DNA of 64,000 nucleotides from Cytophagaceae bacterium (lineage in GTDB: Bacteria; Bacteroidota; Bacteroidia; Cytophagales; JAIYAX01): positions 1 to 64,000 of the forward strand of contig JAIYAX010000017.1 in the NCBI GenBank assembly GCA_027488815.1. Reading direction: 5' to 3'. Below are positions 1-64,000 of the stretch, one piece after another (within the stretch, counting starts at the first letter, position 1; each line of letters starts with the position of its first letter). The notes beneath the pieces are model-generated. The model was not told where the DNA came from, made no database searches, and saw nothing but the letters and a program-made list of their open reading frames with translations. Position numbers and translations under genes: made by a program.

Positions 1-2005
1 TACAAGCTTTAATGGTTCAACATGGAACAGGATTGTTCGATTAAACTCCAATGGCTCAGTTGATGCTTCATTTAACCTTGTACAAGGAGCTAATAATGCA
101 ATTGACAATATTTATCTTCTACCTAACGGTAAAATACTTATTGGAGGCGATTTCACCAACTTCAATGGATTTATAAGAAATCGACTGGCGCTTTTGAATT
201 CGAATGGCAGTCTTGACACGCTGTTTAATATAGGTTCAGGGGCAAATGGTACTATTGAGGCTACAGAACTTCAATCAGATGGTAAGATATTGATTGGAGG
301 TAGCTTTACTACATATAATGGAATAACAAGGAATTATATATCCCGATTACTGCCAAATGGTTCATTGGACACCGGTTTTGTGCCATCACCAGTGATTGGA
401 AGCCTAGTAAAAACGATAAGTATTCAGTCCAATGGACAAATTCTTGTTGGAGGGCTATCAACTAACTCTCCCTTTTTAAAGTCAATAGTTAGGTTAAACT
501 CAAATGGAAGTAGTGATATTGCTTTTCAAGGAGGGAGCATCGGTTTAGGTACCATTCACGCCATCAATGTTACCTCTGGAGGAGAATTGCTAATTGGTGG
601 AGAATTCAATTTTTTCCAGGGAATCCCAAGGAATAGAATAGCAAAATTAAAGTCAAATGGGGTACTTGATGTTTCTTACAACCTCGGTACAGCGGCAAAT
701 GGTGAAGTTTATGCAGTTGCTATTCAACCTGATGGTAAAATTTTGTTAGGTGGGAGTTTTAGTTTATTTAATGACTCTCCGGCTAACAGAATGGTTAGAG
801 TTGATGCCAATGGTTTGGTAGATACAAGTTTTTCTGTGGACGTTTCAGGTAGTATTAGACGAATTATGATACAACCTGATGGAAAGATTGTTATCGCTGG
901 ATCTTTTATAAAGGTGAACAATACTTTTATTAATTATATAGCTCGTGTAAATAGTAATGGTTCAGTTGATACTACATTTATTTCAGGCATTGCAAGTGGT
1001 TCAGTTGGATTAATATACTCATTAGCATTACAAAATGATGGTAAGATTATTATTGGAGGTTCATTTTTTTCATATATGAATCAGTTTCGTCACGGAATAG
1101 CTCGATTAAATCCTGATGGAACAATTGATTTGACATTTAATCCTGGAACAGGTGTTTCAAACCCGGGTTCTCTAGTAACCCAAATTAGAACTCTACCTAA
1201 TGGTAAAATATTGATTTCTGGCAACTTTTCCTCTTTCAACGGAACACAAAGATCATATATTGCAAGATTAAACTCCAATGGCACGGTTGATTTGTCGTTT
1301 AATGCAAACATAGGAGCAAACACCAACGAGATTAGTGAACTATGCGTTATGAATGATGGCAGAATAGTAATTGCAGGTGGCTTTTCTTCTATAAATGGAG
1401 TCACTCAAAATTCAATAGCTCGTTTGCAATCAGACGGGACACTTGATAATACATTTAATTTTAATAACACCCTTTATGGGGATATTTCTACACTACATCC
1501 ACTTTCTAATGGTAGTTTATTAGCTGCTTTTTTTGATTATGGAACAGTTAGTAATTTTAAATATTTGGTTATAAAAATTAATGGTAACGGTACATTAGAT
1601 CCTACTTTTTATCTTGACTCTGGTGCTAACAACAACATTTATGCATCAGAATTGCAAACCGACGGAAAACTTATTATTGCCGGAAGCTTTACAAAATACA
1701 GGGGTGTCCACAGAAATCGTATCGCTCGTGTACATACCGGTGCTGTAACTGTGGGTATAGGAAGTGAATTGTTGAAGAAAAGTAGCGTACAAGCATTCCC
1801 AAGCCCATTTACCAGTCAATTTCAAATTACTGCCTCTGAGCCATTCCAATACGAACTCTACAACATCGAAGGGAAAATACATACCACTGGCTTTTCCAGC
1901 AGTCCCGAGCTAAGCCTCTCCACTTCTGCATGGCTATCCGGCACTTATATCCTTCGCATCATCACAGAAGAGGGGGTATCGGTCAGGAAGCTGGTGAAGG
2001 AGTAA
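1..2005 (+). CDS. Delta-60 repeat T9SS-secreted protein (5' end outside window)
   Basis: The reading frame is open from the first bases of the window and ends at TAA 2003-2005, so the start codon and signal peptide lie upstream. The visible part contains about 11 delta-60 type repeats (DUF5122 family), each with a block like 'GKILIGGSF' followed by 'RIARLNSNGSLDTTF'. Such repeats are expected to fold into a beta-propeller. The last ~75 residues form a T9SS type A sorting domain (from 'VQAFPSPF' to 'GTYILRIITEEGVSVRKLVKE'), so the protein is probably exported by type IX secretion and kept at the cell surface or released. Its ends are nearly identical to the next gene while the middle has diverged, indicating tandem duplication. 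The ligand or role is unknown. Confidence 0.9.
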   Translation, partial: TSFNGSTWNRIVRLNSNGSVDASFNLVQGANNAIDNIYLLPNGKILIGGDFTNFNGFIRNRLALLNSNGSLDTLFNIGSGANGTIEATELQSDGKILIGGSFTTYNGITRNYISRLLPNGSLDTGFVPSPVIGSLVKTISIQSNGQILVGGLSTNSPFLKSIVRLNSNGSSDIAFQGGSIGLGTIHAINVTSGGELLIGGEFNFFQGIPRNRIAKLKSNGVLDVSYNLGTAANGEVYAVAIQPDGKILLGGSFSLFNDSPANRMVRVDANGLVDTSFSVDVSGSIRRIMIQPDGKIVIAGSFIKVNNTFINYIARVNSNGSVDTTFISGIASGSVGLIYSLALQNDGKIIIGGSFFSYMNQFRHGIARLNPDGTIDLTFNPGTGVSNPGSLVTQIRTLPNGKILISGNFSSFNGTQRSYIARLNSNGTVDLSFNANIGANTNEISELCVMNDGRIVIAGGFSSINGVTQNSIARLQSDGTLDNTFNFNNTLYGDISTLHPLSNGSLLAAFFDYGTVSNFKYLVIKINGNGTLDPTFYLDSGANNNIYASELQTDGKLIIAGSFTKYRGVHRNRIARVHTGAVTVGIGSELLKKSSVQAFPSPFTSQFQITASEPFQYELYNIEGKIHTTGFSSSPELSLSTSAWLSGTYILRIITEEGVSVRKLVKE

Positions 2006-2149
2006 GAAGTCAACATCTGTCCTTTTGTGTGCAAGGCGTTTACCAATTCTTCATTGAGTAGAGGACTGAGCAGTCTGATTTTCTGACCTTTTTTGAACTC
2101 AAGAGGAGCACGTAATGTAAATCATAACATTCCGGTAATATATAATCGG

Positions 2150-2157
2150 TAGATTTG
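2150..2157 (+). promoter_or_regulatory. Possible Bacteroidota -7 promoter box
   Basis: TAGATTTG matches the TAnnTTTG -7 consensus of Bacteroidota and lies 17 bases upstream of the ATG of the second delta-60 gene. No clear TTTG-type -33 element is visible at the expected distance, so this is a weak call. Confidence 0.3.
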
Positions 2158-2174
2158 TTAAAAACCCCAAGGAC

Positions 2175-4721
2175 ATGAAATCTGCTCCCTTCTTCCTGAC
2201 CTCTGTATTCGTACTTCTTTTTTTTAATGTTTCCGTAGCTCAGTTTTCTCAGCCGGGGGAACTGGATACCACTTTTAATTTTGGTAAAGCCCACCAATAT
2301 TTTAGCGATGCTTGGAATCCCACTCCGGGTGGGGGAGCAAGTTCAACAGTAGAGCAAATCATTGAATTATCTGGAGGGAAGAGTTTCATTGTAGGCGATT
2401 TTCAAACCTACAATGGGATCGTAGTAAATCGCACGGCAAGGCTTAATCCTGATGGCTCACTGGATGGTTCTTTCTTGCCAGGTACAGGTGCAAACAACAT
2501 AGTTTATACTGCTGCTTTACAGTCCAATGGTAAGTATTTAGTAGGAGGTGCTTTCACTTCGTTTAGTGGGGCCAACCGAAACAGAATCGTCCGGTTAAAT
2601 ACGGATGGTTCAATAGACCAGAGCTTTACTGTTGGTACAGGTTTTAATGATATCGTGAAATCAATTGCCCTACAGCCGGATGGGAAAGTTTTGGTAGCTG
2701 GTGAGTTTACAAGCTTTAATGGTTCAACATGGAACAGGATTGTTCGATTAAACTCCAATGGCTCAGTTGATGCTTCATTTAACCTTGTACAAGGAGCTAA
2801 TAATGCTATTGACAATATTTATCTTCTACCCAACGGTAAAATACTTATTGGAGGCGATTTCACCAACTTCAATGGAATTACAAGAAATCGGCTGGCGCTT
2901 TTGAATTCGAATGGCAATCTTGACACGTTGTTTAATATAGGTTCAGGGGCAAATGGTACTATTGAGGCTACAGAACTTCAATCAGATGGTAAGATATTGA
3001 TTGGAGGTAGCTTTACTACATATAATGGAGTAGCAAGAAACTACATCGCCAGAATACACTCCAATGGTAGTTTAGACACGAGCTTTGTGCCAACAAGTCT
3101 TTCTTTAAATTTTGTAAAAGCAATTAGTATTCAATCAAATGGAAATATACTGATAGGTGGACTTGTAGGATTTGCATCAAATGGATTTAGCATTAGAAGA
3201 CTTAATTCCTTAGGTGCATTAGATAATACATTTCAATCAGGGAATACAGGTTTTGGAGGAACTGTATTATGCATTAGAAGTTTATCTAATGGAGAGATTT
3301 TAATTTCAGGAGAGTTTAGCTTGTATCAAAGTATTCCAAGAAGTAGGATTGCTAAGTTGAAGCTTAACGGATCACTTGATGTGAATTTTAATTTGGGAAC
3401 TGGGTCCAATGGGGAATTAAGAGTTTTAAAGATTCAAGCAAATGGCAAAATACTCATATCAGGAAATCTTAGTTTGTACAACGATCAATTAGTTTCAGGC
3501 CTAGTTAGGATTAATTCAGATGGTTTGTTAGATACTAGTTTTAATACATCTGTTAATGGGTATTCAATTCATTCTATTTTGCTCCAACCTGATGATAAGA
3601 TATTAATTGCTGGATCTTTTTCTTCAGTCAATGGAGTCTCCATTAATAGAATTGCAAGATTAAATCCCAATGGAACTCTAGATAATTCATTCATGTCAGG
3701 ATTTAGTAATAATTCTTCAGCAACAATCCGGTCTATGGTTTTACAGAGTGATGGCAAAATTGTAATTGCTGGAAGATTTAACGAGTACTTCAGTCTTTTT
3801 CACAATGGAATAGTTCGTTTGAACCCAAATGGATCCATTGATTATACTTTTAATTCTGGAGTAGGCATAGCCGGTAGTCCTAGCTCTTCAATAAATAAAT
3901 TAGAACTTTTGCCGAATAATAAGTTTTTAATTGGAGGAAATTTTGATACATACAATGGGTTCTCTAGGCCGAGAATTGCACGGTTAAATTCTAATGGTAC
4001 TATAGATGCATCTTTCAATGCTAATATAAGCTCTGCAGAAGGCTCAATATACAATCTTTCTATTATGAGTGATGGAAAATTAGTTATATCAGGAAGTTTT
4101 ACAAATATTAATAATTTCAACAGAAATTATATTGCAAGGTTACATTTAGATGGTGTGCTTGATACTACTTTTGATAATGGTTCAACATTTTATGGTAGTT
4201 TTTCATCTTTGGTACCTCTTTCGAATGGAAGCCTTATTGCTACAGTAGTTGATAATAGTAACCCAAATTCCCCCAAGAATTTAGTTACTAAAATAAATGT
4301 TAATGGAACATTTAGTTCTTTATTTTATATTGACTCAGGTGCTAATTCTGGCATCAACTCGTCCGAATTGCAGGCTGATGGCAAACTTTTAATAGTTGGG
4401 AGTTTTACAAAGTACAGGGGAGTTCATAGAAATCGTATTGCTCGTGTTCATACCGGTGCTGCAACTGTGGGTATAGGAAGTGAATTGTTGAGGAAAAGTA
4501 GCGTGCAAGCATTTCCAAGCCCATTTACCAGTCAATTTCAAATTACTGCCTCTGAGCCATTCCAATACGAACTTTACACCATTGAAGGGAAAAGATATAC
4601 TACTGGCTTTTCCAGCAGCCCTGAGCTAAGCCTCTCCACCTCTGCATGGCCATCCGGCACCTATATCCTTCGCATCATCACAGAAGAGGGGGTATCGGTT
4701 AGGAAGTTGGTGAAGGAGTAA
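2175..4721 (+). CDS. Delta-60 repeat T9SS-secreted protein
   Basis: This 848-residue protein begins with a signal peptide (hydrophobic stretch 'FLTSVFVLLFFNVSVAQ'). It continues with 'LDTTFNFG' and about 13 delta-60 repeats (DUF5122), each ending in a segment like 'RIARLNPNGTLDNSF'. The final ~75 residues are a T9SS type A sorting domain ending in 'RKLVKE'. A large extracellular beta-propeller protein is the best description; its substrate or partner is unknown. It is the tandem paralogue of the preceding truncated gene. Residues near 180-290 and the C-terminus are almost identical to that gene, while repeats 5-13 differ strongly. No obvious terminator separates the two genes. Confidence 0.92.
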   Translation: MKSAPFFLTSVFVLLFFNVSVAQFSQPGELDTTFNFGKAHQYFSDAWNPTPGGGASSTVEQIIELSGGKSFIVGDFQTYNGIVVNRTARLNPDGSLDGSFLPGTGANNIVYTAALQSNGKYLVGGAFTSFSGANRNRIVRLNTDGSIDQSFTVGTGFNDIVKSIALQPDGKVLVAGEFTSFNGSTWNRIVRLNSNGSVDASFNLVQGANNAIDNIYLLPNGKILIGGDFTNFNGITRNRLALLNSNGNLDTLFNIGSGANGTIEATELQSDGKILIGGSFTTYNGVARNYIARIHSNGSLDTSFVPTSLSLNFVKAISIQSNGNILIGGLVGFASNGFSIRRLNSLGALDNTFQSGNTGFGGTVLCIRSLSNGEILISGEFSLYQSIPRSRIAKLKLNGSLDVNFNLGTGSNGELRVLKIQANGKILISGNLSLYNDQLVSGLVRINSDGLLDTSFNTSVNGYSIHSILLQPDDKILIAGSFSSVNGVSINRIARLNPNGTLDNSFMSGFSNNSSATIRSMVLQSDGKIVIAGRFNEYFSLFHNGIVRLNPNGSIDYTFNSGVGIAGSPSSSINKLELLPNNKFLIGGNFDTYNGFSRPRIARLNSNGTIDASFNANISSAEGSIYNLSIMSDGKLVISGSFTNINNFNRNYIARLHLDGVLDTTFDNGSTFYGSFSSLVPLSNGSLIATVVDNSNPNSPKNLVTKINVNGTFSSLFYIDSGANSGINSSELQADGKLLIVGSFTKYRGVHRNRIARVHTGAATVGIGSELLRKSSVQAFPSPFTSQFQITASEPFQYELYTIEGKRYTTGFSSSPELSLSTSAWPSGTYILRIITEEGVSVRKLVKE
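2708..3040 (+). repeat. Near-identical copy of window bases 1-333 (paralogous block)
   Basis: Starting at TACAAGCTTTAATGG, this stretch repeats the first ~330 bases of the window with only a handful of substitutions, at an offset of 2707. It lies inside the delta-60 coding region. Sequence similarity drops sharply after it, then rises again over the last ~280 bases of both genes. Confidence 0.85.
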
Positions 4722-4756
4722 ACCAAAATAGGGTTTATTTCCTCTCTTGAAATTCC

Positions 4757-5920
4757 TCAGTTCTTCTTGTTTAGCTGATAGAGTTTCTGAAGCCAGCGGC
4801 CAAGGAGCACATCGTACACACGGTAAAAGCTTTTTTCAGGGTTTGCTTCTTCAAGCACATATTCATCCCTGATCAGGTTATGCAAGTTTTTAAGCACCGT
4901 CGAATGTGCTCCGAGCTGGTATTTTTGTACAAAGTCACTACTGCTGATCTGCTCTGCATGGTCAGCAGCAGCAATGGCCTGTAACAATGAGAATTGAGCT
5001 TTTGTAAGGCTGTTTCTGATTTGTTGAAAGATCATTTGTCTCTCATCGAACAGTTCTTCAATGACCAGGTTGACTTCTCTGATCCCAGGATGTTGGTAGC
5101 CCGATGAATAAAGCCTGTTGCACAGCAACTGCGTATAGTAGGTATGGCTTCTGCTCCAGTCAAGTATAAAGTATATCGTCTCTTCGGAGATATTCTTACC
5201 TGATTTTTCAAAGTGTTGAAGAATAAATTGAGCATAATCTTCTCTTTTTAGATAGTCAAGTTTGAGGTAATCTACCGCCTGATAAAGTGGCCTGCCCGGG
5301 TCGGTAAACATGGGTACCAACAAATTCTGTGTACTACCGCTGATGATGAGGCGTGTGTTTTTCATGTTTTGAAAAATTCCTCTAAACTCTGCTTCAAGTT
5401 CGTGCCCACCGTAGGTACTTATCTGCTGAAACTCATCAAGCGCAAGTACAACAGGCTGTTTTTGCTTTTCAAGGTAATCTGCAAGAGCCTTTAAAGAAGG
5501 GTAACCCTCTTCTGTTTTGCTCAGACTTATGCCAATTTCGGGTTGCCCATTTTGAGGATTGATACTCAGTTGCGGTCTTAAAGCAGAAAACCAGGTCATT
5601 AACTGTCGGATGACTTTCTCTTGCTTTTGTTCAAATCGATTTAAAATCTCAAGGCTCAGTAACTTCAGAAGCCCTTCCAGACTCGTGGTCTCGAAAAGAT
5701 CAACATATAAGGTGCTAAAGTTCTTTAATTCTTTTTGTTGAAAAACATGTTGGATCAACCCTGACTTCCCCATTTTTCTAGGAGCGTAAATCGCTATAGG
5801 CCTCTGAGCGTAAATGGCTTCAAGTAACTTCCCTGTTTCATGCTCACGATCACAGAAGTATTCTCTGCCCCAATAACCTGTTAGTTTAAAAGGGTTGGAC
5901 GTATTGTCTGTTTGTGCCAT
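4757..5920 (-). CDS. AAA-family ATPase with archaeal-type ATPase domain
   Basis: A 387-residue ATP-binding protein. Residues ~25-55 carry a Walker A-like loop 'APRKMGKSGL', and 'VVLALDEFQQ' (around residue 160) is a Walker B motif. A sensor-like 'RLIISGSTQNLL' follows. The C-terminal third resembles the winged-helix region of the 'ATPase domain predominantly from Archaea' (STAND-like, PF01637) family. These proteins usually begin like this one, with 'NPFKLTGYWG' and 'FCDRE' just before the P-loop. The biological role is not known; defence, regulation and mobile-element functions have all been suggested for the family. It stands alone between a delta-60 gene and rhlE, downstream of a tandem repeat and palindrome. 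Confidence 0.8.
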   Translation of the reverse strand: MAQTDNTSNPFKLTGYWGREYFCDREHETGKLLEAIYAQRPIAIYAPRKMGKSGLIQHVFQQKELKNFSTLYVDLFETTSLEGLLKLLSLEILNRFEQKQEKVIRQLMTWFSALRPQLSINPQNGQPEIGISLSKTEEGYPSLKALADYLEKQKQPVVLALDEFQQISTYGGHELEAEFRGIFQNMKNTRLIISGSTQNLLVPMFTDPGRPLYQAVDYLKLDYLKREDYAQFILQHFEKSGKNISEETIYFILDWSRSHTYYTQLLCNRLYSSGYQHPGIREVNLVIEELFDERQMIFQQIRNSLTKAQFSLLQAIAAADHAEQISSSDFVQKYQLGAHSTVLKNLHNLIRDEYVLEEANPEKSFYRVYDVLLGRWLQKLYQLNKKN

Positions 5921-5958
5921 CAGTTCAAGTATATCGAGGACAAATATAAGTCACTTTT

Positions 5959-5993
5959 AGTATGACACAAAAAGTATGACACAAAAAGTGACA
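5959..5993. repeat. Tandem 14-bp repeat upstream of the ATPase gene
   Basis: The unit AGTATGACACAAAA occurs twice directly (5959-5972 and 5973-5986), followed by a partial third unit AGTGACA. It lies just upstream of the ATPase start codon at 5920 and could be part of its promoter or operator. Confidence 0.6.
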
Positions 5994-6029
5994 TGAATTG
6001 ATCTTGTTTACCAAGATCTCATGACACTT
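5986..6029. repeat. Imperfect palindrome between rhlE and the ATPase gene
   Basis: AAGTGACATGA (5986-5996) pairs with TCATGACACTT (6019-6029) with one mismatch, and an inner GATCTT/AAGATC pair extends the stem. It begins 5 bases past the rhlE stop on the minus strand. It may be a terminator-like hairpin, an operator for the ATPase gene, or a mobile-element end. There is no T-run typical of an intrinsic terminator. Confidence 0.5.
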
Positions 6030-6033
6030 AATC

Positions 6034-7278
6034 CTAGTACCTTCTTCTGTTGAAGCCTGAGGGTTTTCTGTTGCCTGCGTTTTGGCTTGCCTGTGGCCTT
6101 CTTTGATTATTGTTGTCAGTTTGACTTGCCTGCGGCTGTGCTTCAGTAGTTTGCGTGAATGTATGAGCTCTTACAGGAATACTTTTGCGAATAAGCTTTT
6201 CAATATCTCTTAGCAAAGGCTTTTCTTCCGTATCGCAAAAGGCGATGGCTGTACCGCATGCACCGGCTCTGCCTGTTCTTCCGATCCTGTGCACATAGGT
6301 TTCTGGCACATTGGGAAGCTCATAGTTCAGTACACAGGCAAGATCGTCTACATCGATGCCTCGGGCAGCAATATCGGTTGCTACCAATACCCGGGTAGTT
6401 CCCGCTTTGAAATTGGTCAGGGCTCTTTGACGGGCGTTCTGGGCTTTGTTACCGTGAATGGCCTCAGAGCTGATCCCATTCTTGATCAGCACCTTAGTGA
6501 CTTTATCTGCTCCATGTTTGGTGCGGGTGAATACCAGCATCCGATCGATGGCAGGGTCTCTCAGCAGGTGCACCAGTAAAATGGGTTTTTGTGACTTTTC
6601 TACAAAACAAACCGATTGGTCAATGATTTCCACTGTGGAGGAAATGGGAGTAACGGTTACCTTTTGCGGGTTTTTAAGAATGGTGCCTGCCAATTGTACG
6701 ATCTCAGGGGGCATGGTGGCCGAGAAGAACAGTGACTGCCTTTGGGAGGGTAGTTTGCTGATCACCTTTTTGACATCGTGCACAAAGCCCATGTCCAGCA
6801 TACGGTCGGCCTCGTCCAGCACAAAAAACTCGATATGCGACAGTTGTATAAAGCCCTGGTTCATCAGGTCCAGCAGCCTGCCCGGTGTGGCGATCAATAC
6901 GTCTATGCCTTGTCGTAAAGCATTTACCTGAGGTTGTTGACCCACACCACCAAACACCACTGTTTGGCGTATTGACAGGTGTCGCCCGTAGGCTTTCAGA
7001 TTGTCTGCAATCTGTATGGCAAGCTCACGGGTAGGGGTAAGGATCAGGGCTCTGGGCAAGCGGTTGTTTTTCGCTGCTCCGCTGGCAGAGAGCATCTGTA
7101 GCATAGGCAAGGTAAATGCTGCTGTCTTGCCCGTGCCGGTTTGGGCGCAGCCCAGTAGGTCACGACCCTCGAGGATAGGAGGGATCGCTTGTGCCTGAAT
7201 GGGTGTGGGTTGGGTATAGCCTTCCTCTTGCAATGCACGAAGCAAAGGCTCAATCAATTGTAAATCAGTAAAATTCAT
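6034..7278 (-). CDS. rhlE: DEAD-box ATP-dependent RNA helicase, RhlE type
   Basis: A 414-residue DEAD-box RNA helicase that unwinds or remodels RNA, typically in ribosome assembly, RNA decay or cold adaptation. Motifs appear in order: Q motif 'GYTQPTPIQ', motif I 'AQTGTGKT', Ia 'PTRELA', Ib 'TPGR', motif II 'DEAD', motif III 'SAT', and the helicase C-terminal domain with '[10 protein letters not shown]' and 'HRIGRTGR'. The tail is basic and Q/N-rich, as in RhlE. I chose the ATG at 7278 ('[13 protein letters not shown]') because it starts the conserved domain. The longer frame to 7401 adds 41 residues unlike the family, and a -7 promoter-like box lies inside that extension. Confidence 0.93.
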
Positions 7279-7335
7279 GAAAATGGGGGATGCCGGAAAA
7301 TTTGAAAACAGATCAGCTCCCCGGTAAGTGAAGTG

Positions 7336-7343
7336 CAAAGGTA
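7336..7343 (-). promoter_or_regulatory. Possible -7 promoter box of rhlE
   Basis: On the minus strand TACCTTTG fits TAnnTTTG and lies about 60 bases upstream of the chosen rhlE start. It supports the shorter start because the alternative start at 7401 would be upstream of it. No convincing -33 element is visible. Confidence 0.35.
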
Positions 7344-7491
7344 AGGAATTAAAGGGATTTATCGATGCAGTCGATCCCTCCTTGAGAAAAGAGTAAGCCA
7401 CTCCTTGGAATGGGAAAATTGTATTTTGTAAGAATTGTCCCTGTACAGACCTTTATGATTCTGTTCTTTCTACGATGAAAAACACCCACTC

Positions 7492-7515
7492 AGTCGCTCG
7501 GCTCTGCCGAGTGAC
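7492..7515. repeat. REP-like hairpin, left copy
   Basis: AGTCGCTCGGCTCTGCCGAGTGAC folds on itself: GTCGCTCGGC pairs with GCCGAGTGAC around a 3-base loop with one mismatch. It is also an inverted copy of the hairpin at 7630-7653. Short GC-rich hairpins in a non-coding gap resemble REP/BIME elements. The ~410-bp gap 7279-7688 contains nothing else I can identify apart from the rhlE promoter-like box. Confidence 0.6.
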
Positions 7516-7629
7516 GACTATCAAACGGGTATCTTGCTGAAATATGAAGCAGTTGGCACATTGCAGTGCTTGCCCGAACATACCACTAAAAGTAATGCAA
7601 AATGGAGCCGGAGGCTAGGTAACATATGG

Positions 7630-7653
7630 GTCACTCGGCACAGCTGAGCGACT
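7630..7653. repeat. REP-like hairpin, right copy (inverted)
   Basis: GTCACTCGGCACAGCTGAGCGACT is the reverse complement of the hairpin at 7492-7515 with about two differences. It is itself a hairpin of GTCACTCGGC with GCTGAGCGAC. The pair is arranged head to head, 114 bases apart, like a BIME. Confidence 0.6.
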
Positions 7654-7688
7654 TAGGGGGACCCTGAGTTTGAATGACCTATTTGCTT

Positions 7689-8070
7689 TTATACTTTATG
7701 GGGATCAATTGTTTTTAGATCGAAAATATATTTAAAGTCAGCAACATTCCGAGTAATCGAAGTAAGGTCATAAACTAGGGCCGTAGCTGCAATGATAGCA
7801 TCGGGGAGTTTTATTTTGTGTACTTTTCGGAGGTCAATAGCTTTTACAATTACGTCTTCATCTAGGTTATAGATAGCTGAGGCGCTGACAAACTCTTGCA
7901 GGATCATTAGCTGTTCATGTTCGGCATTTGTCCAGCCAAGAAGCTCCATTCTGCTAATCACAGATATCTGAGGGGCAATTGCTTTCAATCAAGTCGTAAC
8001 CCGCTTCCGGTAACTTACTATCCAGATAATCAATGACAACATTGGTATCAATTAAATACCCCTGTTCCAT
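7689..8070 (-). pseudogene. VapC-like PIN-domain toxin, frameshifted
   Basis: From the ATG at 8070 the frame encodes 'MEQGYLIDTNVVIDYL', the N-terminal PIN signature, but stops at 7954 after 38 residues. The remainder of the PIN domain ('ISVISRMELLGW', then 'LPDAIIAATALVYDLTSITRN') is encoded in another frame ending at 7689. The total of 382 nt is not a multiple of three, so one base has been gained or two lost near 7980-7990. Intact, it would be a ~127-residue Mg-dependent RNase toxin. The upstream antitoxin overlaps it by 19 nt. It may be a true pseudogene or a sequencing error. Confidence 0.75.
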
Positions 8071-8297
8071 TCGTTACGGCTATCGTTTATATAAAGGTGA
8101 AAATTTTTGTACTGCTCTTTGGTTAAATGCAGCCTTCCACGCAAGGAAGCTACAGAATTGCCTACAGTTTTTCGTCCCTTGCCTTCACCAGTACTTCCTG
8201 TGGGACTCTCTTTCACCTTTTCCAGCCCAAGGTTTTTGACCAGTTCCAGAAAGAAAGAATACTTGTTTTCAGGTATGTTAATGGTGATCTGTCGCAT
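8052..8297 (-). CDS. Antitoxin of a vapBC-like pair
   Basis: An 81-residue small protein starting 'MRQITINIPENKYSFFLEL', a beginning typical of short antitoxins that pair with VapC toxins in Bacteroidota. The C-terminal half ('LRGRLHLTKEQYKNFHLYIND') looks like the toxin-binding segment. I chose the ATG at 8297; a longer frame to 8399 has no family support. Its end overlaps the start of the broken vapC by 19 nt, the usual translational coupling of type II toxin-antitoxin operons. With the toxin disrupted, it may act only as an autoregulator or as an anti-addiction remnant. Confidence 0.7.
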   Translation of the reverse strand: MRQITINIPENKYSFFLELVKNLGLEKVKESPTGSTGEGKGRKTVGNSVASLRGRLHLTKEQYKNFHLYINDSRNEWNRGI

Positions 8298-8842
8298 GGA
8301 ATGTAAAGTTAAGTATGCTTTCAGCAATATGCAACATGTTTTAGCACATGACCACCCCTCTCGACTTTGCGTCTCACTGAGGCCTTTGAAGTACAACACA
8401 CCACCTCAGCCCTTCTCAACTCGCCCTCGTTTGCAATAGGGGTGAGTGAGTTATTCGCTTTCAGCGAATGCAGCTTTATTCCTTTCACAATACTGTAACT
8501 TTAACCAGCCCCCTCCCATCTGTATATCTCTGGCACTGCTGAAAATTCATTTTTGGTCCAATCTCAAGATACTGAAGAAAATTGTAAGTTTAGCTCTCTT
8601 ATTTTGGTTAGACGGATTGCAAATCCTACGATATGGCTTCGGAATTACAAATCCCGAAGAGCGGATTTATTCTGTATAAAGAAGCTCCTTCCACATATCA
8701 ACTCATTTTAGTATCAAAACTCTAGGTTAGAACTGTTTGTATGGATCAGGGTATTAAATCGAAAACGTCTGGTGCTGCATGGTTTTTTATGAATTTCAAT
8801 AAATCACATAAAAGCCATGGAGGCTTTTAAGCTGGCTTAGAG
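8298..8842. other. Non-coding gap with one hairpin repeat
   Basis: No gene with coding character is seen here. The small frame at 8446-8679 has no recognisable domain and covers the hairpin. The only structure is near 8614-8659: GGATTGCAAATCC (a 5-bp palindrome) followed by CTTCGGAATT...AATCCCGAAG, a hairpin with one mismatch. Such short GC-edged hairpins look like dispersed intergenic repeats. Confidence 0.5.
8614..8659. repeat. Double small hairpin, likely dispersed repeat
   Basis: Two adjacent palindromes: GGATTGCAAATCC (8614-8626) and a 10-bp imperfect stem CTTCGGAATT / AATCCCGAAG (8637-8659). They lie in the gap downstream of the trypsin-like protease gene. Copy number elsewhere is unknown from this window. 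Confidence 0.4.
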
Positions 8843-10105
8843 CTACTCAACGATTACTAAACTAAGCTTCTCCAGCACCACATCAATCGGAATGGCAAAG
8901 CCAACACCTTCTGTACCTCGGGAAATTACTTTGGCGTTTACCAGTCCAAGGATTTCGCCTTTTTGATTGATCAAAGGGCCTCCACTATTACCAGGGCTTA
9001 CACTCGCATCGGTTTGCAGATAAGATTTTTCTTCCATCACTCGCTTTCCACTTAGAATACCTTTGCTAACACTTTGGCCTAATTCTGTAGCGCTTGGAGT
9101 ACCAATAACCCACAATTCTTCTCCAATTTCAGCTTTAGTTGAATTTCCGATCGGGAGAGGGTTGGCCGATGCTCCTTCCAGTTGTAGAAGGGCTGCATCG
9201 TATTCGGGCAAGTTACGAAGTACTTTTGCTTTCAATTTTACCTGATTGCTGAGAATTACCTCGGTTACATCATTGCCTCCCACTACATGACTGCAAGTAA
9301 GCACCAGCCCATCTTTGGAGATGATGACCCCACTACCATATTTTCCTCCTGTCACGATGGTCACCGAGCCATCAAGAGCTGATTTAAGTGCCGCAGGTCG
9401 ATCAGCCTTAGGGGCAGTTTTTGTGATCGTTAGTTTATCATAAGTAGTAGTGTAAGCGGATTTAGTTTTGGCATCTTCCACAGCTTTTTTGAAGTCGGGG
9501 TCTGCTACTAGCTCAGAAACGAATTGAGCTAGGGCTTTAATTACAAACTGATTAACATCGTCTTTAGATAATGGTGGCCCAATATCTTCTGAATAGAATT
9601 TGCTTAAAAAAGATTTTTTTAAAACAACTGTGTAGCTATTCATGCTAAGTATTGACATTTCTATACTCATATTTGAATTAAAATTATCGATGAAACTAGC
9701 TAATCCAGAAAATGCATAATTGAATTGAAAATCATTTATCCGAAATGCTAAAGCTAATTTTGGTTTAATTGATTTATTTGTTTCAGTAAATAAGCTGCCC
9801 CAACCCTCAACATCAAATCCTTTTTTCGTAAATTCTTTTTCTAGTGTTTCTTTAAAATTTTCTTCATAAAATGAAGAACCGATTCTGAAATCTCTTGTAT
9901 ATCTAAAGCCCATTTTGTCTGAAGGAGCCTTAATTATATCTCCTTGTTTTGTTCTATTCACAACCCCAATAATTTTTCCCTCCTCAATATCAATCAACAC
10001 CCTGCTCACCTTAATGGGCACTTTCTCTTCGTTGAGGGTTTGAGCAAAGCCGCTTTTCGCAGCAAATAAAAAGCAGAGACTTAGGGTAAAGAACAGGTTT
10101 TTCAT
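8843..10105 (-). CDS. Secreted trypsin-like serine protease (HtrA/DegP-like)
   Basis: A 420-residue protein with a signal peptide ('FFTLSLCFLFAAKSGFAQ'). It has an N-terminal region of unknown fold (residues ~20-235) and a C-terminal trypsin-like domain. The catalytic triad is visible: His in 'LTCSHVVGG', Asp in 'EYDAALLQLEG', and Ser in 'SPGNSGGPLIN'. A PDZ domain, normal in DegP, is absent, so calling it degP would be too strong. It probably acts in the periplasm or outside the cell. I chose the ATG at 10105 because it starts the signal peptide; the longer frame to 10186 adds 27 unlikely residues. It lies downstream of the response regulator on the same strand. Confidence 0.85.
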   Translation of the reverse strand: MKNLFFTLSLCFLFAAKSGFAQTLNEEKVPIKVSRVLIDIEEGKIIGVVNRTKQGDIIKAPSDKMGFRYTRDFRIGSSFYEENFKETLEKEFTKKGFDVEGWGSLFTETNKSIKPKLALAFRINDFQFNYAFSGLASFIDNFNSNMSIEMSILSMNSYTVVLKKSFLSKFYSEDIGPPLSKDDVNQFVIKALAQFVSELVADPDFKKAVEDAKTKSAYTTTYDKLTITKTAPKADRPAALKSALDGSVTIVTGGKYGSGVIISKDGLVLTCSHVVGGNDVTEVILSNQVKLKAKVLRNLPEYDAALLQLEGASANPLPIGNSTKAEIGEELWVIGTPSATELGQSVSKGILSGKRVMEEKSYLQTDASVSPGNSGGPLINQKGEILGLVNAKVISRGTEGVGFAIPIDVVLEKLSLVIVE

Positions 10106-10260
10106 ATCATAGTTATTTAGGTTACAATTATATTCAAATAGAGTAAGAGTAGAAAATATTTTGTTTAAATTACTGCTAAGGGGCATCTTCTTCTGGAAAA
10201 TAGTTCAAAGACGCATGGAGAGCAGGTGCTTAGCCTTTAGATAGATGATTTGTTTAATGG

Positions 10261-10908
10261 TTACTTCACCAATCCCTCCCGAATGGCAAGGGATACAGCA
10301 CCTGCCGAAGACTCAACCTGGAGTTTTTGGTAGATTTTGGAAATATGTGAATTGACCGTAGCATAAGAGATGAAGCATTTGTCTGCAATCATTTTGTAAC
10401 TGTAGCCTTTGGTCAATAATTCCAAAATCTCAAGCTCCCGATTGGAGAGGTTAAACTCTTGTGAGTGCCTGATGGTATTCGATTTTCTGAACAGCTGCAA
10501 TGCCTTTCGAGCCACAATCGGGGTCATGGGAGCTCCTCCTGTCATTACTTCAAATATGGCATCAATCAGTTCGGAAGGGTTTCTTTGCTTCAGTATGTAG
10601 CCATCCGCACCGGCACAGATGGCAGAGAAAATCTTATTGTCGTCTTCAAAAACGGTCTGCATCAAAACCTTCAGATCCGTGTATTTGGTCCGAATTTTTT
10701 CGACAGCTTCCACCCCATTCACATGGGGCATATCGATATCCATAAGCACTACATCCGGTTTGGCTTGTTCAATATCTTCCAGCACCTTTCTGCAATCTTC
10801 ATGGCATCCGACACATTCCATGGTCTCCATGGCATCGATGAGCATTTTAAGACCATCTCTTCGGTGGCTGTTATCATCGAAAATGATTACCCTTACCTTC
10901 CTGTCCAT
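10261..10908 (-). CDS. NarL/LuxR-family response regulator
   Basis: A 215-residue two-component response regulator. The receiver domain (residues ~5-120) has the acidic pair in 'FDDNSHRR', the phosphoacceptor Asp in 'VVLMDIDMPHVNG', and the conserved Lys in 'YILKQRN'. The C-terminal LuxR-type helix-turn-helix is 'LSNRELEILELLTKGYSYKMIA' in two adjoining parts followed by 'TVNSHISKIYQKL'. It should bind DNA when phosphorylated. The gene follows the propeller sensor kinase after a 77-bp gap on the same strand, so the two almost certainly form a cognate pair. The divergent delta-60/Ig gene at 14403 is a candidate target by position only. Confidence 0.93.
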   Translation of the reverse strand: MDRKVRVIIFDDNSHRRDGLKMLIDAMETMECVGCHEDCRKVLEDIEQAKPDVVLMDIDMPHVNGVEAVEKIRTKYTDLKVLMQTVFEDDNKIFSAICAGADGYILKQRNPSELIDAIFEVMTGGAPMTPIVARKALQLFRKSNTIRHSQEFNLSNRELEILELLTKGYSYKMIADKCFISYATVNSHISKIYQKLQVESSAGAVSLAIREGLVK

Positions 10909-10985
10909 GTAGTTTATTCTTTGAGATGATGTGATTTCAAAGCTATGCCTAATCTTTTTTTATTAAGTCAATGTAATCAATGATT

Positions 10986-13900
10986 TTACAGCTTGAAAAG
11001 CAATTTGATTTCAGTTCCTTTCCCCAGTGTGGAGTTGATAAAAAGCTCCCCACCCATGGTTTCTGCCCTCCATTTTATCCCTTTTAGCCCGTTCCCGCCA
11101 AGAATAGGTCGGTCATTTGAGTCAAGGGCAAGATCAAAACCTCTCCCATTGTCTGCAACGATAATCGTCATGTTTTTCTTCTTATGCTGCCTGATGCTGA
11201 TTTTGATCTGATCGCATCCTGAATACTTGATGGCATTGTTGATGGCTTCCTTGCAGATGAAGTACACATTTTTCCTTTGCTCCATACTCAAGTTTAGCTT
11301 CTCGGCATTGAAATCCACTTCAAAACTCAGATCGATCAGCCTGACTTCTGCCACACTTACCGCATAGGCTCTGATGCGGTCAATCACATGGTCAAAGCTA
11401 TCATTATCGGTTTTGACGGTCCAAACCATGTCGTTGATGCTCTCCATCATCTGGGAAGTGCTGTTGATGATTTTGTCGAGAATGGAATGTTCCTTTTCAT
11501 TAAGTTTTTGAGCTGTCTTTTGCAGGGTGGCACTGTACAGAGAGATGCTGCTGAGGGTAGAGCCGATCTCATCGTGCAAGTCCTGGGCGATGCGATTTCT
11601 GATTTTTTCAAGTTCAAAAATTCTGGAAACCCTGATGCGGTACAAATAATAGAGTAGGCCAAAAAAGCTGAGGACGATCAACGCTTTAAACCAAACCGTA
11701 TTCCACCAATAGGGCAGTATGGTCACATTTAGTTGGGTCGGCTCTGTACTCCATACGTTTTTACTGTTGAGGCCAATTACCTTGAAGACATATTCACCCG
11801 GATCAAGATTGGTGTAGATGGCTTCGTTCCCGGTGCCGACATCGATCCAATCCAGGTCATAGCCATCAAGTTTGTATTTGAAACGATTTTGTGTGGGTAC
11901 GATATGGTCCAACAAGGCAAACGATAAGCTGATCATCCGCTGATCCTGATTGAAAACCAGCTCTGTGCACTGCTCCAGTGGTTTAGTTAAGCTGTATTCT
12001 CCTTTTGCTGTATTAATGCCATGAGTGTAACTGACCACCTTGTTTTGCAGCTTCAGCTCATTGATCACTAGCCTGGAGGGAGTCTGATTGAGGTAGAAGT
12101 GATCAGGATTAAAAATGGTGACTCCCTCGGGCCCTCCGAAATAGAAATGACCAGAGGAAGATTTACTTGCCTGAAATCTATTGAATTCATTTCCCGGCAA
12201 GCCGTCTTCCGTGGTAAATTGAAATCCGATAAGTGTTTTAGGATTGAACTGATAGAGCCCGTTGTTTGTGCCGATCCAAAAATTCCCCTTTTGATCTTCC
12301 TGAATGCTGTAAATGACATTACTTGGTATGCCGGCCTTGCTATCAAAATGCCTGAATTCGCCCTTTTGGGTGTCAAACAGCATCAGACCTTGACCCTCCG
12401 TTCCAATCCAGAGTATGTTTTTAGATTTGCTATCCAGGTGTATCACCAATATAGAATTGGCTGAGATGCTGTTCGGATCATCAGGGTTGTTAATGAATTT
12501 TTTCCATCGTTTTCGCTCTGTATCAAATGAAAACAAACCCTGAGTTGTGGCCAACCAAAGGTAATTGCCATCACCAAAATACCAATCGGTGATAAATCTG
12601 GTGTTCAGTCGGTTAAGCTTGCCGGGGAAGAAGAATTCTTCTATTTCGGTTGACTTATTTTTTATCCTGAACAACCTAATGCCCAGGTCGGAGTGCTGTT
12701 CTCCATACCAGATATCGGAGTTGGGACCTATAAAAATCGGATAGGCATAACCTGTACTTTCAATGGCCTTTACGAGGCTTAAAATCCGATACGAGTTGTT
12801 TGTCAAATCTGCCTTGATCAGCAGAGAATTTTCTGCCCGATCCCGTGCCCAAAAGTAGGTGTGGCCTTCTTTATCCTGAGCCAGGTTGTTCCATATCCTG
12901 TTAGGCATTTTGATCTGCTGTTCTGCTTTGATTTTATCCTGAAACCGGATCCATTTTTTTCTCCAACCTTCATCATACAAGGCTTTGGCATCTTGCCTGT
13001 CCACTCTGTAATGATGCAATGAATAGTTACCCTCTGTAGGGCTTAGGTTTATTTTCTTGAATAAATCTACCCGGGCACTTAGCTTATAAACTCCATACCC
13101 AAGAGAACTTAGCCAAAGGTTACCGTCCGCATCAAACAAAGAGATGGTCTTATCATTTAGATCATTCTTTTGATAAAACCGCTGATCAGATGTGTAAACC
13201 GTAGCTGCTGCATTTTTTAAATCAATTTGTAGCAGTCCTCCATCCTCTGTATTAAGCCAAATCCGATCATGCTGATCAATTCTAGCTGAGTAGAAGAAGT
13301 GCAGGTTGGGGGGGAGTTTGATATAGGGTTTGAATGAATTGGTATTGCTGTCATATTTTGACAGCACATGTTCATCGAAGAAGGCATAAACATGTTCAGA
13401 TTTGGGATCAAAGACAAGTCTGGACTCAGGATTTGCCATTTTTTCTACGTTGTTGAAATAAAAACTTTGAGAGGGAAAATAGTTGCCTTTTGCAGCTTTT
13501 TTTAAAACCGTCAGTTTATTCCTGTTTAGATACCAAATGGTTCCGTTTTTTGTAAAATGAAGAAACTTGGTGCAGCAGGTATCCTCCACGATAAAGGACA
13601 GATTTGGGTAGACATCTTTCAGGTCATACACATCGAAAATGAGCGAATCAGGGAAACGTTTGTTCTTCATAAGGACATGGTACGCCAATTTTTCATTGGT
13701 TTTTACGATGATGTTCCCCTCTGCGTCTTCAAAAATTCTTTTTGGGTAGGCTGACACTATTCCCTTGCCCTGATGACGATTGAACCTGATAAATCCATTG
13801 GTTGCAGGGTTGTACAAGTTCAAACCTGCCCCATAGCTGCTCGACCAAACCAATCCTCTTGAGTCGACATACACGTCCACCACATGACTTCCGCTGATGG

Positions 13901-14162
13901 AATGTGGGTCACCATTTACATTGCGGTATACTTTAAAATTTCGTCCATCAAATCTGTTTAGACCATCCTTGGTTGCAATCCAGATGTAGCCGGTTTTGTC
14001 CTGAGCCATGCTGTAGACCATTCCCTGAGAAAGCCCCTGCCGGGTTCCTATGTTTGAAACGGTTACTTCCAGGGAGTCAGAAACATAGGAAGGAAGGCTT
14101 TGAGCGGCACCCAAGCAGATGGTCAAGACTTGAAAAATGTGGGAGAAATAGAAGGCCTTCAT
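10986..14162 (-). CDS. Two-component sensor kinase with Reg_prop propeller and Y_Y_Y domain
   Basis: A 1058-residue sensor. A signal/anchor segment is followed by repeated 'two-component regulator propeller' motifs such as 'GYIWIATKDGLNRFDG' and 'NFWIGTNNGLYQFNP', a Y_Y_Y domain ('RFKYKLDGYDLDWI'), and one transmembrane helix (~residues 795-820). The cytoplasmic kinase has a HisKA_3 dimerisation box with the phospho-accepting His in 'IAQDLHDEIGSTLS' and a HATPase_c domain with 'NNAIKYSGC' and 'DNGRGFD'. Unlike many Bacteroidota hybrid systems it has no C-terminal receiver or AraC domain; those roles fall to the separate regulator downstream. The sensed ligand is unknown. Confidence 0.93.
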   Translation of the reverse strand: MKAFYFSHIFQVLTICLGAAQSLPSYVSDSLEVTVSNIGTRQGLSQGMVYSMAQDKTGYIWIATKDGLNRFDGRNFKVYRNVNGDPHSISGSHVVDVYVDSRGLVWSSSYGAGLNLYNPATNGFIRFNRHQGKGIVSAYPKRIFEDAEGNIIVKTNEKLAYHVLMKNKRFPDSLIFDVYDLKDVYPNLSFIVEDTCCTKFLHFTKNGTIWYLNRNKLTVLKKAAKGNYFPSQSFYFNNVEKMANPESRLVFDPKSEHVYAFFDEHVLSKYDSNTNSFKPYIKLPPNLHFFYSARIDQHDRIWLNTEDGGLLQIDLKNAAATVYTSDQRFYQKNDLNDKTISLFDADGNLWLSSLGYGVYKLSARVDLFKKINLSPTEGNYSLHHYRVDRQDAKALYDEGWRKKWIRFQDKIKAEQQIKMPNRIWNNLAQDKEGHTYFWARDRAENSLLIKADLTNNSYRILSLVKAIESTGYAYPIFIGPNSDIWYGEQHSDLGIRLFRIKNKSTEIEEFFFPGKLNRLNTRFITDWYFGDGNYLWLATTQGLFSFDTERKRWKKFINNPDDPNSISANSILVIHLDSKSKNILWIGTEGQGLMLFDTQKGEFRHFDSKAGIPSNVIYSIQEDQKGNFWIGTNNGLYQFNPKTLIGFQFTTEDGLPGNEFNRFQASKSSSGHFYFGGPEGVTIFNPDHFYLNQTPSRLVINELKLQNKVVSYTHGINTAKGEYSLTKPLEQCTELVFNQDQRMISLSFALLDHIVPTQNRFKYKLDGYDLDWIDVGTGNEAIYTNLDPGEYVFKVIGLNSKNVWSTEPTQLNVTILPYWWNTVWFKALIVLSFFGLLYYLYRIRVSRIFELEKIRNRIAQDLHDEIGSTLSSISLYSATLQKTAQKLNEKEHSILDKIINSTSQMMESINDMVWTVKTDNDSFDHVIDRIRAYAVSVAEVRLIDLSFEVDFNAEKLNLSMEQRKNVYFICKEAINNAIKYSGCDQIKISIRQHKKKNMTIIVADNGRGFDLALDSNDRPILGGNGLKGIKWRAETMGGELFINSTLGKGTEIKLLFKL

Positions 14163-14402
14163 GAAAATTAAAAGTCGGATATAAAATATTGAAAACCTAT
14201 CCTGGGCCCAAATAGCATTAGAATCAATTACCCGGGTGCCTTAGCCAGGCCACATATTCATTGAGAACAACGATTGTGTGAGGGCTTCGGCACACTGACC
14301 TTTGAATAACTAAAGGGCACTGTGTTTCGACCTGGTTTGGGTTGTAAAAACAGTAATGCTTCCAAGGACTAACATGAACAAACTAAACAGAAAAAATTTG
14401 CC

Positions 14403-17400
14403 ATGAAAAATTACCAAATCGTATGCAAACAATGGCTGATGGTCATTGGTTTAATAATGCTTATCAGTGTTCCTTATGCAAATGCACAGTTTTCACTACC
14501 CGGTGAGCTGGATACCTCATTTAATTTTGGAAGACCACACAATTTCTTTTCCGACCCTAATAACCCCCTGCCCAGCGTAGGTGCCAGCGGGATTCGAGAT
14601 ATCTTGATTCAACCGGATGGTAAAATTCTGATTGCCGGCTTTTTCACGACTTACAATGGCTTGACCCGCAACAGGATAGCCCGGTTAAACGATGACGGCA
14701 GTGTCGATGGCAGCTTCAATCCTTTTGGGGGAGCAAGTGGTGCGATAGAAACCATGGCGCTTCAATCGGACGGGAAAATCCTTATTGGGGGGAACTTTAC
14801 CAACTACAATGGCACTGCACGTAACCGGATCGCCCGAATAAATACCGACGGAAGCCTTGACTTAACTTTTAACCCGGGCTCAGGAGCTAATGGCACAATA
14901 TGGGACATAGAGGTTCGGTCAGATGGCCTGATTTATATTGGTGGACAATTTGGAAGCTATAACGGAACAACGGTGGAAGGTCTTACACGACTAACAGCTA
15001 TCGGCCTCAAGGATGCGACCTTTAATCCAAGTGGTACAGGTCTAGGAGGTGGGGTGGTTTATACCCTTGCACTTTATATTAACGATGTCATTTTTGCCGG
15101 AAGTTTTTCAGACTACAATGGTACAGCAAGAAACAATATCGCACGAGTCAACAATACAGGTGGACTAACTACTTTTAACACAACAGGAACAGGCTTTGAT
15201 GGGACTATAAACGACATTGAAATTTACGGCTCCAGTGCAATGCTTGTGGTAGGTAATTTCTCAAACTACAACGGAACCTCACGAAACGGTATAGCTAATA
15301 TTAGTACAAACGGTCCTTTAATTACTTCCGGTTTTAGCTTTGGAACCGGGTTTGGGGGATCATTTATAGATATCAAAACGGTTAAAGAAAACTTCTCAAT
15401 TGGCAGAATTATAGTAGGTGGAAGCTTTACTTCCTATAAAGGGGTTACAATCAACAACTTCATAGCCATTGATTATGCTGGCTCTGAAGATCCTATGTTT
15501 TCCGCTGGAGGAGGAGCTGACTTTTCGGTGAATTGCCTTGCCGTGCAATCGGACGGAAAAGCACTTGCAGCTGGTAACTTTTCCTCTTTCAAGAATCTTC
15601 CCATTAGATTGCCACGAATAAACACCAATGGGTCATTGGATTTGACCTTTAACCCAATTACGGGTGTTGGCAGATTAGCCAATTCAACTGTTTATGCAGT
15701 TGATGAACAATCTACAACACGAATCATCCTGGGTGGACAGTTTACAAGTTACAACGGTACTTTAAAGAACAACATCCTCAGGACTTTTTCTAATGGCCAA
15801 CTGGACGCTTCATTCATTTCAGGAAGCGGAGCAGATAACACCATTCGGAGCCTGGTGGTTTTAACAGACGATCGGATACTTATTGGAGGTGATTTTCTTG
15901 CTTACAACATCACTGCCCGTAACCGAATAGCCCGTTTGAACATCAATGGGGACATCGACAACACCTTTAATCCGGGTTTAGGTGCCAATGGCACGGTACA
16001 AGCCATTGCAGTACAACCGGATGGTAGAATACTAATTGGTGGTTCATTTACGCAATATGCCGGTAACGCACGAAATAGGATAGCTCGCTTGAATACAGAT
16101 GGAAGTTTGGATGCATCCTTTAGCATTGGCACAGGTGCAAGCAGTACCATTCATACCATTGCGGTTCAATCAGATGGTAAGATTTTAATCGGAGGAGCTT
16201 TTTCTACATTCAACGGTACCTCCATCAGCCGAGTCGCCCGACTTAACTCTAATGGGTCACTTGATACCTCTTTTAACATTGGAACTGGCACAGGCGCTGG
16301 GTCTACGGTAAGATCCATTGTGGTTCAGGCAGACGGACGAATTGTTATCGGAGGTGGATTCTTTACGTTTAATGGCATCTCCCGAAATGACATTGCCCGA
16401 TTAAATACCAATGGGAGCTTAGATACCACTTTCAATCCGGGCTCCGGAACAAGTGACGAAGTTTACACCTGTAAAATCCAGCCGGATGGCAAGGTCCTTA
16501 TTGGTGGGACTTTCGGCACCTTTAATGGGGTTAACCGCATTGGCATAGCCAGGCTGAATGCTTTTGGAACTCTGGACCAAAGTTTTGATCCGGGAACAGG
16601 AGCAAGTGGAAATGTTTACAGCACCTCATTACGTTCTGGCAAACTCTTGATCGGAGGTACTTTCGAAACCTACGATAACATTTACAGATCGAGAGTTGCA
16701 CGGGTGCTGGCGCCAAATTGCGCTACCATCAACAATACCACCACCAGCAGTTCCATTTGTCAGGGATCTCAAAAGCTTTTGACAGGTACCAGTACTGGCA
16801 CATGGGTGATCCTTTCCGGGTCGGGCAGCATCAGCGGTAACGTATACACCGCCTCCGGTGGATCAGGTTCAGTTACGATTTACAATGAACTTGGGGGTTG
16901 CACCAGTCCTACGGTTACTTTTTCTGTCAACCCAAGACCTTCTGCCCCAACTGTACCTACACCTTCAGCCATATGTGCAGGAAATACCGCTACGATCACC
17001 CCAACCGCAGGTGCTCCTTTTTATCGGTTTTATGATACGAGTACAGGCTTCAACGCCCTTTCCAATCCGGTAACCAGTTATACAACCCCAAGCCTTACAG
17101 CAACCACTACTTATTATGTAGCTTCACATGCCTTAGGTTGTGAAAGCAACACAAGAACGGCTGTTACAGTAACGGTCAATCCATTGCCGGGCGCTCCTAC
17201 TACGCCTACCCCTTCAGCGATCTGCGCAGGCAACACCAGTACCATCACCCCCACGGCAGGTGGTGCAAACTATAATTTCTATGCAGCTTCTTCCGGAGGT
17301 AGTCCTTTGACAGGTGGGAACGGAGTAGCCAGCTTTACTACGCCAACACTAACCACTACCACCACCTACCATGTGGCTTCGGTAAGTGCAGCAGGATGCG

Positions 17401-18416
17401 AGAGCAGCACGAGAACAGCCGTGACTGCAACCGTTAACCCATTGCCTTCTGCTCCTACAACACCTGCCCCTTCAGCGATCTGCACAGGAAACACCAGTAC
17501 CATCACCCCAACGGCTGGCGGAGCGAATTACAGGTTTTATGCTGCGAGTTCAGGTGGCAGCCCTTTGGCAGGTGGGAACGGAGTAGCCAGCTTTACCACA
17601 CCAACACTTTCCACTACAACCATTTACCATGTTTCTTCAGTAAGTGCAGCAGGTTGTGAGAGCAGCACCAGAACAGCAGTGGCAGTAACCGTGAACCCAT
17701 TGCCTTCAGCCCCGACAGCCCCTGCTCCGGCAGCGATCTGCGCAGGAAACACCGTTACCATTGCCCCTTCGGCTGGCGGAGCGAATTACAGGTTTTATGC
17801 TGCGAGTTCAGGTGGCAGCCCTTTGGCAGGTGGGAACGGAGTAGCCAGCTTTACCACACCAACACTTTCCACTACCACCACCTACCATGTGGCTTCGGTA
17901 AGTGCAGCAGCATGCGAGAGCAGCATCAGAACAGCAGTGACTGCAACTGTTAATCCCAATCCTTCCGTGGCGATCACCCAGTCGGGAGATACACTTCGTA
18001 CAACGACTTTGGGCAGCAGTTACCAGTGGTTCCGAAATAGTCTGCCGGTTTCAGGTGCTATTTCAGCCATTTTGGTGCCCACCCAGTCCGGTAGCTATAC
18101 TGTTCAGGTAACAAATGCCCAAGGGTGCACAGGTACTTCTCCGGCCGTTTCATTCATCGTAACAGGCCTACAGGCAGGCCATTCAATTGCTGAGAGCCTC
18201 AAAGTATATCCTAATCCCTTTATAAACCAGGTAAGGATAGAAGCCGGTACCCAATTTGAATACAGCTTGTTGGACATCACCGGAGCGGTTTTGCTAAATG
18301 GCCGATCTGAAGATCAACAATCTGAGTTGTACCTTGGCGAATTGGCATCAGGCACCTACTTCTTGAGATTGGTTTATGGGGAAGGTATTCAGGTTAAAAA
18401 ACTGATCAAGCAGTAA
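14403..18416 (+). CDS. Delta-60 propeller plus Ig-like repeat T9SS protein
   Basis: A 1337-residue secreted protein. A signal peptide ('LIMLISVPYANAQ') leads to about 13 delta-60 repeats (residues ~35-770). These are followed by an Ig-like segment and about four tandem Ig-like modules of ~86 residues (residues ~840-1190) with the signature 'ICAGNTSTITPTAGG ... YRFYAASSGG'. The end is a T9SS type A sorting domain ('KVYPNPF' to 'KKLIKQ'). It is expected at the cell surface, where propeller and Ig-like stalk domains often mediate adhesion; no ligand is known. The gene is divergent from the sensor kinase across a 240-bp gap and ends at a strong terminator. Confidence 0.92.
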   Translation: MKNYQIVCKQWLMVIGLIMLISVPYANAQFSLPGELDTSFNFGRPHNFFSDPNNPLPSVGASGIRDILIQPDGKILIAGFFTTYNGLTRNRIARLNDDGSVDGSFNPFGGASGAIETMALQSDGKILIGGNFTNYNGTARNRIARINTDGSLDLTFNPGSGANGTIWDIEVRSDGLIYIGGQFGSYNGTTVEGLTRLTAIGLKDATFNPSGTGLGGGVVYTLALYINDVIFAGSFSDYNGTARNNIARVNNTGGLTTFNTTGTGFDGTINDIEIYGSSAMLVVGNFSNYNGTSRNGIANISTNGPLITSGFSFGTGFGGSFIDIKTVKENFSIGRIIVGGSFTSYKGVTINNFIAIDYAGSEDPMFSAGGGADFSVNCLAVQSDGKALAAGNFSSFKNLPIRLPRINTNGSLDLTFNPITGVGRLANSTVYAVDEQSTTRIILGGQFTSYNGTLKNNILRTFSNGQLDASFISGSGADNTIRSLVVLTDDRILIGGDFLAYNITARNRIARLNINGDIDNTFNPGLGANGTVQAIAVQPDGRILIGGSFTQYAGNARNRIARLNTDGSLDASFSIGTGASSTIHTIAVQSDGKILIGGAFSTFNGTSISRVARLNSNGSLDTSFNIGTGTGAGSTVRSIVVQADGRIVIGGGFFTFNGISRNDIARLNTNGSLDTTFNPGSGTSDEVYTCKIQPDGKVLIGGTFGTFNGVNRIGIARLNAFGTLDQSFDPGTGASGNVYSTSLRSGKLLIGGTFETYDNIYRSRVARVLAPNCATINNTTTSSSICQGSQKLLTGTSTGTWVILSGSGSISGNVYTASGGSGSVTIYNELGGCTSPTVTFSVNPRPSAPTVPTPSAICAGNTATITPTAGAPFYRFYDTSTGFNALSNPVTSYTTPSLTATTTYYVASHALGCESNTRTAVTVTVNPLPGAPTTPTPSAICAGNTSTITPTAGGANYNFYAASSGGSPLTGGNGVASFTTPTLTTTTTYHVASVSAAGCESSTRTAVTATVNPLPSAPTTPAPSAICTGNTSTITPTAGGANYRFYAASSGGSPLAGGNGVASFTTPTLSTTTIYHVSSVSAAGCESSTRTAVAVTVNPLPSAPTAPAPAAICAGNTVTIAPSAGGANYRFYAASSGGSPLAGGNGVASFTTPTLSTTTTYHVASVSAAACESSIRTAVTATVNPNPSVAITQSGDTLRTTTLGSSYQWFRNSLPVSGAISAILVPTQSGSYTVQVTNAQGCTGTSPAVSFIVTGLQAGHSIAESLKVYPNPFINQVRIEAGTQFEYSLLDITGAVLLNGRSEDQQSELYLGELASGTYFLRLVYGEGIQVKKLIKQ
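17512..17875 (+). repeat. Ig-like modules with an exact 106-bp DNA duplication
   Basis: Bases 17512-17617 and 17770-17875 are identical by eye, at an offset of 258 bases (86 codons, one Ig-like module). The next upstream module (from ~17250) is clearly related but diverged. This points to recent duplication or gene conversion within the stalk. Confidence 0.85.
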
Positions 18417-18429
18417 GACAAGAACACAG

Positions 18430-18474
18430 AACCTGTGGGTCATGGTATTAAGCATGGCCCGCAGGTTGTTTTTT
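18430..18474 (+). terminator. Intrinsic terminator of the delta-60/Ig gene
   Basis: AACCTGTGGGTCATG pairs with CATGGCCCGCAGGTT (two G-U type mismatches) around an 8-base loop, followed directly by a T-rich run. It starts 14 bases after the stop codon. Confidence 0.85.
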
Positions 18475-18498
18475 AGTTGAGTTGAGTTTTCTATCCTG

Positions 18499-18721
18499 CT
18501 CCAGTTCTTAGCATCTCGTTGAGACACTCTTTTAGCCAATGATTGTAACTTCAAGTCTTAGCCTCTAGCTGAGGCCTATACAAATTCAAAAAATCAAAGA
18601 TACAAATGTGAAATTCAGCGATGAAAACGGCCTGAGTTTTTAAAATCATGGTAAAACAAGCTTCAAAGAAGGTTTTTTTTATCAATACCTAAGGTCTCAG
18701 CAAGAGGGAAAAACCAGGTGG
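18499..18721. repeat. Intergenic repeat element A1 with extra inverted core copies
   Basis: Two cores of the GTCTCAGYGAGAC family lie on the minus strand (18499-18527 and ~18553-18577). A conserved ~100-bp body with ACAAATGTGAAATTCAGCG follows, then a plus-strand core (18691-18721). From 18558 on it aligns to the elements at 22985 and 33033. The gap 18417-19048 contains this element and the terminator; nothing else is recognisable there. Confidence 0.75.
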
Positions 18722-19048
18722 ATAGCGATAATAAGGATAGTTGGGCAGACTTAAGCCTTGCAGTGATGAACTACCTGTAGTAGTGCCATTCGAAGGCTAG
18801 TGTATACTATGCCTTACCTTCATTTGCAACCTTGTTTAATCAAATGAGGATTTAGGGAGAAGTAACAGAATGAGCGTTAATTGAATAAATTAGCGCATTA
18901 CCTTTAAGCGGTTATGGGTATGAAGAACCAGGCGAATTGAGAGGCTCGTCTCTGGTTTTGTGGTCGGGTAGGGGTGTATTTCCTTGTCTGATCCGATTTT
19001 CATACTTCAATTAATGTTTGAAAGTATAAGCAGTATTTATAATGAAAT

Positions 19049-20656
19049 ATGGGTCAAGGTAGCTTTCTTAAGGTCTTACTTCTTTTCATTTTTTCAGCGG
19101 CAAGTACTTTTGCCCAAAATAAGGCCATTGATTTAAGAGCTATTTGGGAGAATTCCAGAATAGCTGATTCGCTAAGATATAATGCAATAAGTGAGTTTTA
19201 TCAAAGAACCACTCTCTCTCAACCAGATTCTGTAATTCCTGTAACAGATTTTCATTTTGAGTTAGCTACAAGGAAATCGAATACGCTTGAGAAGGTAAAA
19301 GCTCTGAGCGAAAAGAGTTATGCCTATTTTGTTAAGGATAATGCTAAAAAGTCTGAAGAAATATTGAAGGAAGCGATAAAAATTCAAGCTACCCTTGACG
19401 ATAGCATATCACTGGCCAGATTATATACAAACTTAGCTTCTATTTATAGAGCACAAAGTAATTTTATAGAAACCATAAAATACTACAATTATTCTTTGAG
19501 AATATTTGAGGACAGACATGAGCGAAAAATTGAAGCAGCAGTTCTAGGCAATTTAGGATTAGTATATTACGACTTAAGGAATTACGAAATAGCTGAGAAT
19601 TATTTTGAAAGATCACTATCCATTTATAAAGAATTAAATCTTCAAGATAAAGTGGGTTATATTAGTTTGTATATAGGTGCTATTGAATATGAAAAGGGAA
19701 ATTATGCAAAGTCTATTGAGCTTGCTTATAAGGCTCTTAAAATTTTTGAAAAAAACAATAACTTTTTTTCTAAAGCAGATTGCCATGCTTTACTAGCTAA
19801 GTCATACCAGAAGCAAGATGATAGAGACAGAATAATTTCAGAAATAAGAAAAAGTATAGAAATTAATAAACAATTGAATAATATAACAAAAATAATACAA
19901 AATAAAGTCTTTTTGGCCGAGCACTATTTGGAGTATGATGTACCTACAGCTACAAGAATTGGGGAAGAGGTTTTAAAAGTAATTGATTCCACTTCAGATA
20001 AAAATGCAAAATCAAGTCTTTACTACTTATTATATAAATGCTATAAGGAAAAAAAAGAAATGGAGCTTTCACACAGAATGTATGAAAACTATGTTGTTTA
20101 TAATGACAGTATTGTTAAAGAACAAAGTAATTTGGAGTTAATCAAAGAAGCTGTAAATCAGGAATATATTATTAAGTTATCAGAAAACAAACAGTCTTAT
20201 GAGAAAATAGAAAGAGACTTGAAATGGAGTCAGGCCATTAAAGTAGGTTTCATTGTTAGCGGTTTTATATTTTTATTTATCGCTATATTTCTTTATTTTA
20301 AGAAAAAAAATTATGCTGAAAGAATAAAAAGGCAAGAATTGATTGAAGAGATTGAAAAACTTAAGAAAAGCACCTCAGCGATAAATTCTACTACTACAAA
20401 TGAATTTGCCCTTGATCGCTCAAAGATAGAGAATTACATAAATCGCAAACTCAATGATACCGATTGGAATGTTTTGAATGTTCTGTTACAAAATCCTGTT
20501 ATTTCCAATAAAGAAATTGCAGAAAAGGTTTTTTTAAGTGTTGATGGTATTGGCTCATCTTTGCGAAGAATGTATGACTATTTTGAAATTGAAGATTCAA
20601 AGTACAAGAAGACGGACTTGATCAGAAAGGTTATACAGTTGTCAAGTAAAGAATAG
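19049..20656 (+). CDS. TPR-repeat membrane regulator with C-terminal HTH
   Basis: A 535-residue protein with a signal peptide ('LLLFIFSAASTFAQ') and several tetratricopeptide repeats (residues ~90-330, for example 'AAVLGNLGLVYYDLRNYEIAENYFERS' read in two parts). A coiled-coil stretch is followed by one transmembrane helix ('VGFIVSGFIFLFIAIFLYF', ~residues 400-420). The cytoplasmic tail ends in a LuxR/GerE-like helix-turn-helix ('NPVISNKEIAEKVFLSVDG'). This layout, periplasmic TPR sensor plus intracellular DNA-binding domain, is common in Bacteroidota and suggests one-component signalling. The target genes are unknown. The gene is AT-rich and stands alone between repeat-laden gaps. Confidence 0.85.
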   Translation: MGQGSFLKVLLLFIFSAASTFAQNKAIDLRAIWENSRIADSLRYNAISEFYQRTTLSQPDSVIPVTDFHFELATRKSNTLEKVKALSEKSYAYFVKDNAKKSEEILKEAIKIQATLDDSISLARLYTNLASIYRAQSNFIETIKYYNYSLRIFEDRHERKIEAAVLGNLGLVYYDLRNYEIAENYFERSLSIYKELNLQDKVGYISLYIGAIEYEKGNYAKSIELAYKALKIFEKNNNFFSKADCHALLAKSYQKQDDRDRIISEIRKSIEINKQLNNITKIIQNKVFLAEHYLEYDVPTATRIGEEVLKVIDSTSDKNAKSSLYYLLYKCYKEKKEMELSHRMYENYVVYNDSIVKEQSNLELIKEAVNQEYIIKLSENKQSYEKIERDLKWSQAIKVGFIVSGFIFLFIAIFLYFKKKNYAERIKRQELIEEIEKLKKSTSAINSTTTNEFALDRSKIENYINRKLNDTDWNVLNVLLQNPVISNKEIAEKVFLSVDGIGSSLRRMYDYFEIEDSKYKKTDLIRKVIQLSSKE

Positions 20657-20689
20657 TAATAGCAAGAATGGTATTGTTCAAGAATCCAT

Positions 20690-21000
20690 TCTCTCAAGAG
20701 AAAATTCTTTTGGTTTGATCTGCATTAGTTTGCAGCTTATTACAATCTTCTATATGGTTGGAAGCAAGGAATACACCTGATTGCTTTGCTTGAAGTAGCT
20801 TGTCATCCAAGGCTATGTTAACGTCAAGACACGATTGCTTTGGGTTGTTGGCCTCGGCAATTTGTTTGGAGTTGGTCTACTTGTCATTCAGCTTGTTCTT
20901 GTGATGTGGTTGGATAGACTGCTTTTAAGTCCTACGTGTAGGTGATCGCCAGTTTCGTTAAAGTTGGTCCAATTGTATACAGAGCTTGTTTCAGAAGGCC
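20690..21000 (-). pseudogene. Decayed IS256-type transposase fragment
   Basis: Reading the minus strand in shifting frames gives pieces in the right order and spacing for the C-terminal part of an IS256-family (MULE-type) transposase. First comes 'DLKAVYPTTSQEQAE', matching the usual DLKxxYxAxTxExAE block. About 50 residues later comes 'FLASNHIEDCNK ... TKRIF', matching the TTNxIExxN ... TKxxFP block. Stops and frameshifts interrupt it throughout. The rest of the 580-bp gap (21000-21238) has no recognisable gene; frames there on both strands lack domain character. The call rests on motif recognition only. Confidence 0.5.
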
Positions 21001-21238
21001 CAAGTCAACCAAAGAGTTCCTCGTCGTTTGCCATCATCCTTTTTGAACGTAGTAGAATCAAAACGATTCTTCTCCTTGGTTTCCAGTCAACCTTCTTTTG
21101 TTTTCTTTTGCCTGACGCTGATTTCATGATGATTTCGCATAGAAACATCAGCGTACATGTATTTTCACAACTAGCCGTGAAGCTCATTATGTGCTTGTGG
21201 GCCACTTTTGTGTTCAATCAAACTCAAATACTCACACA

Positions 21239-22699
21239 ATGAAAAAAGCAATCTCAATCTTAATTTTTTTCCCATTGTTCAGTTTTGGGCAATGGAATCA
21301 AGTAGGTAATTCCATCAGCGGAACACAAGCCAATGGAAGATTTGGATGGTCAACTGCAATATCAGGCAATGGCAGCGTAGTTGCAACTGGTGCAATTTTC
21401 GCATCTCCAGGTGGCCAGGTTACTGCTTACGGTTTGTCAAATGGTAGCTGGTCTCAGATTGGAGTTCCTATTGATGCTGAAAGCGGGGGAGACCAAACTG
21501 GGCAGTCTGTTAGTCTATCTGAAGATGGTTTAACTCTGGCAATTGGTGAACCTTTTAACAATGATTTAGGATTTACATCTGGGCAGGTTAGGGTTTTTCG
21601 AAATATCAACAACACTTGGACTCAAATTGGTCAAGATTTGTATGGGCAGAATGCATTAGCCGGAGCCGGCACAATGGTTAGCTTGTCAGCAGATGGAAAT
21701 ACTTTAGCCTTTGGCGCACCCAACACTACTGTAAGTGGATTTTCCGGTTTTACAGGAAATGTAGAAGTTTATCAATTACAAGGCAGCTCCTGGGTGCAAA
21801 AGGGGAGTGATATTAATGGTGATGGCTCAATAATAAAATTTGGAACAAGCGTGAGTTTGTCTAATGACGGTAATATTGTTGCTATAGGCCATACAGGCGA
21901 CCCTGGCAACATGAACAGTCCACAATTTGGACGAGTAAAAGTGTACCAATTTATAAACAATCAATGGACTCAAATTGGAAATACAATTTTTGGTCTAGTA
22001 AATCGTGACGAATTTGGTAATAAAGTTAGCTTGTCTGCATTAGGAAACATGTTAGCTATATCAACATTCAGTTCAAATGTAGTGCTCGTTTACCAACTCA
22101 ACGGAGGAGTTTGGACGCAATTGGGAAATTTAATGAGCGGAGAGAACATTGGAGATGGTTTTGGTTCCTCAATTAGTTTATCAGATAGTGGAACTAGAAT
22201 TGCAATAGGTGCGAGATTCTATACAAACTTAAGCAACATGGGACGTGCTTATGTATATGAAAACCAAAGTGGTATCTGGACACTAATTAATAATCCCATC
22301 TTTGGAGTTTTTAATGACGATCTGTTCGGGATTTCTATTGCCATTACTGGGGACGGGTCTAAAGTAGTTGTTGGTGCTACAAATAATGATGCTGGAGGAA
22401 ATAACGCAGGTCAAGTACGTGTTTTTGAAAATACTTCAATTCTTAACATTGGCAATCAAGATAGAACTGATTTTGTGAAAATATTTCCAAACCCAACAAG
22501 CAATTATGTTCAAATAAAGAGCAGTGCTGTAATTGATTCCTATTCGCTATTTTCTGTTGAAGGGAAAATAGTCAAATCAGAAAGAGCATTGATGCTAAAT
22601 GACGTATCAATTGATATGACTGATTTAAGTTCCGGTGTTTATTTTCTGGAAACATACTCAAACGGAACGATCAAGAATAATAAAATCATAAAACAATAA
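21239..22699 (+). CDS. FG-GAP-like propeller T9SS protein
   Basis: A 486-residue secreted protein. The ATG at 21239 starts a signal peptide ('AISILIFFPLFSFGQ'). Six or so repeats of the type 'FGxSVSLSxDGNxxAIG...VYxxxxxxWTQIG' follow, resembling FG-GAP/integrin-like beta-propeller blades. The last ~75 residues are a T9SS type A sorting domain ('VKIFPNPTSNYVQI' to 'NKIIKQ'). It is probably a surface or released propeller protein of unknown ligand. A longer frame from 21191 exists but the extra residues precede the signal peptide and are unlikely to be translated. Confidence 0.88.
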   Translation: MKKAISILIFFPLFSFGQWNQVGNSISGTQANGRFGWSTAISGNGSVVATGAIFASPGGQVTAYGLSNGSWSQIGVPIDAESGGDQTGQSVSLSEDGLTLAIGEPFNNDLGFTSGQVRVFRNINNTWTQIGQDLYGQNALAGAGTMVSLSADGNTLAFGAPNTTVSGFSGFTGNVEVYQLQGSSWVQKGSDINGDGSIIKFGTSVSLSNDGNIVAIGHTGDPGNMNSPQFGRVKVYQFINNQWTQIGNTIFGLVNRDEFGNKVSLSALGNMLAISTFSSNVVLVYQLNGGVWTQLGNLMSGENIGDGFGSSISLSDSGTRIAIGARFYTNLSNMGRAYVYENQSGIWTLINNPIFGVFNDDLFGISIAITGDGSKVVVGATNNDAGGNNAGQVRVFENTSILNIGNQDRTDFVKIFPNPTSNYVQIKSSAVIDSYSLFSVEGKIVKSERALMLNDVSIDMTDLSSGVYFLETYSNGTIKNNKIIKQ

Positions 22700-22895
22700 A
22701 AACCATCCTCCAATAAGGAATATTTGAGATGATTGCTTACAGGAGTGCATCTAGCTATAGGGTTCCTGGCAAATGATTGAGGCCATAGATTGAAAGAATA
22801 TGTAATCATACATAGTAGTGCAGCCAATAGGTAAGTAGAGACATCCGAAAAGTCATAGAGAAACTCACCAAAACATCTTGAATGACTGTAGGATC

Positions 22896-22931
22896 AAAGA
22901 GAGGAAGGGTAAAACCAACCTCTCTTTTTTT
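22896..22931 (+). terminator. Possible intrinsic terminator
   Basis: AAAGAGAGG pairs with CCTCTCTTT around a 14-base loop and runs into a stretch of T. It lies about 200 bases beyond the FG-GAP gene, which is the only upstream gene it could serve. Confidence 0.5.
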
Positions 22932-22973
22932 GCCTATACCTGAATGCTTCAGTAATCTCACTTCTTATACTAC

Positions 22974-23123
22974 TTCTGGTCTTTGTGTCTCGCTGAAACT
23001 GTACACATTTCAATGACCAAGAATACAAATGTGAATTCAGCGATGAAAACGGCCTGATTTTTTGAAATCATTATAAAGTAAGCTGAAAAGAAGGTTCTTT
23101 TAACAGTACCTAATACCAGGTGG
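22974..23123. repeat. Intergenic repeat element A2
   Basis: A minus-strand core (TGTCTCGCTGAAAC region) is followed by the same body as A1 and A3 ('GAATACAAATGTGAATTCAG', 'GATGAAAACGGCCTGA'). The right end reads CCTAATACCAGGTGG where A3 has CCTAAGGTCTCAGCGAGA..., so about 20 bases including the right inverted end appear deleted. The gap 22700-23610 otherwise shows only the terminator at 22896 and a small hairpin before csbD. Confidence 0.75.
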
Positions 23124-23545
23124 AGAGGATGCATCATGGCATAGGAGGCTATATAGTAAGCGTGATCTGCACTTATAAAAACAGGACAAGTAACTATTGT
23201 GGTTTTATTCATAAATCACTTTGCAACTTCATATGGTTGGGCAGGTGCAAATACAAAATCTACCTTCTAAACACTTTCGACCGAGGATTGATTTAAGGAG
23301 TTTAGAATAAAGTAATTGTCTGCCTGGTTGTACTATTACGTTGCCAAGTCCCTTATAACTGGATCTTTCTGTAAGTCAACCAATGCTAAGAATGAATAAT
23401 ACGCTACTAATGAGTGCTTTTGTTAAAAATCCTCAGTTTCTACTTATCTTAACTTAGCTTGGTGAATTCATGCGGACAATCATTTATTTTATCATCCTCG
23501 TAAGCCTGAATCTTATAACACGATAAATTAATTATGTAACACTTC

Positions 23546-23566
23546 AGGTGGATTAACAACCCACCT
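23546..23566. promoter_or_regulatory. Small inverted repeat upstream of csbD
   Basis: AGGTGG and CCACCT flank 8 bases and are followed by TTTG, giving a CACCTTTG box one base off the -7 consensus, about 45 bases before the csbD start. It could be an operator or part of a promoter for the stress-type cluster. Confidence 0.3.
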
Positions 23567-23610
23567 TTGTAAGGTAATAATTCAGTTATAAATTAATAAA
23601 TCAAATCATC

Positions 23611-23796
23611 ATGAACTCAACAGAAGCAAAAGGAAACTGGAACGAGCAAAAAGGAAAATTAAAGCAAAAATTTTCTATCCTCACCGATAATGATTTAATG
23701 TTCGCAGAAGGTAAGAAGGATGAAATGCTAGGAAAAATTCAGAAAAAACTTGGAAAAACCAAGGAAGAACTGAAAGCAATAATGGCCGCCCTTTGA
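23611..23796 (+). CDS. CsbD family small stress protein
   Basis: A 61-residue protein of the CsbD-like family. The hallmarks are '[16 protein letters not shown]' near the start and '[21 protein letters not shown]' (in two parts) near the end. CsbD proteins are general-stress proteins in Bacillus and are induced under stress in many bacteria; their molecular role is unknown. It is first in a row of small co-directional genes and is followed by a perfect 11-bp terminator hairpin, so it may be transcribed mostly alone. Confidence 0.88.
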
Positions 23797-23814
23797 TTCA
23801 AACAAAGCAAACCA

Positions 23815-23843
23815 ATCGTCAAGCCAAAGGCTTGACGATTTTA
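23815..23843 (+). terminator. Terminator after csbD-like gene
   Basis: ATCGTCAAGCC pairs perfectly with GGCTTGACGAT around AAA and is followed by a short T-rich run. It lies between the csbD-like gene and the lipoprotein gene, so it may attenuate rather than fully stop transcription. Confidence 0.75.
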
Positions 23844-23874
23844 TCAACCATTAACTCCTAAACACAAAACAATT

Positions 23875-24330
23875 ATGAAAAAGCTTCAAACAAGTGCCAA
23901 CTTAATTTTTACGTCTCTCTTTTTTATTGCTTCCGTAGTCACAACCGGTTGTGATCGCTCAATGCAAAAAGCAGAAAATGCTAAGGAAAATGTAGCTGAG
24001 GCACAAGAGGACTTAGAAAATGCCGAAGAAGACTACCAAACAGAAATGGCGAACTTTAAGCGAGAATCAGCTGAAAAGATCACTGAAAACGAGAAAGCAA
24101 TAGCAGAGATTAAATCGTCAATGTCAAATGTCAAAAAAGATTTAAAAGAATCTTATGAAAGAGACATTGCTGCACTAGAAGAAAAAAACACTGAATTGAA
24201 AGAAAGAATAGAAGAGTTCAAGGGTGAAGGAAAGGACAATTGGAATTCATTCAAAGAAGAGTTTAATCGTGACATGGAAAAACTTGGAAAATCAATTAAA
24301 GATTTCACAATAAACAACAAAAACAATTAA
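23875..24330 (+). CDS. Coiled-coil lipoprotein
   Basis: A 151-residue protein with a lipoprotein signal peptide and lipobox 'VTTGC' (Cys about residue 26). The rest is almost all charged, Glu/Lys-rich heptad-like sequence, predicted to be one long coiled coil ending in 'DFTINNKNN'. It would be anchored in a membrane leaflet. Similar coiled-coil lipoproteins sit beside CsbD, YtxH and Lmo0937-like genes in other Bacteroidota, suggesting an envelope-stress role. That role is inferred from context. Confidence 0.75.
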   Translation: MKKLQTSANLIFTSLFFIASVVTTGCDRSMQKAENAKENVAEAQEDLENAEEDYQTEMANFKRESAEKITENEKAIAEIKSSMSNVKKDLKESYERDIAALEEKNTELKERIEEFKGEGKDNWNSFKEEFNRDMEKLGKSIKDFTINNKNN

Positions 24331-24341
24331 ACCTCACAATC

Positions 24342-24500
24342 ATGGGAAACTTACTTTACATTATCGCAGTTTTACTTGTCATTAGTTGGGCAATAGGATT
24401 TTTTGCCTACAGTCAAACGGGCATCATACACCTACTTCTAGTCATAGCTGTAATCGCAGTTCTACTCAGGGTTATCTCTGGAAGTAAAAGTAGGATTTAA
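24342..24500 (+). CDS. Lmo0937-like small membrane protein
   Basis: A 52-residue peptide starting 'MGNLLYIIAVLLVISWAIG'. Two hydrophobic helices are separated by 'FFAYSQTGIIH', and it ends 'LLRVISGSKSRI'. This matches the Lmo0937 family (DUF5670), tiny two-helix membrane proteins often found in stress gene clusters. It starts 11 bases after the lipoprotein stop, and the next gene starts 5 bases after its own stop, so it is well placed in an operon. Confidence 0.8.
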   Translation: MGNLLYIIAVLLVISWAIGFFAYSQTGIIHLLLVIAVIAVLLRVISGSKSRI

Positions 24501-24505
24501 AAAAA

Positions 24506-25006
24506 ATGAAACATTTTATCTTGGGAGCAACTCTTTTATTTATTTGCTCTATTTCATCGGCACAGTCGTATTTGCAAAATGAAGTCGATCAAATAAATGT
24601 AGGATTTGGCTTCTCTAGTTGGGGCTTGCCGGTTTATATCGGTTATGACCATGGAGTAAACAATGATGTGACATTTGGACTTGAAGCATCCTTTCGTTCT
24701 TACAGCGAAAATTACGGAGATTTCAAATACAATCACAGCATCATAGGATTTTCTGGGAACGGAAACTACCATTTCAATAGACTTCTTGAAATCCCAAGTG
24801 ATTTTGACTTTTATGCGGGGCTAAATCTCGGTTTCTATGTATGGTCTTCACCAAATAGCTACAACGGTAAGAATAGTTCCGGATTAAGTCTGGGAGCTCA
24901 AGTGGGTGGAAGATATTTCTTCAGTCCCAAAGCAGGAATAAATTTAGAAATTGGAGGTGGCAATGCCTTCTCTGGTGGAAAAATAGGACTAACAATTAAA
25001 ATTTAA
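24506..25006 (+). CDS. Small outer-membrane beta-barrel protein
   Basis: A 166-residue protein with a signal peptide ('FILGATLLFICSISSAQ') and alternating aromatic/glycine strands ('INVGFGFSSWGLPVYIGYDH', 'DFYAGLNLGFYVW', 'AQVGGRYFFSPKAGINLEIG'). This is typical of an eight-strand outer-membrane barrel (OmpW/OmpX-like size). It ends 'GLTIKI'. A pore or structural role is possible; no family-specific motif identifies a function. It lies within the stress-type cluster. Confidence 0.78.
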   Translation: MKHFILGATLLFICSISSAQSYLQNEVDQINVGFGFSSWGLPVYIGYDHGVNNDVTFGLEASFRSYSENYGDFKYNHSIIGFSGNGNYHFNRLLEIPSDFDFYAGLNLGFYVWSSPNSYNGKNSSGLSLGAQVGGRYFFSPKAGINLEIGGGNAFSGGKIGLTIKI

Positions 25007-25024
25007 CTTTAAAAACAAACAATC

Positions 25025-25303
25025 ATGGATTCAGGAAAATTGGTATTAGGTGTATTGATAGGAGTTACGGTGGGAGCGACCCTAGGAATCTTATTTGCAC
25101 CAGATAAAGGTTCAACAACAAGGCAGAAAATCGTTGACAGAGGAGAAGGTTATGCAGATGATGTCAAAGAGAAACTTGACGACTTTATTAGTTCAATCAC
25201 AAGTAGATTTGAAAAGGCAAAAGAAGAAGCAACAGAATTTGCCTCAAAAGCCCAAAAAAATTATAATGAATCAAAAAAGGAAACTGATCACGTAACAGCT
25301 TGA
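25025..25303 (+). CDS. YtxH domain protein
   Basis: A 92-residue YtxH-family protein. A Gly-rich transmembrane N-terminus ('LVLGVLIGVTVGATLGILFAP') is followed by 'DKGSTTRQKI' and a charged coiled-coil tail. YtxH proteins are general-stress proteins in Firmicutes and are widespread in Bacteroidota; their biochemical role is unknown. It follows the barrel gene by 18 bases. Confidence 0.88.
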   Translation: MDSGKLVLGVLIGVTVGATLGILFAPDKGSTTRQKIVDRGEGYADDVKEKLDDFISSITSRFEKAKEEATEFASKAQKNYNESKKETDHVTA

Positions 25304-25354
25304 ATTATTGTTTCGTAAGTTTATTCAATAGGCTTTAATTTTTAAGAACAAGTT

Positions 25355-25708
25355 ATGAATGACAATGTAACTCCCATAGAATTACTTTTTCAAAAGGTAG
25401 AAAGTTATAGCAATACGACTTTAGAGATAGTGCAGTTAAAAGCAATTGAAAAGTCTGCTGACCTTATTTCATCTCTTGTTGCGCAAATCGCCATCATTAT
25501 TGTGGCATTATTGGCAACATTTGCAATCAATATCGGCATAGCTTTATGGATTGGAAAACTACTAGGGAACTCATTCTACGGGTTTTATGTTGTCGGGTTA
25601 TTTTATACAATTGTAGCACTCCTGCTTTATTCTTTCAAAAATTCTTGGATAAAAGGCCCTCTACACAATTCCTTGATTTCTCAAATGATGAAACAAAAAA
25701 ATACATGA
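25355..25708 (+). CDS. Holin-like (phage holin family / DUF1469-like) membrane protein
   Basis: A 117-residue protein with a short amphipathic N-terminus and two adjacent transmembrane helices ('AQIAIIIVALLATFAINIGI' and 'YGFYVVGLFYTIVALLLYSF'), ending in a basic tail. The layout fits the 'phage holin family'/DUF1469 proteins that commonly sit next to YtxH genes in bacteria. It is unlikely to be a true phage lysis protein. Its stop overlaps the start of the next gene (ATGA), indicating translational coupling. Confidence 0.7.
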   Translation: MNDNVTPIELLFQKVESYSNTTLEIVQLKAIEKSADLISSLVAQIAIIIVALLATFAINIGIALWIGKLLGNSFYGFYVVGLFYTIVALLLYSFKNSWIKGPLHNSLISQMMKQKNT

Positions 25709-26049
25709 AAAAGTCGGCCACAGAAGAATTAAATGAAGCTATTCTGATATTGCAAAGAAAGCAACACATTGAACTCGGAATACTAAAGGAGCAATTTCTG
25801 ATTACTTACGAAAGCTTAAAACCGATTAATTTAATTAAAAGCACTTTCCAGGAAGTAACGGAAATAGCTGGCATTAAAATTATGATCATAAATAAGCTGA
25901 TTGATCTAACAATTGGGTTGCTAGGTAAAAATGTTTTAGCTGGTGAAAGTGCAAGCCCGATAAAAAAAATGATTGGAGTTATACTCAAAACAGCGATAAA
26001 TAAATTGGTTTCTAAGTCCCCATCAGCCTCTTTATCAATGACATCATAG
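25705..26049 (+). CDS. Hypothetical protein coupled to the holin-like gene
   Basis: A 114-residue protein starting at the ATG that overlaps the previous stop. An amphipathic N-terminal helix ('ELNEAILILQRKQHIELGIL') is followed by hydrophobic patches in the middle and a Ser-rich tail. A longer frame from 25546 lies inside the holin-like gene and is not supported. Proteins of this size and pattern follow YtxH/holin-like genes in related bacteria, but I cannot name the family. It is the last gene of the cluster. The 350-bp gap after it (26050-26399) holds nothing recognisable. Confidence 0.7.
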   Translation: MKKSATEELNEAILILQRKQHIELGILKEQFLITYESLKPINLIKSTFQEVTEIAGIKIMIINKLIDLTIGLLGKNVLAGESASPIKKMIGVILKTAINKLVSKSPSASLSMTS

Positions 26050-26399
26050 TGAAATATTGGGAGCTAACAGCTTACTTTTTGCGCCATTTATCATTTCTCT
26101 TTATGCAACCGGGTGTATTTGCTTCAATAAAATGTAAAACGATCAAAAACCTATTCTCTATTCATATTCCAAATCTATCAGTATTCACAGCAAATATAGC
26201 TGGCGCTAGGTTATCAACTGCAGAAGGGAATGTCTGTCAGAGCTACCAATAGGTTTAGTTACGAAAGCCTATAATGGAGATTTAATTTTTCCTGATTTTG
26301 CTCTTGCCAAGAACAATTTAGAAGTGGTGTAAAAGCAGGGAGGTTTCTTCTTAAAGAAAAGACGCAGCTCCTAAAAAGAGTAATTCTGCTTTACTTGAT

Positions 26400-27500
26400 T
26401 TAGGCAATTCTTAAAGGCCGCCCAAGCACTTTGAGTTGTCTGCCATGACTTTTCAATGCATCCAAAAAGCTATCCTCATTATTATAAGGAAGGCCAAATT
26501 CTAAAGCAGTTTCTTCCACTATTTTTGAAATTTTCTCATAATGAACATGGCAGATATGAGGAAATAAATGATGCTCTACTTGGTAATTCAGGCCACCCAC
26601 GTACCAAGTTAGTAGACGGTCATTTTTTGCAAAATTAGATGTGGTTCGTAATTGATGTACAGCCCACACATCCTTGAGACTACCGGCAGTATCGGGTGCA
26701 GGATATTCTGCACTTTCAATTACATGGGCGGGTTGGAAAATAATGGCTAGAATAAATCCTGCTATAAAGTGCATAGTAAAAAAACCAATCAACACTTGCC
26801 ACCACAAAACATCAAGTACAATCATTGGTAAAGCAACAGTATAGGCCAAGTACACAAGTTTAGTACCTATCAAAACGATCCATTCTTTGGTAGCAGTTGT
26901 TTTTTGGCGCTTCACCAATCCGTCCTTTTGATAGCGTGAAAGCTTTACAAAATCCTTTCTAAAGACCCAGATCATAGTAAGAAGTCCGTAGAAAAACCAT
27001 GCATAGATGTGTTGAAAACGATGAATGGGATAGAGCTTGGCATCCGGTGACATTCTAAAAATTGGGCTAGGGGCAATATCTTCATCTGCATCATGTACAT
27101 TGGTAAATGTGTGATGTAGTACATTGTGTTGCACTTTCCAGTTAAATGAGTTGCCACCAATCAAATTTAATGTAAAGCCTAAGGCATTATTTACCCAAAG
27201 TTTATTTGAATACGCTCCATGATTAGCGTCATGCATCACTGATAAGCCAATCCCGGCTACACCAAGGCCCATCAAAACACAAAGAATAAAAAGAGCTCCA
27301 AGAGAATTAAAGACTCCTGTGATGATCAAGGTGTAAGGAATTAAGTACAAGCAAAGCATAAAAATGGTCTTAAGCACCATTGTGAGATTGGCTTGCTTGC
27401 TTATCCCATTGGTTTTGAAGTATTCATTTACACGTTTGTTCAATGTTGAAAAGAATCCATTTTGGATACTTGAGAAACGCAAAGAATTCATTTGTGTCAT
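26400..27500 (-). CDS. Membrane fatty acid desaturase
   Basis: A 366-residue membrane di-iron fatty acid desaturase, adding double bonds to acyl chains. The three histidine boxes are present: 'HDANHG' (around residue 95), 'HNVLHH' (around 130) and 'QVEHHLFPH' (around 305), with hydrophobic helices between. The 'QxxHH' third box places it with front-end or linoleoyl-CoA-type desaturases. No fused cytochrome b5 is present, so electrons must come from a separate donor. It probably adjusts membrane fluidity. The start could be 27500 or the ATG at 27491. It is transcribed away from the repeat-rich region. Confidence 0.9.
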   Translation of the reverse strand: MTQMNSLRFSSIQNGFFSTLNKRVNEYFKTNGISKQANLTMVLKTIFMLCLYLIPYTLIITGVFNSLGALFILCVLMGLGVAGIGLSVMHDANHGAYSNKLWVNNALGFTLNLIGGNSFNWKVQHNVLHHTFTNVHDADEDIAPSPIFRMSPDAKLYPIHRFQHIYAWFFYGLLTMIWVFRKDFVKLSRYQKDGLVKRQKTTATKEWIVLIGTKLVYLAYTVALPMIVLDVLWWQVLIGFFTMHFIAGFILAIIFQPAHVIESAEYPAPDTAGSLKDVWAVHQLRTTSNFAKNDRLLTWYVGGLNYQVEHHLFPHICHVHYEKISKIVEETALEFGLPYNNEDSFLDALKSHGRQLKVLGRPLRIA

Positions 27501-27844
27501 GGAGAACTGGTTTTTTTCTGTCCTTTTAGTAGGGGCTACAGGAAAAGATGGAGGGCGGTTGTTTAGAATACAATTTGTTTCTATTGAACAATAATTTGGA
27601 ATTATTAATTCGACTTTTACTCTGCCATGTCACCTCACCTGGCAAAACTGCACCCTATTGTAGTTGCCAACAACGTACTTTTCTGCTTAACCTAGATCTA
27701 AAAGTGTAAAGAAAGCCAAATTTAGCTTCTCCGATCAAATTAATATGGGGCTTGGGTAGTAACTTTCAGGTGATAACACCTTATACAACCGGAGTGGTTC
27801 TTTTCGAAGGAAGGCCGGCGTTAGATTCAAGTATCGCAGGTTTT
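27501..27844. other. Non-coding gap upstream of the desaturase
   Basis: I see no gene, clear hairpin or promoter consensus in these ~345 bases before the first B-type repeat. Confidence 0.4.
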
Positions 27845-28009
27845 CCCTCTGGTTGGTGTTGCGTCACCAACCAGTCCAATTGACCCCTTTTGGTGTTCCG
27901 TCACCAACCAGTGCGATTGTATGAGTCCATTTTTGTCTGATGTCTCAGTGATAAGCAAGGACCAGTTGGAGTATAGAATAGATCGTGTCAGGTGGGGACA
28001 TCTGCCACC
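27845..28009. repeat. Intergenic repeat B1 (165-bp direct repeat, left copy)
   Basis: Matches 28576-28740 with two mismatches and no gaps. It starts with the perfect hairpin CTGGTTGGTG/CACCAACCAG (27849-27874), followed by a partial second copy of the hairpin, a core GTCTCAGTGATAAGCAAGGACCAG (about 27942-27965, shown here as its key bases) and AGGTGGGGACATCTGCCACC. It lies just past the stop of the DUF2442 gene. Confidence 0.9.
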
Positions 28010-28050
28010 TGGGGTAGAGTATGAAATAGGTCGTGGGTAGCTTTTTATTT

Positions 28051-28278
28051 CTATGTCTTTTTGAGTATTGCTTCAACCGAAATGTCTTCATCAAGTAAAG
28101 GCCAATGAATGCCATAGCCCGAAGGGGATACTTTATACAATTTGCGCTGTATATCTGAAGCATTCATAAGCTTTTTGGAGATTTTTTCAAGGGGCAATTC
28201 GATGCTTCTGCCATCGATCACGATCAAAATGGTGTCCTTTCCGAATGAAATACATTGAATAATGTGTGTAGCGATCAT
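28051..28278 (-). CDS. DUF2442 family protein
   Basis: A 75-residue protein of the DUF2442 family, recognised by the C-terminal 'GYGIHWPLLDEDISVEAIL' with the typical Y/G-I-HWP-x-LDEDIS signature. DUF2442 genes are often paired with DUF4160 genes as suspected toxin-antitoxin-like modules; here no DUF4160 partner is adjacent. The gene lies alone between two almost identical 165-bp repeats, in the opposite orientation to the neighbouring TA pairs. The region 28279-28575 upstream of it has no recognisable gene. Confidence 0.85.
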   Translation of the reverse strand: MIATHIIQCISFGKDTILIVIDGRSIELPLEKISKKLMNASDIQRKLYKVSPSGYGIHWPLLDEDISVEAILKKT

Positions 28279-28575
28279 ATTGAATTGAAATATAGGTTCC
28301 AGGAGCTAACAATAAGTTCAAAATGCTGGTAAATGATTTTCTTGATCTCTTTAGTCGCAGCAGGTGTCATGTTGTATGCAAAGGCTTCTTTAATTTCTAC
28401 TTCCTCAGCAAGTATCCACTATTTGCATTCTTGATCTCCTTTCTGAGCATGTATATGCATAGGTTCGGTACCCTCATAGGAATAAAAGAACAAGCGCCAG
28501 CCAAATATGTACAACACGGTAGGCATACATCAAAGTTATTGAATTTGGCCTATTCCTCAAATTGAGTAAATCAAC

Positions 28576-28740
28576 CCCTCTGGTTGGTGTTCCGTCACCA
28601 ACCAGTCCAATTGACCCCTTTTGGTGTTCCGTCACCAACCAGTGCGATTGTATGAGTCCATTTTCGTCTGATGTCTCAGTGATAAGCAAGGACCAGTTGG
28701 AGTATAGAATAGATCGTGTCAGGTGGGGACATCTGCCACC
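28576..28740. repeat. Intergenic repeat B2 (165-bp direct repeat, right copy)
   Basis: The second copy of the 165-bp repeat, in the same orientation as B1 and 731 bases away from it. It holds the same CTGGTTGGTG/CACCAACCAG hairpin and GTCTCAGTGA core. It ends 60 bases before the start of the PIN-family antitoxin gene. Confidence 0.9.
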
Positions 28741-28788
28741 GGGGGGAGTATCCTGAGCTGCAAACTCAAGATACCAGGATAGTTTAAC

Positions 28789-28796
28789 TAACTTTG
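28789..28796 (+). promoter_or_regulatory. -7 promoter box abutting the antitoxin start
   Basis: TAACTTTG is a perfect TAnnTTTG box ending only 4 bases before the ATG at 28801. If used, transcription would begin at or near the start codon, giving an almost leaderless message. Confidence 0.4.
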
Positions 28797-28800
28797 TACT

Positions 28801-29025
28801 ATGCAAACTTTTAAGGTAAGTATTCTCAACCCTAAGGCGACTAAGTTACTAAAGTCACTCGCAGAACTTAAGCTCATATCAATCACTGAGCAGCCTGAGT
28901 CCGGATTTAAAGAAATAGTAGATCAGTTGAGAAAGAAAGTATCTGCTCATTCACCTTCTTTCGAAGAAATAACCGAAGAAGTGGAATTGGTAAGATCAAA
29001 ACGCTATGCCAAACGAAAAAATTAG
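28801..29025 (+). CDS. Antitoxin of a PIN-family toxin-antitoxin pair
   Basis: A 74-residue protein starting 'MQTFKVSILNPKATKLLKSL', a pattern typical of small antitoxins paired with PIN-family toxins (TIGR00305 type). The middle 'AELKLISIT' is a short hydrophobic segment, and the charged tail ('EEVELVRSKRYAKRKN') likely contacts the toxin. It overlaps the toxin gene by 20 bases, so the two are translationally coupled. It would bind and neutralise the downstream RNase and repress the operon; this is inference from organisation. Confidence 0.8.
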   Translation: MQTFKVSILNPKATKLLKSLAELKLISITEQPESGFKEIVDQLRKKVSAHSPSFEEITEEVELVRSKRYAKRKN

Positions 29026-29422
29026 ATTAATTATCGATACTAATTTGTGGATTAGTATTTTGCTTTCAAATAGATTCCAAAAGCTCGATACAATCCTTTT
29101 TAGCACTACTACAATCGTACTGTTTAGCAAGGAACTTTTTGATGAATTTATAGAAGTAGCTCAAAGACCAAAGTTTAAGCAATATATCTCCAGTGAAGAT
29201 TTGTTATTTCTCGCTGAAAGTATTCAGGCTAAGGCTGAATTTGTTGACGTTCGATCAGTTGTAAAGGCATGCAGAGATATAAAAGATGACTTTTTACTGT
29301 CTTTAGCAATAGATGGTGAAGCCACTCATCTATTGACAGGCGACAAAGATTTACTAGACCTTAAGAAATTTGGCAATACAAAAATCTTAACTATTGCTGA
29401 TTTTCTGGCAATAGAAACTTAG
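29006..29422 (+). CDS. PIN-domain ribonuclease toxin
   Basis: A 138-residue toxin of the PIN family (TIGR00305-like, 'putative toxin-antitoxin system toxin component'). The acidic active-site residues are in place: Asp in 'LIIDTNLWIS', Glu in 'FDEFIEVAQRPKF', Asp in 'DIKDDFLLSLA', and Asp in 'LLTGDKDLL'. Such proteins cleave RNA in a Mg-dependent way and arrest growth when free of antitoxin. It appears intact, unlike the vapC at 7689. Repeats B2 and B3 flank the pair. Confidence 0.85.
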   Translation: MPNEKIRLIIDTNLWISILLSNRFQKLDTILFSTTTIVLFSKELFDEFIEVAQRPKFKQYISSEDLLFLAESIQAKAEFVDVRSVVKACRDIKDDFLLSLAIDGEATHLLTGDKDLLDLKKFGNTKILTIADFLAIET

Positions 29423-29453
29423 CCAGTAAGAGAGTGTTGTAAAGAAGTATTTC

Positions 29454-29543
29454 CCCTCTGGTTGGTCTTCCGTCACCAACCAGTCCAATAGCTTGAGTCC
29501 ATTTTCGCCTAAGGTCTCAGTAAGATGGTTAGACCAGGTGGGG
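29454..29543. repeat. Intergenic repeat B3
   Basis: A shorter member of the B type. CCCTCTGG and the hairpin CTGGTTGGTC/CACCAACCAG (one mismatch) start it, then CAGTCCAATAG, and the core AAGGTCTCAGTAAGATGG followed by AGACCAGGTGGGG (29511-29543). It separates the PIN pair from the RelE pair. Confidence 0.8.
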
Positions 29544-29616
29544 TTCGGAGATGCTTGCACTGGCTCTTGTATGTTTTAGGATGATAGCCTAACTTTAACA
29601 GAGCAAACTTAGGCAC

Positions 29617-29805
29617 ATGAAAGGTATTCAGTACGTATTAAATGATAAGGACGAGCGTGTTGCCGTTCAGATCGATTTGAAGAAGCACGGGGATTTATGG
29701 GAAGACATCTACGATTCTATTGTAGCCGATTCCAGAAAAAACGAAGAGCGTGTGAGTTTGAAAGACTTAAAGGAAAACCTAAAGGGCAAACGAAAGTCTT
29801 CCTGA
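29617..29805 (+). CDS. Antitoxin of a RelE-type pair
   Basis: A 62-residue protein ('MKGIQYVLNDKDERVAVQID') with the beta-strand then helix pattern of small type II antitoxins. The C-terminal 'SLKDLKENLKGKRK' resembles toxin-binding tails of RelB/Phd-like antitoxins in Bacteroidota. Its stop codon shares one base with the ATG of the toxin (TGATG), so translation is coupled. A TAACTTTA box (one base off the -7 consensus) lies about 20 bases upstream. Confidence 0.78.
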   Translation: MKGIQYVLNDKDERVAVQIDLKKHGDLWEDIYDSIVADSRKNEERVSLKDLKENLKGKRKSS

Positions 29806-30059
29806 TGTATACGATCGTTTTCGCTAAGTCAGCAGCGAAAGAGGTGTATGCATTACCCTCGAAAGCAGTTTTAAAAGTGGTTGAAGCAATAGAAACATTA
29901 GCCGTTGATCCAAGGCCAAATGGAGTTAAAAAGCTTGTTGGATCAAAGAATTTATGGAGAATTCGGGTGGGGGACTATCGAGTGGTATATAGCATTGATG
30001 ATGTGATCTTGGTAGTTGATGTTAGAAAAGTGGGGCACAGAAAAGAAGTGTATGATTAA
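29805..30059 (+). CDS. RelE/ParE family toxin
   Basis: An 84-residue RelE-superfamily toxin ('MYTIVFAKSAAKEVYALP', 'GVKKLVGSKNLWRIRVGDYR', 'VVYSIDDVILVVDVRKVGHRKEVY' across adjoining stretches). The 'WRIRVGDYRVVY' and 'VRKVGHRKEVY' segments are diagnostic and carry the basic residues used for ribosome-dependent mRNA cleavage in RelE. I chose the ATG at 29805; the longer frame from 29697 runs through the antitoxin. Repeats B3 and B4 flank the pair. Confidence 0.88.
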   Translation: MYTIVFAKSAAKEVYALPSKAVLKVVEAIETLAVDPRPNGVKKLVGSKNLWRIRVGDYRVVYSIDDVILVVDVRKVGHRKEVYD

Positions 30060-30117
30060 GTGATGTGAAATAGAGTTGAATGAAAGCTAACTTTGAAGCT
30101 GCCCTCATTGGTGTTGT

Positions 30118-30345
30118 GCAATGCCAAGTGGGTAGACAACCAACCAGTCCAATAGTTAGAGGATATTTTCACTTGGGCTCAGCGAGACGCTAAGTCCAGG
30201 TGTGTTTTATGGCACAAGTCACAGACTTGCGCCAGCTGGATCAACAATGCAAATGTCGAATAGCAGGTTGGTTTATTGTTTTATGTATAAGTACCAAACT
30301 TGCCCCAGCTGGTGCTAAACATTAACTCCCAGCCATTTCGTAACG
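30118..30345. repeat. Intergenic repeat B4 and related remnants
   Basis: CAACCAACCAGTCCAATAG (30137 onward) matches the B1-B3 left part, and GGCTCAGCGAGACGCTAAG with TCCAGG (30176-30200) is the core. After this, GACTTGCGCCAGCTGG and AACTTGCCCCAGCTGG form a loose repeat about 85 bases apart, and CAAGTC ACA GACTTG is a small palindrome. Nothing else is recognised in the gap 30060-30438 apart from the promoter at its end. Confidence 0.65.
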
Positions 30346-30392
30346 CTAATAATGGATTAAGGATGAATTAGGTATTCAGCATGTTTATACAA

Positions 30393-30420
30393 TTGGTTGA
30401 GCGACTATTTTATATTTTTG
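30393..30420 (+). promoter_or_regulatory. Likely promoter of the delta-60 gene at 30439
   Basis: TATTTTTG (30413-30420) fits the -7 box, and TTG at 30393-30395 lies 17 bases upstream as a -33 element. The expected transcription start is about a dozen bases before the ATG. Confidence 0.5.
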
Positions 30421-30438
30421 TAGAAATAGTTAGTCGAC

Positions 30439-32982
30439 ATGCATAAAGTGAAGCTGTTTACTTTAATTTTTCTGTTTGCCAACGCAAACCTAAAGGCTCA
30501 GTTTTCCCAACAAGGCCAATTGGATACAACCTTCAATTCAGCTGACAAAGGTTTTGGAAAGGGTGATGGACCAAATACATCTGTCTTTAAATCTATATTT
30601 CAACAAGATGGTAAATTGATAATTGTGGGTGCTTTTACCCGGTATAATGGGATAAGTCGAAACGGGATTGCACGTTTGAATATCGATGGTAGTCTGGATA
30701 CAAGTTTTAATCCGGGAAGTGGTATGATTGGAACGGGTACTGAAATACCGATTATGTATAGCGTTGCTCTTCAAACTGATGGAAAGATTATTATCGGAGG
30801 CAACTTCATAAGCTTTAATGGAACAGCCCGAAACAGAGTAGCAAGATTGAACTCTAACGGCAGCATTGACTCAGCCTTTAATTCTACAATTGGTGCAAAC
30901 AATACAGTCACTTATACGGCTCTCCAAACTGATGGAAAGATTGTTATTGGCGGTTTTTTTTCATCTTACAACGGTGTTTTTCGTAACAGCATAGCGAGAA
31001 TTAACAGTGATGGAAGCTTGGACACCACTTTCAATCCCGGGCTTGGGACAAATAATGGAATCAAGAGTATTGCGATTCAACCTGATGGGAAGATGATTAT
31101 AGGTGGTTTTTTTACAAGCTACAATTCCATACCTAGAAGTCGAATTACTAGGATAAACTCTAATGGCAGCCTTGATACTAGCTTTAACCCTGGTAGCGGG
31201 GCGAGTGGTACTGTTCATTCTATTACACTTCAGCCTGATGGCAAGTCAGTAATAGGTGGAGATTTTTATAGCTACAACAATACAATTCGTTCCTGTATTG
31301 CTCGCATAAATATTAATGGTAGTATTGATACAACATTTAATCAAGGAATTGGGCTATCTGGATGGCCTATTTTAACTGTTTATGCTACTACTATTCAGCC
31401 AGATGGCAAAGTGATCATTGGTGGAACTTTCACGAGCTTTGATAACACTCCTAGAAATAATATCGCTAGATTAAATTCAAATGGAAGCTTAGATCCAAGT
31501 TTTGAAACAGGTACAGGAACAGATGACCTGCTTTATAGTGCTTCTCTTCAAGCAGATGGAAAACTAGTTATAACTGGCAATTTCGCTTCTTACAGGGGTA
31601 GTTTCCGAAATGTAATTGCTCGTTTAAACTCAAATGGTACTTTAGACAATACTTTCAATCCTGGCAATGGAGTAAACGCCTTGATTTACTCAATTGGTAT
31701 ACAATCAGATGGTAAAACATTAATTGGGGGAGATTTTAGAGGAGTTAACGGAACTTTTCAAGGATTTTTCTCAAGGTTAAATTCTAATGGCAGCTTAGAT
31801 ACTTCATTTCAACAAGGTATTGGAGCAAATAATTCGGTTCGTTGCATTGCTCAGAAGACTGATGGGAAGATATTAATTGGTGGACATTTCACAAGATACA
31901 ATAACCAAACTAGAAATTATCTAACTCAGCTTAATTCTAATGGCAGCTTAGATACTACCGCTAGTTTAGTATTAAGTGCTGACTATCATGTATTTGCAAT
32001 TGATATTCAGCCAAATGGAAAAGTAGTTGTTGGGGGCGATTTTTTTAATATTAACTCAATATCCCGTAGACGAATTGCAAGGCTTGACACCAATGGAAGT
32101 GTAGATTTAAGTTTTAACTCAGGAGTTGGACCTAATTTTAGGATATTAACTGTTGCCAGTCAACCTGATGGAAAGATTGTAATTGGTGGTAGATTTACTG
32201 AATACAGTGGGACTCCAAGAATTCGAATAGCAAGGGTTAATTCTAATGGAAGTTTGGATACAACGTTTAATTCTGGCCTAGGTGCAACTGGAACTTCCTT
32301 TAATGAAGTTGCAACAATTAAACTACTAACAAACGGTAAGTTGTTAATTGGGGGTAACTTTACAAGTTATAATGGAACACCGACCAATCATTTCGCTCGT
32401 TTAAATTCAAATGGTAGCTTAGATACAACTTTTAACAATGGAACGGGGCCAAACAATCGTGTATTTTGTATCTTACTTCAACCTGATGGGAAGATTATAA
32501 TAGGTGGAACGTTCACAAGCTATAACGGTATCCCAATTAATAGAATTGCCCGCATCAATTCTGATGGAAGTTTGGATATGACCTTCAACCCTGGAGTTGC
32601 AGCAAATAGTACTGTTGTGGCGGCTTCATTTCAGCCAGACGGCAACTTGATCATAGGAGGAGATTTCACCAGCTACAACGGCATTGGACGAAACCGCATT
32701 GCAAGAATTTGGGGAGGAAATACTGTAGCAGGAGTAGGAGCAGAAACGTTAACCAACAATATCCCATTTGTGTATCCTAACCCTACGCAAGCTTTCATCC
32801 AAGTTAAGGTAGGCAGATCCTTTTCTTACACTTTACACTCAATACATGGTGTTTTACTAGATCAAGGAGTATCCAATGAGCCTGAAGTGACTCTGCATAC
32901 GAACGCCTACCGTTCAGGCACCTATTTGTTGAGAGTAGTAACAAGTGAGGGTATCTCTGTTCAAAAATTTATCAAAGAGTGA
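30439..32982 (+). CDS. Delta-60 repeat T9SS-secreted protein
   Basis: An 847-residue protein with a signal peptide ('LFTLIFLFANANLKAQ'), a starting 'LDTTFNSAD' strand and about 13 delta-60 repeats (DUF5122) with well-kept 'RIARLNSNGSLDTTF' blocks. The T9SS type A sorting domain at the end runs from 'VYPNPTQAFIQV' to 'VQKFIKE'. It is more regular than the tandem pair at the left edge and clearly separate from them. Expected location is the cell surface or medium; function unknown. It lies inside the repeat/TA region, between B4 and A3. Confidence 0.92.
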   Translation: MHKVKLFTLIFLFANANLKAQFSQQGQLDTTFNSADKGFGKGDGPNTSVFKSIFQQDGKLIIVGAFTRYNGISRNGIARLNIDGSLDTSFNPGSGMIGTGTEIPIMYSVALQTDGKIIIGGNFISFNGTARNRVARLNSNGSIDSAFNSTIGANNTVTYTALQTDGKIVIGGFFSSYNGVFRNSIARINSDGSLDTTFNPGLGTNNGIKSIAIQPDGKMIIGGFFTSYNSIPRSRITRINSNGSLDTSFNPGSGASGTVHSITLQPDGKSVIGGDFYSYNNTIRSCIARININGSIDTTFNQGIGLSGWPILTVYATTIQPDGKVIIGGTFTSFDNTPRNNIARLNSNGSLDPSFETGTGTDDLLYSASLQADGKLVITGNFASYRGSFRNVIARLNSNGTLDNTFNPGNGVNALIYSIGIQSDGKTLIGGDFRGVNGTFQGFFSRLNSNGSLDTSFQQGIGANNSVRCIAQKTDGKILIGGHFTRYNNQTRNYLTQLNSNGSLDTTASLVLSADYHVFAIDIQPNGKVVVGGDFFNINSISRRRIARLDTNGSVDLSFNSGVGPNFRILTVASQPDGKIVIGGRFTEYSGTPRIRIARVNSNGSLDTTFNSGLGATGTSFNEVATIKLLTNGKLLIGGNFTSYNGTPTNHFARLNSNGSLDTTFNNGTGPNNRVFCILLQPDGKIIIGGTFTSYNGIPINRIARINSDGSLDMTFNPGVAANSTVVAASFQPDGNLIIGGDFTSYNGIGRNRIARIWGGNTVAGVGAETLTNNIPFVYPNPTQAFIQVKVGRSFSYTLHSIHGVLLDQGVSNEPEVTLHTNAYRSGTYLLRVVTSEGISVQKFIKE

Positions 32983-33032
32983 TGAAACAGCGTTCTTTGT
33001 CCTTTTTGGTGTATCCAACCGCTCTTATTGAT

Positions 33033-33192
33033 TTAGCTTCTCGCTGAGACCTATACAAATTTCAAAGATCAAGGATACAAATGTGAAATTCAGCGATGAA
33101 AACGGCCTGAGTTTTTGAAATCATTATAAACAAGCTGAAAGGAAGGTTCTTTTAACAGTACCTAAGGTCTCAGCGAGACGGAAAGACCATAC
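33033..33192. repeat. Intergenic repeat element A3 with perfect inverted ends
   Basis: TCTCGCTGAGACCT (33039-33052) and AGGTCTCAGCGAGA (33165-33178) are perfect 14-bp inverted repeats bounding a 140-bp element. Its body ('GATACAAATGTGAAATTCAG', 'CGATGAAAACGGCCTGAG') matches A1 and A2. It has no plausible gene and resembles a MITE or a small structured RNA element. Confidence 0.85.
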
Positions 33193-33252
33193 GGGGTCTT
33201 GATCTCAGAATAGCGATAATGATTTTACTAAGAATAGCAGTGGATTGCGATA

Positions 33253-33606
33253 TTAAGGATAGTTGACGTTTATCTCCAGGCATCCAATGGCCTCATATTG
33301 CTTATCAACTAGGAAAGCCTCAATCAAAGTAGTGTGGTATTCAAGTACCTTTATAAGGTTATCTGTATTTGTGTTGCCTGTTCTCAACCATATTACTTTT
33401 GGCGGATGACCATAAAGTGTTGCCAAGTCATAGAAGTCAGAATCAAAAGTAACTATTGCGAAACCCTCCTTTTTCGCAAATTCCCATAGCTCTTTGTCGC
33501 TTTTGTTTTCAAGTTCTAAATCTCGTACTTGAGTACAACCTGGAAACGCTTTACTAAGCTTACGGGGGACTTTATAGGAAATATTCTGGTCAAATAGCAG
33601 CCTCAC
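33253..33606 (-). CDS. DUF5615 PIN-like toxin
   Basis: A 117-residue DUF5615 family protein, a PIN-like nuclease fold. The start 'MRLLFDQNISYKVPRKLS' and 'IVTFDSDFYDLATLYGHPPK' are characteristic, with acidic residues at FDQN, ELWEFA and FDSDF in the expected places. DUF5615 proteins are paired with DUF433 antitoxins in a VapBC45-like arrangement, as here: the antitoxin gene is immediately upstream and overlaps it by 4 bases. It is probably an RNase toxin; this has not been shown for this protein. Confidence 0.88.
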   Translation of the reverse strand: MRLLFDQNISYKVPRKLSKAFPGCTQVRDLELENKSDKELWEFAKKEGFAIVTFDSDFYDLATLYGHPPKVIWLRTGNTNTDNLIKVLEYHTTLIEAFLVDKQYEAIGCLEINVNYP

Positions 33607-33827
33607 AAAGCAATTAGAATTTTGTGCTCTCGATCAGCAGCATAGGAAAGTGCCGCCTGAATGTCTTCTTTTGTGAGCTCTGGATAGTCATTGAGTATTT
33701 CCTCTACTGTCATGCCACTGGCAAACCAACCAAGTATGTCATATACACTTATTCTTAGCCCACGAATGATTGGACGGCCAAACCTGATCTGGGCATTAAT
33801 GGTTATTCTTTCAGAATAATGTTTCAT
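33603..33827 (-). CDS. DUF433 antitoxin
   Basis: A 74-residue DUF433 protein with the family signature 'GRPIIRGLRISVYDILGWFA' and 'EILNDYPELTKEDIQAAL'. The domain is a helix-turn-helix-like DNA-binding fold used as the antitoxin and autorepressor with DUF5615 toxins. It overlaps the toxin by 4 bases and begins 7 bases after the stop of a short upstream open frame on the same strand. Confidence 0.88.
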   Translation of the reverse strand: MKHYSERITINAQIRFGRPIIRGLRISVYDILGWFASGMTVEEILNDYPELTKEDIQAALSYAADREHKILIAL

Positions 33828-33834
33828 AAAAACT

Positions 33835-33975
33835 CTAATTTCTCCCTTTCTTATTGTTTGAATTGCTTTGTTCCTTTAAGAGTTGTACTTGCTTTTTGGC
33901 ATTTTCTAAGGTAGCCGGTGATTGCCTGGATAGCTTCTCCATGCCTAACTTGGCTCTTTCCTGAAAGGATATCAT
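33835..33975 (-). CDS. Possible 46-residue protein ahead of the DUF433/DUF5615 pair
   Basis: A short frame beginning 'MISFQERAKLGMEKLSRQSP', rich in Lys and Gln, predicted helical, ending 7 bases before the DUF433 start. Its spacing suggests the same operon. No family is recognised, and it may be a non-functional frame. The region 33976-34263 contains only the inverted repeat at 34062-34100. Confidence 0.4.
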   Translation of the reverse strand: MISFQERAKLGMEKLSRQSPATLENAKKQVQLLKEQSNSNNKKGRN

Positions 33976-34061
33976 ATAGTTTATCTTTAAGGTGTTGTGT
34001 CACACATACAAATGTAAGCAATCTAGATCATCCACGAGTAGAGGATACTACCCTAAGCTAA

Positions 34062-34100
34062 TTCCGCCAAGGCTCGGATTAGTATAGCTTATTGGCGGAA
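34062..34100. repeat. Inverted repeat beside a B-type remnant
   Basis: TTCCGCCAA (34062-34070) and TTGGCGGAA (34092-34100) are perfect 9-bp inverted repeats, immediately followed by CACCAACCAATGGGG, which resembles the B-type hairpin arm CACCAACCAG. It may be an eroded repeat end. Confidence 0.45.
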
Positions 34101-34263
34101 CACCAACCAATGGGGAGAAAGACTGTTTGCCGATACCAACATCATTCTTTATTTTTGAGTTGCTAAGATCAGGTGAGGAAACTAAAAACAGGCGTTGAAA
34201 GAGATGACATGTATGGTGTGGACGTTTGCCAAATAGAGGAAACGTGATTATTACTTTACTTTC

Positions 34264-34707
34264 TTAATTCTGCTCAATTTTTGACATTTCAAATGCTAAA
34301 AAAAACTCCTCAATTACAAATATCAATTTTGCATCTTTTTTTAAAAGTCTTATACTCATAAAAACAGGTTTATCTTCTTTTCTGTCTTTCCATTCTTGAA
34401 TAATTACTTCACCGCTGAAAGGGTCTAACTTCCAGTGTCCATTTTTTAAGGATAAGTCGCTATTGTTTGACTCAAGTGTAAACTTTTGATCAGCATTAAA
34501 GTAGAATGTAGTTTTTGATAGAATTTCTCGGGCCTGGCCTATTAGTTGTTTAGCTTCATCTGGGATGACTGCACCTATGTCATATGGCCTTACTGGCTTC
34601 CATATCCCAATGATTTCCTTTTTTATATTTTCCTGGGCAGATATTTTGATTGAAAAAGAAATGATAAGTAGAGTTGAACAGGTAATTGATTTAAGAAGTC
34701 GTAGCAT
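34264..34707 (-). CDS. Hypothetical exported protein
   Basis: A 147-residue protein if begun at the ATG at 34707, which starts a clear signal peptide ('LLKSITCSTLLIISFSIKISAQ'). A longer frame to 34740 adds 11 residues before it. The mature part contains 'IIGIWKPVRPYD', 'TTFYFNADQKFTLESN' and 'NGHWKLDPFSGEVIIQEW', a pattern of lipocalin-like small proteins in Bacteroidota that begin with 'xxGxWK'. Function is unknown. It is AT-rich and stands upstream of the DUF433 pair. Confidence 0.65.
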   Translation of the reverse strand: MLRLLKSITCSTLLIISFSIKISAQENIKKEIIGIWKPVRPYDIGAVIPDEAKQLIGQAREILSKTTFYFNADQKFTLESNNSDLSLKNGHWKLDPFSGEVIIQEWKDRKEDKPVFMSIRLLKKDAKLIFVIEEFFLAFEMSKIEQN

Positions 34708-34841
34708 TACTATAGGATTACTTGAGCAAAGGTAATTCATTGTGTTGAGATAAGAAGGGCCTTTTGAGTTGAAAGTCGTCCCAATATTTTGTTCATCAAT
34801 GTACAGCCAGATGTGTAGACTTACATCAGCAAATGGCTGTA

Positions 34842-34873
34842 AGGTCTCAGTGAGACGCTAAGACCAGTTGGGG
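34842..34873. repeat. Core of the intergenic repeat family (solo copy)
   Basis: AGGTCTCAGTGAGACGCTAA followed by GACCAGTTGGGG. The perfect palindrome GTCTCA-G-TGAGAC is the clearest form of the core. No body or hairpin arm is attached, so this may be a solo remnant. Confidence 0.7.
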
Positions 34874-34875
34874 AT

Positions 34876-35520
34876 TTAATTGTTAATATAGCTTTGGCTT
34901 GTGCTTTTATATTGCGTTATTAGTAATTCACAAATTAATAAATTGGGTAACCAACTTAGCCATGCGATAACTGAGTAAGAAATTGAATTAGCTAGATCAA
35001 AGAAATAGGAACCAACGAAAACATAAAGTCTTAAGGTAATCGCAGCAAGTGTTAGAGAATAGCTTCTTAGCATCCATCTTATATGACTTTGGATGTCTCC
35101 CTTTGTTATGGCCTTGTAGGCAATCCATGTAAATATAAACCATAAGACACATTGAAAAAGAAAGCTAATTTGTACCGATATACCTCTTTGTATATAAAAG
35201 CTCATAATTAATGCTCCTGGGGCCGAAACGAATAGTATGCAGCTTATATATATTTTGCCAAGAAATTTATGTGCTTTATACCATTTGATTCTAGAATATG
35301 GATGTAATTGAAAAATGCCAATCAGCAATATTATGGAAGCAGGTAAAACATGTGAATAGTATGCTGGTAAATAGAAACCGCTTTTAATTGCCTCCTGTTT
35401 ATGTGTAAGAAATCCATAAACAGAGTTAAAATTCATATAGGTTAATGCGTTTATAGAAAGAGGAAGAGACAATAATAAAAGCACAAGGTAAAGACTGTCT
35501 CTGGATGGTTTAAATTTCAC
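34876..35520 (-). CDS. DUF2306 family membrane protein
   Basis: A 214-residue integral membrane protein with about six hydrophobic helices. The features 'WYKAHKFLGKIYISCIL' and 'HIRWMLRSYSLTLAAITLR' match the DUF2306 family of predicted membrane proteins, whose conserved His residues ('HKFLG', 'HIRWMLR') suggest metal or haem binding. Function is unknown. It lies 11 bases after the lipoprotein gene on the same strand and is likely co-transcribed with it. Confidence 0.8.
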   Translation of the reverse strand: MKFKPSRDSLYLVLLLLSLPLSINALTYMNFNSVYGFLTHKQEAIKSGFYLPAYYSHVLPASIILLIGIFQLHPYSRIKWYKAHKFLGKIYISCILFVSAPGALIMSFYIQRGISVQISFLFQCVLWFIFTWIAYKAITKGDIQSHIRWMLRSYSLTLAAITLRLYVFVGSYFFDLANSISYSVIAWLSWLPNLLICELLITQYKSTSQSYINN

Positions 35521-35531
35521 GTCAAAGCATT

Positions 35532-37346
35532 TTAAATAGCCTTATTATTTGGATGATTTGTAATTTGTTTACTTATGAATTGAATGTTATGACGATCAAT
35601 ATCACTCAACTGAGATTGCATTTCTTCTTGCGAGGAAAATTTAGGTTGATACTTTTCTTTCAAAAATGATTCAAAAAATTTCCTTCTGTCAGGATCATCT
35701 GAGAAGTTATATCCTCTAAGTGCAAGTATTTCATCTCTCATAAACAACAAAGTGTTTTTAGATAGATAGTATGTTTTTGCATAATCTTTCAGTTCCTCAT
35801 TGTAAATTTCAAATTCTCCTTTTAAATAGGTGCTGTCCAATTTAACAAACTCAGTTTGTGGGAACATTCTATCGGATTTCATCATGACAATTTCCTCTTC
35901 GTTAGTTACTGAAAAATATGTATAGTATGACAAATAATTTTCTTGAACTACATCACTATCATAATTCCAATAATCCACAGTTCTACTTACTTCAAGCATA
36001 GAACTATCAATTAGATTCAACTTTAAATTGCTTCCATTAAAATCGTCAAAAAATGAGGTTTTTGTGTTTCCAATGAAACTAATTTGATTGTATGAGTAAA
36101 ATTCTTCTCTTCCTTCTATATATCTACTTTTAATGGATGTAATAAGTAGTCGAAGATTATTGGTTACCTGTTCTACCAAAGAGCCAGTAGTTTCTTTATA
36201 CTCAATGGATCCTCCCCAGAAACTATTGGAATTTGAAATATCACCCTCTATCTCATTGAATATTTTATTTCTCACCAAATAATTAGGGGGAATAATAATT
36301 CCATTACACAGAAAATTCTCATTAGGAATTTCGCACAGAATGTAGTTTTTTGAGTTTAATTGAATATTTTTTTTAAGATAGATAAAATCACTGAGCCACT
36401 TTTCATTATCTTCTGTTGCAAACCCGGGATGGTAATTAAATTCATAATCATACCATCCATACATTGTATCTTTTTTCACTATCGCCCAAATATTGTCTTT
36501 TAAATAAGGTACAACAAAATCATATATAGTATCGATTACTAGTGTATTCGAATTTAAATTGAAATATCCTATTTTGTTATTACTTTTTACTTCGACCATA
36601 TGTTTTTCAACAAATGATAAAGTCCCAATAAGGTCAAAAGCAATTGGAATTATATTTTTTCCTGACTTGGAAATTAGACCCATTTTGGTGCCCGGTGGGA
36701 CTTTTGATGTATCTTGATTATGATTATTTAAAAAAGTGTTAACCCAAGGTCCACTAGTTACATAGTAGTAAAGATTACCTTGATCCCTTACAGCCCAGAT
36801 TACAGAATCGTAAACTTTTTCTAGGATGTTTGCATACTCATACATCTCTACACGTTCCTGTAAAGCCAATTTTCTCTCAGCTAACCACTCGTTTCTATTC
36901 TTTATCGTTAAATATGATTGATAAAAATCTTCTCCATTTATCTCAGATATTATAAAACTCTCCTCTATTGAGAATAAAGTCAAATTTAAAATAAAATTCA
37001 ATTCATCATTTTCATTTTTAGCATCCAGTTTGAATGTAACTGGAATGTCAATATAAATATGCTCACTTCTGAACAAAATTTTAGCATTTGAGAATTCAGG
37101 TATGCATTTTATGATTGGGTCATTATTTCGTAATACTTCAATAACTGATAGAATAGCTTTTTTACTTTGAGTTACACGAAAATACTTGATTACATTTTCA
37201 TCGGATGCAAAAATGTCTTTCTCAAATCTTGAAAGAAAATTTCGCACTTCTTTTTCAGCATTGTCATTTTTAACTATAGAGCACTTTGCTGTAAACAGCA
37301 TTAAAATGAATACAAGAGTCAGATTGGTTAAACGTGGGATACTCAT
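35532..37346 (-). CDS. WG-repeat-like lipoprotein of unknown function
   Basis: A 604-residue protein with a lipoprotein signal ('VFILMLFTAKCS', lipobox Cys about residue 22). The central part has two weak WG/KWG-type repeats ('KMGLISKSGKNIIPIAFD', 'KIGYFNLNSNTLVIDTIYD'). The rest is rich in aromatic and acidic residues without a recognisable domain. It is AT-rich and unlike the neighbouring aconitase in base composition. Together with the DUF2306 gene and the small exported protein it forms a set of poorly conserved envelope proteins next to the repeat region. Confidence 0.65.
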   Translation of the reverse strand: MSIPRLTNLTLVFILMLFTAKCSIVKNDNAEKEVRNFLSRFEKDIFASDENVIKYFRVTQSKKAILSVIEVLRNNDPIIKCIPEFSNAKILFRSEHIYIDIPVTFKLDAKNENDELNFILNLTLFSIEESFIISEINGEDFYQSYLTIKNRNEWLAERKLALQERVEMYEYANILEKVYDSVIWAVRDQGNLYYYVTSGPWVNTFLNNHNQDTSKVPPGTKMGLISKSGKNIIPIAFDLIGTLSFVEKHMVEVKSNNKIGYFNLNSNTLVIDTIYDFVVPYLKDNIWAIVKKDTMYGWYDYEFNYHPGFATEDNEKWLSDFIYLKKNIQLNSKNYILCEIPNENFLCNGIIIPPNYLVRNKIFNEIEGDISNSNSFWGGSIEYKETTGSLVEQVTNNLRLLITSIKSRYIEGREEFYSYNQISFIGNTKTSFFDDFNGSNLKLNLIDSSMLEVSRTVDYWNYDSDVVQENYLSYYTYFSVTNEEEIVMMKSDRMFPQTEFVKLDSTYLKGEFEIYNEELKDYAKTYYLSKNTLLFMRDEILALRGYNFSDDPDRRKFFESFLKEKYQPKFSSQEEMQSQLSDIDRHNIQFISKQITNHPNNKAI

Positions 37347-37379
37347 TTATTTAGTTTTATTTGTTGATTGAAATTTATA

Positions 37380-37412
37380 ATCCCCCTGCCGTTTTCTTTC
37401 GACAGGGGGTTA
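37380..37412 (-). terminator. Terminator of the aconitase gene
   Basis: CCCCCTGCCG and CGACAGGGGG form a stable stem about 10 bases past the aconitase stop on the minus strand, followed by an AT-rich stretch. It separates the aconitase gene from the downstream lipoprotein gene. Confidence 0.7.
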
Positions 37413-37421
37413 CTCTCTACC

Positions 37422-39689
37422 TCACTTCCCCACCGATCTCCTAATAATATTCAAAGCCCCACCTGCTTTGAACCACTCGATCTGCTGGGCATTGTAGCTG
37501 TGGTTTACGGTGATCTCGTCCTTGCTGCCGTTGGCATGGTGTAGCACCAGCGTCAAGGGCTTACCTGGCGCAAAGCCGGTCAGGCTAAGGATGTCAATGG
37601 TATCGTCTTCCTGCACCTTGTCGTAGTCGGCCTTGTTGGCAAAGGTGAGCGCCAGCATGCCCTGCTTCTTCAGGTTGGTCTCATGGATACGGGCAAAGCT
37701 TTTCACCAAAATGGCCCTCACACCCAGGTGGCGTGGCTCCATAGCCGCATGCTCACGGCTGCTGCCTTCTCCGTAGTTTTCATCACCAACTACAATAGTG
37801 CCGATGCTCTTGGCTTTGTATTGGCGTTGCACCACAGGCACTCCTTCGTAGGCTCCCGTGAGTTGGTTCTTCACGTTGTCGGTCTTTTCATTGAAGGCGT
37901 TCAGCGCACCGATCAGCATGTTGTTGGAGATGTTGTCCAGGTGGCCCCTGTACTTCAGCCAGGGCCCTGCCATGGAGATATGGTCGGTCGTACACTTACC
38001 CTTCGCTTTGATCAGCAGCCTCAGTCCTTTGATATCGGTGCCTTCCCATGCGGCAAAAGGCTCAAGCAATTGCAGGCGGTCGCTGGTAGGGGATACCTTC
38101 ACTTCTACTTTTGATCCATCCGCTGCGGGGGCCTGGTAGCCGGCATCTTCTACGGCAAAGCCTTTGATCGGCAGCTCTATGCCCTGAGGCTCGTCCAGCT
38201 TTACTTTTTCTCCCTGGGCATTGGTGAGGTAGTCGGTCACCGGGTTAAAGGTGAGGTCACCAGCAATGGCCAAAGCGGTCACGATCTCCGGAGAGGCTAC
38301 AAAGGCATGGGTGTTGGGGTTGCCATCGTTACGCTTGGAGAAGTTACGGTTAAAGGAGGTGATGATGCTGTTTTTGCGGTTGGGATCGGTGGTATGTCTG
38401 GCCCACTGACCAATACAAGGCCCGCAGGCATTGGCCAGTACCACGCCACCCATCTGGTCGAACGTGTTGAGGTAGCCGTCACGCTCCACGGTGAAGCGCA
38501 CCATTTCTGATCCTGGCGTAATGGTGAACTCACTTTTGGCTTTTAGGCCTTTGTCTACCGCCTGCTTGGCAAGAGAGGCTGCACGGCTGATGTCTTCGTA
38601 GCTGGAGTTGGTGCAGGATCCGATCAAGCCTACCTCAAGGGTGGCTGGCCAGTTGTTTTCCTTCACGGCAGCAGCAAACTTGCTGAGTGGCCATGCCAGA
38701 TCCGGGGTGAAAGGTCCGTTGATATGCGGCTCCAGCTCGCTCAGGTTGATTTCGATCACCTGATCGAAGTATTTCTCCGGGTTGGCATAGACCTCAGGGT
38801 CGCCGGTAAGGTGCGCTGCCACGGCATTGGCAAGGTCAGCTACTTCAGGTCTTGAAGTGCCACGCAGGTAGCTGGCCATTTTCTCATCATAGCCAAAAAT
38901 AGAGGTGGTCGCTCCGATCTCAGCACCCATGTTGCAGATGGTGCCTTTGCCGGTGCAGGAAAGGGAGTTGGCTCCTTCTCCGAAATATTCCAGGATGGCA
39001 TCGGTACCACCTTTTACGGTAAGGATACCCGCCACTTTGAGGATCACATCTTTGGCGGAGGTCCAGCCGCTGAGTTTGCCGGTCAGCTTTACACCAATCA
39101 GTTTAGGGAACTTCAGCTCCCAGGCCAGTCCGGCCATCACATCGCAGGCATCCGCACCACCTACTCCGATGGCGACCATGCCCAAGCCGCCTGCATTTAC
39201 CGTATGGCTGTCCGTGCCGATCATCATACCTCCGGGGAAGGCGTAGTTTTCCAGGATCACCTGGTGGATGATCCCAGCACCTGGCTTCCAGAAGCCGATG
39301 CCATATTTATTGGACACTGAGGCCAGGAAATCAAACACTTCTTCATTTTTATTAAGCGCCGTTTTCAGGTCGGCCACAGCGCCGTCCTTGGCCTGAATCA
39401 GGTGGTCGCAATGGACAGTAGAGGGCACAGCAACCTGAGGTCTGCCAGCCTGCATGAACTGAAGGAGCGCCATTTGGGCCGTTGCATCCTGCATCGCAAC
39501 ACGGTCAGGGGCGAAGTCCACATAGGATTGGCCACGCTCATAGGCTTCAGTGGCGGGATTGTCCCACAAATGGGAGTATAAAATCTTTTCTGTAAGGGTC
39601 AGAGGGCGGCCTACGACGTTACGGGCTGCGGCGATTTTGCCGGGCAACTCAGCGTAGACTTTTTTAATCATGTCTAAATCAAATACCAT
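37422..39689 (-). CDS. acn: Aconitate hydratase
   Basis: A 755-residue aconitase of the mitochondrial-type branch, converting citrate to isocitrate in the TCA cycle. The 4Fe-4S cluster Cys ligands lie in '[13 protein letters not shown]' and '[11 protein letters not shown]'. '[15 protein letters not shown]' and the swivel-domain '[12 protein letters not shown]' are also present. Length and start ('[18 protein letters not shown]') match the family. The gene is noticeably more GC-rich than its left neighbours, as expected for a highly expressed core gene. A TTG-N18-TATTTTTG promoter lies upstream. Confidence 0.96.
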
Positions 39690-39726
39690 AGCTGGACTGG
39701 ATTGAATGTAAGGGTTTATGTCAGGT

Positions 39727-39755
39727 CAAAAATACGAATTACTGCCAAACGGCAA
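39727..39755 (-). promoter_or_regulatory. Likely promoter of the aconitase gene
   Basis: On the minus strand TTG (complement of 39753-39755) is followed after 18 bases by TATTTTTG (39727-39734). This fits the Bacteroidota -33/-7 spacing and lies about 40 bases upstream of the start codon. Confidence 0.55.
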
Positions 39756-39913
39756 GGCCGTTCTGATAAACAGCTTAAGACGGGTGCAGGCGCTGACCAA
39801 ATAGACCGGATTTATTACATGGGTGAGATAAGCCCATCAATCTACCCATAGGGGCAAAAGGGAGCATATATCATTGTATGTGAATATATCAAGATGAGTG
39901 AAGCCCTTGAAAG

Positions 39914-40228
39914 ATGAACAACAGAAGTCATAATATGCTGAATAACAACACGTTGAACGAGTTTAATTATTCCTCCGTTTCAGCAGCAGGAAACGTAAAA
40001 GCCCAGAGCTCTGATCGCAAAGCCTTGCTTTTGGCTTTTTCTTCTGCCTGCCACAAGCTGCAAACTTTTCCGTTTGGGATGTTTTTTGGCGAAAAAGGAC
40101 TGGTATTGCCACATCCTTACAAGGGGCTGAAGCATGAACCCGGTGCTAATCCTACACCTGCCCTAAGCAGATCCCTGAGCACAAACAAAATGTCTCACGT
40201 ATTGAACACCACAGACCTGAACAGCTAA
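39914..40228 (+). CDS. Doubtful 104-residue open frame ahead of the giant adhesin
   Basis: A frame from ATG 39914 to TAA 40228, ending 17 bases before the giant gene. The translation ('MNNRSHNMLNNNTLNEFNYS' onward) has no domain, signal peptide or helix pattern. It is the only open frame in the leader of the giant gene, so it could be a regulatory upstream ORF, but it may equally be non-coding 5' leader. The rest of the gap 39690-40245 holds the acn promoter and no other clear element. Confidence 0.25.
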   Translation: MNNRSHNMLNNNTLNEFNYSSVSAAGNVKAQSSDRKALLLAFSSACHKLQTFPFGMFFGEKGLVLPHPYKGLKHEPGANPTPALSRSLSTNKMSHVLNTTDLNS

Positions 40229-40245
40229 ACTTTTTGCAAGAAGAT

Positions 40246-43200
40246 ATGATCATTTCACACCTTATAGAGAACACAAAGAGAGCGCAGCCTGTAACGAGGG
40301 TCTTGATGATGATCCTGGGCCTGTTTTTCTCCTTGGTATTTTTTCAGACGGAGGCCAAAGCCCAATGCGCAGGTATTGACTCGGTGAGGTTTACCAATGT
40401 AACCTGTTTCGGTACTGCTACTGGAACGGTGACCGTATATGCCAGCACGGGTACGCCACCTTACACTTATTTGTTGCAGCGACTCACCGGTACAGGTTTT
40501 GTTTTGGCAGGAACCAGTTTTGGAAACCCAAGTACTACCCACACCTTCACAGGATTGGTTGCCGGAAACAATTACTTTGTCACCGTTGCCGATGATGATC
40601 CGGGATGTTCTGCCGTCATTTCTGCGTTTTTCAATATCACCCAACCACCTAATCTTGTTTTAACGCTCAGCAGTCGCATCAATGTGAATGGCTGCTTTGG
40701 GGATAGTACCGGTTCCATTACCGTTACAGCTACCGGAGGCACAGCACCTTATCAGTACAGCATCAACGGAGGAGCTTTTGGGCCCTCCAACACGTTCAGC
40801 AACCTGGCCGCAGGCAGTTACACCCTTACGGTGAGAGATCAGAACAACTGTACCCGCAATCTGCCGGTAAACATCACGCAGCCGACAGCAGTAAACCTGA
40901 GCATCAGTGCTCAAAGCAACATCTCCTGTTTCAACGCAGCAACAGGATCTTTTTCGGTAAGTACCACAGGCGGTGCTTTGCCTTATGCTTATTCGTTGAA
41001 TGGAGCGGCATTTGCTCCAACCTCAACTTTTAACAACCTCGCAGCGGGTAATTACACCGTCATTGTCAGGGACAGTGCAGGCTGCCGTGACACCGTAATG
41101 GCCACCATCACCCAGCCCCTGAGTGGAGTGACCCTTTCGCTAGACTCCACCCGGAACATCAGTTGCAATGGCGCTGCTGACGGTCGTCTGATCCTAAGTG
41201 CAAGCAATGGCGCTGTACCCTATCAATTTTCACTGAACGGTGGCGCTTTTGGTCCATCAGGAAGCTTTACTGGGCTGGCTCCAGGTACTTACACCATCAT
41301 TGTCAGGGACAATGGCAACTGTACAGATACGCTTCAAGCTACCCTAAGTCAACCGCCGGTACTAGACCTCAGCACAACTTCTGTGGTAGATAATCTTTGT
41401 TTTGGTGACAATTCAGGGGCGATCAATCTGGCGGCTACGGGTGGAACACCTGCCTACACTTATGCCCTGAATGCAGGAGCATTTGGGCCCGGAAACTCAT
41501 TTACTGCACTAGGCAGCGGTAGTTATGTGGCCAGAGTGCGAGATGCCAATGGATGTACAGATACTTTGGTGGTGAACATCAATCCCCCTGCGGATCTGCA
41601 AGTCATCACAGGGGCAGTGGTGAATGTGGCCTGTTTTGGACAAAACTCAGGCTCCTTCAGTGTGACAGGTTTAGGAGGAACAGCACCTTATCAATTTGCA
41701 TTCCAGAGCGGAGCATTTAGTGCAACCAATTCATTTAGCGGCTTGGCAGCAGGCTCTTACAGGATCAGGATAAGAGATTCAAATCTTTGCCAGGATAGCA
41801 TTTTTGTGAACATTACCCAGCCGGCATCAGCATTGGACATTTCAGTAAGCACTCAGGTTAATCCCAATTGCTTTGGAGCCAACAATGGAAGCATTCAGGT
41901 CAATGCAAGTGGTGGAACTGCACCTTATCAGTTCAGCATCAATGGAGGAGCTTTTGCAGCAGGCGGGAATTTTACAGGCTTGATAGCCGGAAACTATCTG
42001 ATCAGAACCCGTGATGCCAACAACTGTACCGACAGTGTGAGCGTAACCCTAAGCCAACCAACTTTGCTGGACATCAGCATCAGCTCACAGACCAATGTGG
42101 CCTGTTTTGGAGAGAGCAATGGGTCGGTGCAGCTTTCCGGCACCGGTGGCACAGCAGCTTATTCTTTTGCATTGAATGCCGGCCCGTTTCAAGCGAGCGG
42201 CAGTTTCACCGGACTTGCTGCCGGAAGCTACACAGCACGCATTCAGGATGTCAACGGATGTGCCGACACCCTTGTATTTAGCATCACCGCTCCACCCGCT
42301 CTTAATCTTGCCTCCGGCCCGGTAACACAAGTGGCCTGCTTTGGTTCTGCTACAGGAGCTTTTTCTGTGGTTGCAAGCGGGGGGCAAAGTCCTTATAGTT
42401 ATTCCATCAACGGCTCTCCGTTTGGCCCGACATTAAGTTTTACTAGCCTGACGGCCGGTTTATATAACGTAATTGTCAGAGATGCGAACTTGTGCAGTGA
42501 CACCGTGAGCGTGAACATCACCCAACCCGCCTCAGCCCTGGACATCAGCATTAGCAGCCAGACCAATGTGAGTTGTTTTGGTTCAGGCACCGGCAGCCTA
42601 AGCGTTTCCGGTAGCGGGGGTACAGCACCCTATCAGTACTCCATCAATGGGGGAGCATTCTCTGCCATAACAGTTTACAATGGATTGGCTGCTGGTTCCT
42701 ATACCTTGAGGGTAAGAGACGCTAACCTTTGTCTGGACAGTGTCATCGCTACCATTACCCAGCCTGCCACTGCGCTTGACATAGCCATCACTACACAATC
42801 AAACCTCACGTGCAATGGTGCAGGAAACGGTTCCATTACGGCAAATGCCTCCGGAGGTGTGGGGCCCTATACCTATTCGCTGAACGGGGGAGCTTTTCAG
42901 CCTACGGGAGTATTTAACTCATTGTCAGCAGGTACGTTTCAGCTTATTGCCAGAGATGCAAACGGTTGCCAGGATACAGTTATGGCCATCATTACCCAGC
43001 CTGCAGTGTTGGACCTAAGCCTCAGTAGCCAGATCAATAACCTATGCTTTGGTGAAAGCAACGGATCGATAACCTTAGCAGCTACAGGAGGCACAGGTCC
43101 TTATCAATATGCTTTGGGAGGCTCCGGTTTTGGAGCATCGGCGGGTTTCACAGGCCTTGCAGCAGGAAGCTACATGGCCAGAGTCAGGGATGCCCAACTT

Positions 43201-46200
43201 TGCACGGATTCGTTATTGGTCACCATCACTCAGCCCTCAGACCTGAATGTCACTGCCGGTACGATTACTCCGGTTTCATGTTTTGGTTCGGCAACCGGTG
43301 CCTTTACAGTGTCAGGTTCAGGAGGAACAAGCCCCTATCAGTTCAGCTTCAATGGTGGTGCATTTGCTTCCTTTACCAGCTTCAGTGGATTAGTTGCCGG
43401 TAACTACCGAGTGGTGATCAGAGATGCAAACAATTGCCGTGATTCAGTACAGGTGACCATCAGCCAGCCGGCTTCTGCACTGGACATCAGCCTGAGCAGT
43501 CAGACAAACCCAAGTTGTAATGGTTCTACTAATGGTAGTCTGAGCGTTGCAGGATCAGGAGGAACATCCCCTTATCTCTTTAGCCTGAACGGGGGCACTT
43601 TTATTGCCTCAGGAAATTTCACCGGTCTTTCAGCCGGAAACTACAGCATCGTTGTACGGGATGCGAACAATTGCACCGATACTGTTCAAGCGGTGTTAAG
43701 TCAGCCGGCTGCGATAGATGTGCAGGTGTTGAGCCAGACCAATAACCTTTGCTTCAATGACAACACTGGCAGCATCACCTTAACAGCATCTGGTGGGACA
43801 TTGCCCTACACCTTTGCTCTTAACTCCGGAGCCTTTGGGCCATCAGTGGTATTCAATTCTCTAACTTCAGGAAGCTATATCGGAAGAGTACAAGACACCA
43901 ACGGATGCAGGGACTCCATCAGCATCACTCTGACGGCTCCTCCGGCAATTGTGGCAAGTATTGGTTCGCAAACCAATGTAGCCTGTTTTGGGGAGGCAGG
44001 AGGAACTCTTACTGTAAGTGCTACAGGAGGCCAGGCGCCTTACAGCTACAGCCTAAATGGAGCAGCCTTTTCAGGAACATCCGCTTTTAGCAGCCTGAGT
44101 GCCGGGCTTTATCAGGTTATCGTGAGAGATGCCAATAACTGTACCGACACTGTTTCTGCCACAATCACTCAGCCGGCCTCTGCTGTAAGTCTGAGCCTTA
44201 CAAGTAAAACAGATGTTGCCTGCTTTGGTCAAAACACTGGATCCATCAATGTAAACGCAACAGGAGGAGTTTCTCCCTACTCTTTCTCTATAAACGGTGC
44301 CGCATTCCAGCCTTTAAGTGTTTTTAGTTCATTGACTTCAGGTACCTATTCCATCGTGGTAAGAGATGCAAACGCTTGTAGAGATACCCTTGAAGTCATC
44401 ATTTTACAACCTTCTACGCCCCTGGCCATTAGTCTGGTTTCTCAGACACAGGTGCTTTGTTTTGGGGATAGTACCGGAACCTTTACTGTTGCAGCTGCCG
44501 GGGGAACAGCCCCTTACCAGTTTAGTGTCAACGGTGGAGCTTTTTCGTCCGTTACGACCTATACCAACAGACCTGCCGGGAATTACAGTGTAGTACTTCG
44601 AGATGCCAATGGGTGTACTGACACATTAGATATCAACATCACCCAGCCTGGTCTGGCTTTGAATATTTCCATTGGTACTCAGGTAAATGTGACCTGTTCC
44701 GGAGGAAATTCAGGGTTGTTAAACCTTAGTGGAAGCGGAGGTACTGCGCCTTATCAATTTAGCATCAATGGAGGCACCTTTCAGAGCTCAGGTACCTTTG
44801 CCGGCTTGAGTGCCGGGACCTACAATTTAGCTATCCGTGATGCAAACAACTGTATTTCAGGAGCCACGGCCATCATCACTGAGCCATCAGCACTTAATCT
44901 TTCCATCGCTTCACAGGTTAATGTAGCTTGTTTTGGGGCCTCTACCGGTAGTATCAATGCAAGTGCATCGGGCGGTACTGCACCTTATCAATACTCATTC
45001 AATGGCTCTGCTTTCGGAGCCTCATCCAGTTTCACAGGGCTTTCGGCGGGAACCTACAACCTGGTGCTCAGAGATGCTAATAACTGCCAGGTTAGCCAAA
45101 CGGTCAACATTACCCAACCGGCAAGTGCTTTGAGTTTGTCAGTTGCTTCACAGACCAACGTGCTCTGCAATGGAGCCTCCACCGGAGCCGTGACACTTTC
45201 TGCACTTGGCGGAACAGCACCTTATACTTATTCCATTGATGGGGTCAATTTTGTGCCCGGGGCGACATTCACTGCATTATCATTTGGAGCCTATACGTTC
45301 AGAGTACGAGATGCAAACAATTGCCTGAGCACGGTCAATGTCAATATTTCTCAGCCGGCTTCAGCAGTGACTTTTAATGCCATTGGTATTAACCCAAGCA
45401 GCTGTACTTCATCTGACGGGCAAATCGTGATCAGCGGTACAACCGGAGGAACAGCTCCTTACAGCTACAGCATTGACGGAACCTCCTTTGGGCCGGTGAG
45501 TACTTTTACCGGACTGGGGAACGGAACCTATTTCGTGTTTGTACGAGATGCCAATAACTGTACGGTTAACACAACAGTAAGCATTTCCAGCCCCGGCACT
45601 TTATCGGCTTTGGCCACAGCAGACTCAGTAGATTGCTTTGGCGGTAATGATGGATCCATCAGCCTCAGCGGACTATCCGGAGGCAATGGCAACTACAGTT
45701 TTTCACTCAATGGCGGGCCTTTCCAAACCAGTGCAGTGTTTGCCGGACTTACATCAGGCCTTTACACGGTAGCCGTCAGAGACAACCCTGTATCCTGTAC
45801 CATTAACCTGAATGTGCAGGTAAATCAGCCTCTTGATTTGACGATCGCTCTGGTTTCACAAACGAATAACACCTGTCGTGGTGGTCAGGAGGGGGTTATT
45901 CAGGTGAATGGAAATGGTGGCACAAGTCCATACAGCTATTCCATCAATGGCTCTTCGTTTTCCACATCTTCCATGTTTGACAGCCTTCCGGCGGGTAACT
46001 ATGTGATTCGTATCAGAGACAGCAGAGCTTGCGTGGATAGCCTGGCGGTGAGCATTTCTCAGCCTGCTAGTGGAGTTTCTTTGGCGGTCAGTTCAGTGCA
46101 GCAATTGAGCTGCCAGGGTGATAGCACAGGAGCGATCACAGTAGCCGCCTCAGGTGGAACATCGCCTTATTCTTTTTCGATCAACGGAGGTCCTTTTGCC

Positions 46201-49200
46201 GCTTCCAATAGTTTCAGTCAGTTAACAGCAGGAAATTACACCCTAACCGTTAGAGATGTAAACGGATGTGATACCAGCCTAAATGTTTCAATCAGTGCCC
46301 CTTCTCCTCTGCTGCTGAATGTAGTCGCTACCACACAAGTGACCTGCTTTGGGGGGGGCAATGGACGGATTGAAGTAGCTGCATTCGGTGGCACGGCACC
46401 TTATACTTATTCAATTAATGCAAGTGCATTTGCCTCAGTTTCTGTTTTCAATGGATTGACTGCCGCCAACTATCAAATCAGGGTGAGGGATGCAAATAAC
46501 TGTGAAGCTATCCAAAATGTGAGCATCAGCCAGCCTGCTGCCCTGGCATTTCTTGTAAATGCCAATGTCAACCCCGGTTGTTTTGGAGAAAGTGTATGGT
46601 CAGTGAGTTTTAGTCCATTTGGAGGTACGGCACCCTATACTTTTCGTTTTTTAGATACTGCTTTTTCTGCGCAAACCAGCTTTACAAGTGTTTTACCCGG
46701 ATTTTACTTTGTGACAATCCGAGACAGCAACGCTTGTGAGCTGACCAGCCCACTTATCTTACCAAACCCATATACCCAAATTAACATTAATGTTGTGGGC
46801 ACAACTCAGGTAATCTGTCATGGAGACTCAAGCGGTTCGATTTCGGTAAATGCTAGTGGGGGTGTAGGAGGCTATCAGTTTTCGATCAATGGAGGCATTT
46901 TTCAACCCTCAGGAATGTTTACGCAGCTTCCTGCGGGTACTTACAATCTGGCGGCCAGAGACTCATTTGGCTGTACAGCTCAAACTGTTGTAAACATAAA
47001 CCAGCCATTAGCACCTGTTTCATTTGACGTAGTCTTCAGCAATCCAAGCACCTGTAGCAGCAATGATGGCAGCATCAGCCTTATTAACTTGAATGGGGGA
47101 GTTTCTCCATATAGTTACAGTTTGGGAGGAGGTACTTATGTTGCCGGCTCAACATTTAACGGGCTTGGTAATGGCAGCTATTTGTTGTTTGTAAGAGATG
47201 CAAACTCCTGTACTACAGCGGCAGATACTGTAATCCTAAGCTCTCCCGGAGGCTTATCGGCAACCATCAGCAGCAGTAACGTGAGCTGTTTTGGAGGTAA
47301 CAATGGTAGTGTTAGCGTCAGTGCTGTAGCCGGAGGGAATGGCAATTTTCAATATTCTTTAAATGGAGGGCCTTTTGGTGGTTCATCAAGCTTTACAGGA
47401 CTCACGGCAGGTGTCTATACTGTTGTAGTCAGAGACTCTCCATTCACTTGTGAGATCACCTTCAATGCCAATATCACCCAGCCGGATAGTCTGAACCTGA
47501 GCATTAACACGACAGATGTGCTTTGCTTTGGCGAGCCAAGTGGTCAACTTAATGCATCAGCTACTGGAGGCATTGGGCCCTATACTTTCAGTTTGAATGC
47601 AGGCCCATTTTTGTCCGTACCAAGTTTCAACGGACTAGCGGCAGGAACGTATACCCTTGCCCTCAGGGATGCCAACAGCTGCGAAGTTCAGCAAGTGGTA
47701 CTCATTAACCAGCCTGGCTCAGCACTTAACGCAACTATCGCCAGCATAAGTCAGGTGGCCTGTTTTGGTGACTCATCAGGATCCCTGAGCATAAGTGCAA
47801 GCGGAGGCTCAGCCCCCTACATGTACAGCCTGCATGGCGGGCCATTTGTAGCAAGTAATACCTTCAATGGGCTTGCAGCCGGCAATTACACCCTTACAGT
47901 TAGAGACTCCAACAACTGTGATACTACCGTTAATTTCAGTATCACAGCACCAGCACAGGCCTTGAGTCTTTCAGTGGGTTCTGTGAGCAGAGTGAATTGT
48001 TTTGGTGATACCAATGGTTCAGTAAGCCTTGCAGCCTCCGGTGGAACAGCACCTTACCAGTTTGCCTTCAATGGAAGTTCCTTTGGCAGTCTGACTACCT
48101 TTGGCAGCCTGACAGCCGGTACCTATGTCGCCATTGTGAGAGATGCCAATGCTTGCACAGACACACTTGTGGTGCTTGTTCCCGGTCCTACGGCCCCAAT
48201 CAACTATTCAGTAACCTCTGTTTCTCCCAGCAGTTGCTCAGTTAATGATGGAAGTATTTCGTTCACAGGCTTGAGCGGTGGCACAGCTCCTTACCTCTTT
48301 AGCATCGACGGAGGTTCAAGTTTTGTGGCAAGTTCCGGGTTCACCGGACTGGGTAATGGAACTTATTTCCTTCAGGTAAGGGATTCCAATGCCTGTAGCA
48401 ATGGGCAGGTAGCCATTTTAAATGGTCCGGGAGCCATAACGGCAACTGCCAACGTAAGTCAGGTAACTTGTAATGGAACTGCAACCGGAACCATTAACAT
48501 CAGTGGAGTAAGCGGTGGAAACGGAAACTATCAGTATTCCATTAACGGAGGCACTTTCCAGACCAGTCCAAATTTTACCGGGCTGACAGCAGGGGCTTAT
48601 CTGATTCAGGTAAGAGACCAGCCGGTAAGCTGTACCATTACGCTCAATGCTACTCTTACCCAGCCATCCGCTCTATCGACAAATGTGCTACAGCAGGTGA
48701 ACCCATCTTGTACAGGAGCAGCCAACGGAAGGCTGGAAATACAAGCCATAGGTGGTACCCCGGGTTACCGGTACTCTGTTAATGGGGGAACCTTCCAGAG
48801 CTCCGGTCTTTTCAACTCACTGACCGCAGGAAACTACACCATTGTGGTAAGAGACAGCAATGCTTGTGAAACGACGTTAAGCAGATCGCTCACAGCACCT
48901 TCAGGTCTTGTGTTAACGGCCAGCACCATCACACCGGTTACCTGCTTTGGAGACAGCAGCGCCCAGGTGAGCCTGAGTACTTCCGGTGGAACCGCACCCT
49001 ATACCTTCTCTTCCAACGGAATCACATTCCAGACCTCTCCTGTATTTTCGAGTTTGGCATCGGGTAGTTACATGTTTGTGGTAAGAGATTCAAACCTGTG
49101 CACCTCCACTTTAGCGCTTACCATCAGCCAGCCTGCAACTCCTTTACAATTAGCAGCATCGGTTTCGGCTCAGGTGCTTTGCTTTGGAGCCAATTCAGGA

Positions 49201-52200
49201 GCAATCACGGCATCAGGCCTGGGAGGCACTGCCCCGTATGAGTTTCGTTTGAATGGAGGCTCTTTTGTTCCCAATGGTAATTTTAGTAGCCTTCCCGCTG
49301 GTACCTATCTGCTTACGGTAAGAGATGCTTCAGGCTGTGTTGCGGATAGTAGCCTAACCATTTCAGGCCCCGGTTCAGGAGTGGTATTTACGAGTCTTGG
49401 GTTAAATCCTGCCTCTTGCTCTGTTAACAATGGAAGTGTAAGGGTTGCCAGCATTAGTGGGGGTGTACCTCCGTACCAATACAGTCTGGGAGGAGTAAGC
49501 TACCAGAGTGATAGTAATTTCACAGGCTTGACAAGTGGAACCTATGCGCTATTTGCCAGAGATGCAAATGGTTGTGTTGCAGGTCCAGACCTTGTCTCAA
49601 TTGCAGCACCGGGCGGGCTTTCGGCTCAGGTGACCAGCAATAATCCAACTTGTTTTGGACAGGCTAATGGACAGATTCGGATTAGAAATATCAGCGGCGG
49701 GTCGGGTCAATACCGTTTCTCACTTAATGGCTCTGCTCCAAGCACAGATAGCACGTTCAACAATTTGGTTGCAGGAAGTTATACGCTAGTCGTTACTGAT
49801 ACTCCGGCATCCTGTAGTTCTACCTTTAATGTGATCCTCGTTAACCCTGACAGCATTAGCATCACATTGGTTGCTCAGCAGAACGCAAGGTGTACAGGTG
49901 ACAGCAGTGGAAGTTTCTCTGTACTTGCCAATGGAGGAAGAGCTCCATATAGCTACGCACTGAACGGAGGCTCTGCTCAAGTAAGTGGAAGCTTCAGCGG
50001 GCTGGCTGCAGGAGTCTACCTTGTTACAGTAACGGACAGTCTGGGATGTACCCAAAACCTAAACATCAGTATACAAAATCAACCGGCTTCAGGTGCAGTG
50101 AGTTTGGCGAGCCTTTTGAGGCCAAGCTGTCTTGGGGCTTCTGACGGAGCTTTGAGCTATACCGTTACCGGAACAGCGACACCCTACCAGTTTTCATTGA
50201 ATGGCAGTGCTTATTCAAGCCAAAGCAGTTTCAATGGACTTTCTGCAGGCATGTTTATCCTTACCGTCATGGACAGCAATAATTGCTTGCTGGGCAGAAC
50301 CGATATCCTTAGCCAACCTGACAGCATTTCGATATTTCCGCAAATCAGCAATGCTGTAGGTTGTGGAAGCAGCAGCGGTAGGGTAGTGGTAAATGCAAGT
50401 GGAGGAACAGCTCCATATCGGTATTCTCTAAATGGGGGGCCATTGGTGAGCAACGATACCTTTAATGCCCTTGCTCCGGGTTTTTACACAGTTCAGGTTG
50501 TTGATAGTCTCAATTGCTCCAACACCCGCAGCTTTGTCATCAATGCAACAGGAACGATTAGCGGAACGGTATTCCAGACTCCTGTGCTTTGCAACGGAGT
50601 AGCCAATGGGCAAGCCTTGGTATTCAACGTAACAGGTGGTTCAGGAAATTACCAGTACTCCATCAATGGAACCAGTTTCCAAACCTCACCATTGTTCAGC
50701 AGCCTGGCTTTAGGACCTTATCTGGTTTACGTAAGAGATGCCAATGATACCCTTTGTGTTTCAACTTTCCCGATCACGGTAGCCGCTCAGTTTACCGTCA
50801 GTGGTCTGGTGGTAGTGACCGGGTCTTCCTGCACCGCTGCTGATGGCCAGATTGAGTTCTCCATCTCAGGAGGTACAGCCCCTTATCAATACAGCGTGGA
50901 CTCAGGGCTTAGTTTTGTAGCTGGAAATATCTTTACCGGACTTGCAGCAGGCACTTACCATTTAGTGGTGAGAGATGCCAATAATTGCACGTTTAACCGT
51001 ACGGTTGTTTTACCGGGCGCTCCTGTGATTCAACCATTTGCATCTGTTATCAGCCAGGTTACCTGTGCGGGCCAACCCAATGGAGTTGTTCGGGTGGACA
51101 GTGTTTCTGGATCGGTAGGGCCTTTCCTTTACTCAATTGATGGGGTCAACTTTGTATCCTCAAATGTATTCACCGGACTTTCGGCGGATACCCTTGTGCT
51201 ACGTGTTCAGGATATTGGCTCAGGTTGCATTGCCACAGACACATTGCTGATCAATGGTCCTGCATTACTTGAAATTCAGGCTCAGGTGTTAAGTCAGGCG
51301 GGTTGCGCAGGAGCAAGCAATGGCTTAATTTCCGTGCAGGCTGTGGGAGGTATTGGGAGCTATCAGTACAGGATCAATAACGAAGTCTGGTCTTCAGACA
51401 CTCTGTTTAGCGGTTTGGCTGCGGGCAGCTACACCCTTTGGGTTTCTGATAGCTTGAATTGTACCGACTCCGTTGTCTTGACGTTGAACCCATCTGATAC
51501 CCTGCAAGTTCAGTTCACAAGTTCAGGAGCCAGCACTTGCAATACCAATGATGCCTTCATTCAAATCCAATCCGTTTCAGGTGGAACAGCTCCCTATCGG
51601 TTTGCCATCAATGGGGGTGCAGCTTCAGGTCAGACCCTATTCAACGGGCTGGCGGCTGGAAATTACCAACTCACGGTCTTGGATACGAATAATTGCAGCA
51701 GGAATTATTCCCTGGTGCTTCCCTCCGGAAGTGGTTTAGCCGCTCAGGCCAATTCACAAAGAACCAGTTGCAGAGGAACCTCCACAGGCAGCATCAGAGT
51801 TACTCAGTTCTCAGGTGGACTTGCCCCATACCAGTTTAGCCTCGATAGTGTTAATTTCCAACCTGACTCAGTATTCACCGGATTGACTGCCGGCAACTAC
51901 AGGGTAGTGGTAAGGTCAGCAGACTCATGTCAGGTGATCTTGCAAGTGGCGATTCAGGATGCAGACTCCCTGGTGGCCGCAGTCAACTTTGTTAAAGATG
52001 TAAGTTGCCGGGAAGCCAATGATGGTATTCTGGATCTGAATGCCTCCGGAGGTACCCCCGGATACCGTTTCTCATTGGATGGGGTTAGTTATGTCTCTTC
52101 TGACTTGTTTATCGGCCTTAGCCCCAGAGTTGATACTGCTTTTGTTCAGGATAGTGCTGGATGTATCGTAGAAGTGCCGTTTATCATCGGACAGCCTGAC

Positions 52201-53691
52201 TCAGTAGGCTATGTCGTGACGGTAACCCCGGCCAACACCTGCAATGCAGCAACCGGAACGGCTGTTATTTCCAATATCACCGGAGGCCAGGCACCTTACC
52301 AGTTGAGCATCAATGGTGGAAGCACTTTTAGTGACACGACCACATTTGCCGGATTGACCAATGGCAATTATACCCTCATCATCCGTGACTCAGTAGGTTG
52401 TTTGTATACTTCTCAGTTTACCATCGCTGTACCCGGCGGGCTTCAACTGGGTATAAGCCAGATGATCCAACCCACTTGCTTTGGTTCAAACAATGGGGAA
52501 ATACGCATAGGAAACATTACCGGAGGAGCCAGGCCGTACCAGTTTAGCATCGACGGAGGTCTTTCTTTTGGAAACGACTCGGTATTAACCAATCTGATCA
52601 GCTTTGTGTATACCGTAGTGATCCGGGATGCAAACAACTGTACCTATACCTACATCTATAACCTTGGTCAGCCCTCCAACATCAATTTCAATGTAAATCA
52701 GCAACAACCGGCTACCTGTGACTCATCCAATGGATCCGTGATCGTGACCAATGTGGTCGGTGGCATTACACCTTACAGTTACAGGATCGACTACAATGGG
52801 TCAACGTTCCAGCCCAGCCCTATATTTACCGGTATACCGGGAGGGAACTATCAGGTAACGGTTCAAGACGCTACCGGCCTTTGTGAAGTCACCAAGCTGG
52901 TGGTGGTAGCGGGTAACCCCGGAATTACGTTTGACTTTGAAGTGACCGACGCCCTTTGTTTCGGAGGCAATGATGGTGAGCTAAAGCTATTCAATATTCA
53001 GGGAGGCTTGCCGCCCTACCGTGCAGGACTTGACACTTCTCAGAATTACCTGGTAGTGGATCAGACCAACTCCGTTACGTTCAGCAACCTATTGCCAGGC
53101 AGCTACAACTATCAGATCAGAGACGAGGATGGATGTACCTATAAGCTTCCTCCGATTGAAGTGGGTGCCCCTGACTCCATTGGCTTTATGGTGAGAAACG
53201 TTCAGTTAAGCCGAAGAGACAGTGCGGAAGGTATCCTTTATGTTTTCGACATCAACGGTGGTGCTGAGCCTTACCGATACTCGATCGATGGCATCAACTA
53301 CCTGCCATTTGAGTATAGTCTGAGCACCTTTGAGTATACAGCGATGATTAAAAACCTAAGGGTCGGAAACTACACCGTGTTTGTTCAGGATACCAATGGA
53401 TGTACCAATGCCGCACGAGTGAGTGTTCAACCTTACCAGTTTGCCAGCAGGTTTGAAATTCCAAATGTGTTCACGCCCAACGGTGATGGTTTCAACGAAA
53501 CCTTTGTGATCAACCGACTGCCTTCTAACTCCAAGTTGAAAATTTTTGCCCGAAATGGACGCCTGGTGTATAGCAGTGAGGACTACACCAATGATTGGGA
53601 TGGAGAAGGCTGGCCAAATGGAGTATATTTCTACTCGATGACGATACCTAACCTGGGTGATTTTGCAGGCTGGGTTGAGATCAAGCGTTAG
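40246..53691 (+). CDS. Giant SprB-repeat adhesin with T9SS type B C-terminus
   Basis: A 4481-residue surface protein. The ATG at 40246 precedes a signal peptide ('MMILGLFFSLVFFQTEAKAQ'); a TTG 12 bases upstream is less likely. By my count about 55 SprB-type repeats (PF13573, ~75-85 residues) fill the protein. Each has 'xxVxCFGxxxGS' at the start, 'GGTAPYQYSINGG' in the middle and 'VRDANNCxD ... ITQP' at the end. Two Cys per repeat probably form a disulfide. The last ~80 residues ('IPNVFTPNGDGFNETF' to 'GWVEIKR') are the gliding motility-associated CHU_C / T9SS type B sorting domain. SprB in Flavobacterium is the mobile gliding adhesin; here that role is inferred. It ends overlapping the convergent luxC-like gene by 3 bases. 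Confidence 0.93.
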   Translation: MIISHLIENTKRAQPVTRVLMMILGLFFSLVFFQTEAKAQCAGIDSVRFTNVTCFGTATGTVTVYASTGTPPYTYLLQRLTGTGFVLAGTSFGNPSTTHTFTGLVAGNNYFVTVADDDPGCSAVISAFFNITQPPNLVLTLSSRINVNGCFGDSTGSITVTATGGTAPYQYSINGGAFGPSNTFSNLAAGSYTLTVRDQNNCTRNLPVNITQPTAVNLSISAQSNISCFNAATGSFSVSTTGGALPYAYSLNGAAFAPTSTFNNLAAGNYTVIVRDSAGCRDTVMATITQPLSGVTLSLDSTRNISCNGAADGRLILSASNGAVPYQFSLNGGAFGPSGSFTGLAPGTYTIIVRDNGNCTDTLQATLSQPPVLDLSTTSVVDNLCFGDNSGAINLAATGGTPAYTYALNAGAFGPGNSFTALGSGSYVARVRDANGCTDTLVVNINPPADLQVITGAVVNVACFGQNSGSFSVTGLGGTAPYQFAFQSGAFSATNSFSGLAAGSYRIRIRDSNLCQDSIFVNITQPASALDISVSTQVNPNCFGANNGSIQVNASGGTAPYQFSINGGAFAAGGNFTGLIAGNYLIRTRDANNCTDSVSVTLSQPTLLDISISSQTNVACFGESNGSVQLSGTGGTAAYSFALNAGPFQASGSFTGLAAGSYTARIQDVNGCADTLVFSITAPPALNLASGPVTQVACFGSATGAFSVVASGGQSPYSYSINGSPFGPTLSFTSLTAGLYNVIVRDANLCSDTVSVNITQPASALDISISSQTNVSCFGSGTGSLSVSGSGGTAPYQYSINGGAFSAITVYNGLAAGSYTLRVRDANLCLDSVIATITQPATALDIAITTQSNLTCNGAGNGSITANASGGVGPYTYSLNGGAFQPTGVFNSLSAGTFQLIARDANGCQDTVMAIITQPAVLDLSLSSQINNLCFGESNGSITLAATGGTGPYQYALGGSGFGASAGFTGLAAGSYMARVRDAQLCTDSLLVTITQPSDLNVTAGTITPVSCFGSATGAFTVSGSGGTSPYQFSFNGGAFASFTSFSGLVAGNYRVVIRDANNCRDSVQVTISQPASALDISLSSQTNPSCNGSTNGSLSVAGSGGTSPYLFSLNGGTFIASGNFTGLSAGNYSIVVRDANNCTDTVQAVLSQPAAIDVQVLSQTNNLCFNDNTGSITLTASGGTLPYTFALNSGAFGPSVVFNSLTSGSYIGRVQDTNGCRDSISITLTAPPAIVASIGSQTNVACFGEAGGTLTVSATGGQAPYSYSLNGAAFSGTSAFSSLSAGLYQVIVRDANNCTDTVSATITQPASAVSLSLTSKTDVACFGQNTGSINVNATGGVSPYSFSINGAAFQPLSVFSSLTSGTYSIVVRDANACRDTLEVIILQPSTPLAISLVSQTQVLCFGDSTGTFTVAAAGGTAPYQFSVNGGAFSSVTTYTNRPAGNYSVVLRDANGCTDTLDINITQPGLALNISIGTQVNVTCSGGNSGLLNLSGSGGTAPYQFSINGGTFQSSGTFAGLSAGTYNLAIRDANNCISGATAIITEPSALNLSIASQVNVACFGASTGSINASASGGTAPYQYSFNGSAFGASSSFTGLSAGTYNLVLRDANNCQVSQTVNITQPASALSLSVASQTNVLCNGASTGAVTLSALGGTAPYTYSIDGVNFVPGATFTALSFGAYTFRVRDANNCLSTVNVNISQPASAVTFNAIGINPSSCTSSDGQIVISGTTGGTAPYSYSIDGTSFGPVSTFTGLGNGTYFVFVRDANNCTVNTTVSISSPGTLSALATADSVDCFGGNDGSISLSGLSGGNGNYSFSLNGGPFQTSAVFAGLTSGLYTVAVRDNPVSCTINLNVQVNQPLDLTIALVSQTNNTCRGGQEGVIQVNGNGGTSPYSYSINGSSFSTSSMFDSLPAGNYVIRIRDSRACVDSLAVSISQPASGVSLAVSSVQQLSCQGDSTGAITVAASGGTSPYSFSINGGPFAASNSFSQLTAGNYTLTVRDVNGCDTSLNVSISAPSPLLLNVVATTQVTCFGGGNGRIEVAAFGGTAPYTYSINASAFASVSVFNGLTAANYQIRVRDANNCEAIQNVSISQPAALAFLVNANVNPGCFGESVWSVSFSPFGGTAPYTFRFLDTAFSAQTSFTSVLPGFYFVTIRDSNACELTSPLILPNPYTQININVVGTTQVICHGDSSGSISVNASGGVGGYQFSINGGIFQPSGMFTQLPAGTYNLAARDSFGCTAQTVVNINQPLAPVSFDVVFSNPSTCSSNDGSISLINLNGGVSPYSYSLGGGTYVAGSTFNGLGNGSYLLFVRDANSCTTAADTVILSSPGGLSATISSSNVSCFGGNNGSVSVSAVAGGNGNFQYSLNGGPFGGSSSFTGLTAGVYTVVVRDSPFTCEITFNANITQPDSLNLSINTTDVLCFGEPSGQLNASATGGIGPYTFSLNAGPFLSVPSFNGLAAGTYTLALRDANSCEVQQVVLINQPGSALNATIASISQVACFGDSSGSLSISASGGSAPYMYSLHGGPFVASNTFNGLAAGNYTLTVRDSNNCDTTVNFSITAPAQALSLSVGSVSRVNCFGDTNGSVSLAASGGTAPYQFAFNGSSFGSLTTFGSLTAGTYVAIVRDANACTDTLVVLVPGPTAPINYSVTSVSPSSCSVNDGSISFTGLSGGTAPYLFSIDGGSSFVASSGFTGLGNGTYFLQVRDSNACSNGQVAILNGPGAITATANVSQVTCNGTATGTINISGVSGGNGNYQYSINGGTFQTSPNFTGLTAGAYLIQVRDQPVSCTITLNATLTQPSALSTNVLQQVNPSCTGAANGRLEIQAIGGTPGYRYSVNGGTFQSSGLFNSLTAGNYTIVVRDSNACETTLSRSLTAPSGLVLTASTITPVTCFGDSSAQVSLSTSGGTAPYTFSSNGITFQTSPVFSSLASGSYMFVVRDSNLCTSTLALTISQPATPLQLAASVSAQVLCFGANSGAITASGLGGTAPYEFRLNGGSFVPNGNFSSLPAGTYLLTVRDASGCVADSSLTISGPGSGVVFTSLGLNPASCSVNNGSVRVASISGGVPPYQYSLGGVSYQSDSNFTGLTSGTYALFARDANGCVAGPDLVSIAAPGGLSAQVTSNNPTCFGQANGQIRIRNISGGSGQYRFSLNGSAPSTDSTFNNLVAGSYTLVVTDTPASCSSTFNVILVNPDSISITLVAQQNARCTGDSSGSFSVLANGGRAPYSYALNGGSAQVSGSFSGLAAGVYLVTVTDSLGCTQNLNISIQNQPASGAVSLASLLRPSCLGASDGALSYTVTGTATPYQFSLNGSAYSSQSSFNGLSAGMFILTVMDSNNCLLGRTDILSQPDSISIFPQISNAVGCGSSSGRVVVNASGGTAPYRYSLNGGPLVSNDTFNALAPGFYTVQVVDSLNCSNTRSFVINATGTISGTVFQTPVLCNGVANGQALVFNVTGGSGNYQYSINGTSFQTSPLFSSLALGPYLVYVRDANDTLCVSTFPITVAAQFTVSGLVVVTGSSCTAADGQIEFSISGGTAPYQYSVDSGLSFVAGNIFTGLAAGTYHLVVRDANNCTFNRTVVLPGAPVIQPFASVISQVTCAGQPNGVVRVDSVSGSVGPFLYSIDGVNFVSSNVFTGLSADTLVLRVQDIGSGCIATDTLLINGPALLEIQAQVLSQAGCAGASNGLISVQAVGGIGSYQYRINNEVWSSDTLFSGLAAGSYTLWVSDSLNCTDSVVLTLNPSDTLQVQFTSSGASTCNTNDAFIQIQSVSGGTAPYRFAINGGAASGQTLFNGLAAGNYQLTVLDTNNCSRNYSLVLPSGSGLAAQANSQRTSCRGTSTGSIRVTQFSGGLAPYQFSLDSVNFQPDSVFTGLTAGNYRVVVRSADSCQVILQVAIQDADSLVAAVNFVKDVSCREANDGILDLNASGGTPGYRFSLDGVSYVSSDLFIGLSPRVDTAFVQDSAGCIVEVPFIIGQPDSVGYVVTVTPANTCNAATGTAVISNITGGQAPYQLSINGGSTFSDTTTFAGLTNGNYTLIIRDSVGCLYTSQFTIAVPGGLQLGISQMIQPTCFGSNNGEIRIGNITGGARPYQFSIDGGLSFGNDSVLTNLISFVYTVVIRDANNCTYTYIYNLGQPSNINFNVNQQQPATCDSSNGSVIVTNVVGGITPYSYRIDYNGSTFQPSPIFTGIPGGNYQVTVQDATGLCEVTKLVVVAGNPGITFDFEVTDALCFGGNDGELKLFNIQGGLPPYRAGLDTSQNYLVVDQTNSVTFSNLLPGSYNYQIRDEDGCTYKLPPIEVGAPDSIGFMVRNVQLSRRDSAEGILYVFDINGGAEPYRYSIDGINYLPFEYSLSTFEYTAMIKNLRVGNYTVFVQDTNGCTNAARVSVQPYQFASRFEIPNVFTPNGDGFNETFVINRLPSNSKLKIFARNGRLVYSSEDYTNDWDGEGWPNGVYFYSMTIPNLGDFAGWVEIKR

Positions 53692-54704
53692 AGGTCCGAA
53701 AGAAATTTCATGACATCCACCCCATCGGCATAGTCACTCAGGCCGGGGCACTGAGCTTGCCCAAAAGGAAAGGTAGCAACCGGCCAGTTCAATGAAGATA
53801 CGACACATTGGATTTTGTCCTGTTGCAGCAACAACAATTGCTTTACTTCTTCCTCCTGCTGATAAGTCTGGTAATGCAATACACCTATCGAAGAGGCCAG
53901 TTTAGTCTCCGGACGAAGCAGCAAGAACCCGTTGTCCATGTGGGCTTCCTGATTGACCAACAAGATGGCTTTTTGATAGTCGTAGTTGTTACGAAACTTG
54001 TAAAAACTACCCCATGATTGGTACTCCTCCATAGCCAACCAAAAGGGTTGCCAGTCATAGCCTTCAGGAACCAGAAGAAATGAAACATTTCGGCAGCCCA
54101 GGCCGAAGTAATCAAAGATGTCCCGACCAAGGTCAATTAATTCTTCCCTGCTTTCATTGCCGGTAAGAACAGCAACTCCGGTTCTGTTTTTTCGAATAAT
54201 GCTGGGGTAGGAGCGGAAGTAGTAATCAAAGTACCTGGAAGTATTGTCAGAACCGGTGGCAATGACGGCATCAGGCTTATTTAGCTGTTCCACAACTTCT
54301 ATTTTTTTTCGTAGAAGAGGGGCGATGTCAGCCAGAAACTCGTGCAACAGCAAAAAAAGAACAGTGTCCTGTCGGCTCAGTTTTACCTGAAGGCGATGAC
54401 CTGAGCTAAGTACACATAACCAGTCATGGAACCCTACCAAAGGCAGGTTGCCCGCCATCACCACGCCAACAGTCTTTTCCTGAGAAACCGGTAAGCGGGG
54501 ATATAGGTCAAGCCATTTTTCCAGGGCCGCAGGCTGCAGCATCGTTGCCAGGAAGCGAAGCGCCTGTTGAGTTTGATTGGGCTGAAACCAGGCGTTTTCA
54601 TTGGCCACACATAGCAGCAAAGGCTCATCATGAGTCCACTTAAGCATCTCCTGCCCGACAAGAGTCCATATCCTGATCAATTCACTTTTACTGAAGGTGC
54701 TCAT
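53688..54704 (-). CDS. Acyl-CoA reductase (LuxC family)
   Basis: A 338-residue LuxC-type acyl-CoA reductase (PF05893), reducing fatty acyl-CoA to aldehyde with NADPH in the families studied. Landmarks are 'VGVVMAGNLPLVGFHDWL', 'KPDAVIATGSDNTSRYFDYY' and 'GLGCRNVSFLLVPEGYD', where the Cys is the likely catalytic residue. No luxAB or luxD genes are nearby, so bioluminescence is not implied. It is divergent from a ferredoxin gene, an arrangement often seen in Bacteroidota. The stop overlaps the end of the giant adhesin gene on the opposite strand. Confidence 0.9.
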   Translation of the reverse strand: MSTFSKSELIRIWTLVGQEMLKWTHDEPLLLCVANENAWFQPNQTQQALRFLATMLQPAALEKWLDLYPRLPVSQEKTVGVVMAGNLPLVGFHDWLCVLSSGHRLQVKLSRQDTVLFLLLHEFLADIAPLLRKKIEVVEQLNKPDAVIATGSDNTSRYFDYYFRSYPSIIRKNRTGVAVLTGNESREELIDLGRDIFDYFGLGCRNVSFLLVPEGYDWQPFWLAMEEYQSWGSFYKFRNNYDYQKAILLVNQEAHMDNGFLLLRPETKLASSIGVLHYQTYQQEEEVKQLLLLQQDKIQCVVSSLNWPVATFPFGQAQCPGLSDYADGVDVMKFLSDL

Positions 54705-54754
54705 ATTTTGCTAAAAAGCCGGGAATTTAAATGCAGCAACAAACTTTTGCGTCT

Positions 54755-54762
54755 TAACTTTG
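54755..54762 (+). promoter_or_regulatory. Possible -7 box of the ferredoxin gene
   Basis: TAACTTTG fits TAnnTTTG, 35 bases upstream of the ferredoxin start. No -33 element at the right spacing is obvious. Confidence 0.35.
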
Positions 54763-54797
54763 TTAAAAAATTTGACTAAGAACCAAAAGTACGAGCT

Positions 54798-55145
54798 ATG
54801 GCCATAATGATCACAGACGAGTGCATAAATTGCGGAGCATGCGAGCCGGAGTGCCCGAACACTGCGATTTATGAAGGAGGCGCCGAATGGACCTGGGCGG
54901 GTGGCACCAAACTCACCTCTGTTGAGATGGAAGATGGAAGTGTGATGGACGCAAAATTGCCTCAGGAGCCGGTTTCCAATGAGTTTTACTATATCGTTTC
55001 AAATAAGTGTACCGAGTGCATGGGTTTTCATGAGGAGCCACAGTGCGCTGCCGTTTGCCCGGTGGATTGCTGTGTCCCCGATCCAGACCATGTAGAAGAC
55101 AAGGAAACACTGCTAGCCAAAAAAGCCTGGATGCACGAGGTGTAA
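54798..55145 (+). CDS. 4Fe-4S dicluster ferredoxin
   Basis: A 115-residue ferredoxin with two 4Fe-4S sites. The first Cys set is '[12 protein letters not shown]' and the second is '[20 protein letters not shown]', with the long spacing typical of the YfhL/dicluster group. It carries electrons in the cytoplasm; the partner is not known. It is divergent from the LuxC-type reductase, which could be a redox partner (inference only). A strong terminator follows. Confidence 0.94.
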
Positions 55146-55168
55146 GCCTGCCAGCAACAAAATAAAAA

Positions 55169-55196
55169 AACCATCCTGTGAGGGATGGCTTTTTTG
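55169..55196. terminator. Bidirectional terminator between ferredoxin and S46 peptidase genes
   Basis: CCATCC and GGATGG flank TGTGAG, with an A-run on the left and a T-run on the right, so it can serve both convergent genes. Confidence 0.85.
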
Positions 55197-55214
55197 TTTA
55201 ATCAATAGCTAGGC

Positions 55215-57365
55215 TTATTTAATGATCTTCATTTCATCAACCAGATGGCTGGCTCCTGAAAGCTTATCGATAATGAATAAAGTGTATCGAATATCCAGAC
55301 TGATGGTACGTTGTACCTGATGCTCGAAGGAGATATCCCCGCTCATGGCTTCCCAGTTGCCATCGAATGCTGTTCCAATCAAATGTCCTTCAGCGTTGAT
55401 TACCGGGCTACCGGAGTTGCCTCCTGTGATATCGTTGTTTGAAAGAAAGTTGATGGGCAACTTACCGTTTTCACCATACTGCCCAAAATCCTTGTTTACC
55501 AGCAATTGCTTCATATTGGCAGGTAAATCAAACTCACGGTCACCGGGTTTTTCTTTTTGGAGAATACCTTTTTCTGTGGTGAGGTAGTGGTAGTTAACGG
55601 CATCTTTAGCTTCATAAGGCAAAACGGAGCCATAGGTAAGCCTTAACGTCGAGTTGGCATTGGGGTAAAACTTCTTGTCTTTTTTCATTTCCAGCTGGCC
55701 GGCCATGTACAGTCGATTGGCAACTCTGGATTCGGCAGCAAGAGCTTCACTTTTTTCCCTAAGTGGCTTTATGGCATCCGCAAAACTCTTGGAAAGCAAA
55801 AAGGCAGGGTCACTTTGTAAGGCTTTAAGGCTTGGGTTTTTCAGGAAGGCTTCGAATTTCGCCTGATCAGCAAGCATGCTTTTGTTAAAAAGGTCAGCAG
55901 CCCACTTCTCGTAGTTGTTTTTGTATTTCTTAACCTGAGCCTTGAAGTATTCCGGTTGCTGATTGGCGGGTACATCTTCTGCATAGCGTTGCATCATCAC
56001 GGCAAAAAGCTTTTGGTCAGTTGGGCGGTTGTAATCTTTGTAAATGCCGCTTATGTTTTTAGTCATCATGCCGGTAAACTTCGAAACATCCTCTTTGGCG
56101 ATAAGTGCTTTCTCCATCATGCCCAGAGCCATTGAGTTGGCAATGATTTCTACAGCCATGGCGCATTCTCCATAATAGGTAACAGGCTTTACAAACTCTT
56201 TTTGGGAAGCAAAATTTTTCTCCAATGTTGCCAATGGGTCACCGTAAAGCGATTGGCGGGATGCGTCAGCAGCTACCCAATCACGAAAAGCTTTCTCTTC
56301 TGCTCTTTTGAGATCTGCTACTTTAAGTCTCTGCAATTGCTCGGTTTGTCCCTGAAAATATTTCCAATAATTCGCAATTCGTGCATACTTGGAAGCGTAT
56401 TGCAAATCAACTTTAGGGTCTTTGTTCATATCCGCCAGCCAGGTACTGAGGCGTGCGTCACGTAGTTTTACCACCAAAGGGTTCGCTGATTGAACTGCAA
56501 AGTCAACACCGAATGAGCTTAGATACCGGTTAGTACGGCCTGGGAAGCCCATCACCATAGCAAAGTCATTCTCTTTAATTCCTTTGAGGCTGATCGGTAA
56601 GAAATGCTTGGGTTTGAATGGAATATTGCTTTCGGAATACGCTGCCGGTGTGCCGTCAGCCGCTGCATAGATCCTGAACAGGCTAAAGTCAGCTGTATGT
56701 CTTGGCCACATCCAATTGTCGGTATCTCCACCAAATTTGCCAATGGACTCAGGCGGGGTGCCTACCAGACGAATGTCTTTGTAGGTGTTATAGACAAACA
56801 GGTAATAAGCATTGCCATCAAACATTTCTCTCACAATTACTTCCTGATAGCTTTCTTTTTTGTTTTCTGCGATCAGCTTATCAATGACCGATTTGATTTT
56901 TGCACTACGCTCAGCTTCAGGAGTTTTGAGGGTGATACCTTCCAGCACTTTGTCGCTTACATCTTCCATACGCTGCAGAATATTGACAAAAAGGCCTTGG
57001 GAAGGACGCTCGTCTTTTTTCGTTTTAGCCCAAAAACCATTTGCCAGAATATTATCAGCAGGTGTACTTAATGCCTGAATATTTCCAAAACCGCAATGGT
57101 GGTTGGTCAATACCAAGCCTTCACTTGAGATGATTTCACCGGTACAGAATCCTCCGAATGATACAATGGCATCTTTCAGACTTGCATTGTTGACACTGTA
57201 AATTTCATCTGCCGTTAACTTCAGGCCTTTTTTCTGCATGTCTTCCATGTTCAATCTGGAAATCAGCATAGGTAGCCACATGCCTTCATCCGCTTTGGCG
57301 GAACTACTACTTAATTGAAGGCCGGCAAAGACCAGAATTGCCAGACTTTTTAGCTTATTGCTCAT
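55215..57365 (-). CDS. S46 family dipeptidyl peptidase (DPP7-like)
   Basis: A 716-residue exported S46 peptidase that removes dipeptides from the N-terminus of peptides. The catalytic residues are visible: His in 'LVLTNHHCGFG', Asp in 'PRHTADFSLFR', and Ser in 'GGNSGSPVINAEG'. Just beyond, 'GTAFDGNWEAMSGD' carries Gly where DPP11 enzymes have Arg, pointing to DPP7-type preference for hydrophobic P1 residues. A signal peptide begins at the ATG at 57365; the longer frame to 57449 would run into the upstream gene and is not supported. It is the last gene of the minus-strand run. Confidence 0.92.
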   Translation of the reverse strand: MSNKLKSLAILVFAGLQLSSSSAKADEGMWLPMLISRLNMEDMQKKGLKLTADEIYSVNNASLKDAIVSFGGFCTGEIISSEGLVLTNHHCGFGNIQALSTPADNILANGFWAKTKKDERPSQGLFVNILQRMEDVSDKVLEGITLKTPEAERSAKIKSVIDKLIAENKKESYQEVIVREMFDGNAYYLFVYNTYKDIRLVGTPPESIGKFGGDTDNWMWPRHTADFSLFRIYAAADGTPAAYSESNIPFKPKHFLPISLKGIKENDFAMVMGFPGRTNRYLSSFGVDFAVQSANPLVVKLRDARLSTWLADMNKDPKVDLQYASKYARIANYWKYFQGQTEQLQRLKVADLKRAEEKAFRDWVAADASRQSLYGDPLATLEKNFASQKEFVKPVTYYGECAMAVEIIANSMALGMMEKALIAKEDVSKFTGMMTKNISGIYKDYNRPTDQKLFAVMMQRYAEDVPANQQPEYFKAQVKKYKNNYEKWAADLFNKSMLADQAKFEAFLKNPSLKALQSDPAFLLSKSFADAIKPLREKSEALAAESRVANRLYMAGQLEMKKDKKFYPNANSTLRLTYGSVLPYEAKDAVNYHYLTTEKGILQKEKPGDREFDLPANMKQLLVNKDFGQYGENGKLPINFLSNNDITGGNSGSPVINAEGHLIGTAFDGNWEAMSGDISFEHQVQRTISLDIRYTLFIIDKLSGASHLVDEMKIIK

Positions 57366-57405
57366 ATCGTTGTCGTTTTGAAAGGGGTTGTAATGGGTGG
57401 CAAAA

Positions 57406-58908
57406 TTAAATATCGCTTGAAAAATGAAAATAGATTCCCGTTCTACCAAGCGAATTCACAGAATACTCGAGTCTGAAGACCATATCGTAATACGTAACGA
57501 GGTCGAGTCCAACTCCAGCGGATAAAAGTATAGTATCTGCCAAAGGAGTGTTGCCAGTCTGTCGCATCATGTCCCAAACATAGCCGGCATCCGTAAAGAA
57601 TTTCAGAAACATCGCTACAGGCATTGTTCGGAATTGTTCGATGGGCATATTTTCACGCCACTTGATGGTTTTGTTAAGCATTCTGTACCTGAGGCTTTGC
57701 CGCTTAAAAATAAACTGCTGCCCATCAACAACTTGTCTCTCGAAACCTCTTACAAAGTCTTGTCCATAACCCAGACCCCTTTGCAGCAAATAGGCTTGTC
57801 GGTAGGGAGTAGAGGCCTTACCTTCCAGTTTTCCTGCCCAAAACCAATGTTCATTGATCGGCTTGTAAAGCGAATACTCTGCTGCTAAACTATAAAGTGA
57901 GACCTCTGAGCTCATCCCCAGACCCAGTCCTTCCACCTTTACCTGGGTGTAATAGCCTTGCAATGGATAAGGGGCAATATCACGGCGGTCAGAGACAAAG
58001 CTAACTGCGAGTGCCAGGTATTGTTGCTTTTGCCTGCCATCGCCCAGGTAGTTGGCATTCAAGACGGCAAGAGTATCATCAATCCAGTTTTGATGGTAGC
58101 GTAGCTCAACCCGATGAAAGGCATAGTACTTTTGACGGTGTGTGAATTGTAACCCACTGTAAAACCTTGACCTTATGACCTCATCAAGATTTCCGGTAAA
58201 CAAAAGCTTGTTGTCCCCTGTCGCATAGGCTACATTTTTATTGGTAGAATAAGAGGCAACGGCAGCCAAACCGTTTTTTTGTTTCCGGTCGAGATAGGGC
58301 AAGCGGTAATAGGCCTCGTACTTTTGGGTAAAGCCGCCTTGAGCAACCAATCTTAACTCATCGTTGCGCCCTGTGAAATTGTATTGAACGAAACGAATAC
58401 CATAATCAATCCTGCGCAAATCCCGGTTGCGGTCAGACCACCATTCATTGATGTTTCGATCTGCAAATTCAAGAATAGGTACCGGGAATGTGTACCATCG
58501 TTCTTTCAATAAAAATGTCACTTTAATGCCTTGCAAGCTATCCACCTGAATTCGGCTTTCAACGGTCACAAACAATAAGGTGTTGAAAAGCTTGTTTTTG
58601 TCGAGCTGCAGTTGAAGTTTTAAGGAGTCCCCCCGCCAGATTTGTCCGGGTTTAAGGTCAATCTCCCTTGAAACTATTGAGGTGCGAGTTCTTTTGTGTC
58701 CGACGAAGGATATCTCTTCTATTTTGTATTGTTGCCCCTCATTTAGAAATTCAAACTCAGAAGAGTCGCTTACCAGTTGGGCAAACGATGTTGAACAACC
58801 TAAGCCAAGGCTTAGCACCAACAATGCCCAAAGGCAATGTAGCAAGGGGTTCAACTGGCTTGGTCCAGCTGCAATATTTCTCTGGTATTTTTTGAAATGG
58901 TTACACAA
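57406..58908 (-). CDS. Omp85/BamA-like outer-membrane protein
   Basis: A 500-residue outer-membrane protein with a signal segment ('CLWALLVLSLGLGCSTSFAQ'), a POTRA-like domain ('YKIEEISFVGHKRTRTSIV' ... 'LFVTVESRIQVDSLQGIKVTF' in parts) and a barrel with many aromatic strands. 'GLGYGQDFVRGFERQVVDG' matches the surface-antigen (Bac_surface_Ag) signature that includes the VRGF/Y lid motif. It is smaller than BamA, with a single POTRA, like TamA-lite or FhaC-type relatives. Substrate unknown. The only ATG start overlaps the bestrophin gene by 58 bases, so the true start may be a later TTG. Confidence 0.8.
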   Translation of the reverse strand: MCNHFKKYQRNIAAGPSQLNPLLHCLWALLVLSLGLGCSTSFAQLVSDSSEFEFLNEGQQYKIEEISFVGHKRTRTSIVSREIDLKPGQIWRGDSLKLQLQLDKNKLFNTLLFVTVESRIQVDSLQGIKVTFLLKERWYTFPVPILEFADRNINEWWSDRNRDLRRIDYGIRFVQYNFTGRNDELRLVAQGGFTQKYEAYYRLPYLDRKQKNGLAAVASYSTNKNVAYATGDNKLLFTGNLDEVIRSRFYSGLQFTHRQKYYAFHRVELRYHQNWIDDTLAVLNANYLGDGRQKQQYLALAVSFVSDRRDIAPYPLQGYYTQVKVEGLGLGMSSEVSLYSLAAEYSLYKPINEHWFWAGKLEGKASTPYRQAYLLQRGLGYGQDFVRGFERQVVDGQQFIFKRQSLRYRMLNKTIKWRENMPIEQFRTMPVAMFLKFFTDAGYVWDMMRQTGNTPLADTILLSAGVGLDLVTYYDMVFRLEYSVNSLGRTGIYFHFSSDI

Positions 58909-59735
58909 AGCTCATCTGTTGAGAGGTCGTTATCATCCCTGCCGAAAGGGTCCTCGATCTCTTCAGCAATTAACTCCAGTGAGGAAAGTACATAAAAAAC
59001 GAATACCACAATGGGTATGGCCCAGTAGCCAAAGTCAGAGACAAAGGCAAAAGGCATTGTCATGACATAAATGAAGATGAACTTCTTGATGAAAATACTG
59101 TAAGCGTAAGGGATAGGTGTGTTTTTAATTCGTTCACATGCTCCAATAATATTTGTAAATTCCTGAAGCTCATGGTTAAGGTTAAGGAACTCGTAGTCAT
59201 TGATTCGTTTTTCTCGATACATTTTGGAGACCAAATCATAAAGCCGTGAGAGGATTCTGGCCGGTAAATGAGAAGTCCCTGTAAATGCACTCAGAGGGTG
59301 CCGCTCATTCGTCGTAAGCTGAAGCAAGGCAGAAGAGTTACGCAAATGTTCTTTGGCAGATAAAACATAGTTTGAGATCAAGAGCCAGAGGTCTTCACGA
59401 TCGTTTTTTTCGTTTTCGGGCAGATAGGCATTAAGTTCCATCACCAGGTTTCTGGAGTTGTTGACCATGTTGCCCCAAAGTTTACGGCCTTCCCACCAGC
59501 GCTCATAGGCCGTATTGGTTCGGAAAACCAGTAACAAGGAAATAACAAAGCCCAGCAAGGAGTGAACGGCATAGCTCCCTTTGTACCGAAGGTCGACCAG
59601 ATCAATCAATACAATTTCGACAAGGATGGTGAAAATAGCCACCCCGAGCATAGCCGGCAAGAGTACCCTGGAGGTATCGCTCCGGTGAAATGCAAAAATT
59701 AAGTTAAGCCAGTCCTTTGGATTGTATTTAATCAC
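58851..59735 (-). CDS. Bestrophin-family ion channel
   Basis: A 294-residue membrane protein of the bestrophin/UPF0187 (RFP-TM) family, which form pentameric anion or cation channels. Typical segments are 'SLLGFVISLLLVFRTNTAYERWWEGRKLWG', read here as 'FRTNTAYERWWEGRKLWG', 'NTPIPYAYSIFIKKFIFIYV' and the C-terminal 'EEIEDPFGRDDNDL'. The gene overlaps lgt by 8 bases upstream and the Omp85-like gene downstream, suggesting co-transcription. The ion conducted is not determinable from the sequence. Confidence 0.93.
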   Translation of the reverse strand: MIKYNPKDWLNLIFAFHRSDTSRVLLPAMLGVAIFTILVEIVLIDLVDLRYKGSYAVHSLLGFVISLLLVFRTNTAYERWWEGRKLWGNMVNNSRNLVMELNAYLPENEKNDREDLWLLISNYVLSAKEHLRNSSALLQLTTNERHPLSAFTGTSHLPARILSRLYDLVSKMYREKRINDYEFLNLNHELQEFTNIIGACERIKNTPIPYAYSIFIKKFIFIYVMTMPFAFVSDFGYWAIPIVVFVFYVLSSLELIAEEIEDPFGRDDNDLSTDELCVTISKNTREILQLDQAS

Positions 59736-60540
59736 CCTGTGCTCGTCTTCCGGTCCATTGGATGTATTGGTACAAGGCTAGCCCGAATGCAACAGCCGGT
59801 ATACTGAGCCATTGTCCCATGTTCAAAGTCATGTTTTCTTCAAAAGCCACTTGATCCATTTTCAAGAATTCGATAAAGAACCGGAAGGTAAACAGCAAGA
59901 CCACAAAAACTGATAAAATGACACCATTCCTTAGCTTTCCTCTGTATTTACTCCACATCAGGTACGTGATGATGAGCAGAACGATGCAGAACAAAGCTTC
60001 ATAAATTTGAGTAGGATGTCTGGGGACTGTTTCACCATCCAAAACGAATATAAATCCCCAGGGTAGGTCGGTTTCTACTCCATAAATCTCCGAGTTAAAA
60101 AGATTACCCATACGTATAAGGGCACCACCTAAAGCTACGGTAATCACGACACGATCAAGTATCCACAGCCAGGGTTGGTCAGGATGCTTTCTGGAATAGA
60201 GATACAAACCGATAAGGATACCAATGGTAGCCCCGTGGCTGGCAAGACCGCCTTCCCATACTTTCAGGATTTCTATGGGATTGCTCAAATAGTATTCAGG
60301 ATCATAAAAGAGGCAATGCCCAAGCCTCGCACCCAGTACGGTGGCGGCTACCATGTAAAGCGTAAGAGACTCGACATTGGCGATAGGTTTGCCCTCTTTC
60401 TTGAAAATATACATCATGATCTGCTGGCCTAGCAAAAAGCCGCTTGCAAACAACAAACCGTACCACCGGAGCGTAAACGGGCCTAACTGCACTATATCGG
60501 GAGATACTTCCCAGCGAATAAAATGGAGTAGATCTATCAT
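59728..60540 (-). CDS. lgt: Prolipoprotein diacylglyceryl transferase
   Basis: A 270-residue integral membrane enzyme that transfers a diacylglyceryl group from phosphatidylglycerol to the lipobox Cys of prelipoproteins. Diagnostic segments are 'RWYGLLFASGFLLGQ', 'GARLGHCLFYDPEYY', 'GGLASHGATIG' (with the essential His) and 'RHPTQIYEALF'. Several hydrophobic helices match the family. It lies 9 bases downstream of the vWA gene and overlaps the bestrophin gene by 8 bases. Lipoproteins in this window (23875, 35532) would be its substrates. Confidence 0.95.
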   Translation of the reverse strand: MIDLLHFIRWEVSPDIVQLGPFTLRWYGLLFASGFLLGQQIMMYIFKKEGKPIANVESLTLYMVAATVLGARLGHCLFYDPEYYLSNPIEILKVWEGGLASHGATIGILIGLYLYSRKHPDQPWLWILDRVVITVALGGALIRMGNLFNSEIYGVETDLPWGFIFVLDGETVPRHPTQIYEALFCIVLLIITYLMWSKYRGKLRNGVILSVFVVLLFTFRFFIEFLKMDQVAFEENMTLNMGQWLSIPAVAFGLALYQYIQWTGRRAQGD

Positions 60541-60549
60541 GTGATAAGC

Positions 60550-62631
60550 TTAATAAATTCCTTTTAATTTTCGTATCAACCACTCAGTGGAAATCAAGCC
60601 AATAATGAGCAGAAGCAGCCAAAGTTCTTCAATCAGCCGGGTTTCTGTTTCTTCTGTATGCAGCAAGGGCAGCAATTCTAACTTTTTAATTTCATCGCTG
60701 GCCTTATCCCAACGGCTATAAGGGTAAAAAATGCCTCCATTGCCTAAAGCCGTTGCTCTCAAATTCTCATAATCGGCTACACGGTTACTCAATTCCGTTT
60801 GAAGGTCTTTAACTATGAATTTTGCCGTGGCTTTTTCAAGCTTGCCATTTAACATGCTTTCAGCCTTTAAGATGTAAATGCCTTGAGAAAGAGGTCCAGG
60901 ATTGAAGTCATCCTGACCGGGAGATAAAGTAAATTGATAATTGTTGCTCCAGCCGCTTTCTTTTCGGCTCAGTTCCAATGCTACTGTGGTGCCAAACATA
61001 GGCTCCAGGATGTCATTGAAGGCTTCAATCTTTACTTTGATTTCATCGCCTTCCTGGTATTCGGATTTTGAAGGATAAAGGCGCAGTTTTCGCTTATCTT
61101 CTTTAGCAGCAAGTAGTTGCAGCCATTGCGCCATCCAGCTATCAAACCCTTCAGTAGAGCCAAAAGTGGAATATTCCTGCATTCTGAGACTCCAAAGCCC
61201 ATCACCGGTCCATAGAGCACGTTTGGGGTAGCTTTGGCTTATGCTCAGGAGAGGACGCTCCGTTTCAATCAGCCCGATTTTTTGATAAAAGACGACTTCA
61301 GCATTGGGTTTTAACTGTTGGTCTGCAAAAGGAACTGCGATAGGAGGTAGTTCCGGAAGCCGTTCTAAAAAGACAGAGTTTATATCGATTTGCCGAAAGG
61401 AAGGATTGGGGATAAGTCTGGCAAGGTCAGCGTTCAATCCTTTGATTTTGACCAGGGCAGGAGCAGGGGTGTTTTGCAAGGCATTGAATTGGGTGGCGGC
61501 ACCGGTGATAAACCACAAGGCTTGTTGATCCCATTGTTCTTTCCTCATCAAATCATTACCCACACCGCTTGTATGAGGTATCTGATGATAGATGACAAGG
61601 TCAAAAGGTCCGTTTGGAATAGGGTTAACCCCGGCAATCACGACTTTTAGTTCGACCTGATCGAGCTCTTCTGCTGCAGACCTGATGGCTTGCAAATCAG
61701 GATGAGGGCTGGCCGCTGCCAGTAGAATTCTGGTTTTACTTTCAACCACCTCCACATAAAGATTGCTGAAATTGTTTTGAGGTATTTTTTCACCCGCTAC
61801 TCTTCCAAGACTTAATTCATACAGATAAACTCCCGGGTTTTGCCCGGGCAAAGTAAAATCGAGCCGTGAAGCCGGTGCATTAGGTGCAAGTCTGACCATG
61901 CTTTCCTTTATCAACTGACCATTGAGACGCACTTGTAAGGGTAACACTTCTTCCTTACTCAAGCCCATCGAGCTCACGTAAGCACTTACTTCAAACTCAT
62001 TTTTACTGTACACCTGACGGTTATAGGTCAGTTCATCAATATAAGAGTCCACGATAGGGGTGGTATCGCCGATGCCTATGCAAGACACGGGAACCGAGTA
62101 TATCCGATCAGCAGGATTATAGCCCTTGTTAAAAACACCATCAGAAAAAAGAATAAGATGCTGAAGGTTTTCAGTGGATTTCTTTTGAATGCCTGACTTT
62201 AGTGCCTGGTCCAGATCACTGCTTGCAGCTTTGAAGCCTGAGAAAGTTGTTTCAGGCGACTTGCCTTCCAGATTGAGAAAATCGACCTGTACGCCCCTTA
62301 TTTCCAGATCAGTTTTTAGTTGATTTACCCTTTGCCAAAACGCTAAGGTGGCAGGGCTATCCAATTGCAAGCTCATGGATTTACTTTGGTCGATGACAAA
62401 GGTCACCAAGGGTTTTTCTTCCCGGCTTTTGGTTTGAATAAGACGAGGATCAAGTAAAAGACAACAAATCAGGAAAACAGAGGCAAACCTCAAAAAGCCT
62501 AAAAAGATTTTAAGTTTCTTACCCCACCTTGTACTTTTATAGTAAAGCCAGAACGAAATCAGAATTCCAACCATTGCGGCCAGCAGCAGCAGGGCAGGGT
62601 GTCCTGCCAGAATAAGGCGCTGATCAAACAC
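60550..62631 (-). CDS. vWA-domain membrane protein
   Basis: A 693-residue protein with two N-terminal transmembrane helices, a von Willebrand A domain ('TFVIDQSKSMSLQL' with the MIDAS DxSxS, and 'LILFSDGVFNKG'), a long extracytoplasmic part and a final transmembrane helix ('LWLLLLIIGLISTEWLIRK'). This matches the family of 'vWA domain-containing / BatA-like' membrane proteins common in Bacteroidota, often near Bat genes, though no MoxR or Bat partner is visible here. The role is probably envelope related; inferred. Stop is 9 bases before lgt. Confidence 0.8.
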   Translation of the reverse strand: MFDQRLILAGHPALLLLAAMVGILISFWLYYKSTRWGKKLKIFLGFLRFASVFLICCLLLDPRLIQTKSREEKPLVTFVIDQSKSMSLQLDSPATLAFWQRVNQLKTDLEIRGVQVDFLNLEGKSPETTFSGFKAASSDLDQALKSGIQKKSTENLQHLILFSDGVFNKGYNPADRIYSVPVSCIGIGDTTPIVDSYIDELTYNRQVYSKNEFEVSAYVSSMGLSKEEVLPLQVRLNGQLIKESMVRLAPNAPASRLDFTLPGQNPGVYLYELSLGRVAGEKIPQNNFSNLYVEVVESKTRILLAAASPHPDLQAIRSAAEELDQVELKVVIAGVNPIPNGPFDLVIYHQIPHTSGVGNDLMRKEQWDQQALWFITGAATQFNALQNTPAPALVKIKGLNADLARLIPNPSFRQIDINSVFLERLPELPPIAVPFADQQLKPNAEVVFYQKIGLIETERPLLSISQSYPKRALWTGDGLWSLRMQEYSTFGSTEGFDSWMAQWLQLLAAKEDKRKLRLYPSKSEYQEGDEIKVKIEAFNDILEPMFGTTVALELSRKESGWSNNYQFTLSPGQDDFNPGPLSQGIYILKAESMLNGKLEKATAKFIVKDLQTELSNRVADYENLRATALGNGGIFYPYSRWDKASDEIKKLELLPLLHTEETETRLIEELWLLLLIIGLISTEWLIRKLKGIY

Positions 62632-62687
62632 AGATCCGGCTTAAAAGGTATAGGAACAACAGAGTTTGGGGTTCATCAAAAGATAGA

Positions 62688-63434
62688 TCAGGTCAATAAG
62701 CCTCCATCAACTTGCAAAACCTGTCCGGTAATGTAGGAGGAAAGATCGGAAGCCAGAAAAAGAGTTGCATGAGCTACATCCAAAGGAGTGCCTCCTCTTT
62801 TCAGAGGAATGGCACTTTTCCATCCTTCCACGACTTCCTGATTGAGCTCCGCTGTCATTTCTGTTTCAATAAAACCGGGAGCAATGGCATTGCAGCGAAT
62901 GTTTCTTGAGCCAAGTTCAAGCGCTACCGATTTGGTAAATCCTATGATACCGGCTTTTGAAGCGGAGTAATTGGCCTGCCCCCCGTTGCCTTTGATTCCC
63001 ACGATAGAAGTCATATTGATGATGCTGCCTGACCTTTGCTTCATCATTGGTTTAGTTGCTGCCTTGGTGAGGTTAAAAACGGATTTCAGGTTGATGCGGA
63101 TCACCTCGTCCCACTGCTCTTCACCCATGCGCATGAGGAGGCCATCTTTGGTGATGCCGGCATTGTTGATGAGAATATCAAGTCTACCGAAATCTTTAAG
63201 CACCTGTTCAACCAATTGCTCAGCTGCTGTGTAGTCAGAGGCATCTGACCGATAGCCATTAATGCGGGTACCATAGGCTGATAATTCCTGTTCCAGTTGT
63301 TGACCTTTTTCTATGCTACTAAGGTATGTAAATGCGACATCAGCACCCTGTTCCGCCAATAGCCTAGCGATTTCACGGCCGATTCCTTTGGATGCTCCTG
63401 TGATCAGAGCTGTTTTACCTTTTAATAATTGCAT
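62688..63434 (-). CDS. fabG: 3-oxoacyl-[acyl-carrier-protein] reductase
   Basis: A 248-residue short-chain dehydrogenase of the FabG type, reducing 3-ketoacyl-ACP with NADPH in fatty acid synthesis. The Rossmann motif 'TGASKGIG', 'NNAGITKDGLLMRM', catalytic Ser in 'NMTSIVG' and 'YSASKAG' (Tyr, Lys) are present, and 'AIAPGFIETEMT' fits FabG rather than generic SDRs. It is the first gene of the minus-strand run, 56 bases upstream of the vWA gene, and divergent from the dihydrolipoyl dehydrogenase gene. Confidence 0.94.
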   Translation of the reverse strand: MQLLKGKTALITGASKGIGREIARLLAEQGADVAFTYLSSIEKGQQLEQELSAYGTRINGYRSDASDYTAAEQLVEQVLKDFGRLDILINNAGITKDGLLMRMGEEQWDEVIRINLKSVFNLTKAATKPMMKQRSGSIINMTSIVGIKGNGGQANYSASKAGIIGFTKSVALELGSRNIRCNAIAPGFIETEMTAELNQEVVEGWKSAIPLKRGGTPLDVAHATLFLASDLSSYITGQVLQVDGGLLT

Positions 63435-63544
63435 ATCGTAAATTTGCTTTTACCTCGATCTACTGAACTGCAAGTATAGGAAATCGTTTTCAAAGGCTTT
63501 CAGGAGCAGAGTTGACAAAAGATAGGAAAAAAGCTTGGAACCCC

Positions 63545-63552
63545 TATTTTTG
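63545..63552 (+). promoter_or_regulatory. Possible -7 box of the lpdA gene
   Basis: TATTTTTG fits TAnnTTTG, 33 bases upstream of the lpdA ATG. No well-spaced -33 element was found. Confidence 0.4.
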
Positions 63553-63585
63553 CGGCATACTCAACCCTGTGCATTCAATAAAGCT

Positions 63586-64000
63586 ATGGCAGCAACATTT
63601 GATTTAATCGTGATCGGTAGTGGGCCAGGTGGCTATGTCGCTGCCATTAGAGCTTCTCAGTTAGGCATGAAAGTAGCCGTTGTGGAGCGCTCCGAATTAG
63701 GAGGTATCTGTTTGAATTGGGGTTGCATCCCTACCAAAGCTTTGCTGAAATCTGCTCAAGTGTATGATTATATAAAGCATGCAGCAGACTATGGCATTAC
63801 GGTAAGTGATGCCAAAATGAACTTTACCGAGATGATCGCCAGAAGCAGAAACGTTGCCGGTGGGATGAGCAAGGGCATTCAGTTTCTATTCAAGAAGAAT
63901 AAAATTGAACAGATCGCCGGTTTTGGCAAATTAAAAAAAGGTAACCTGGTAGAGGTCACATCAGCTGATGGTAAGAAAGCTGACTACTCTGCAAAGCATA
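63586..64000 (+). CDS. lpdA: Dihydrolipoyl dehydrogenase (3' end outside window)
   Basis: The frame opens at ATG 63586 and runs to the right edge of the window. The first 138 residues show the FAD-binding 'VIGSGPGGYVAAIRASQLG' and the redox-active disulfide in 'GGICLNWGCIPTKALLKSA', together diagnostic of dihydrolipoamide dehydrogenase, the E3 of 2-oxoacid dehydrogenase complexes. The remainder, including the NAD and interface domains, lies outside. It is divergent from fabG across about 150 bases. Confidence 0.93.
   Translation, partial: MAATFDLIVIGSGPGGYVAAIRASQLGMKVAVVERSELGGICLNWGCIPTKALLKSAQVYDYIKHAADYGITVSDAKMNFTEMIARSRNVAGGMSKGIQFLFKKNKIEQIAGFGKLKKGNLVEVTSADGKKADYSAKH

Follow-up and report, generated by a model that had tools for sequence, protein, structure and literature searches.

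The window, the whole stretch of 64,000 nucleotides analysed here, stems from a Cytophagaceae bacterium whose genome (3.37 Mb, 30 contigs, 99.6% complete), analysed by way of searches and selected stretches, is the sole representative of its genus among those searched. It carries three copies of a short element, termed A1 to A3, a number of related hairpins and, between 27941 and 34867, a region in which six hairpins of the same orientation bracket toxin-antitoxin modules (Table 1). The window also contains a very long ORF with ~79-aa repeats and several ORFs with ~51-aa repeats, two of the latter being partly duplicated.

Table 1. Positions of elements, hairpins and neighbouring features in the window.
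Feature	Position	Strand	Remarks
A1, three hairpins plus spacer	18502-18717	+	hairpins 18502-18526 and 18552-18576 forward, 18693-18717 inverted
A2, left hairpin plus spacer	22976-23113	+	left hairpin 22976-23000; right hairpin deleted
A3, REP doublet	33027-33190	+	left hairpin 33027-33051, spacer 33052-33165, right hairpin 33166-33190
Spacer core AATTCAGCGATGAAAACGGCCTGA	33087-33110	+	further occurrences at 18612 and 23034; restricted to the five copies in the genome
Solo REP hairpin	34843-34867	-	best preserved of the family in the genome; model 34.6 bits, E 2.4e-6
Solo REP hairpin	30175-30199	-	E 2.2e-5
Degenerate REP hairpin plus second, different body	29513-29537	-	second body at about 29460-29512
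Degenerate REP hairpin plus second body	28672-28696	-	
Degenerate REP hairpin plus second body	27941-27965	-	
Degenerate solo REP hairpin	8360-8384	+	
TA module, VapB15-like/PIN	28801-29422		
TA module, ParE/RelE	29617-30059		
TA module, DUF5615/DUF433	33253-33827	-	
Very long ORF, 4485 aa	40234-53691		~79-aa repeats, 237-nt spacing
ORFs with ~51-aa repeats	194-2005, 2175-4721, 14403-18416, 30439-32982		153-nt spacing

The first-pass annotation had described A3 as an element with perfect 14-bp inverted ends, and these ends, TCTCGCTGAGACCT (33039-33052) and AGGTCTCAGCGAGA (33165-33178), are indeed exact reverse complements. The body said to be common to A1 and A2 is likewise real, with identities of 87.8% for A3/A1, 92.0% for A3/A2 and 80.7% for A1/A2, and an A3 query against the genome retrieved A1 at 5.5e-48 and A2 at 2.9e-42, values that do not arise by chance. 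The count of three copies holds for the window but not for the genome, where a genome-wide search raised the total to five by adding a copy on the minus strand of contig C20 (C20:668.6k) and a diverged copy with a shorter spacer on contig C10 (C10:6627-6772). The bodies of the four close copies are 81-92% identical to each other and 63-69% identical to that of the C10 copy. Since the flanks of the five copies are unrelated and homology stops near the element, the dispersed entity is the unit itself. Its exact ends are uncertain because homology among the copies runs slightly past the hairpins, with ACTT on the left and GGTGG on the right; A1 and A3 have 26 bp downstream in common.

The inverted ends are not simple terminal inverted repeats, as they had first appeared, but belong to 25-nt hairpins, CTGG-TCTTAGCG-TCT-CGCTGAGA-CC, of which each end forms the inner half. 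The consensus of this hairpin, CTGGTCTTAGCG-TCT-CGCTGAGACC, comprises a 10-bp stem and a 3-nt loop, TCT. Imperfections affect the left hairpin of all three window copies and, in A1, also the right one, and a third hairpin is located 25 nt upstream in A1 as well as in the C20 copy. The right hairpin is absent from A2 and from the C20 copy: the right side of A2 reads CCTAA-TACCAGG and that of A3 CCTAAG-GTCTCAGCGAGACGG... The right-end losses in both copies are compatible with deletion between direct repeats of CTAAG, CCTAAG[GTCTCAGCGAGACGCTAAG]ACCAGG, which agrees with the earlier proposal that A2 had lost its end by deletion; slippage over the hairpin is the probable cause. The closest relative of A2 is A3, and the C20 copy groups with A1 or A3; as these nearest relatives retain the hairpin, the two deletions were probably independent.

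Apart from the A elements, the hairpin also stands alone. With up to two mismatches it occurs at 11 sites in the window vs. 1.8 expected, and the sequence GTCTCRSYGAGAC with up to one mismatch occurs at 26 sites in the genome vs. eight for the reversed control. Six of these 26 fall into the window (Poisson p 1e-5, a value to be read with the fact that the window was picked for its repeats). Many hairpins of the family in this genome are mutated. A second body (CGTCACCAACCAGTCC...CCATTTTCG) precedes four hairpins at 27851-27972, 28582-28703, 29460-29545 and 30139-30202 and is, in the genome search, confined to this cluster save for a 23-nt match on contig C19 and hairpin-only matches; in the same region a 173-nt stretch is duplicated at 98% identity (27845-28017 and 28576-28748).

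Beyond this genome, a search of the species-level genome set for the exact 21-nt hairpin pattern gave 26 loci, the hosts being Roseivirga, Fulvivirga, Cyclobacteriaceae, other Cytophagales and Pedobacter; one locus lies on a small contig of an Oceanospirillaceae MAG that may be misbinned. At two mismatches the hairpin is present in eight of 194 relatives, this genome counted, while a control pattern gave 0 matches. The stem shows covariation across a set of 55 distinct hairpins taken from relatives, with 93.3% of cells paired vs. 86.0% in shuffled data and 32 double changes vs. 7.9 in shuffles; a palindromic query such as the one used enriches for paired sites, though not for double changes relative to single ones. 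Sliding the partner cuts stem pairing to about 35-43%. At sites located by a tag-free core, an outward tag CT[AG]G is present in 76 of 84 cases and GTGG in four. Neighbouring hairpins in relatives are predominantly inverted with the tags outward (26 pairs, vs. two inward, p 3e-6, and 14 in tandem), with gaps of 11-210 nt between the outward pairs. Such an arrangement is the one known from REPINs (REP doublets; PMC3116915). A1, A3 and the C10 copy have this inverted doublet with outward tags, and the repetition of a short palindromic hairpin in intergenic DNA, as expected for REPINs and BIMEs, is observed as well. In Roseivirga, an ORF resembling reverse transcriptases and containing a YADD motif is situated near five clustered hairpin doublets (G131:C49:273733-274752; L101:5734-6753).

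A hairpin-blind Pfam scan of seven hairpin-bearing relatives yielded two genes that link the hairpin to an enzyme. In one relative (G096) a gene for a Y1 transposase of 183 aa (L126) sits between copies of the hairpin, and in another (G131) a REP-associated tyrosine transposase (RAYT; L134) is flanked by the variant hairpin GGTCGTAGCG...CGCTGCGACC; none of the other RAYT-like genes in the seven relatives lies within 300 bp of this hairpin. Loci retrieved with the hairpin as sole query from Roseivirga, Cyclobacteriaceae and Pedobacter also contain RAYT relatives of 60-80% identity, flanked by this hairpin or a variant of it. Under the NCBIfam model for REP-associated tyrosine transposases (NF047646, REP_Tyr_transpos), both L126 and L134 score above the cut-off (105 bits vs. 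80), whereas the IS200 model gives 33 bits at a cut-off of 55, and L126 matches the solved TnpArep structure PDB 4er8 (E 4e-5). The enzymes share the motifs SH[IV]H or NH[IV]H, FWQQ (FWLQ in L126) and YIH[QN]NP (YVHYNP in L134), with a HuH-to-Y spacing of 85-86 aa. RAYTs carrying this hairpin form one clade (support 96/94), as would be expected had enzyme and REP co-evolved. The sequences themselves establish the hairpins, the covariation and orientation that they display in relatives, and the association there with a single RAYT clade. A derivative with unrelated flanks in G096 has 63 codons from the C-terminal end of the RAYT left between its two hairpins.

The size, the inverted ends and the dispersed intergenic copies of the A element would suit a classical MITE, which would stem from a DDE insertion sequence and possess terminal inverted repeats together with target-site duplications, yet the ends of the element are hairpins and not plain inverted repeats, and the genes that have the same flanking ends encode Y1/HuH RAYTs. 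Target-site duplications, which the first-pass annotation had recommended looking for, were not seen by eye at any of the five copies; neither such a duplication nor a DDE transposase with the same terminal repeats came to light. Target duplications are not expected from the single-strand chemistry of RAYTs. We consider a DDE-type MITE extremely improbable.

The transposase with matching ends, likewise among the suggested targets, exists in relatives but was not found in this genome. Here, RAYTs are encoded on contigs C6 (with an internal TAG), C10 and C17, plus a more distant one on C4, and the best of them reaches 47% identity with L126. Other hairpins flank the RAYT genes of C6, C10 and C17 (GCGCAAGTC..., CTTCGGGATTTG... 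and CGCCCCCGTTTGC..., respectively), and this hairpin was not found within 300 bp of any RAYT of the genome (30 contigs, 99.6% complete). The genome's own Y1 transposases were accordingly rejected as mobilisers, none bearing the hairpin. No RAYT of the cognate clade was found in this genome, so that the pairing of REPIN and RAYT within one genome does not apply, and as the resident RAYTs go with other hairpins the element appears as an orphan relic of its family. Hairpins of the types that flank the resident RAYTs occur in the window, too, at 30212, 8637 and 8422.

The same-orientation hairpins around the PIN, ParE/RelE and DUF5615/DUF433 modules, six in number, could also be read as recombination sites of an integron-like cassette array, the more so as the C10 copy adjoins a fragment of a tyrosine recombinase (L028:6315-6656, minus strand) with partial TIGR02249/XerA matches. 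This fragment, however, scores 51 against an integron cut-off of 265, and no intact integron integrase was seen in the genome, where four PF00589 hits comprise two partial and two full-length proteins, the latter presumably XerC/D. The hairpin also lacks the attC R' box GTTRRRY, having CGCTAAGACCAG at that place (consensus CGCTAAGACC), the toxin-antitoxin modules face both ways, and hairpins elsewhere form inverted doublets or flank RAYT genes. The features of an integron attC site are thus absent, and on the grounds of the missing box, the missing intact integrase and the inverted pairing elsewhere we rejected the cassette reading, which is no more probable than the DDE-type MITE.

With regard to the spacer, the four close copies share the invariant 24-nt core given in Table 1 (longest-run permutation p 0.014), and in comparison with the C10 copy 21 of 26 core positions vs. 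35 of 56 elsewhere agree (p 0.13); the invariance offers a weak hint of constraint. Spacers of REPINs are usually less conserved than that of the A element. A search of 118 relatives' genomes gave nothing convincing for the spacer, the one match being 21 nt, AT-rich and of E 6.6e-4, and the 23-nt core had no match in the collections genome_contigs and viral_contigs. The idea that the spacer is a RAYT remnant was rejected in view of the lack of any significant RAYT match in the five elements. The invariant core could be taken to speak for a conserved structured non-coding RNA or a cis-acting RNA element such as a 3'-UTR regulator, with ends self-complementary by chance, and A3 folds better than shuffled sequences on both strands (z -3.9 and -3.5). 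The z-score is explained by the inverted repeats, though, and the consensus fold of the five copies, with 18 pairs and one double change, is opposed by a covariation term of +1.68. No Rfam family reaches its gathering score anywhere in the window, a promoter/terminator scan across A3 returned nothing, and the orientation to genes is mixed, A1 to A3 lying downstream of plus-strand genes and the C10 copy between two minus-strand genes. Moreover, the hairpins exist without the spacer and in relatives flank transposase genes. The structured RNA that had been offered as one of two readings of the element is therefore the less likely one, indeed very improbable, and nothing in the data requires an RNA function.

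The other of these readings, a non-autonomous transposable element, stands in the form of a REP doublet of a RAYT/TnpAREP system, not as a classical element with terminal inverted repeats and a DDE transposase. With a probability of roughly 0.86, A1 to A3 and the copies on C20 and C10 are relic REPINs/BIMEs in which a spacer of ~115 nt separates two inverted REP hairpins and which were mobilised in the RAYT manner. Most likely, A1 to A3 are degenerate REPINs of a CT[AG]G-tagged REP family that in relatives is served by one Bacteroidota RAYT clade. By homology with TnpAREP, single-stranded hairpins and their 5' tags would be bound by a REP-associated tyrosine transposase (HuH, Y1), which would cut and rejoin the strand near the hairpins, and the doublet with its spacer would thereby be copied or moved to other intergenic sites. 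The mobilisation and cleavage chemistry of the A elements is deduced from homology, and for this lineage mobilisation has to be inferred from relatives, since searches of the genome yielded no RAYT belonging to the cognate clade. The enzyme was presumably lost in this lineage, the A elements having outlived or lost it. Decay would then account for the divergence of the close copies by 8-20%, the mutation of several hairpins and the lack of the right hairpin in two copies, the latter most simply via slippage between the CTAAG direct repeats. A wider role, in which CT[AG]G hairpins would process strands actively and mobilise not just doublets, seems rather unlikely; under it, whole RAYT units and internally deleted derivatives would move in relatives, and the same-orientation hairpins around the toxin-antitoxin modules of this genome would mark segments transported or rearranged along with these modules.

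Known REPINs and BIMEs include the GI-GIII REPINs of Pseudomonas fluorescens and the BIMEs of E. coli with their RAYT (TnpAREP) (PMC3116915; PMC8266576). The A elements resemble these in having inverted hairpins with outward tags and a spacer, in their dispersed intergenic location and in the cognate RAYT that is flanked by the hairpin in relatives. They differ in the conserved spacer of about 115 nt, in the small number of copies with the A body (five), in their degeneration and in that no cognate RAYT was found; furthermore, the tag is CT[AG]G and not the GT[AG]G of canonical REPs (GTAG superfamily). TnpAREP subclass 2.6 (RAYT group 5) has been described as occurring mostly in Bacteroidetes, with a median HuH-to-Y spacing of 82, without GT[AG]G and with atypical secondary structures that flank the genes and recur in the genome (PMC6006769). 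Judged against this published description, the motifs and the spacing of the relatives' enzymes fit this subclass: HuH, WQ and YIH[QN]NP-type motifs, the 85-86 aa spacing, the phylum and the recurring hairpins without GT[AG]G all correspond, whereas the hairpins of the subclass are called weaker and the stems here measure 9-10 bp. IS200/IS605 elements and their non-autonomous derivatives likewise carry subterminal hairpins, which are recognised by a Y1 transposase from this superfamily, but the enzyme associated with this hairpin is by score a REP transposase (105 vs. 33 bits).

The CT[AG]G tag and the enzyme clade refine the picture of a Bacteroidota subgroup that has so far been described poorly. 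One Bacteroidota REP family now has a consensus, consisting of the tag, a covarying 10-bp stem and a TCT loop, as well as a doublet layout and a supported enzyme clade, and it offers a defined substrate for asking whether such RAYTs read a different guide. The genome of the Cytophagaceae bacterium itself looks like the home of a REPIN population that survives beyond its enzyme.

Follow-up and report, generated by a model that had tools for sequence, protein, structure and literature searches.

How a single-chain adhesin of thousands of residues might bear force without unfolding is the question raised by a giant gene in the window, as we call the whole 64,000-nucleotide stretch of DNA analysed here. 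The encoded protein is an array of 55 repeats of ~79 aa each with a regular ladder of cysteines, and an answer turns on which cysteine bonds with which. Our results indicate that it is very probably a T9SS-secreted fibre of 55 Ig/FN3-like SprB beads, in which the first conserved cysteine (C1) of each bead would be stapled to the second (C2) of the bead that follows. The features referred to below, all on the plus strand, are:

40246..53691, plus strand: giant ORF, open from ATG, encoding an SprB-repeat T9SS type B substrate of 4481 aa
40246..40362, plus strand: putative signal peptide, residues 1–39, a hydrophobic N-terminus recognised by eye that ends in AKA before Q
40366..40368, plus strand: Cys41, an extra N-terminal cysteine, proposed to cap the array by pairing with C121 (C2 in the first repeat)
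40390..53196, plus strand: repeats 1–54, each with C1 (strands A/B) and C2 (strands F/G), strands placed from the AlphaFold2 model of repeats 19–22
45388..45618, plus strand: repeat 22, the first of the short-loop subtype (C1, four residues, G)
47038, 48220, 49402, 50347, 50815, 51523, 52225 and 52702, plus strand: approximate starts of the other short-loop repeats
53197..53445, plus strand: terminal repeat 55, with C1 lost and C2 (C4386) retained
53455..53688, plus strand: T9SS type B C-terminal sorting domain, residues 4404–4481 (CHU_C, TIGR04131)

The SprB-type repeats proposed in the first-pass annotation are confirmed by PF13573 (Pfam SprB), which matches 48 stretches of the protein above its cut-off of 28 bits (1364.8 bits), and the T9SS secretion that it proposed is borne out by a type B tail scoring above the cut-offs of both CHU_C (64.6 bits against 27) and TIGR04131 (38 bits against 35). 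Given the Pfam score and the regularity of the cysteine ladder, a chance origin of the repeats is not at issue. An alternative TTG start 12 nt upstream would give 4485 aa. A six-frame search of the 3.37 Mb genome with PF13573 returned 53 matches, 49 of them above cut-off, and by profile search the giant ORF is the sole SprB-repeat protein found there. An ortholog search based on the C-terminus returned two distant loci and nothing closer. The window also encodes three beta-propeller proteins of the DUF5122 kind, each with a type A T9SS tail (2175–4721, 14403–18416 and 30439–32982), the second of which additionally carries four Ig_7 domains.

The protein contains 110 cysteines: C41, 54 pairs of C1 and C2, and finally C4386, which serves as C2 in a repeat 55 without C1, so that the earlier count of about 54 repeats with a first cysteine and one degenerate last repeat was correct. 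Within a repeat C1 and C2 are 52 aa apart in 40 of 54 cases, and C2 lies 25–27 aa before the following C1 in 52 of 53. A second cysteine had been seen in nearly every repeat, which was real but understated, as C2 is present in all 55. Nor is the arrangement unusual for a T9SS substrate, as had been thought; both cysteines occur in 1494 of 1641 repeats (about 91%) from 104 proteins, the window's own included, with 143 repeats lacking one and four lacking both, making the pair the family norm. The same annotation read the pair as one disulfide per module; the cysteines do amount to one disulfide's worth per module, but a bond within the module is unsupported by co-loss and coupling, as set out below.

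Three pairings of C1 and C2 can be compared. A bond between C1 and C2 of the same repeat, in classic Ig style, uses the two cysteines that each repeat contains and is the simplest reading of the repeat alignment. A bond between nearest cysteines, C2(i)–C1(i+1), has the shortest separation (25–29 residues) and would close a loop at each junction. The third pairing, C1(i)–C2(i+1), would join partners 129–148 residues apart across every linker. Natural losses in related proteins favour the last. In a discovery set of 54 proteins and 720 junctions, C1(i) and C2(i+1) were both present at 696, both lost at 16 and discordant at 8, against 29.4 ± 3.2 discordant junctions in shuffles that ignore the shared ancestry of the proteins, and none of 3000 shuffles was as low. 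The procedure and prediction were then fixed in writing before new genomes were fetched, and in this held-out set of 54 proteins the 763 junctions divided into 711 with both cysteines, 17 with neither and 35 discordant, against 59.3 ± 2.9 discordant in shuffles and again with 0 of 3000 shuffles as low. Nearest cysteines, by comparison, were discordant 41 times in the discovery set (shuffles 41.2), and no less often than shuffles in the held-out set. For C1 and C2 of the same repeat, joint loss was seen in only one of 616 internal repeats of the discovery set (33 discordant) and one of 631 of the held-out set (57 discordant, shuffles 51.8), and discordance was no lower than in shuffles in either set.

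The co-loss result is stable across four window definitions, and in a scan of offsets from −4 to +4 the +1 offset is the strongest by far; once four periodic proteins are removed it is the sole significantly enriched offset (9 junctions with both lost versus 2.1). Both-lost junctions come from 13 proteins for C1(i)–C2(i+1), 4 for nearest cysteines and 6 for the same repeat. The losses are non-contiguous, with C1(i) and C2(i+1) gone and the intervening C2(i) and C1(i+1) kept. Discordant junctions total 43 of 1483 (8 + 35), mostly with one cysteine missing and perhaps replaced by another. As a positive control, an extra cysteine pair within the repeat (columns 7 and 41) co-occurs 73 times in 73, with 0 of 780 discordant. 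This pair, linking the A–B loop to the E–F turn in L059, L061, L062 and L112, appears to strengthen these beads a second time. From the discovery set, 14 short loci that overlapped longer loci were excluded, as were 120 matches without both anchors, and from the held-out set 137 matches without both anchors and short loci inside longer regions; the combined tally of 104 proteins and the coupling analysis excluded the near-duplicates L179, L180, L153 and L194.

Individual relatives illustrate the pattern. Repeats of L067 alternate between C1-only and C2-only, and those of L107 mostly cycle through C2-only, C1-only and both; the two patterns fit C1(i)–C2(i+1) almost without orphans. L067 was read initially as a nearest-cysteine bond and later as a same-repeat bond with junction rescue, readings that were dropped because the +1 pairing leaves far fewer orphans. 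The held-out discordance of L192 arises from an additional strand-G cysteine counted as C2, and with this set apart the protein mostly alternates; besides its alternating staples it has further cysteines in strand G and the next strand A, which suggests another bond type at the linker.

Direct coupling analysis agrees with the co-loss data. In a mean-field treatment of 947 neighbouring repeat pairs with cysteines masked, C1(i)–C2(i+1) comes first among 5476 interdomain couplings, with z 20.8. This coupling also ranks 1 in the held-out subset, and ranks 2, behind only a same-column pair, both in the discovery subset and when the four periodic proteins are taken out. No signal was seen at offset +2. 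The same-repeat C1–C2 coupling ranks 1983 of 2346, and from 376 to 2309 across subsets at offset +1, while that of nearest cysteines falls from rank 4 to 919 once the periodic proteins are removed. The two strongest within-domain couplings, one per domain of the pair, are both between columns 7 and 41.

If staples join neighbours, the last repeat of an array should need C2 and not C1. In arrays that abut a T9SS tail (rows sorted by hand), the last repeat lacks C1 in 21 of 24 (discovery 10/13, held-out 11/11) and keeps C2 in all 24, compared with 55 of 1247 internal repeats lacking C1; since many of these arrays belong to one family (f26), the independent number is smaller than 24. An extra cysteine stands just before the tail in each of the three exceptions (two ORFs of L066, and L087). 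Array ends away from the tail follow no clear rule, a last repeat without C1 being found in 8 of 29 discovery arrays and 1 of 23 held-out arrays. First repeats that retain C2 have an upstream cysteine within 70 aa in 19 of 25 and 11 of 15 cases, a frequency whose base rate is uncontrolled and which we do not count as evidence. Under the staple rule, repeat 55 would lack C1 because there is no repeat 56, and C41 would be present because C2 of repeat 1 needs a partner. Among the three rules, only C1(i)–C2(i+1) pairs all 110 cysteines of the window protein; the same-repeat rule leaves C41 and C4386 unpaired, and the nearest-cysteine rule C4297 and C4386.

An AlphaFold2 model of repeats 19–22, with 48 other rows of the window array as alignment, has a pLDDT of 90.8 and a pTM of 0.62. 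Each modelled bead has seven strands (A, B, C, (C'), E, F, G); C1 follows strand A, and C2 lies in the stretch between F and G. The best structural neighbours of the four-bead model are fragments of GhpA (Z 9–11, rmsd 5–7 over 288–305 residues), closely followed by fibronectin III tandems. In FN3-type topology the ends of strands A and F lie at opposite poles, and the A–B loop of one bead faces the F–G loop of the next. From this topology and the structural similarity we infer that the bond would run from C1 at the C-terminal pole of bead i (A–B loop) to C2 at the N-terminal pole of bead i+1 (F–G loop).

That one disulfide closes each module is highly unlikely; beyond the rarity of co-loss and the low coupling, predicted strands and the FN3-type topology would place the two cysteines of a repeat at opposite poles, and the extra pair of column 7 and column 41 ties the A–B loop to the E–F turn, at the end of strand F far from C2. 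The bond between nearest cysteines can be regarded as extremely unlikely, even if the alternation in L067, taken alone, fits it equally well, given discordance at shuffled levels in both sets and a coupling that does not survive removal of the periodic proteins.

It is also barely credible that the cysteines are structural or metal-binding thiols, or form lateral intermolecular cross-links, with the coupling reflecting some other contact. Virions assemble in the reducing cytosol, and tandem SprB arrays on viral contigs retain C1 and C2 (among them L214, LR756502.1 509453–526361; L250, L252, L263 and L275), an observation in favour of such a role. However, the coupling is pairwise and confined to two specific positions, the non-contiguous losses are not what replacement of a segment or loose packing contacts would produce, and lateral links need no end rule. 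Several of the viral-contig arrays start with a repeat without C2, as the end rule predicts. A separate prediction, that phage-borne arrays would have lost their cysteines, failed or was equivocal (59 CC, 13 Cx, 9 xC and 55 xx in 61 ORFs, with 65 matches dropped and most xx being single Ig domains and not arrays).

With C1(i)–C2(i+1) staples in place, the array of the window protein would become a covalent ladder offering two edge-disjoint paths of covalent bonds along its length, capped at bead 1 by a Cys41–C121 bond and ending in a bead 55 that has no need of C1 where no bead follows. In a graph calculation, the shortest covalent route between residues 41 and 4403 takes 758 residues when stapled and 4362 when unbonded, or 273 nm and 1570 nm at 0.36 nm per residue; same-repeat bonds would give 1566 residues. 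Beads of this kind are about 3.5–4 nm long. Because the stapled path is so short, tension should be unable to unravel the fibre, which would stretch little beyond its folded length, a property suited to a load-bearing surface fibre.

Loop lengths offer weak support for C1(i)–C2(i+1) staples. The repeat after a short-loop repeat has an F–G loop 1–2 residues longer in 6 of 9 cases, compared with 1 of 45 others (Fisher 2e-5), and in the window this compensation is restricted to offset +1; phylum-wide, enrichment of short A–B loops with long F–G loops is found also at offsets −1 and −3, so that the effect is clear in the window and unspecific elsewhere. The short-loop repeats are 22, 29, 34, 39, 43, 45, 48, 51 and 53, all within the C-terminal 34 repeats of the array (window 40390–53445). 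The second, NPSSC subtype described previously is therefore real, and all eight positions given for it (22, 29, 34, 39, 45, 48, 51, 53) are correct, the ninth copy, repeat 43, having been hidden by misalignment. The recurrence every 5–12 repeats proposed with it was wrong; the spacings are 7, 5, 5, 4, 2, 3, 3 and 2, and their shrinkage toward the C-terminus refutes a fixed higher-order period of the subtype. A 7-repeat similarity does exist but is weaker, with repeat similarity peaking at lag 7, mainly between repeats 5–9 and 12–16, and strongest in the first 20 repeats. Likeness to the repeat consensus declines steadily from the N- to the C-terminus (Spearman −0.76).

The array seems to be old and its DNA is not homogenised, as the first-pass annotation had suggested. 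Repeats share a mean of 37% protein identity, and their DNA has a mean pairwise nucleotide identity of 0.45 (maximum 0.60). Identical residues use the same codon at a frequency of 0.374 versus 0.354 expected from codon usage; this agreement at background argues against recent homogenisation.

We also considered whether the bacterium uses the window protein as its moving SprB adhesin for gliding, which appears unlikely. GldJ (TIGR03530, 651.8 bits), GldK and GldD score above cut-off in the genome, GldB is near it (184.7 of 190 bits), and the type B tail is present, all of which would suit a gliding role. Against it, the gene lacks an adjacent sprF, and its neighbours are housekeeping genes: an aconitase gene lies upstream, and the downstream genes include an ORF of 338 aa without a match, one resembling ferredoxins and one for an S46 peptidase, the ferredoxin-like ORF and the more distant neighbours having been named by eye. 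Five PorP/SprF genes occur in the genome, none on the contig of the giant gene (contig C2), and none of the five paralogues has the C-X-C tail motif reported for SprF. There are, moreover, 22 CHU_C-tail matches in the genome to compete for the role, among them a protein of 3848 aa whose gene lies between two PorP/SprF genes. This competitor (L121, 5398–16944) is a second giant type B protein, with other Cys-bearing repeats. PorP/SprF proteins at L121 17228–18298 and L122 14844–15917 end with a single cysteine in a PCP tail in place of C-X-C. The name 'SprB-type adhesin' thus holds for the repeats and is unsupported in its gliding-adhesin sense; with no adjacent sprF and no C-X-C carrier, we refer to the protein as an SprB-repeat surface fibre and not as a proven gliding adhesin. 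An adhesive role is likely.

The same stapled architecture appears to extend across Bacteroidota SprB-repeat proteins, and we consider it reasonably probable that these proteins, gliding adhesins included, are covalent ladders with end caps in which each bead is stapled from its A–B loop to the next F–G loop. SprB-repeat fibres are widespread in the Bacteroidota, and in one sampled family 130 of 149 genomes had matches. If the model is correct, the conserved cysteine pair would be recast as load-bearing architecture, in a fibre of ~0.2 micrometre with two parallel covalent backbones and no extension beyond roughly its folded length, and a moving adhesin would have a way to bear gliding load without unfolding. 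The staple would also give a rule by which the cysteine patterns of many giant proteins without annotation, and the ends of their arrays, could be read.

Several known systems bear comparison. GhpA is the grappling hook of Aureispira, as reportedly described by Lien et al. in 2024. Its structures (PDB 9fls, 9flp, 9fly and 9flw) are the best structural matches to the four-bead model of the window protein and, as proposed for it, show a filament of Ig-like beads; GhpA is a heptamer, unlike the window fibre, and a sequence search found no match between the two, the likeness being in fold only. In Siglecs, a disulfide between domains 1 and 2 stiffens one junction between Ig-like domains, and in RTX adhesins the linkers are stiffened by calcium. 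Both resemble the window fibre in stiffening junctions between tandem Ig-like domains, but Siglecs do so at one junction only and RTX adhesins use calcium instead of disulfides.

In the mostly open-access journal literature searched, including passages of PMC12635249, PMC9870892, PMC12618676, PMC10619420 and PMC13319060, SprB repeats were nowhere described as joined by interdomain disulfides. SprB of Flavobacterium johnsoniae is a gliding adhesin of 6497 aa (PMC9870892, PMC12635249). Compared by description, it shares SprB repeats, giant size and a T9SS type B tail with the window protein, which differs in having no adjacent sprF and no carrier with a C-X-C tail. The giant Mobiluncus adhesin contains 51 Ig-like domains with covalent cross-links and is likewise a tandem Ig-like fibre reinforced covalently; its cross-links (ester, isopeptide and disulfide) are intradomain and its linkers flexible, whereas the window staples would span the linkers (PMC10619420). 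A disulfide between SprF and GldK bears gliding load in Bacteroidota; that bond joins carrier to track, whereas the window staples would lie inside the adhesin fibre itself (PMC12635249).
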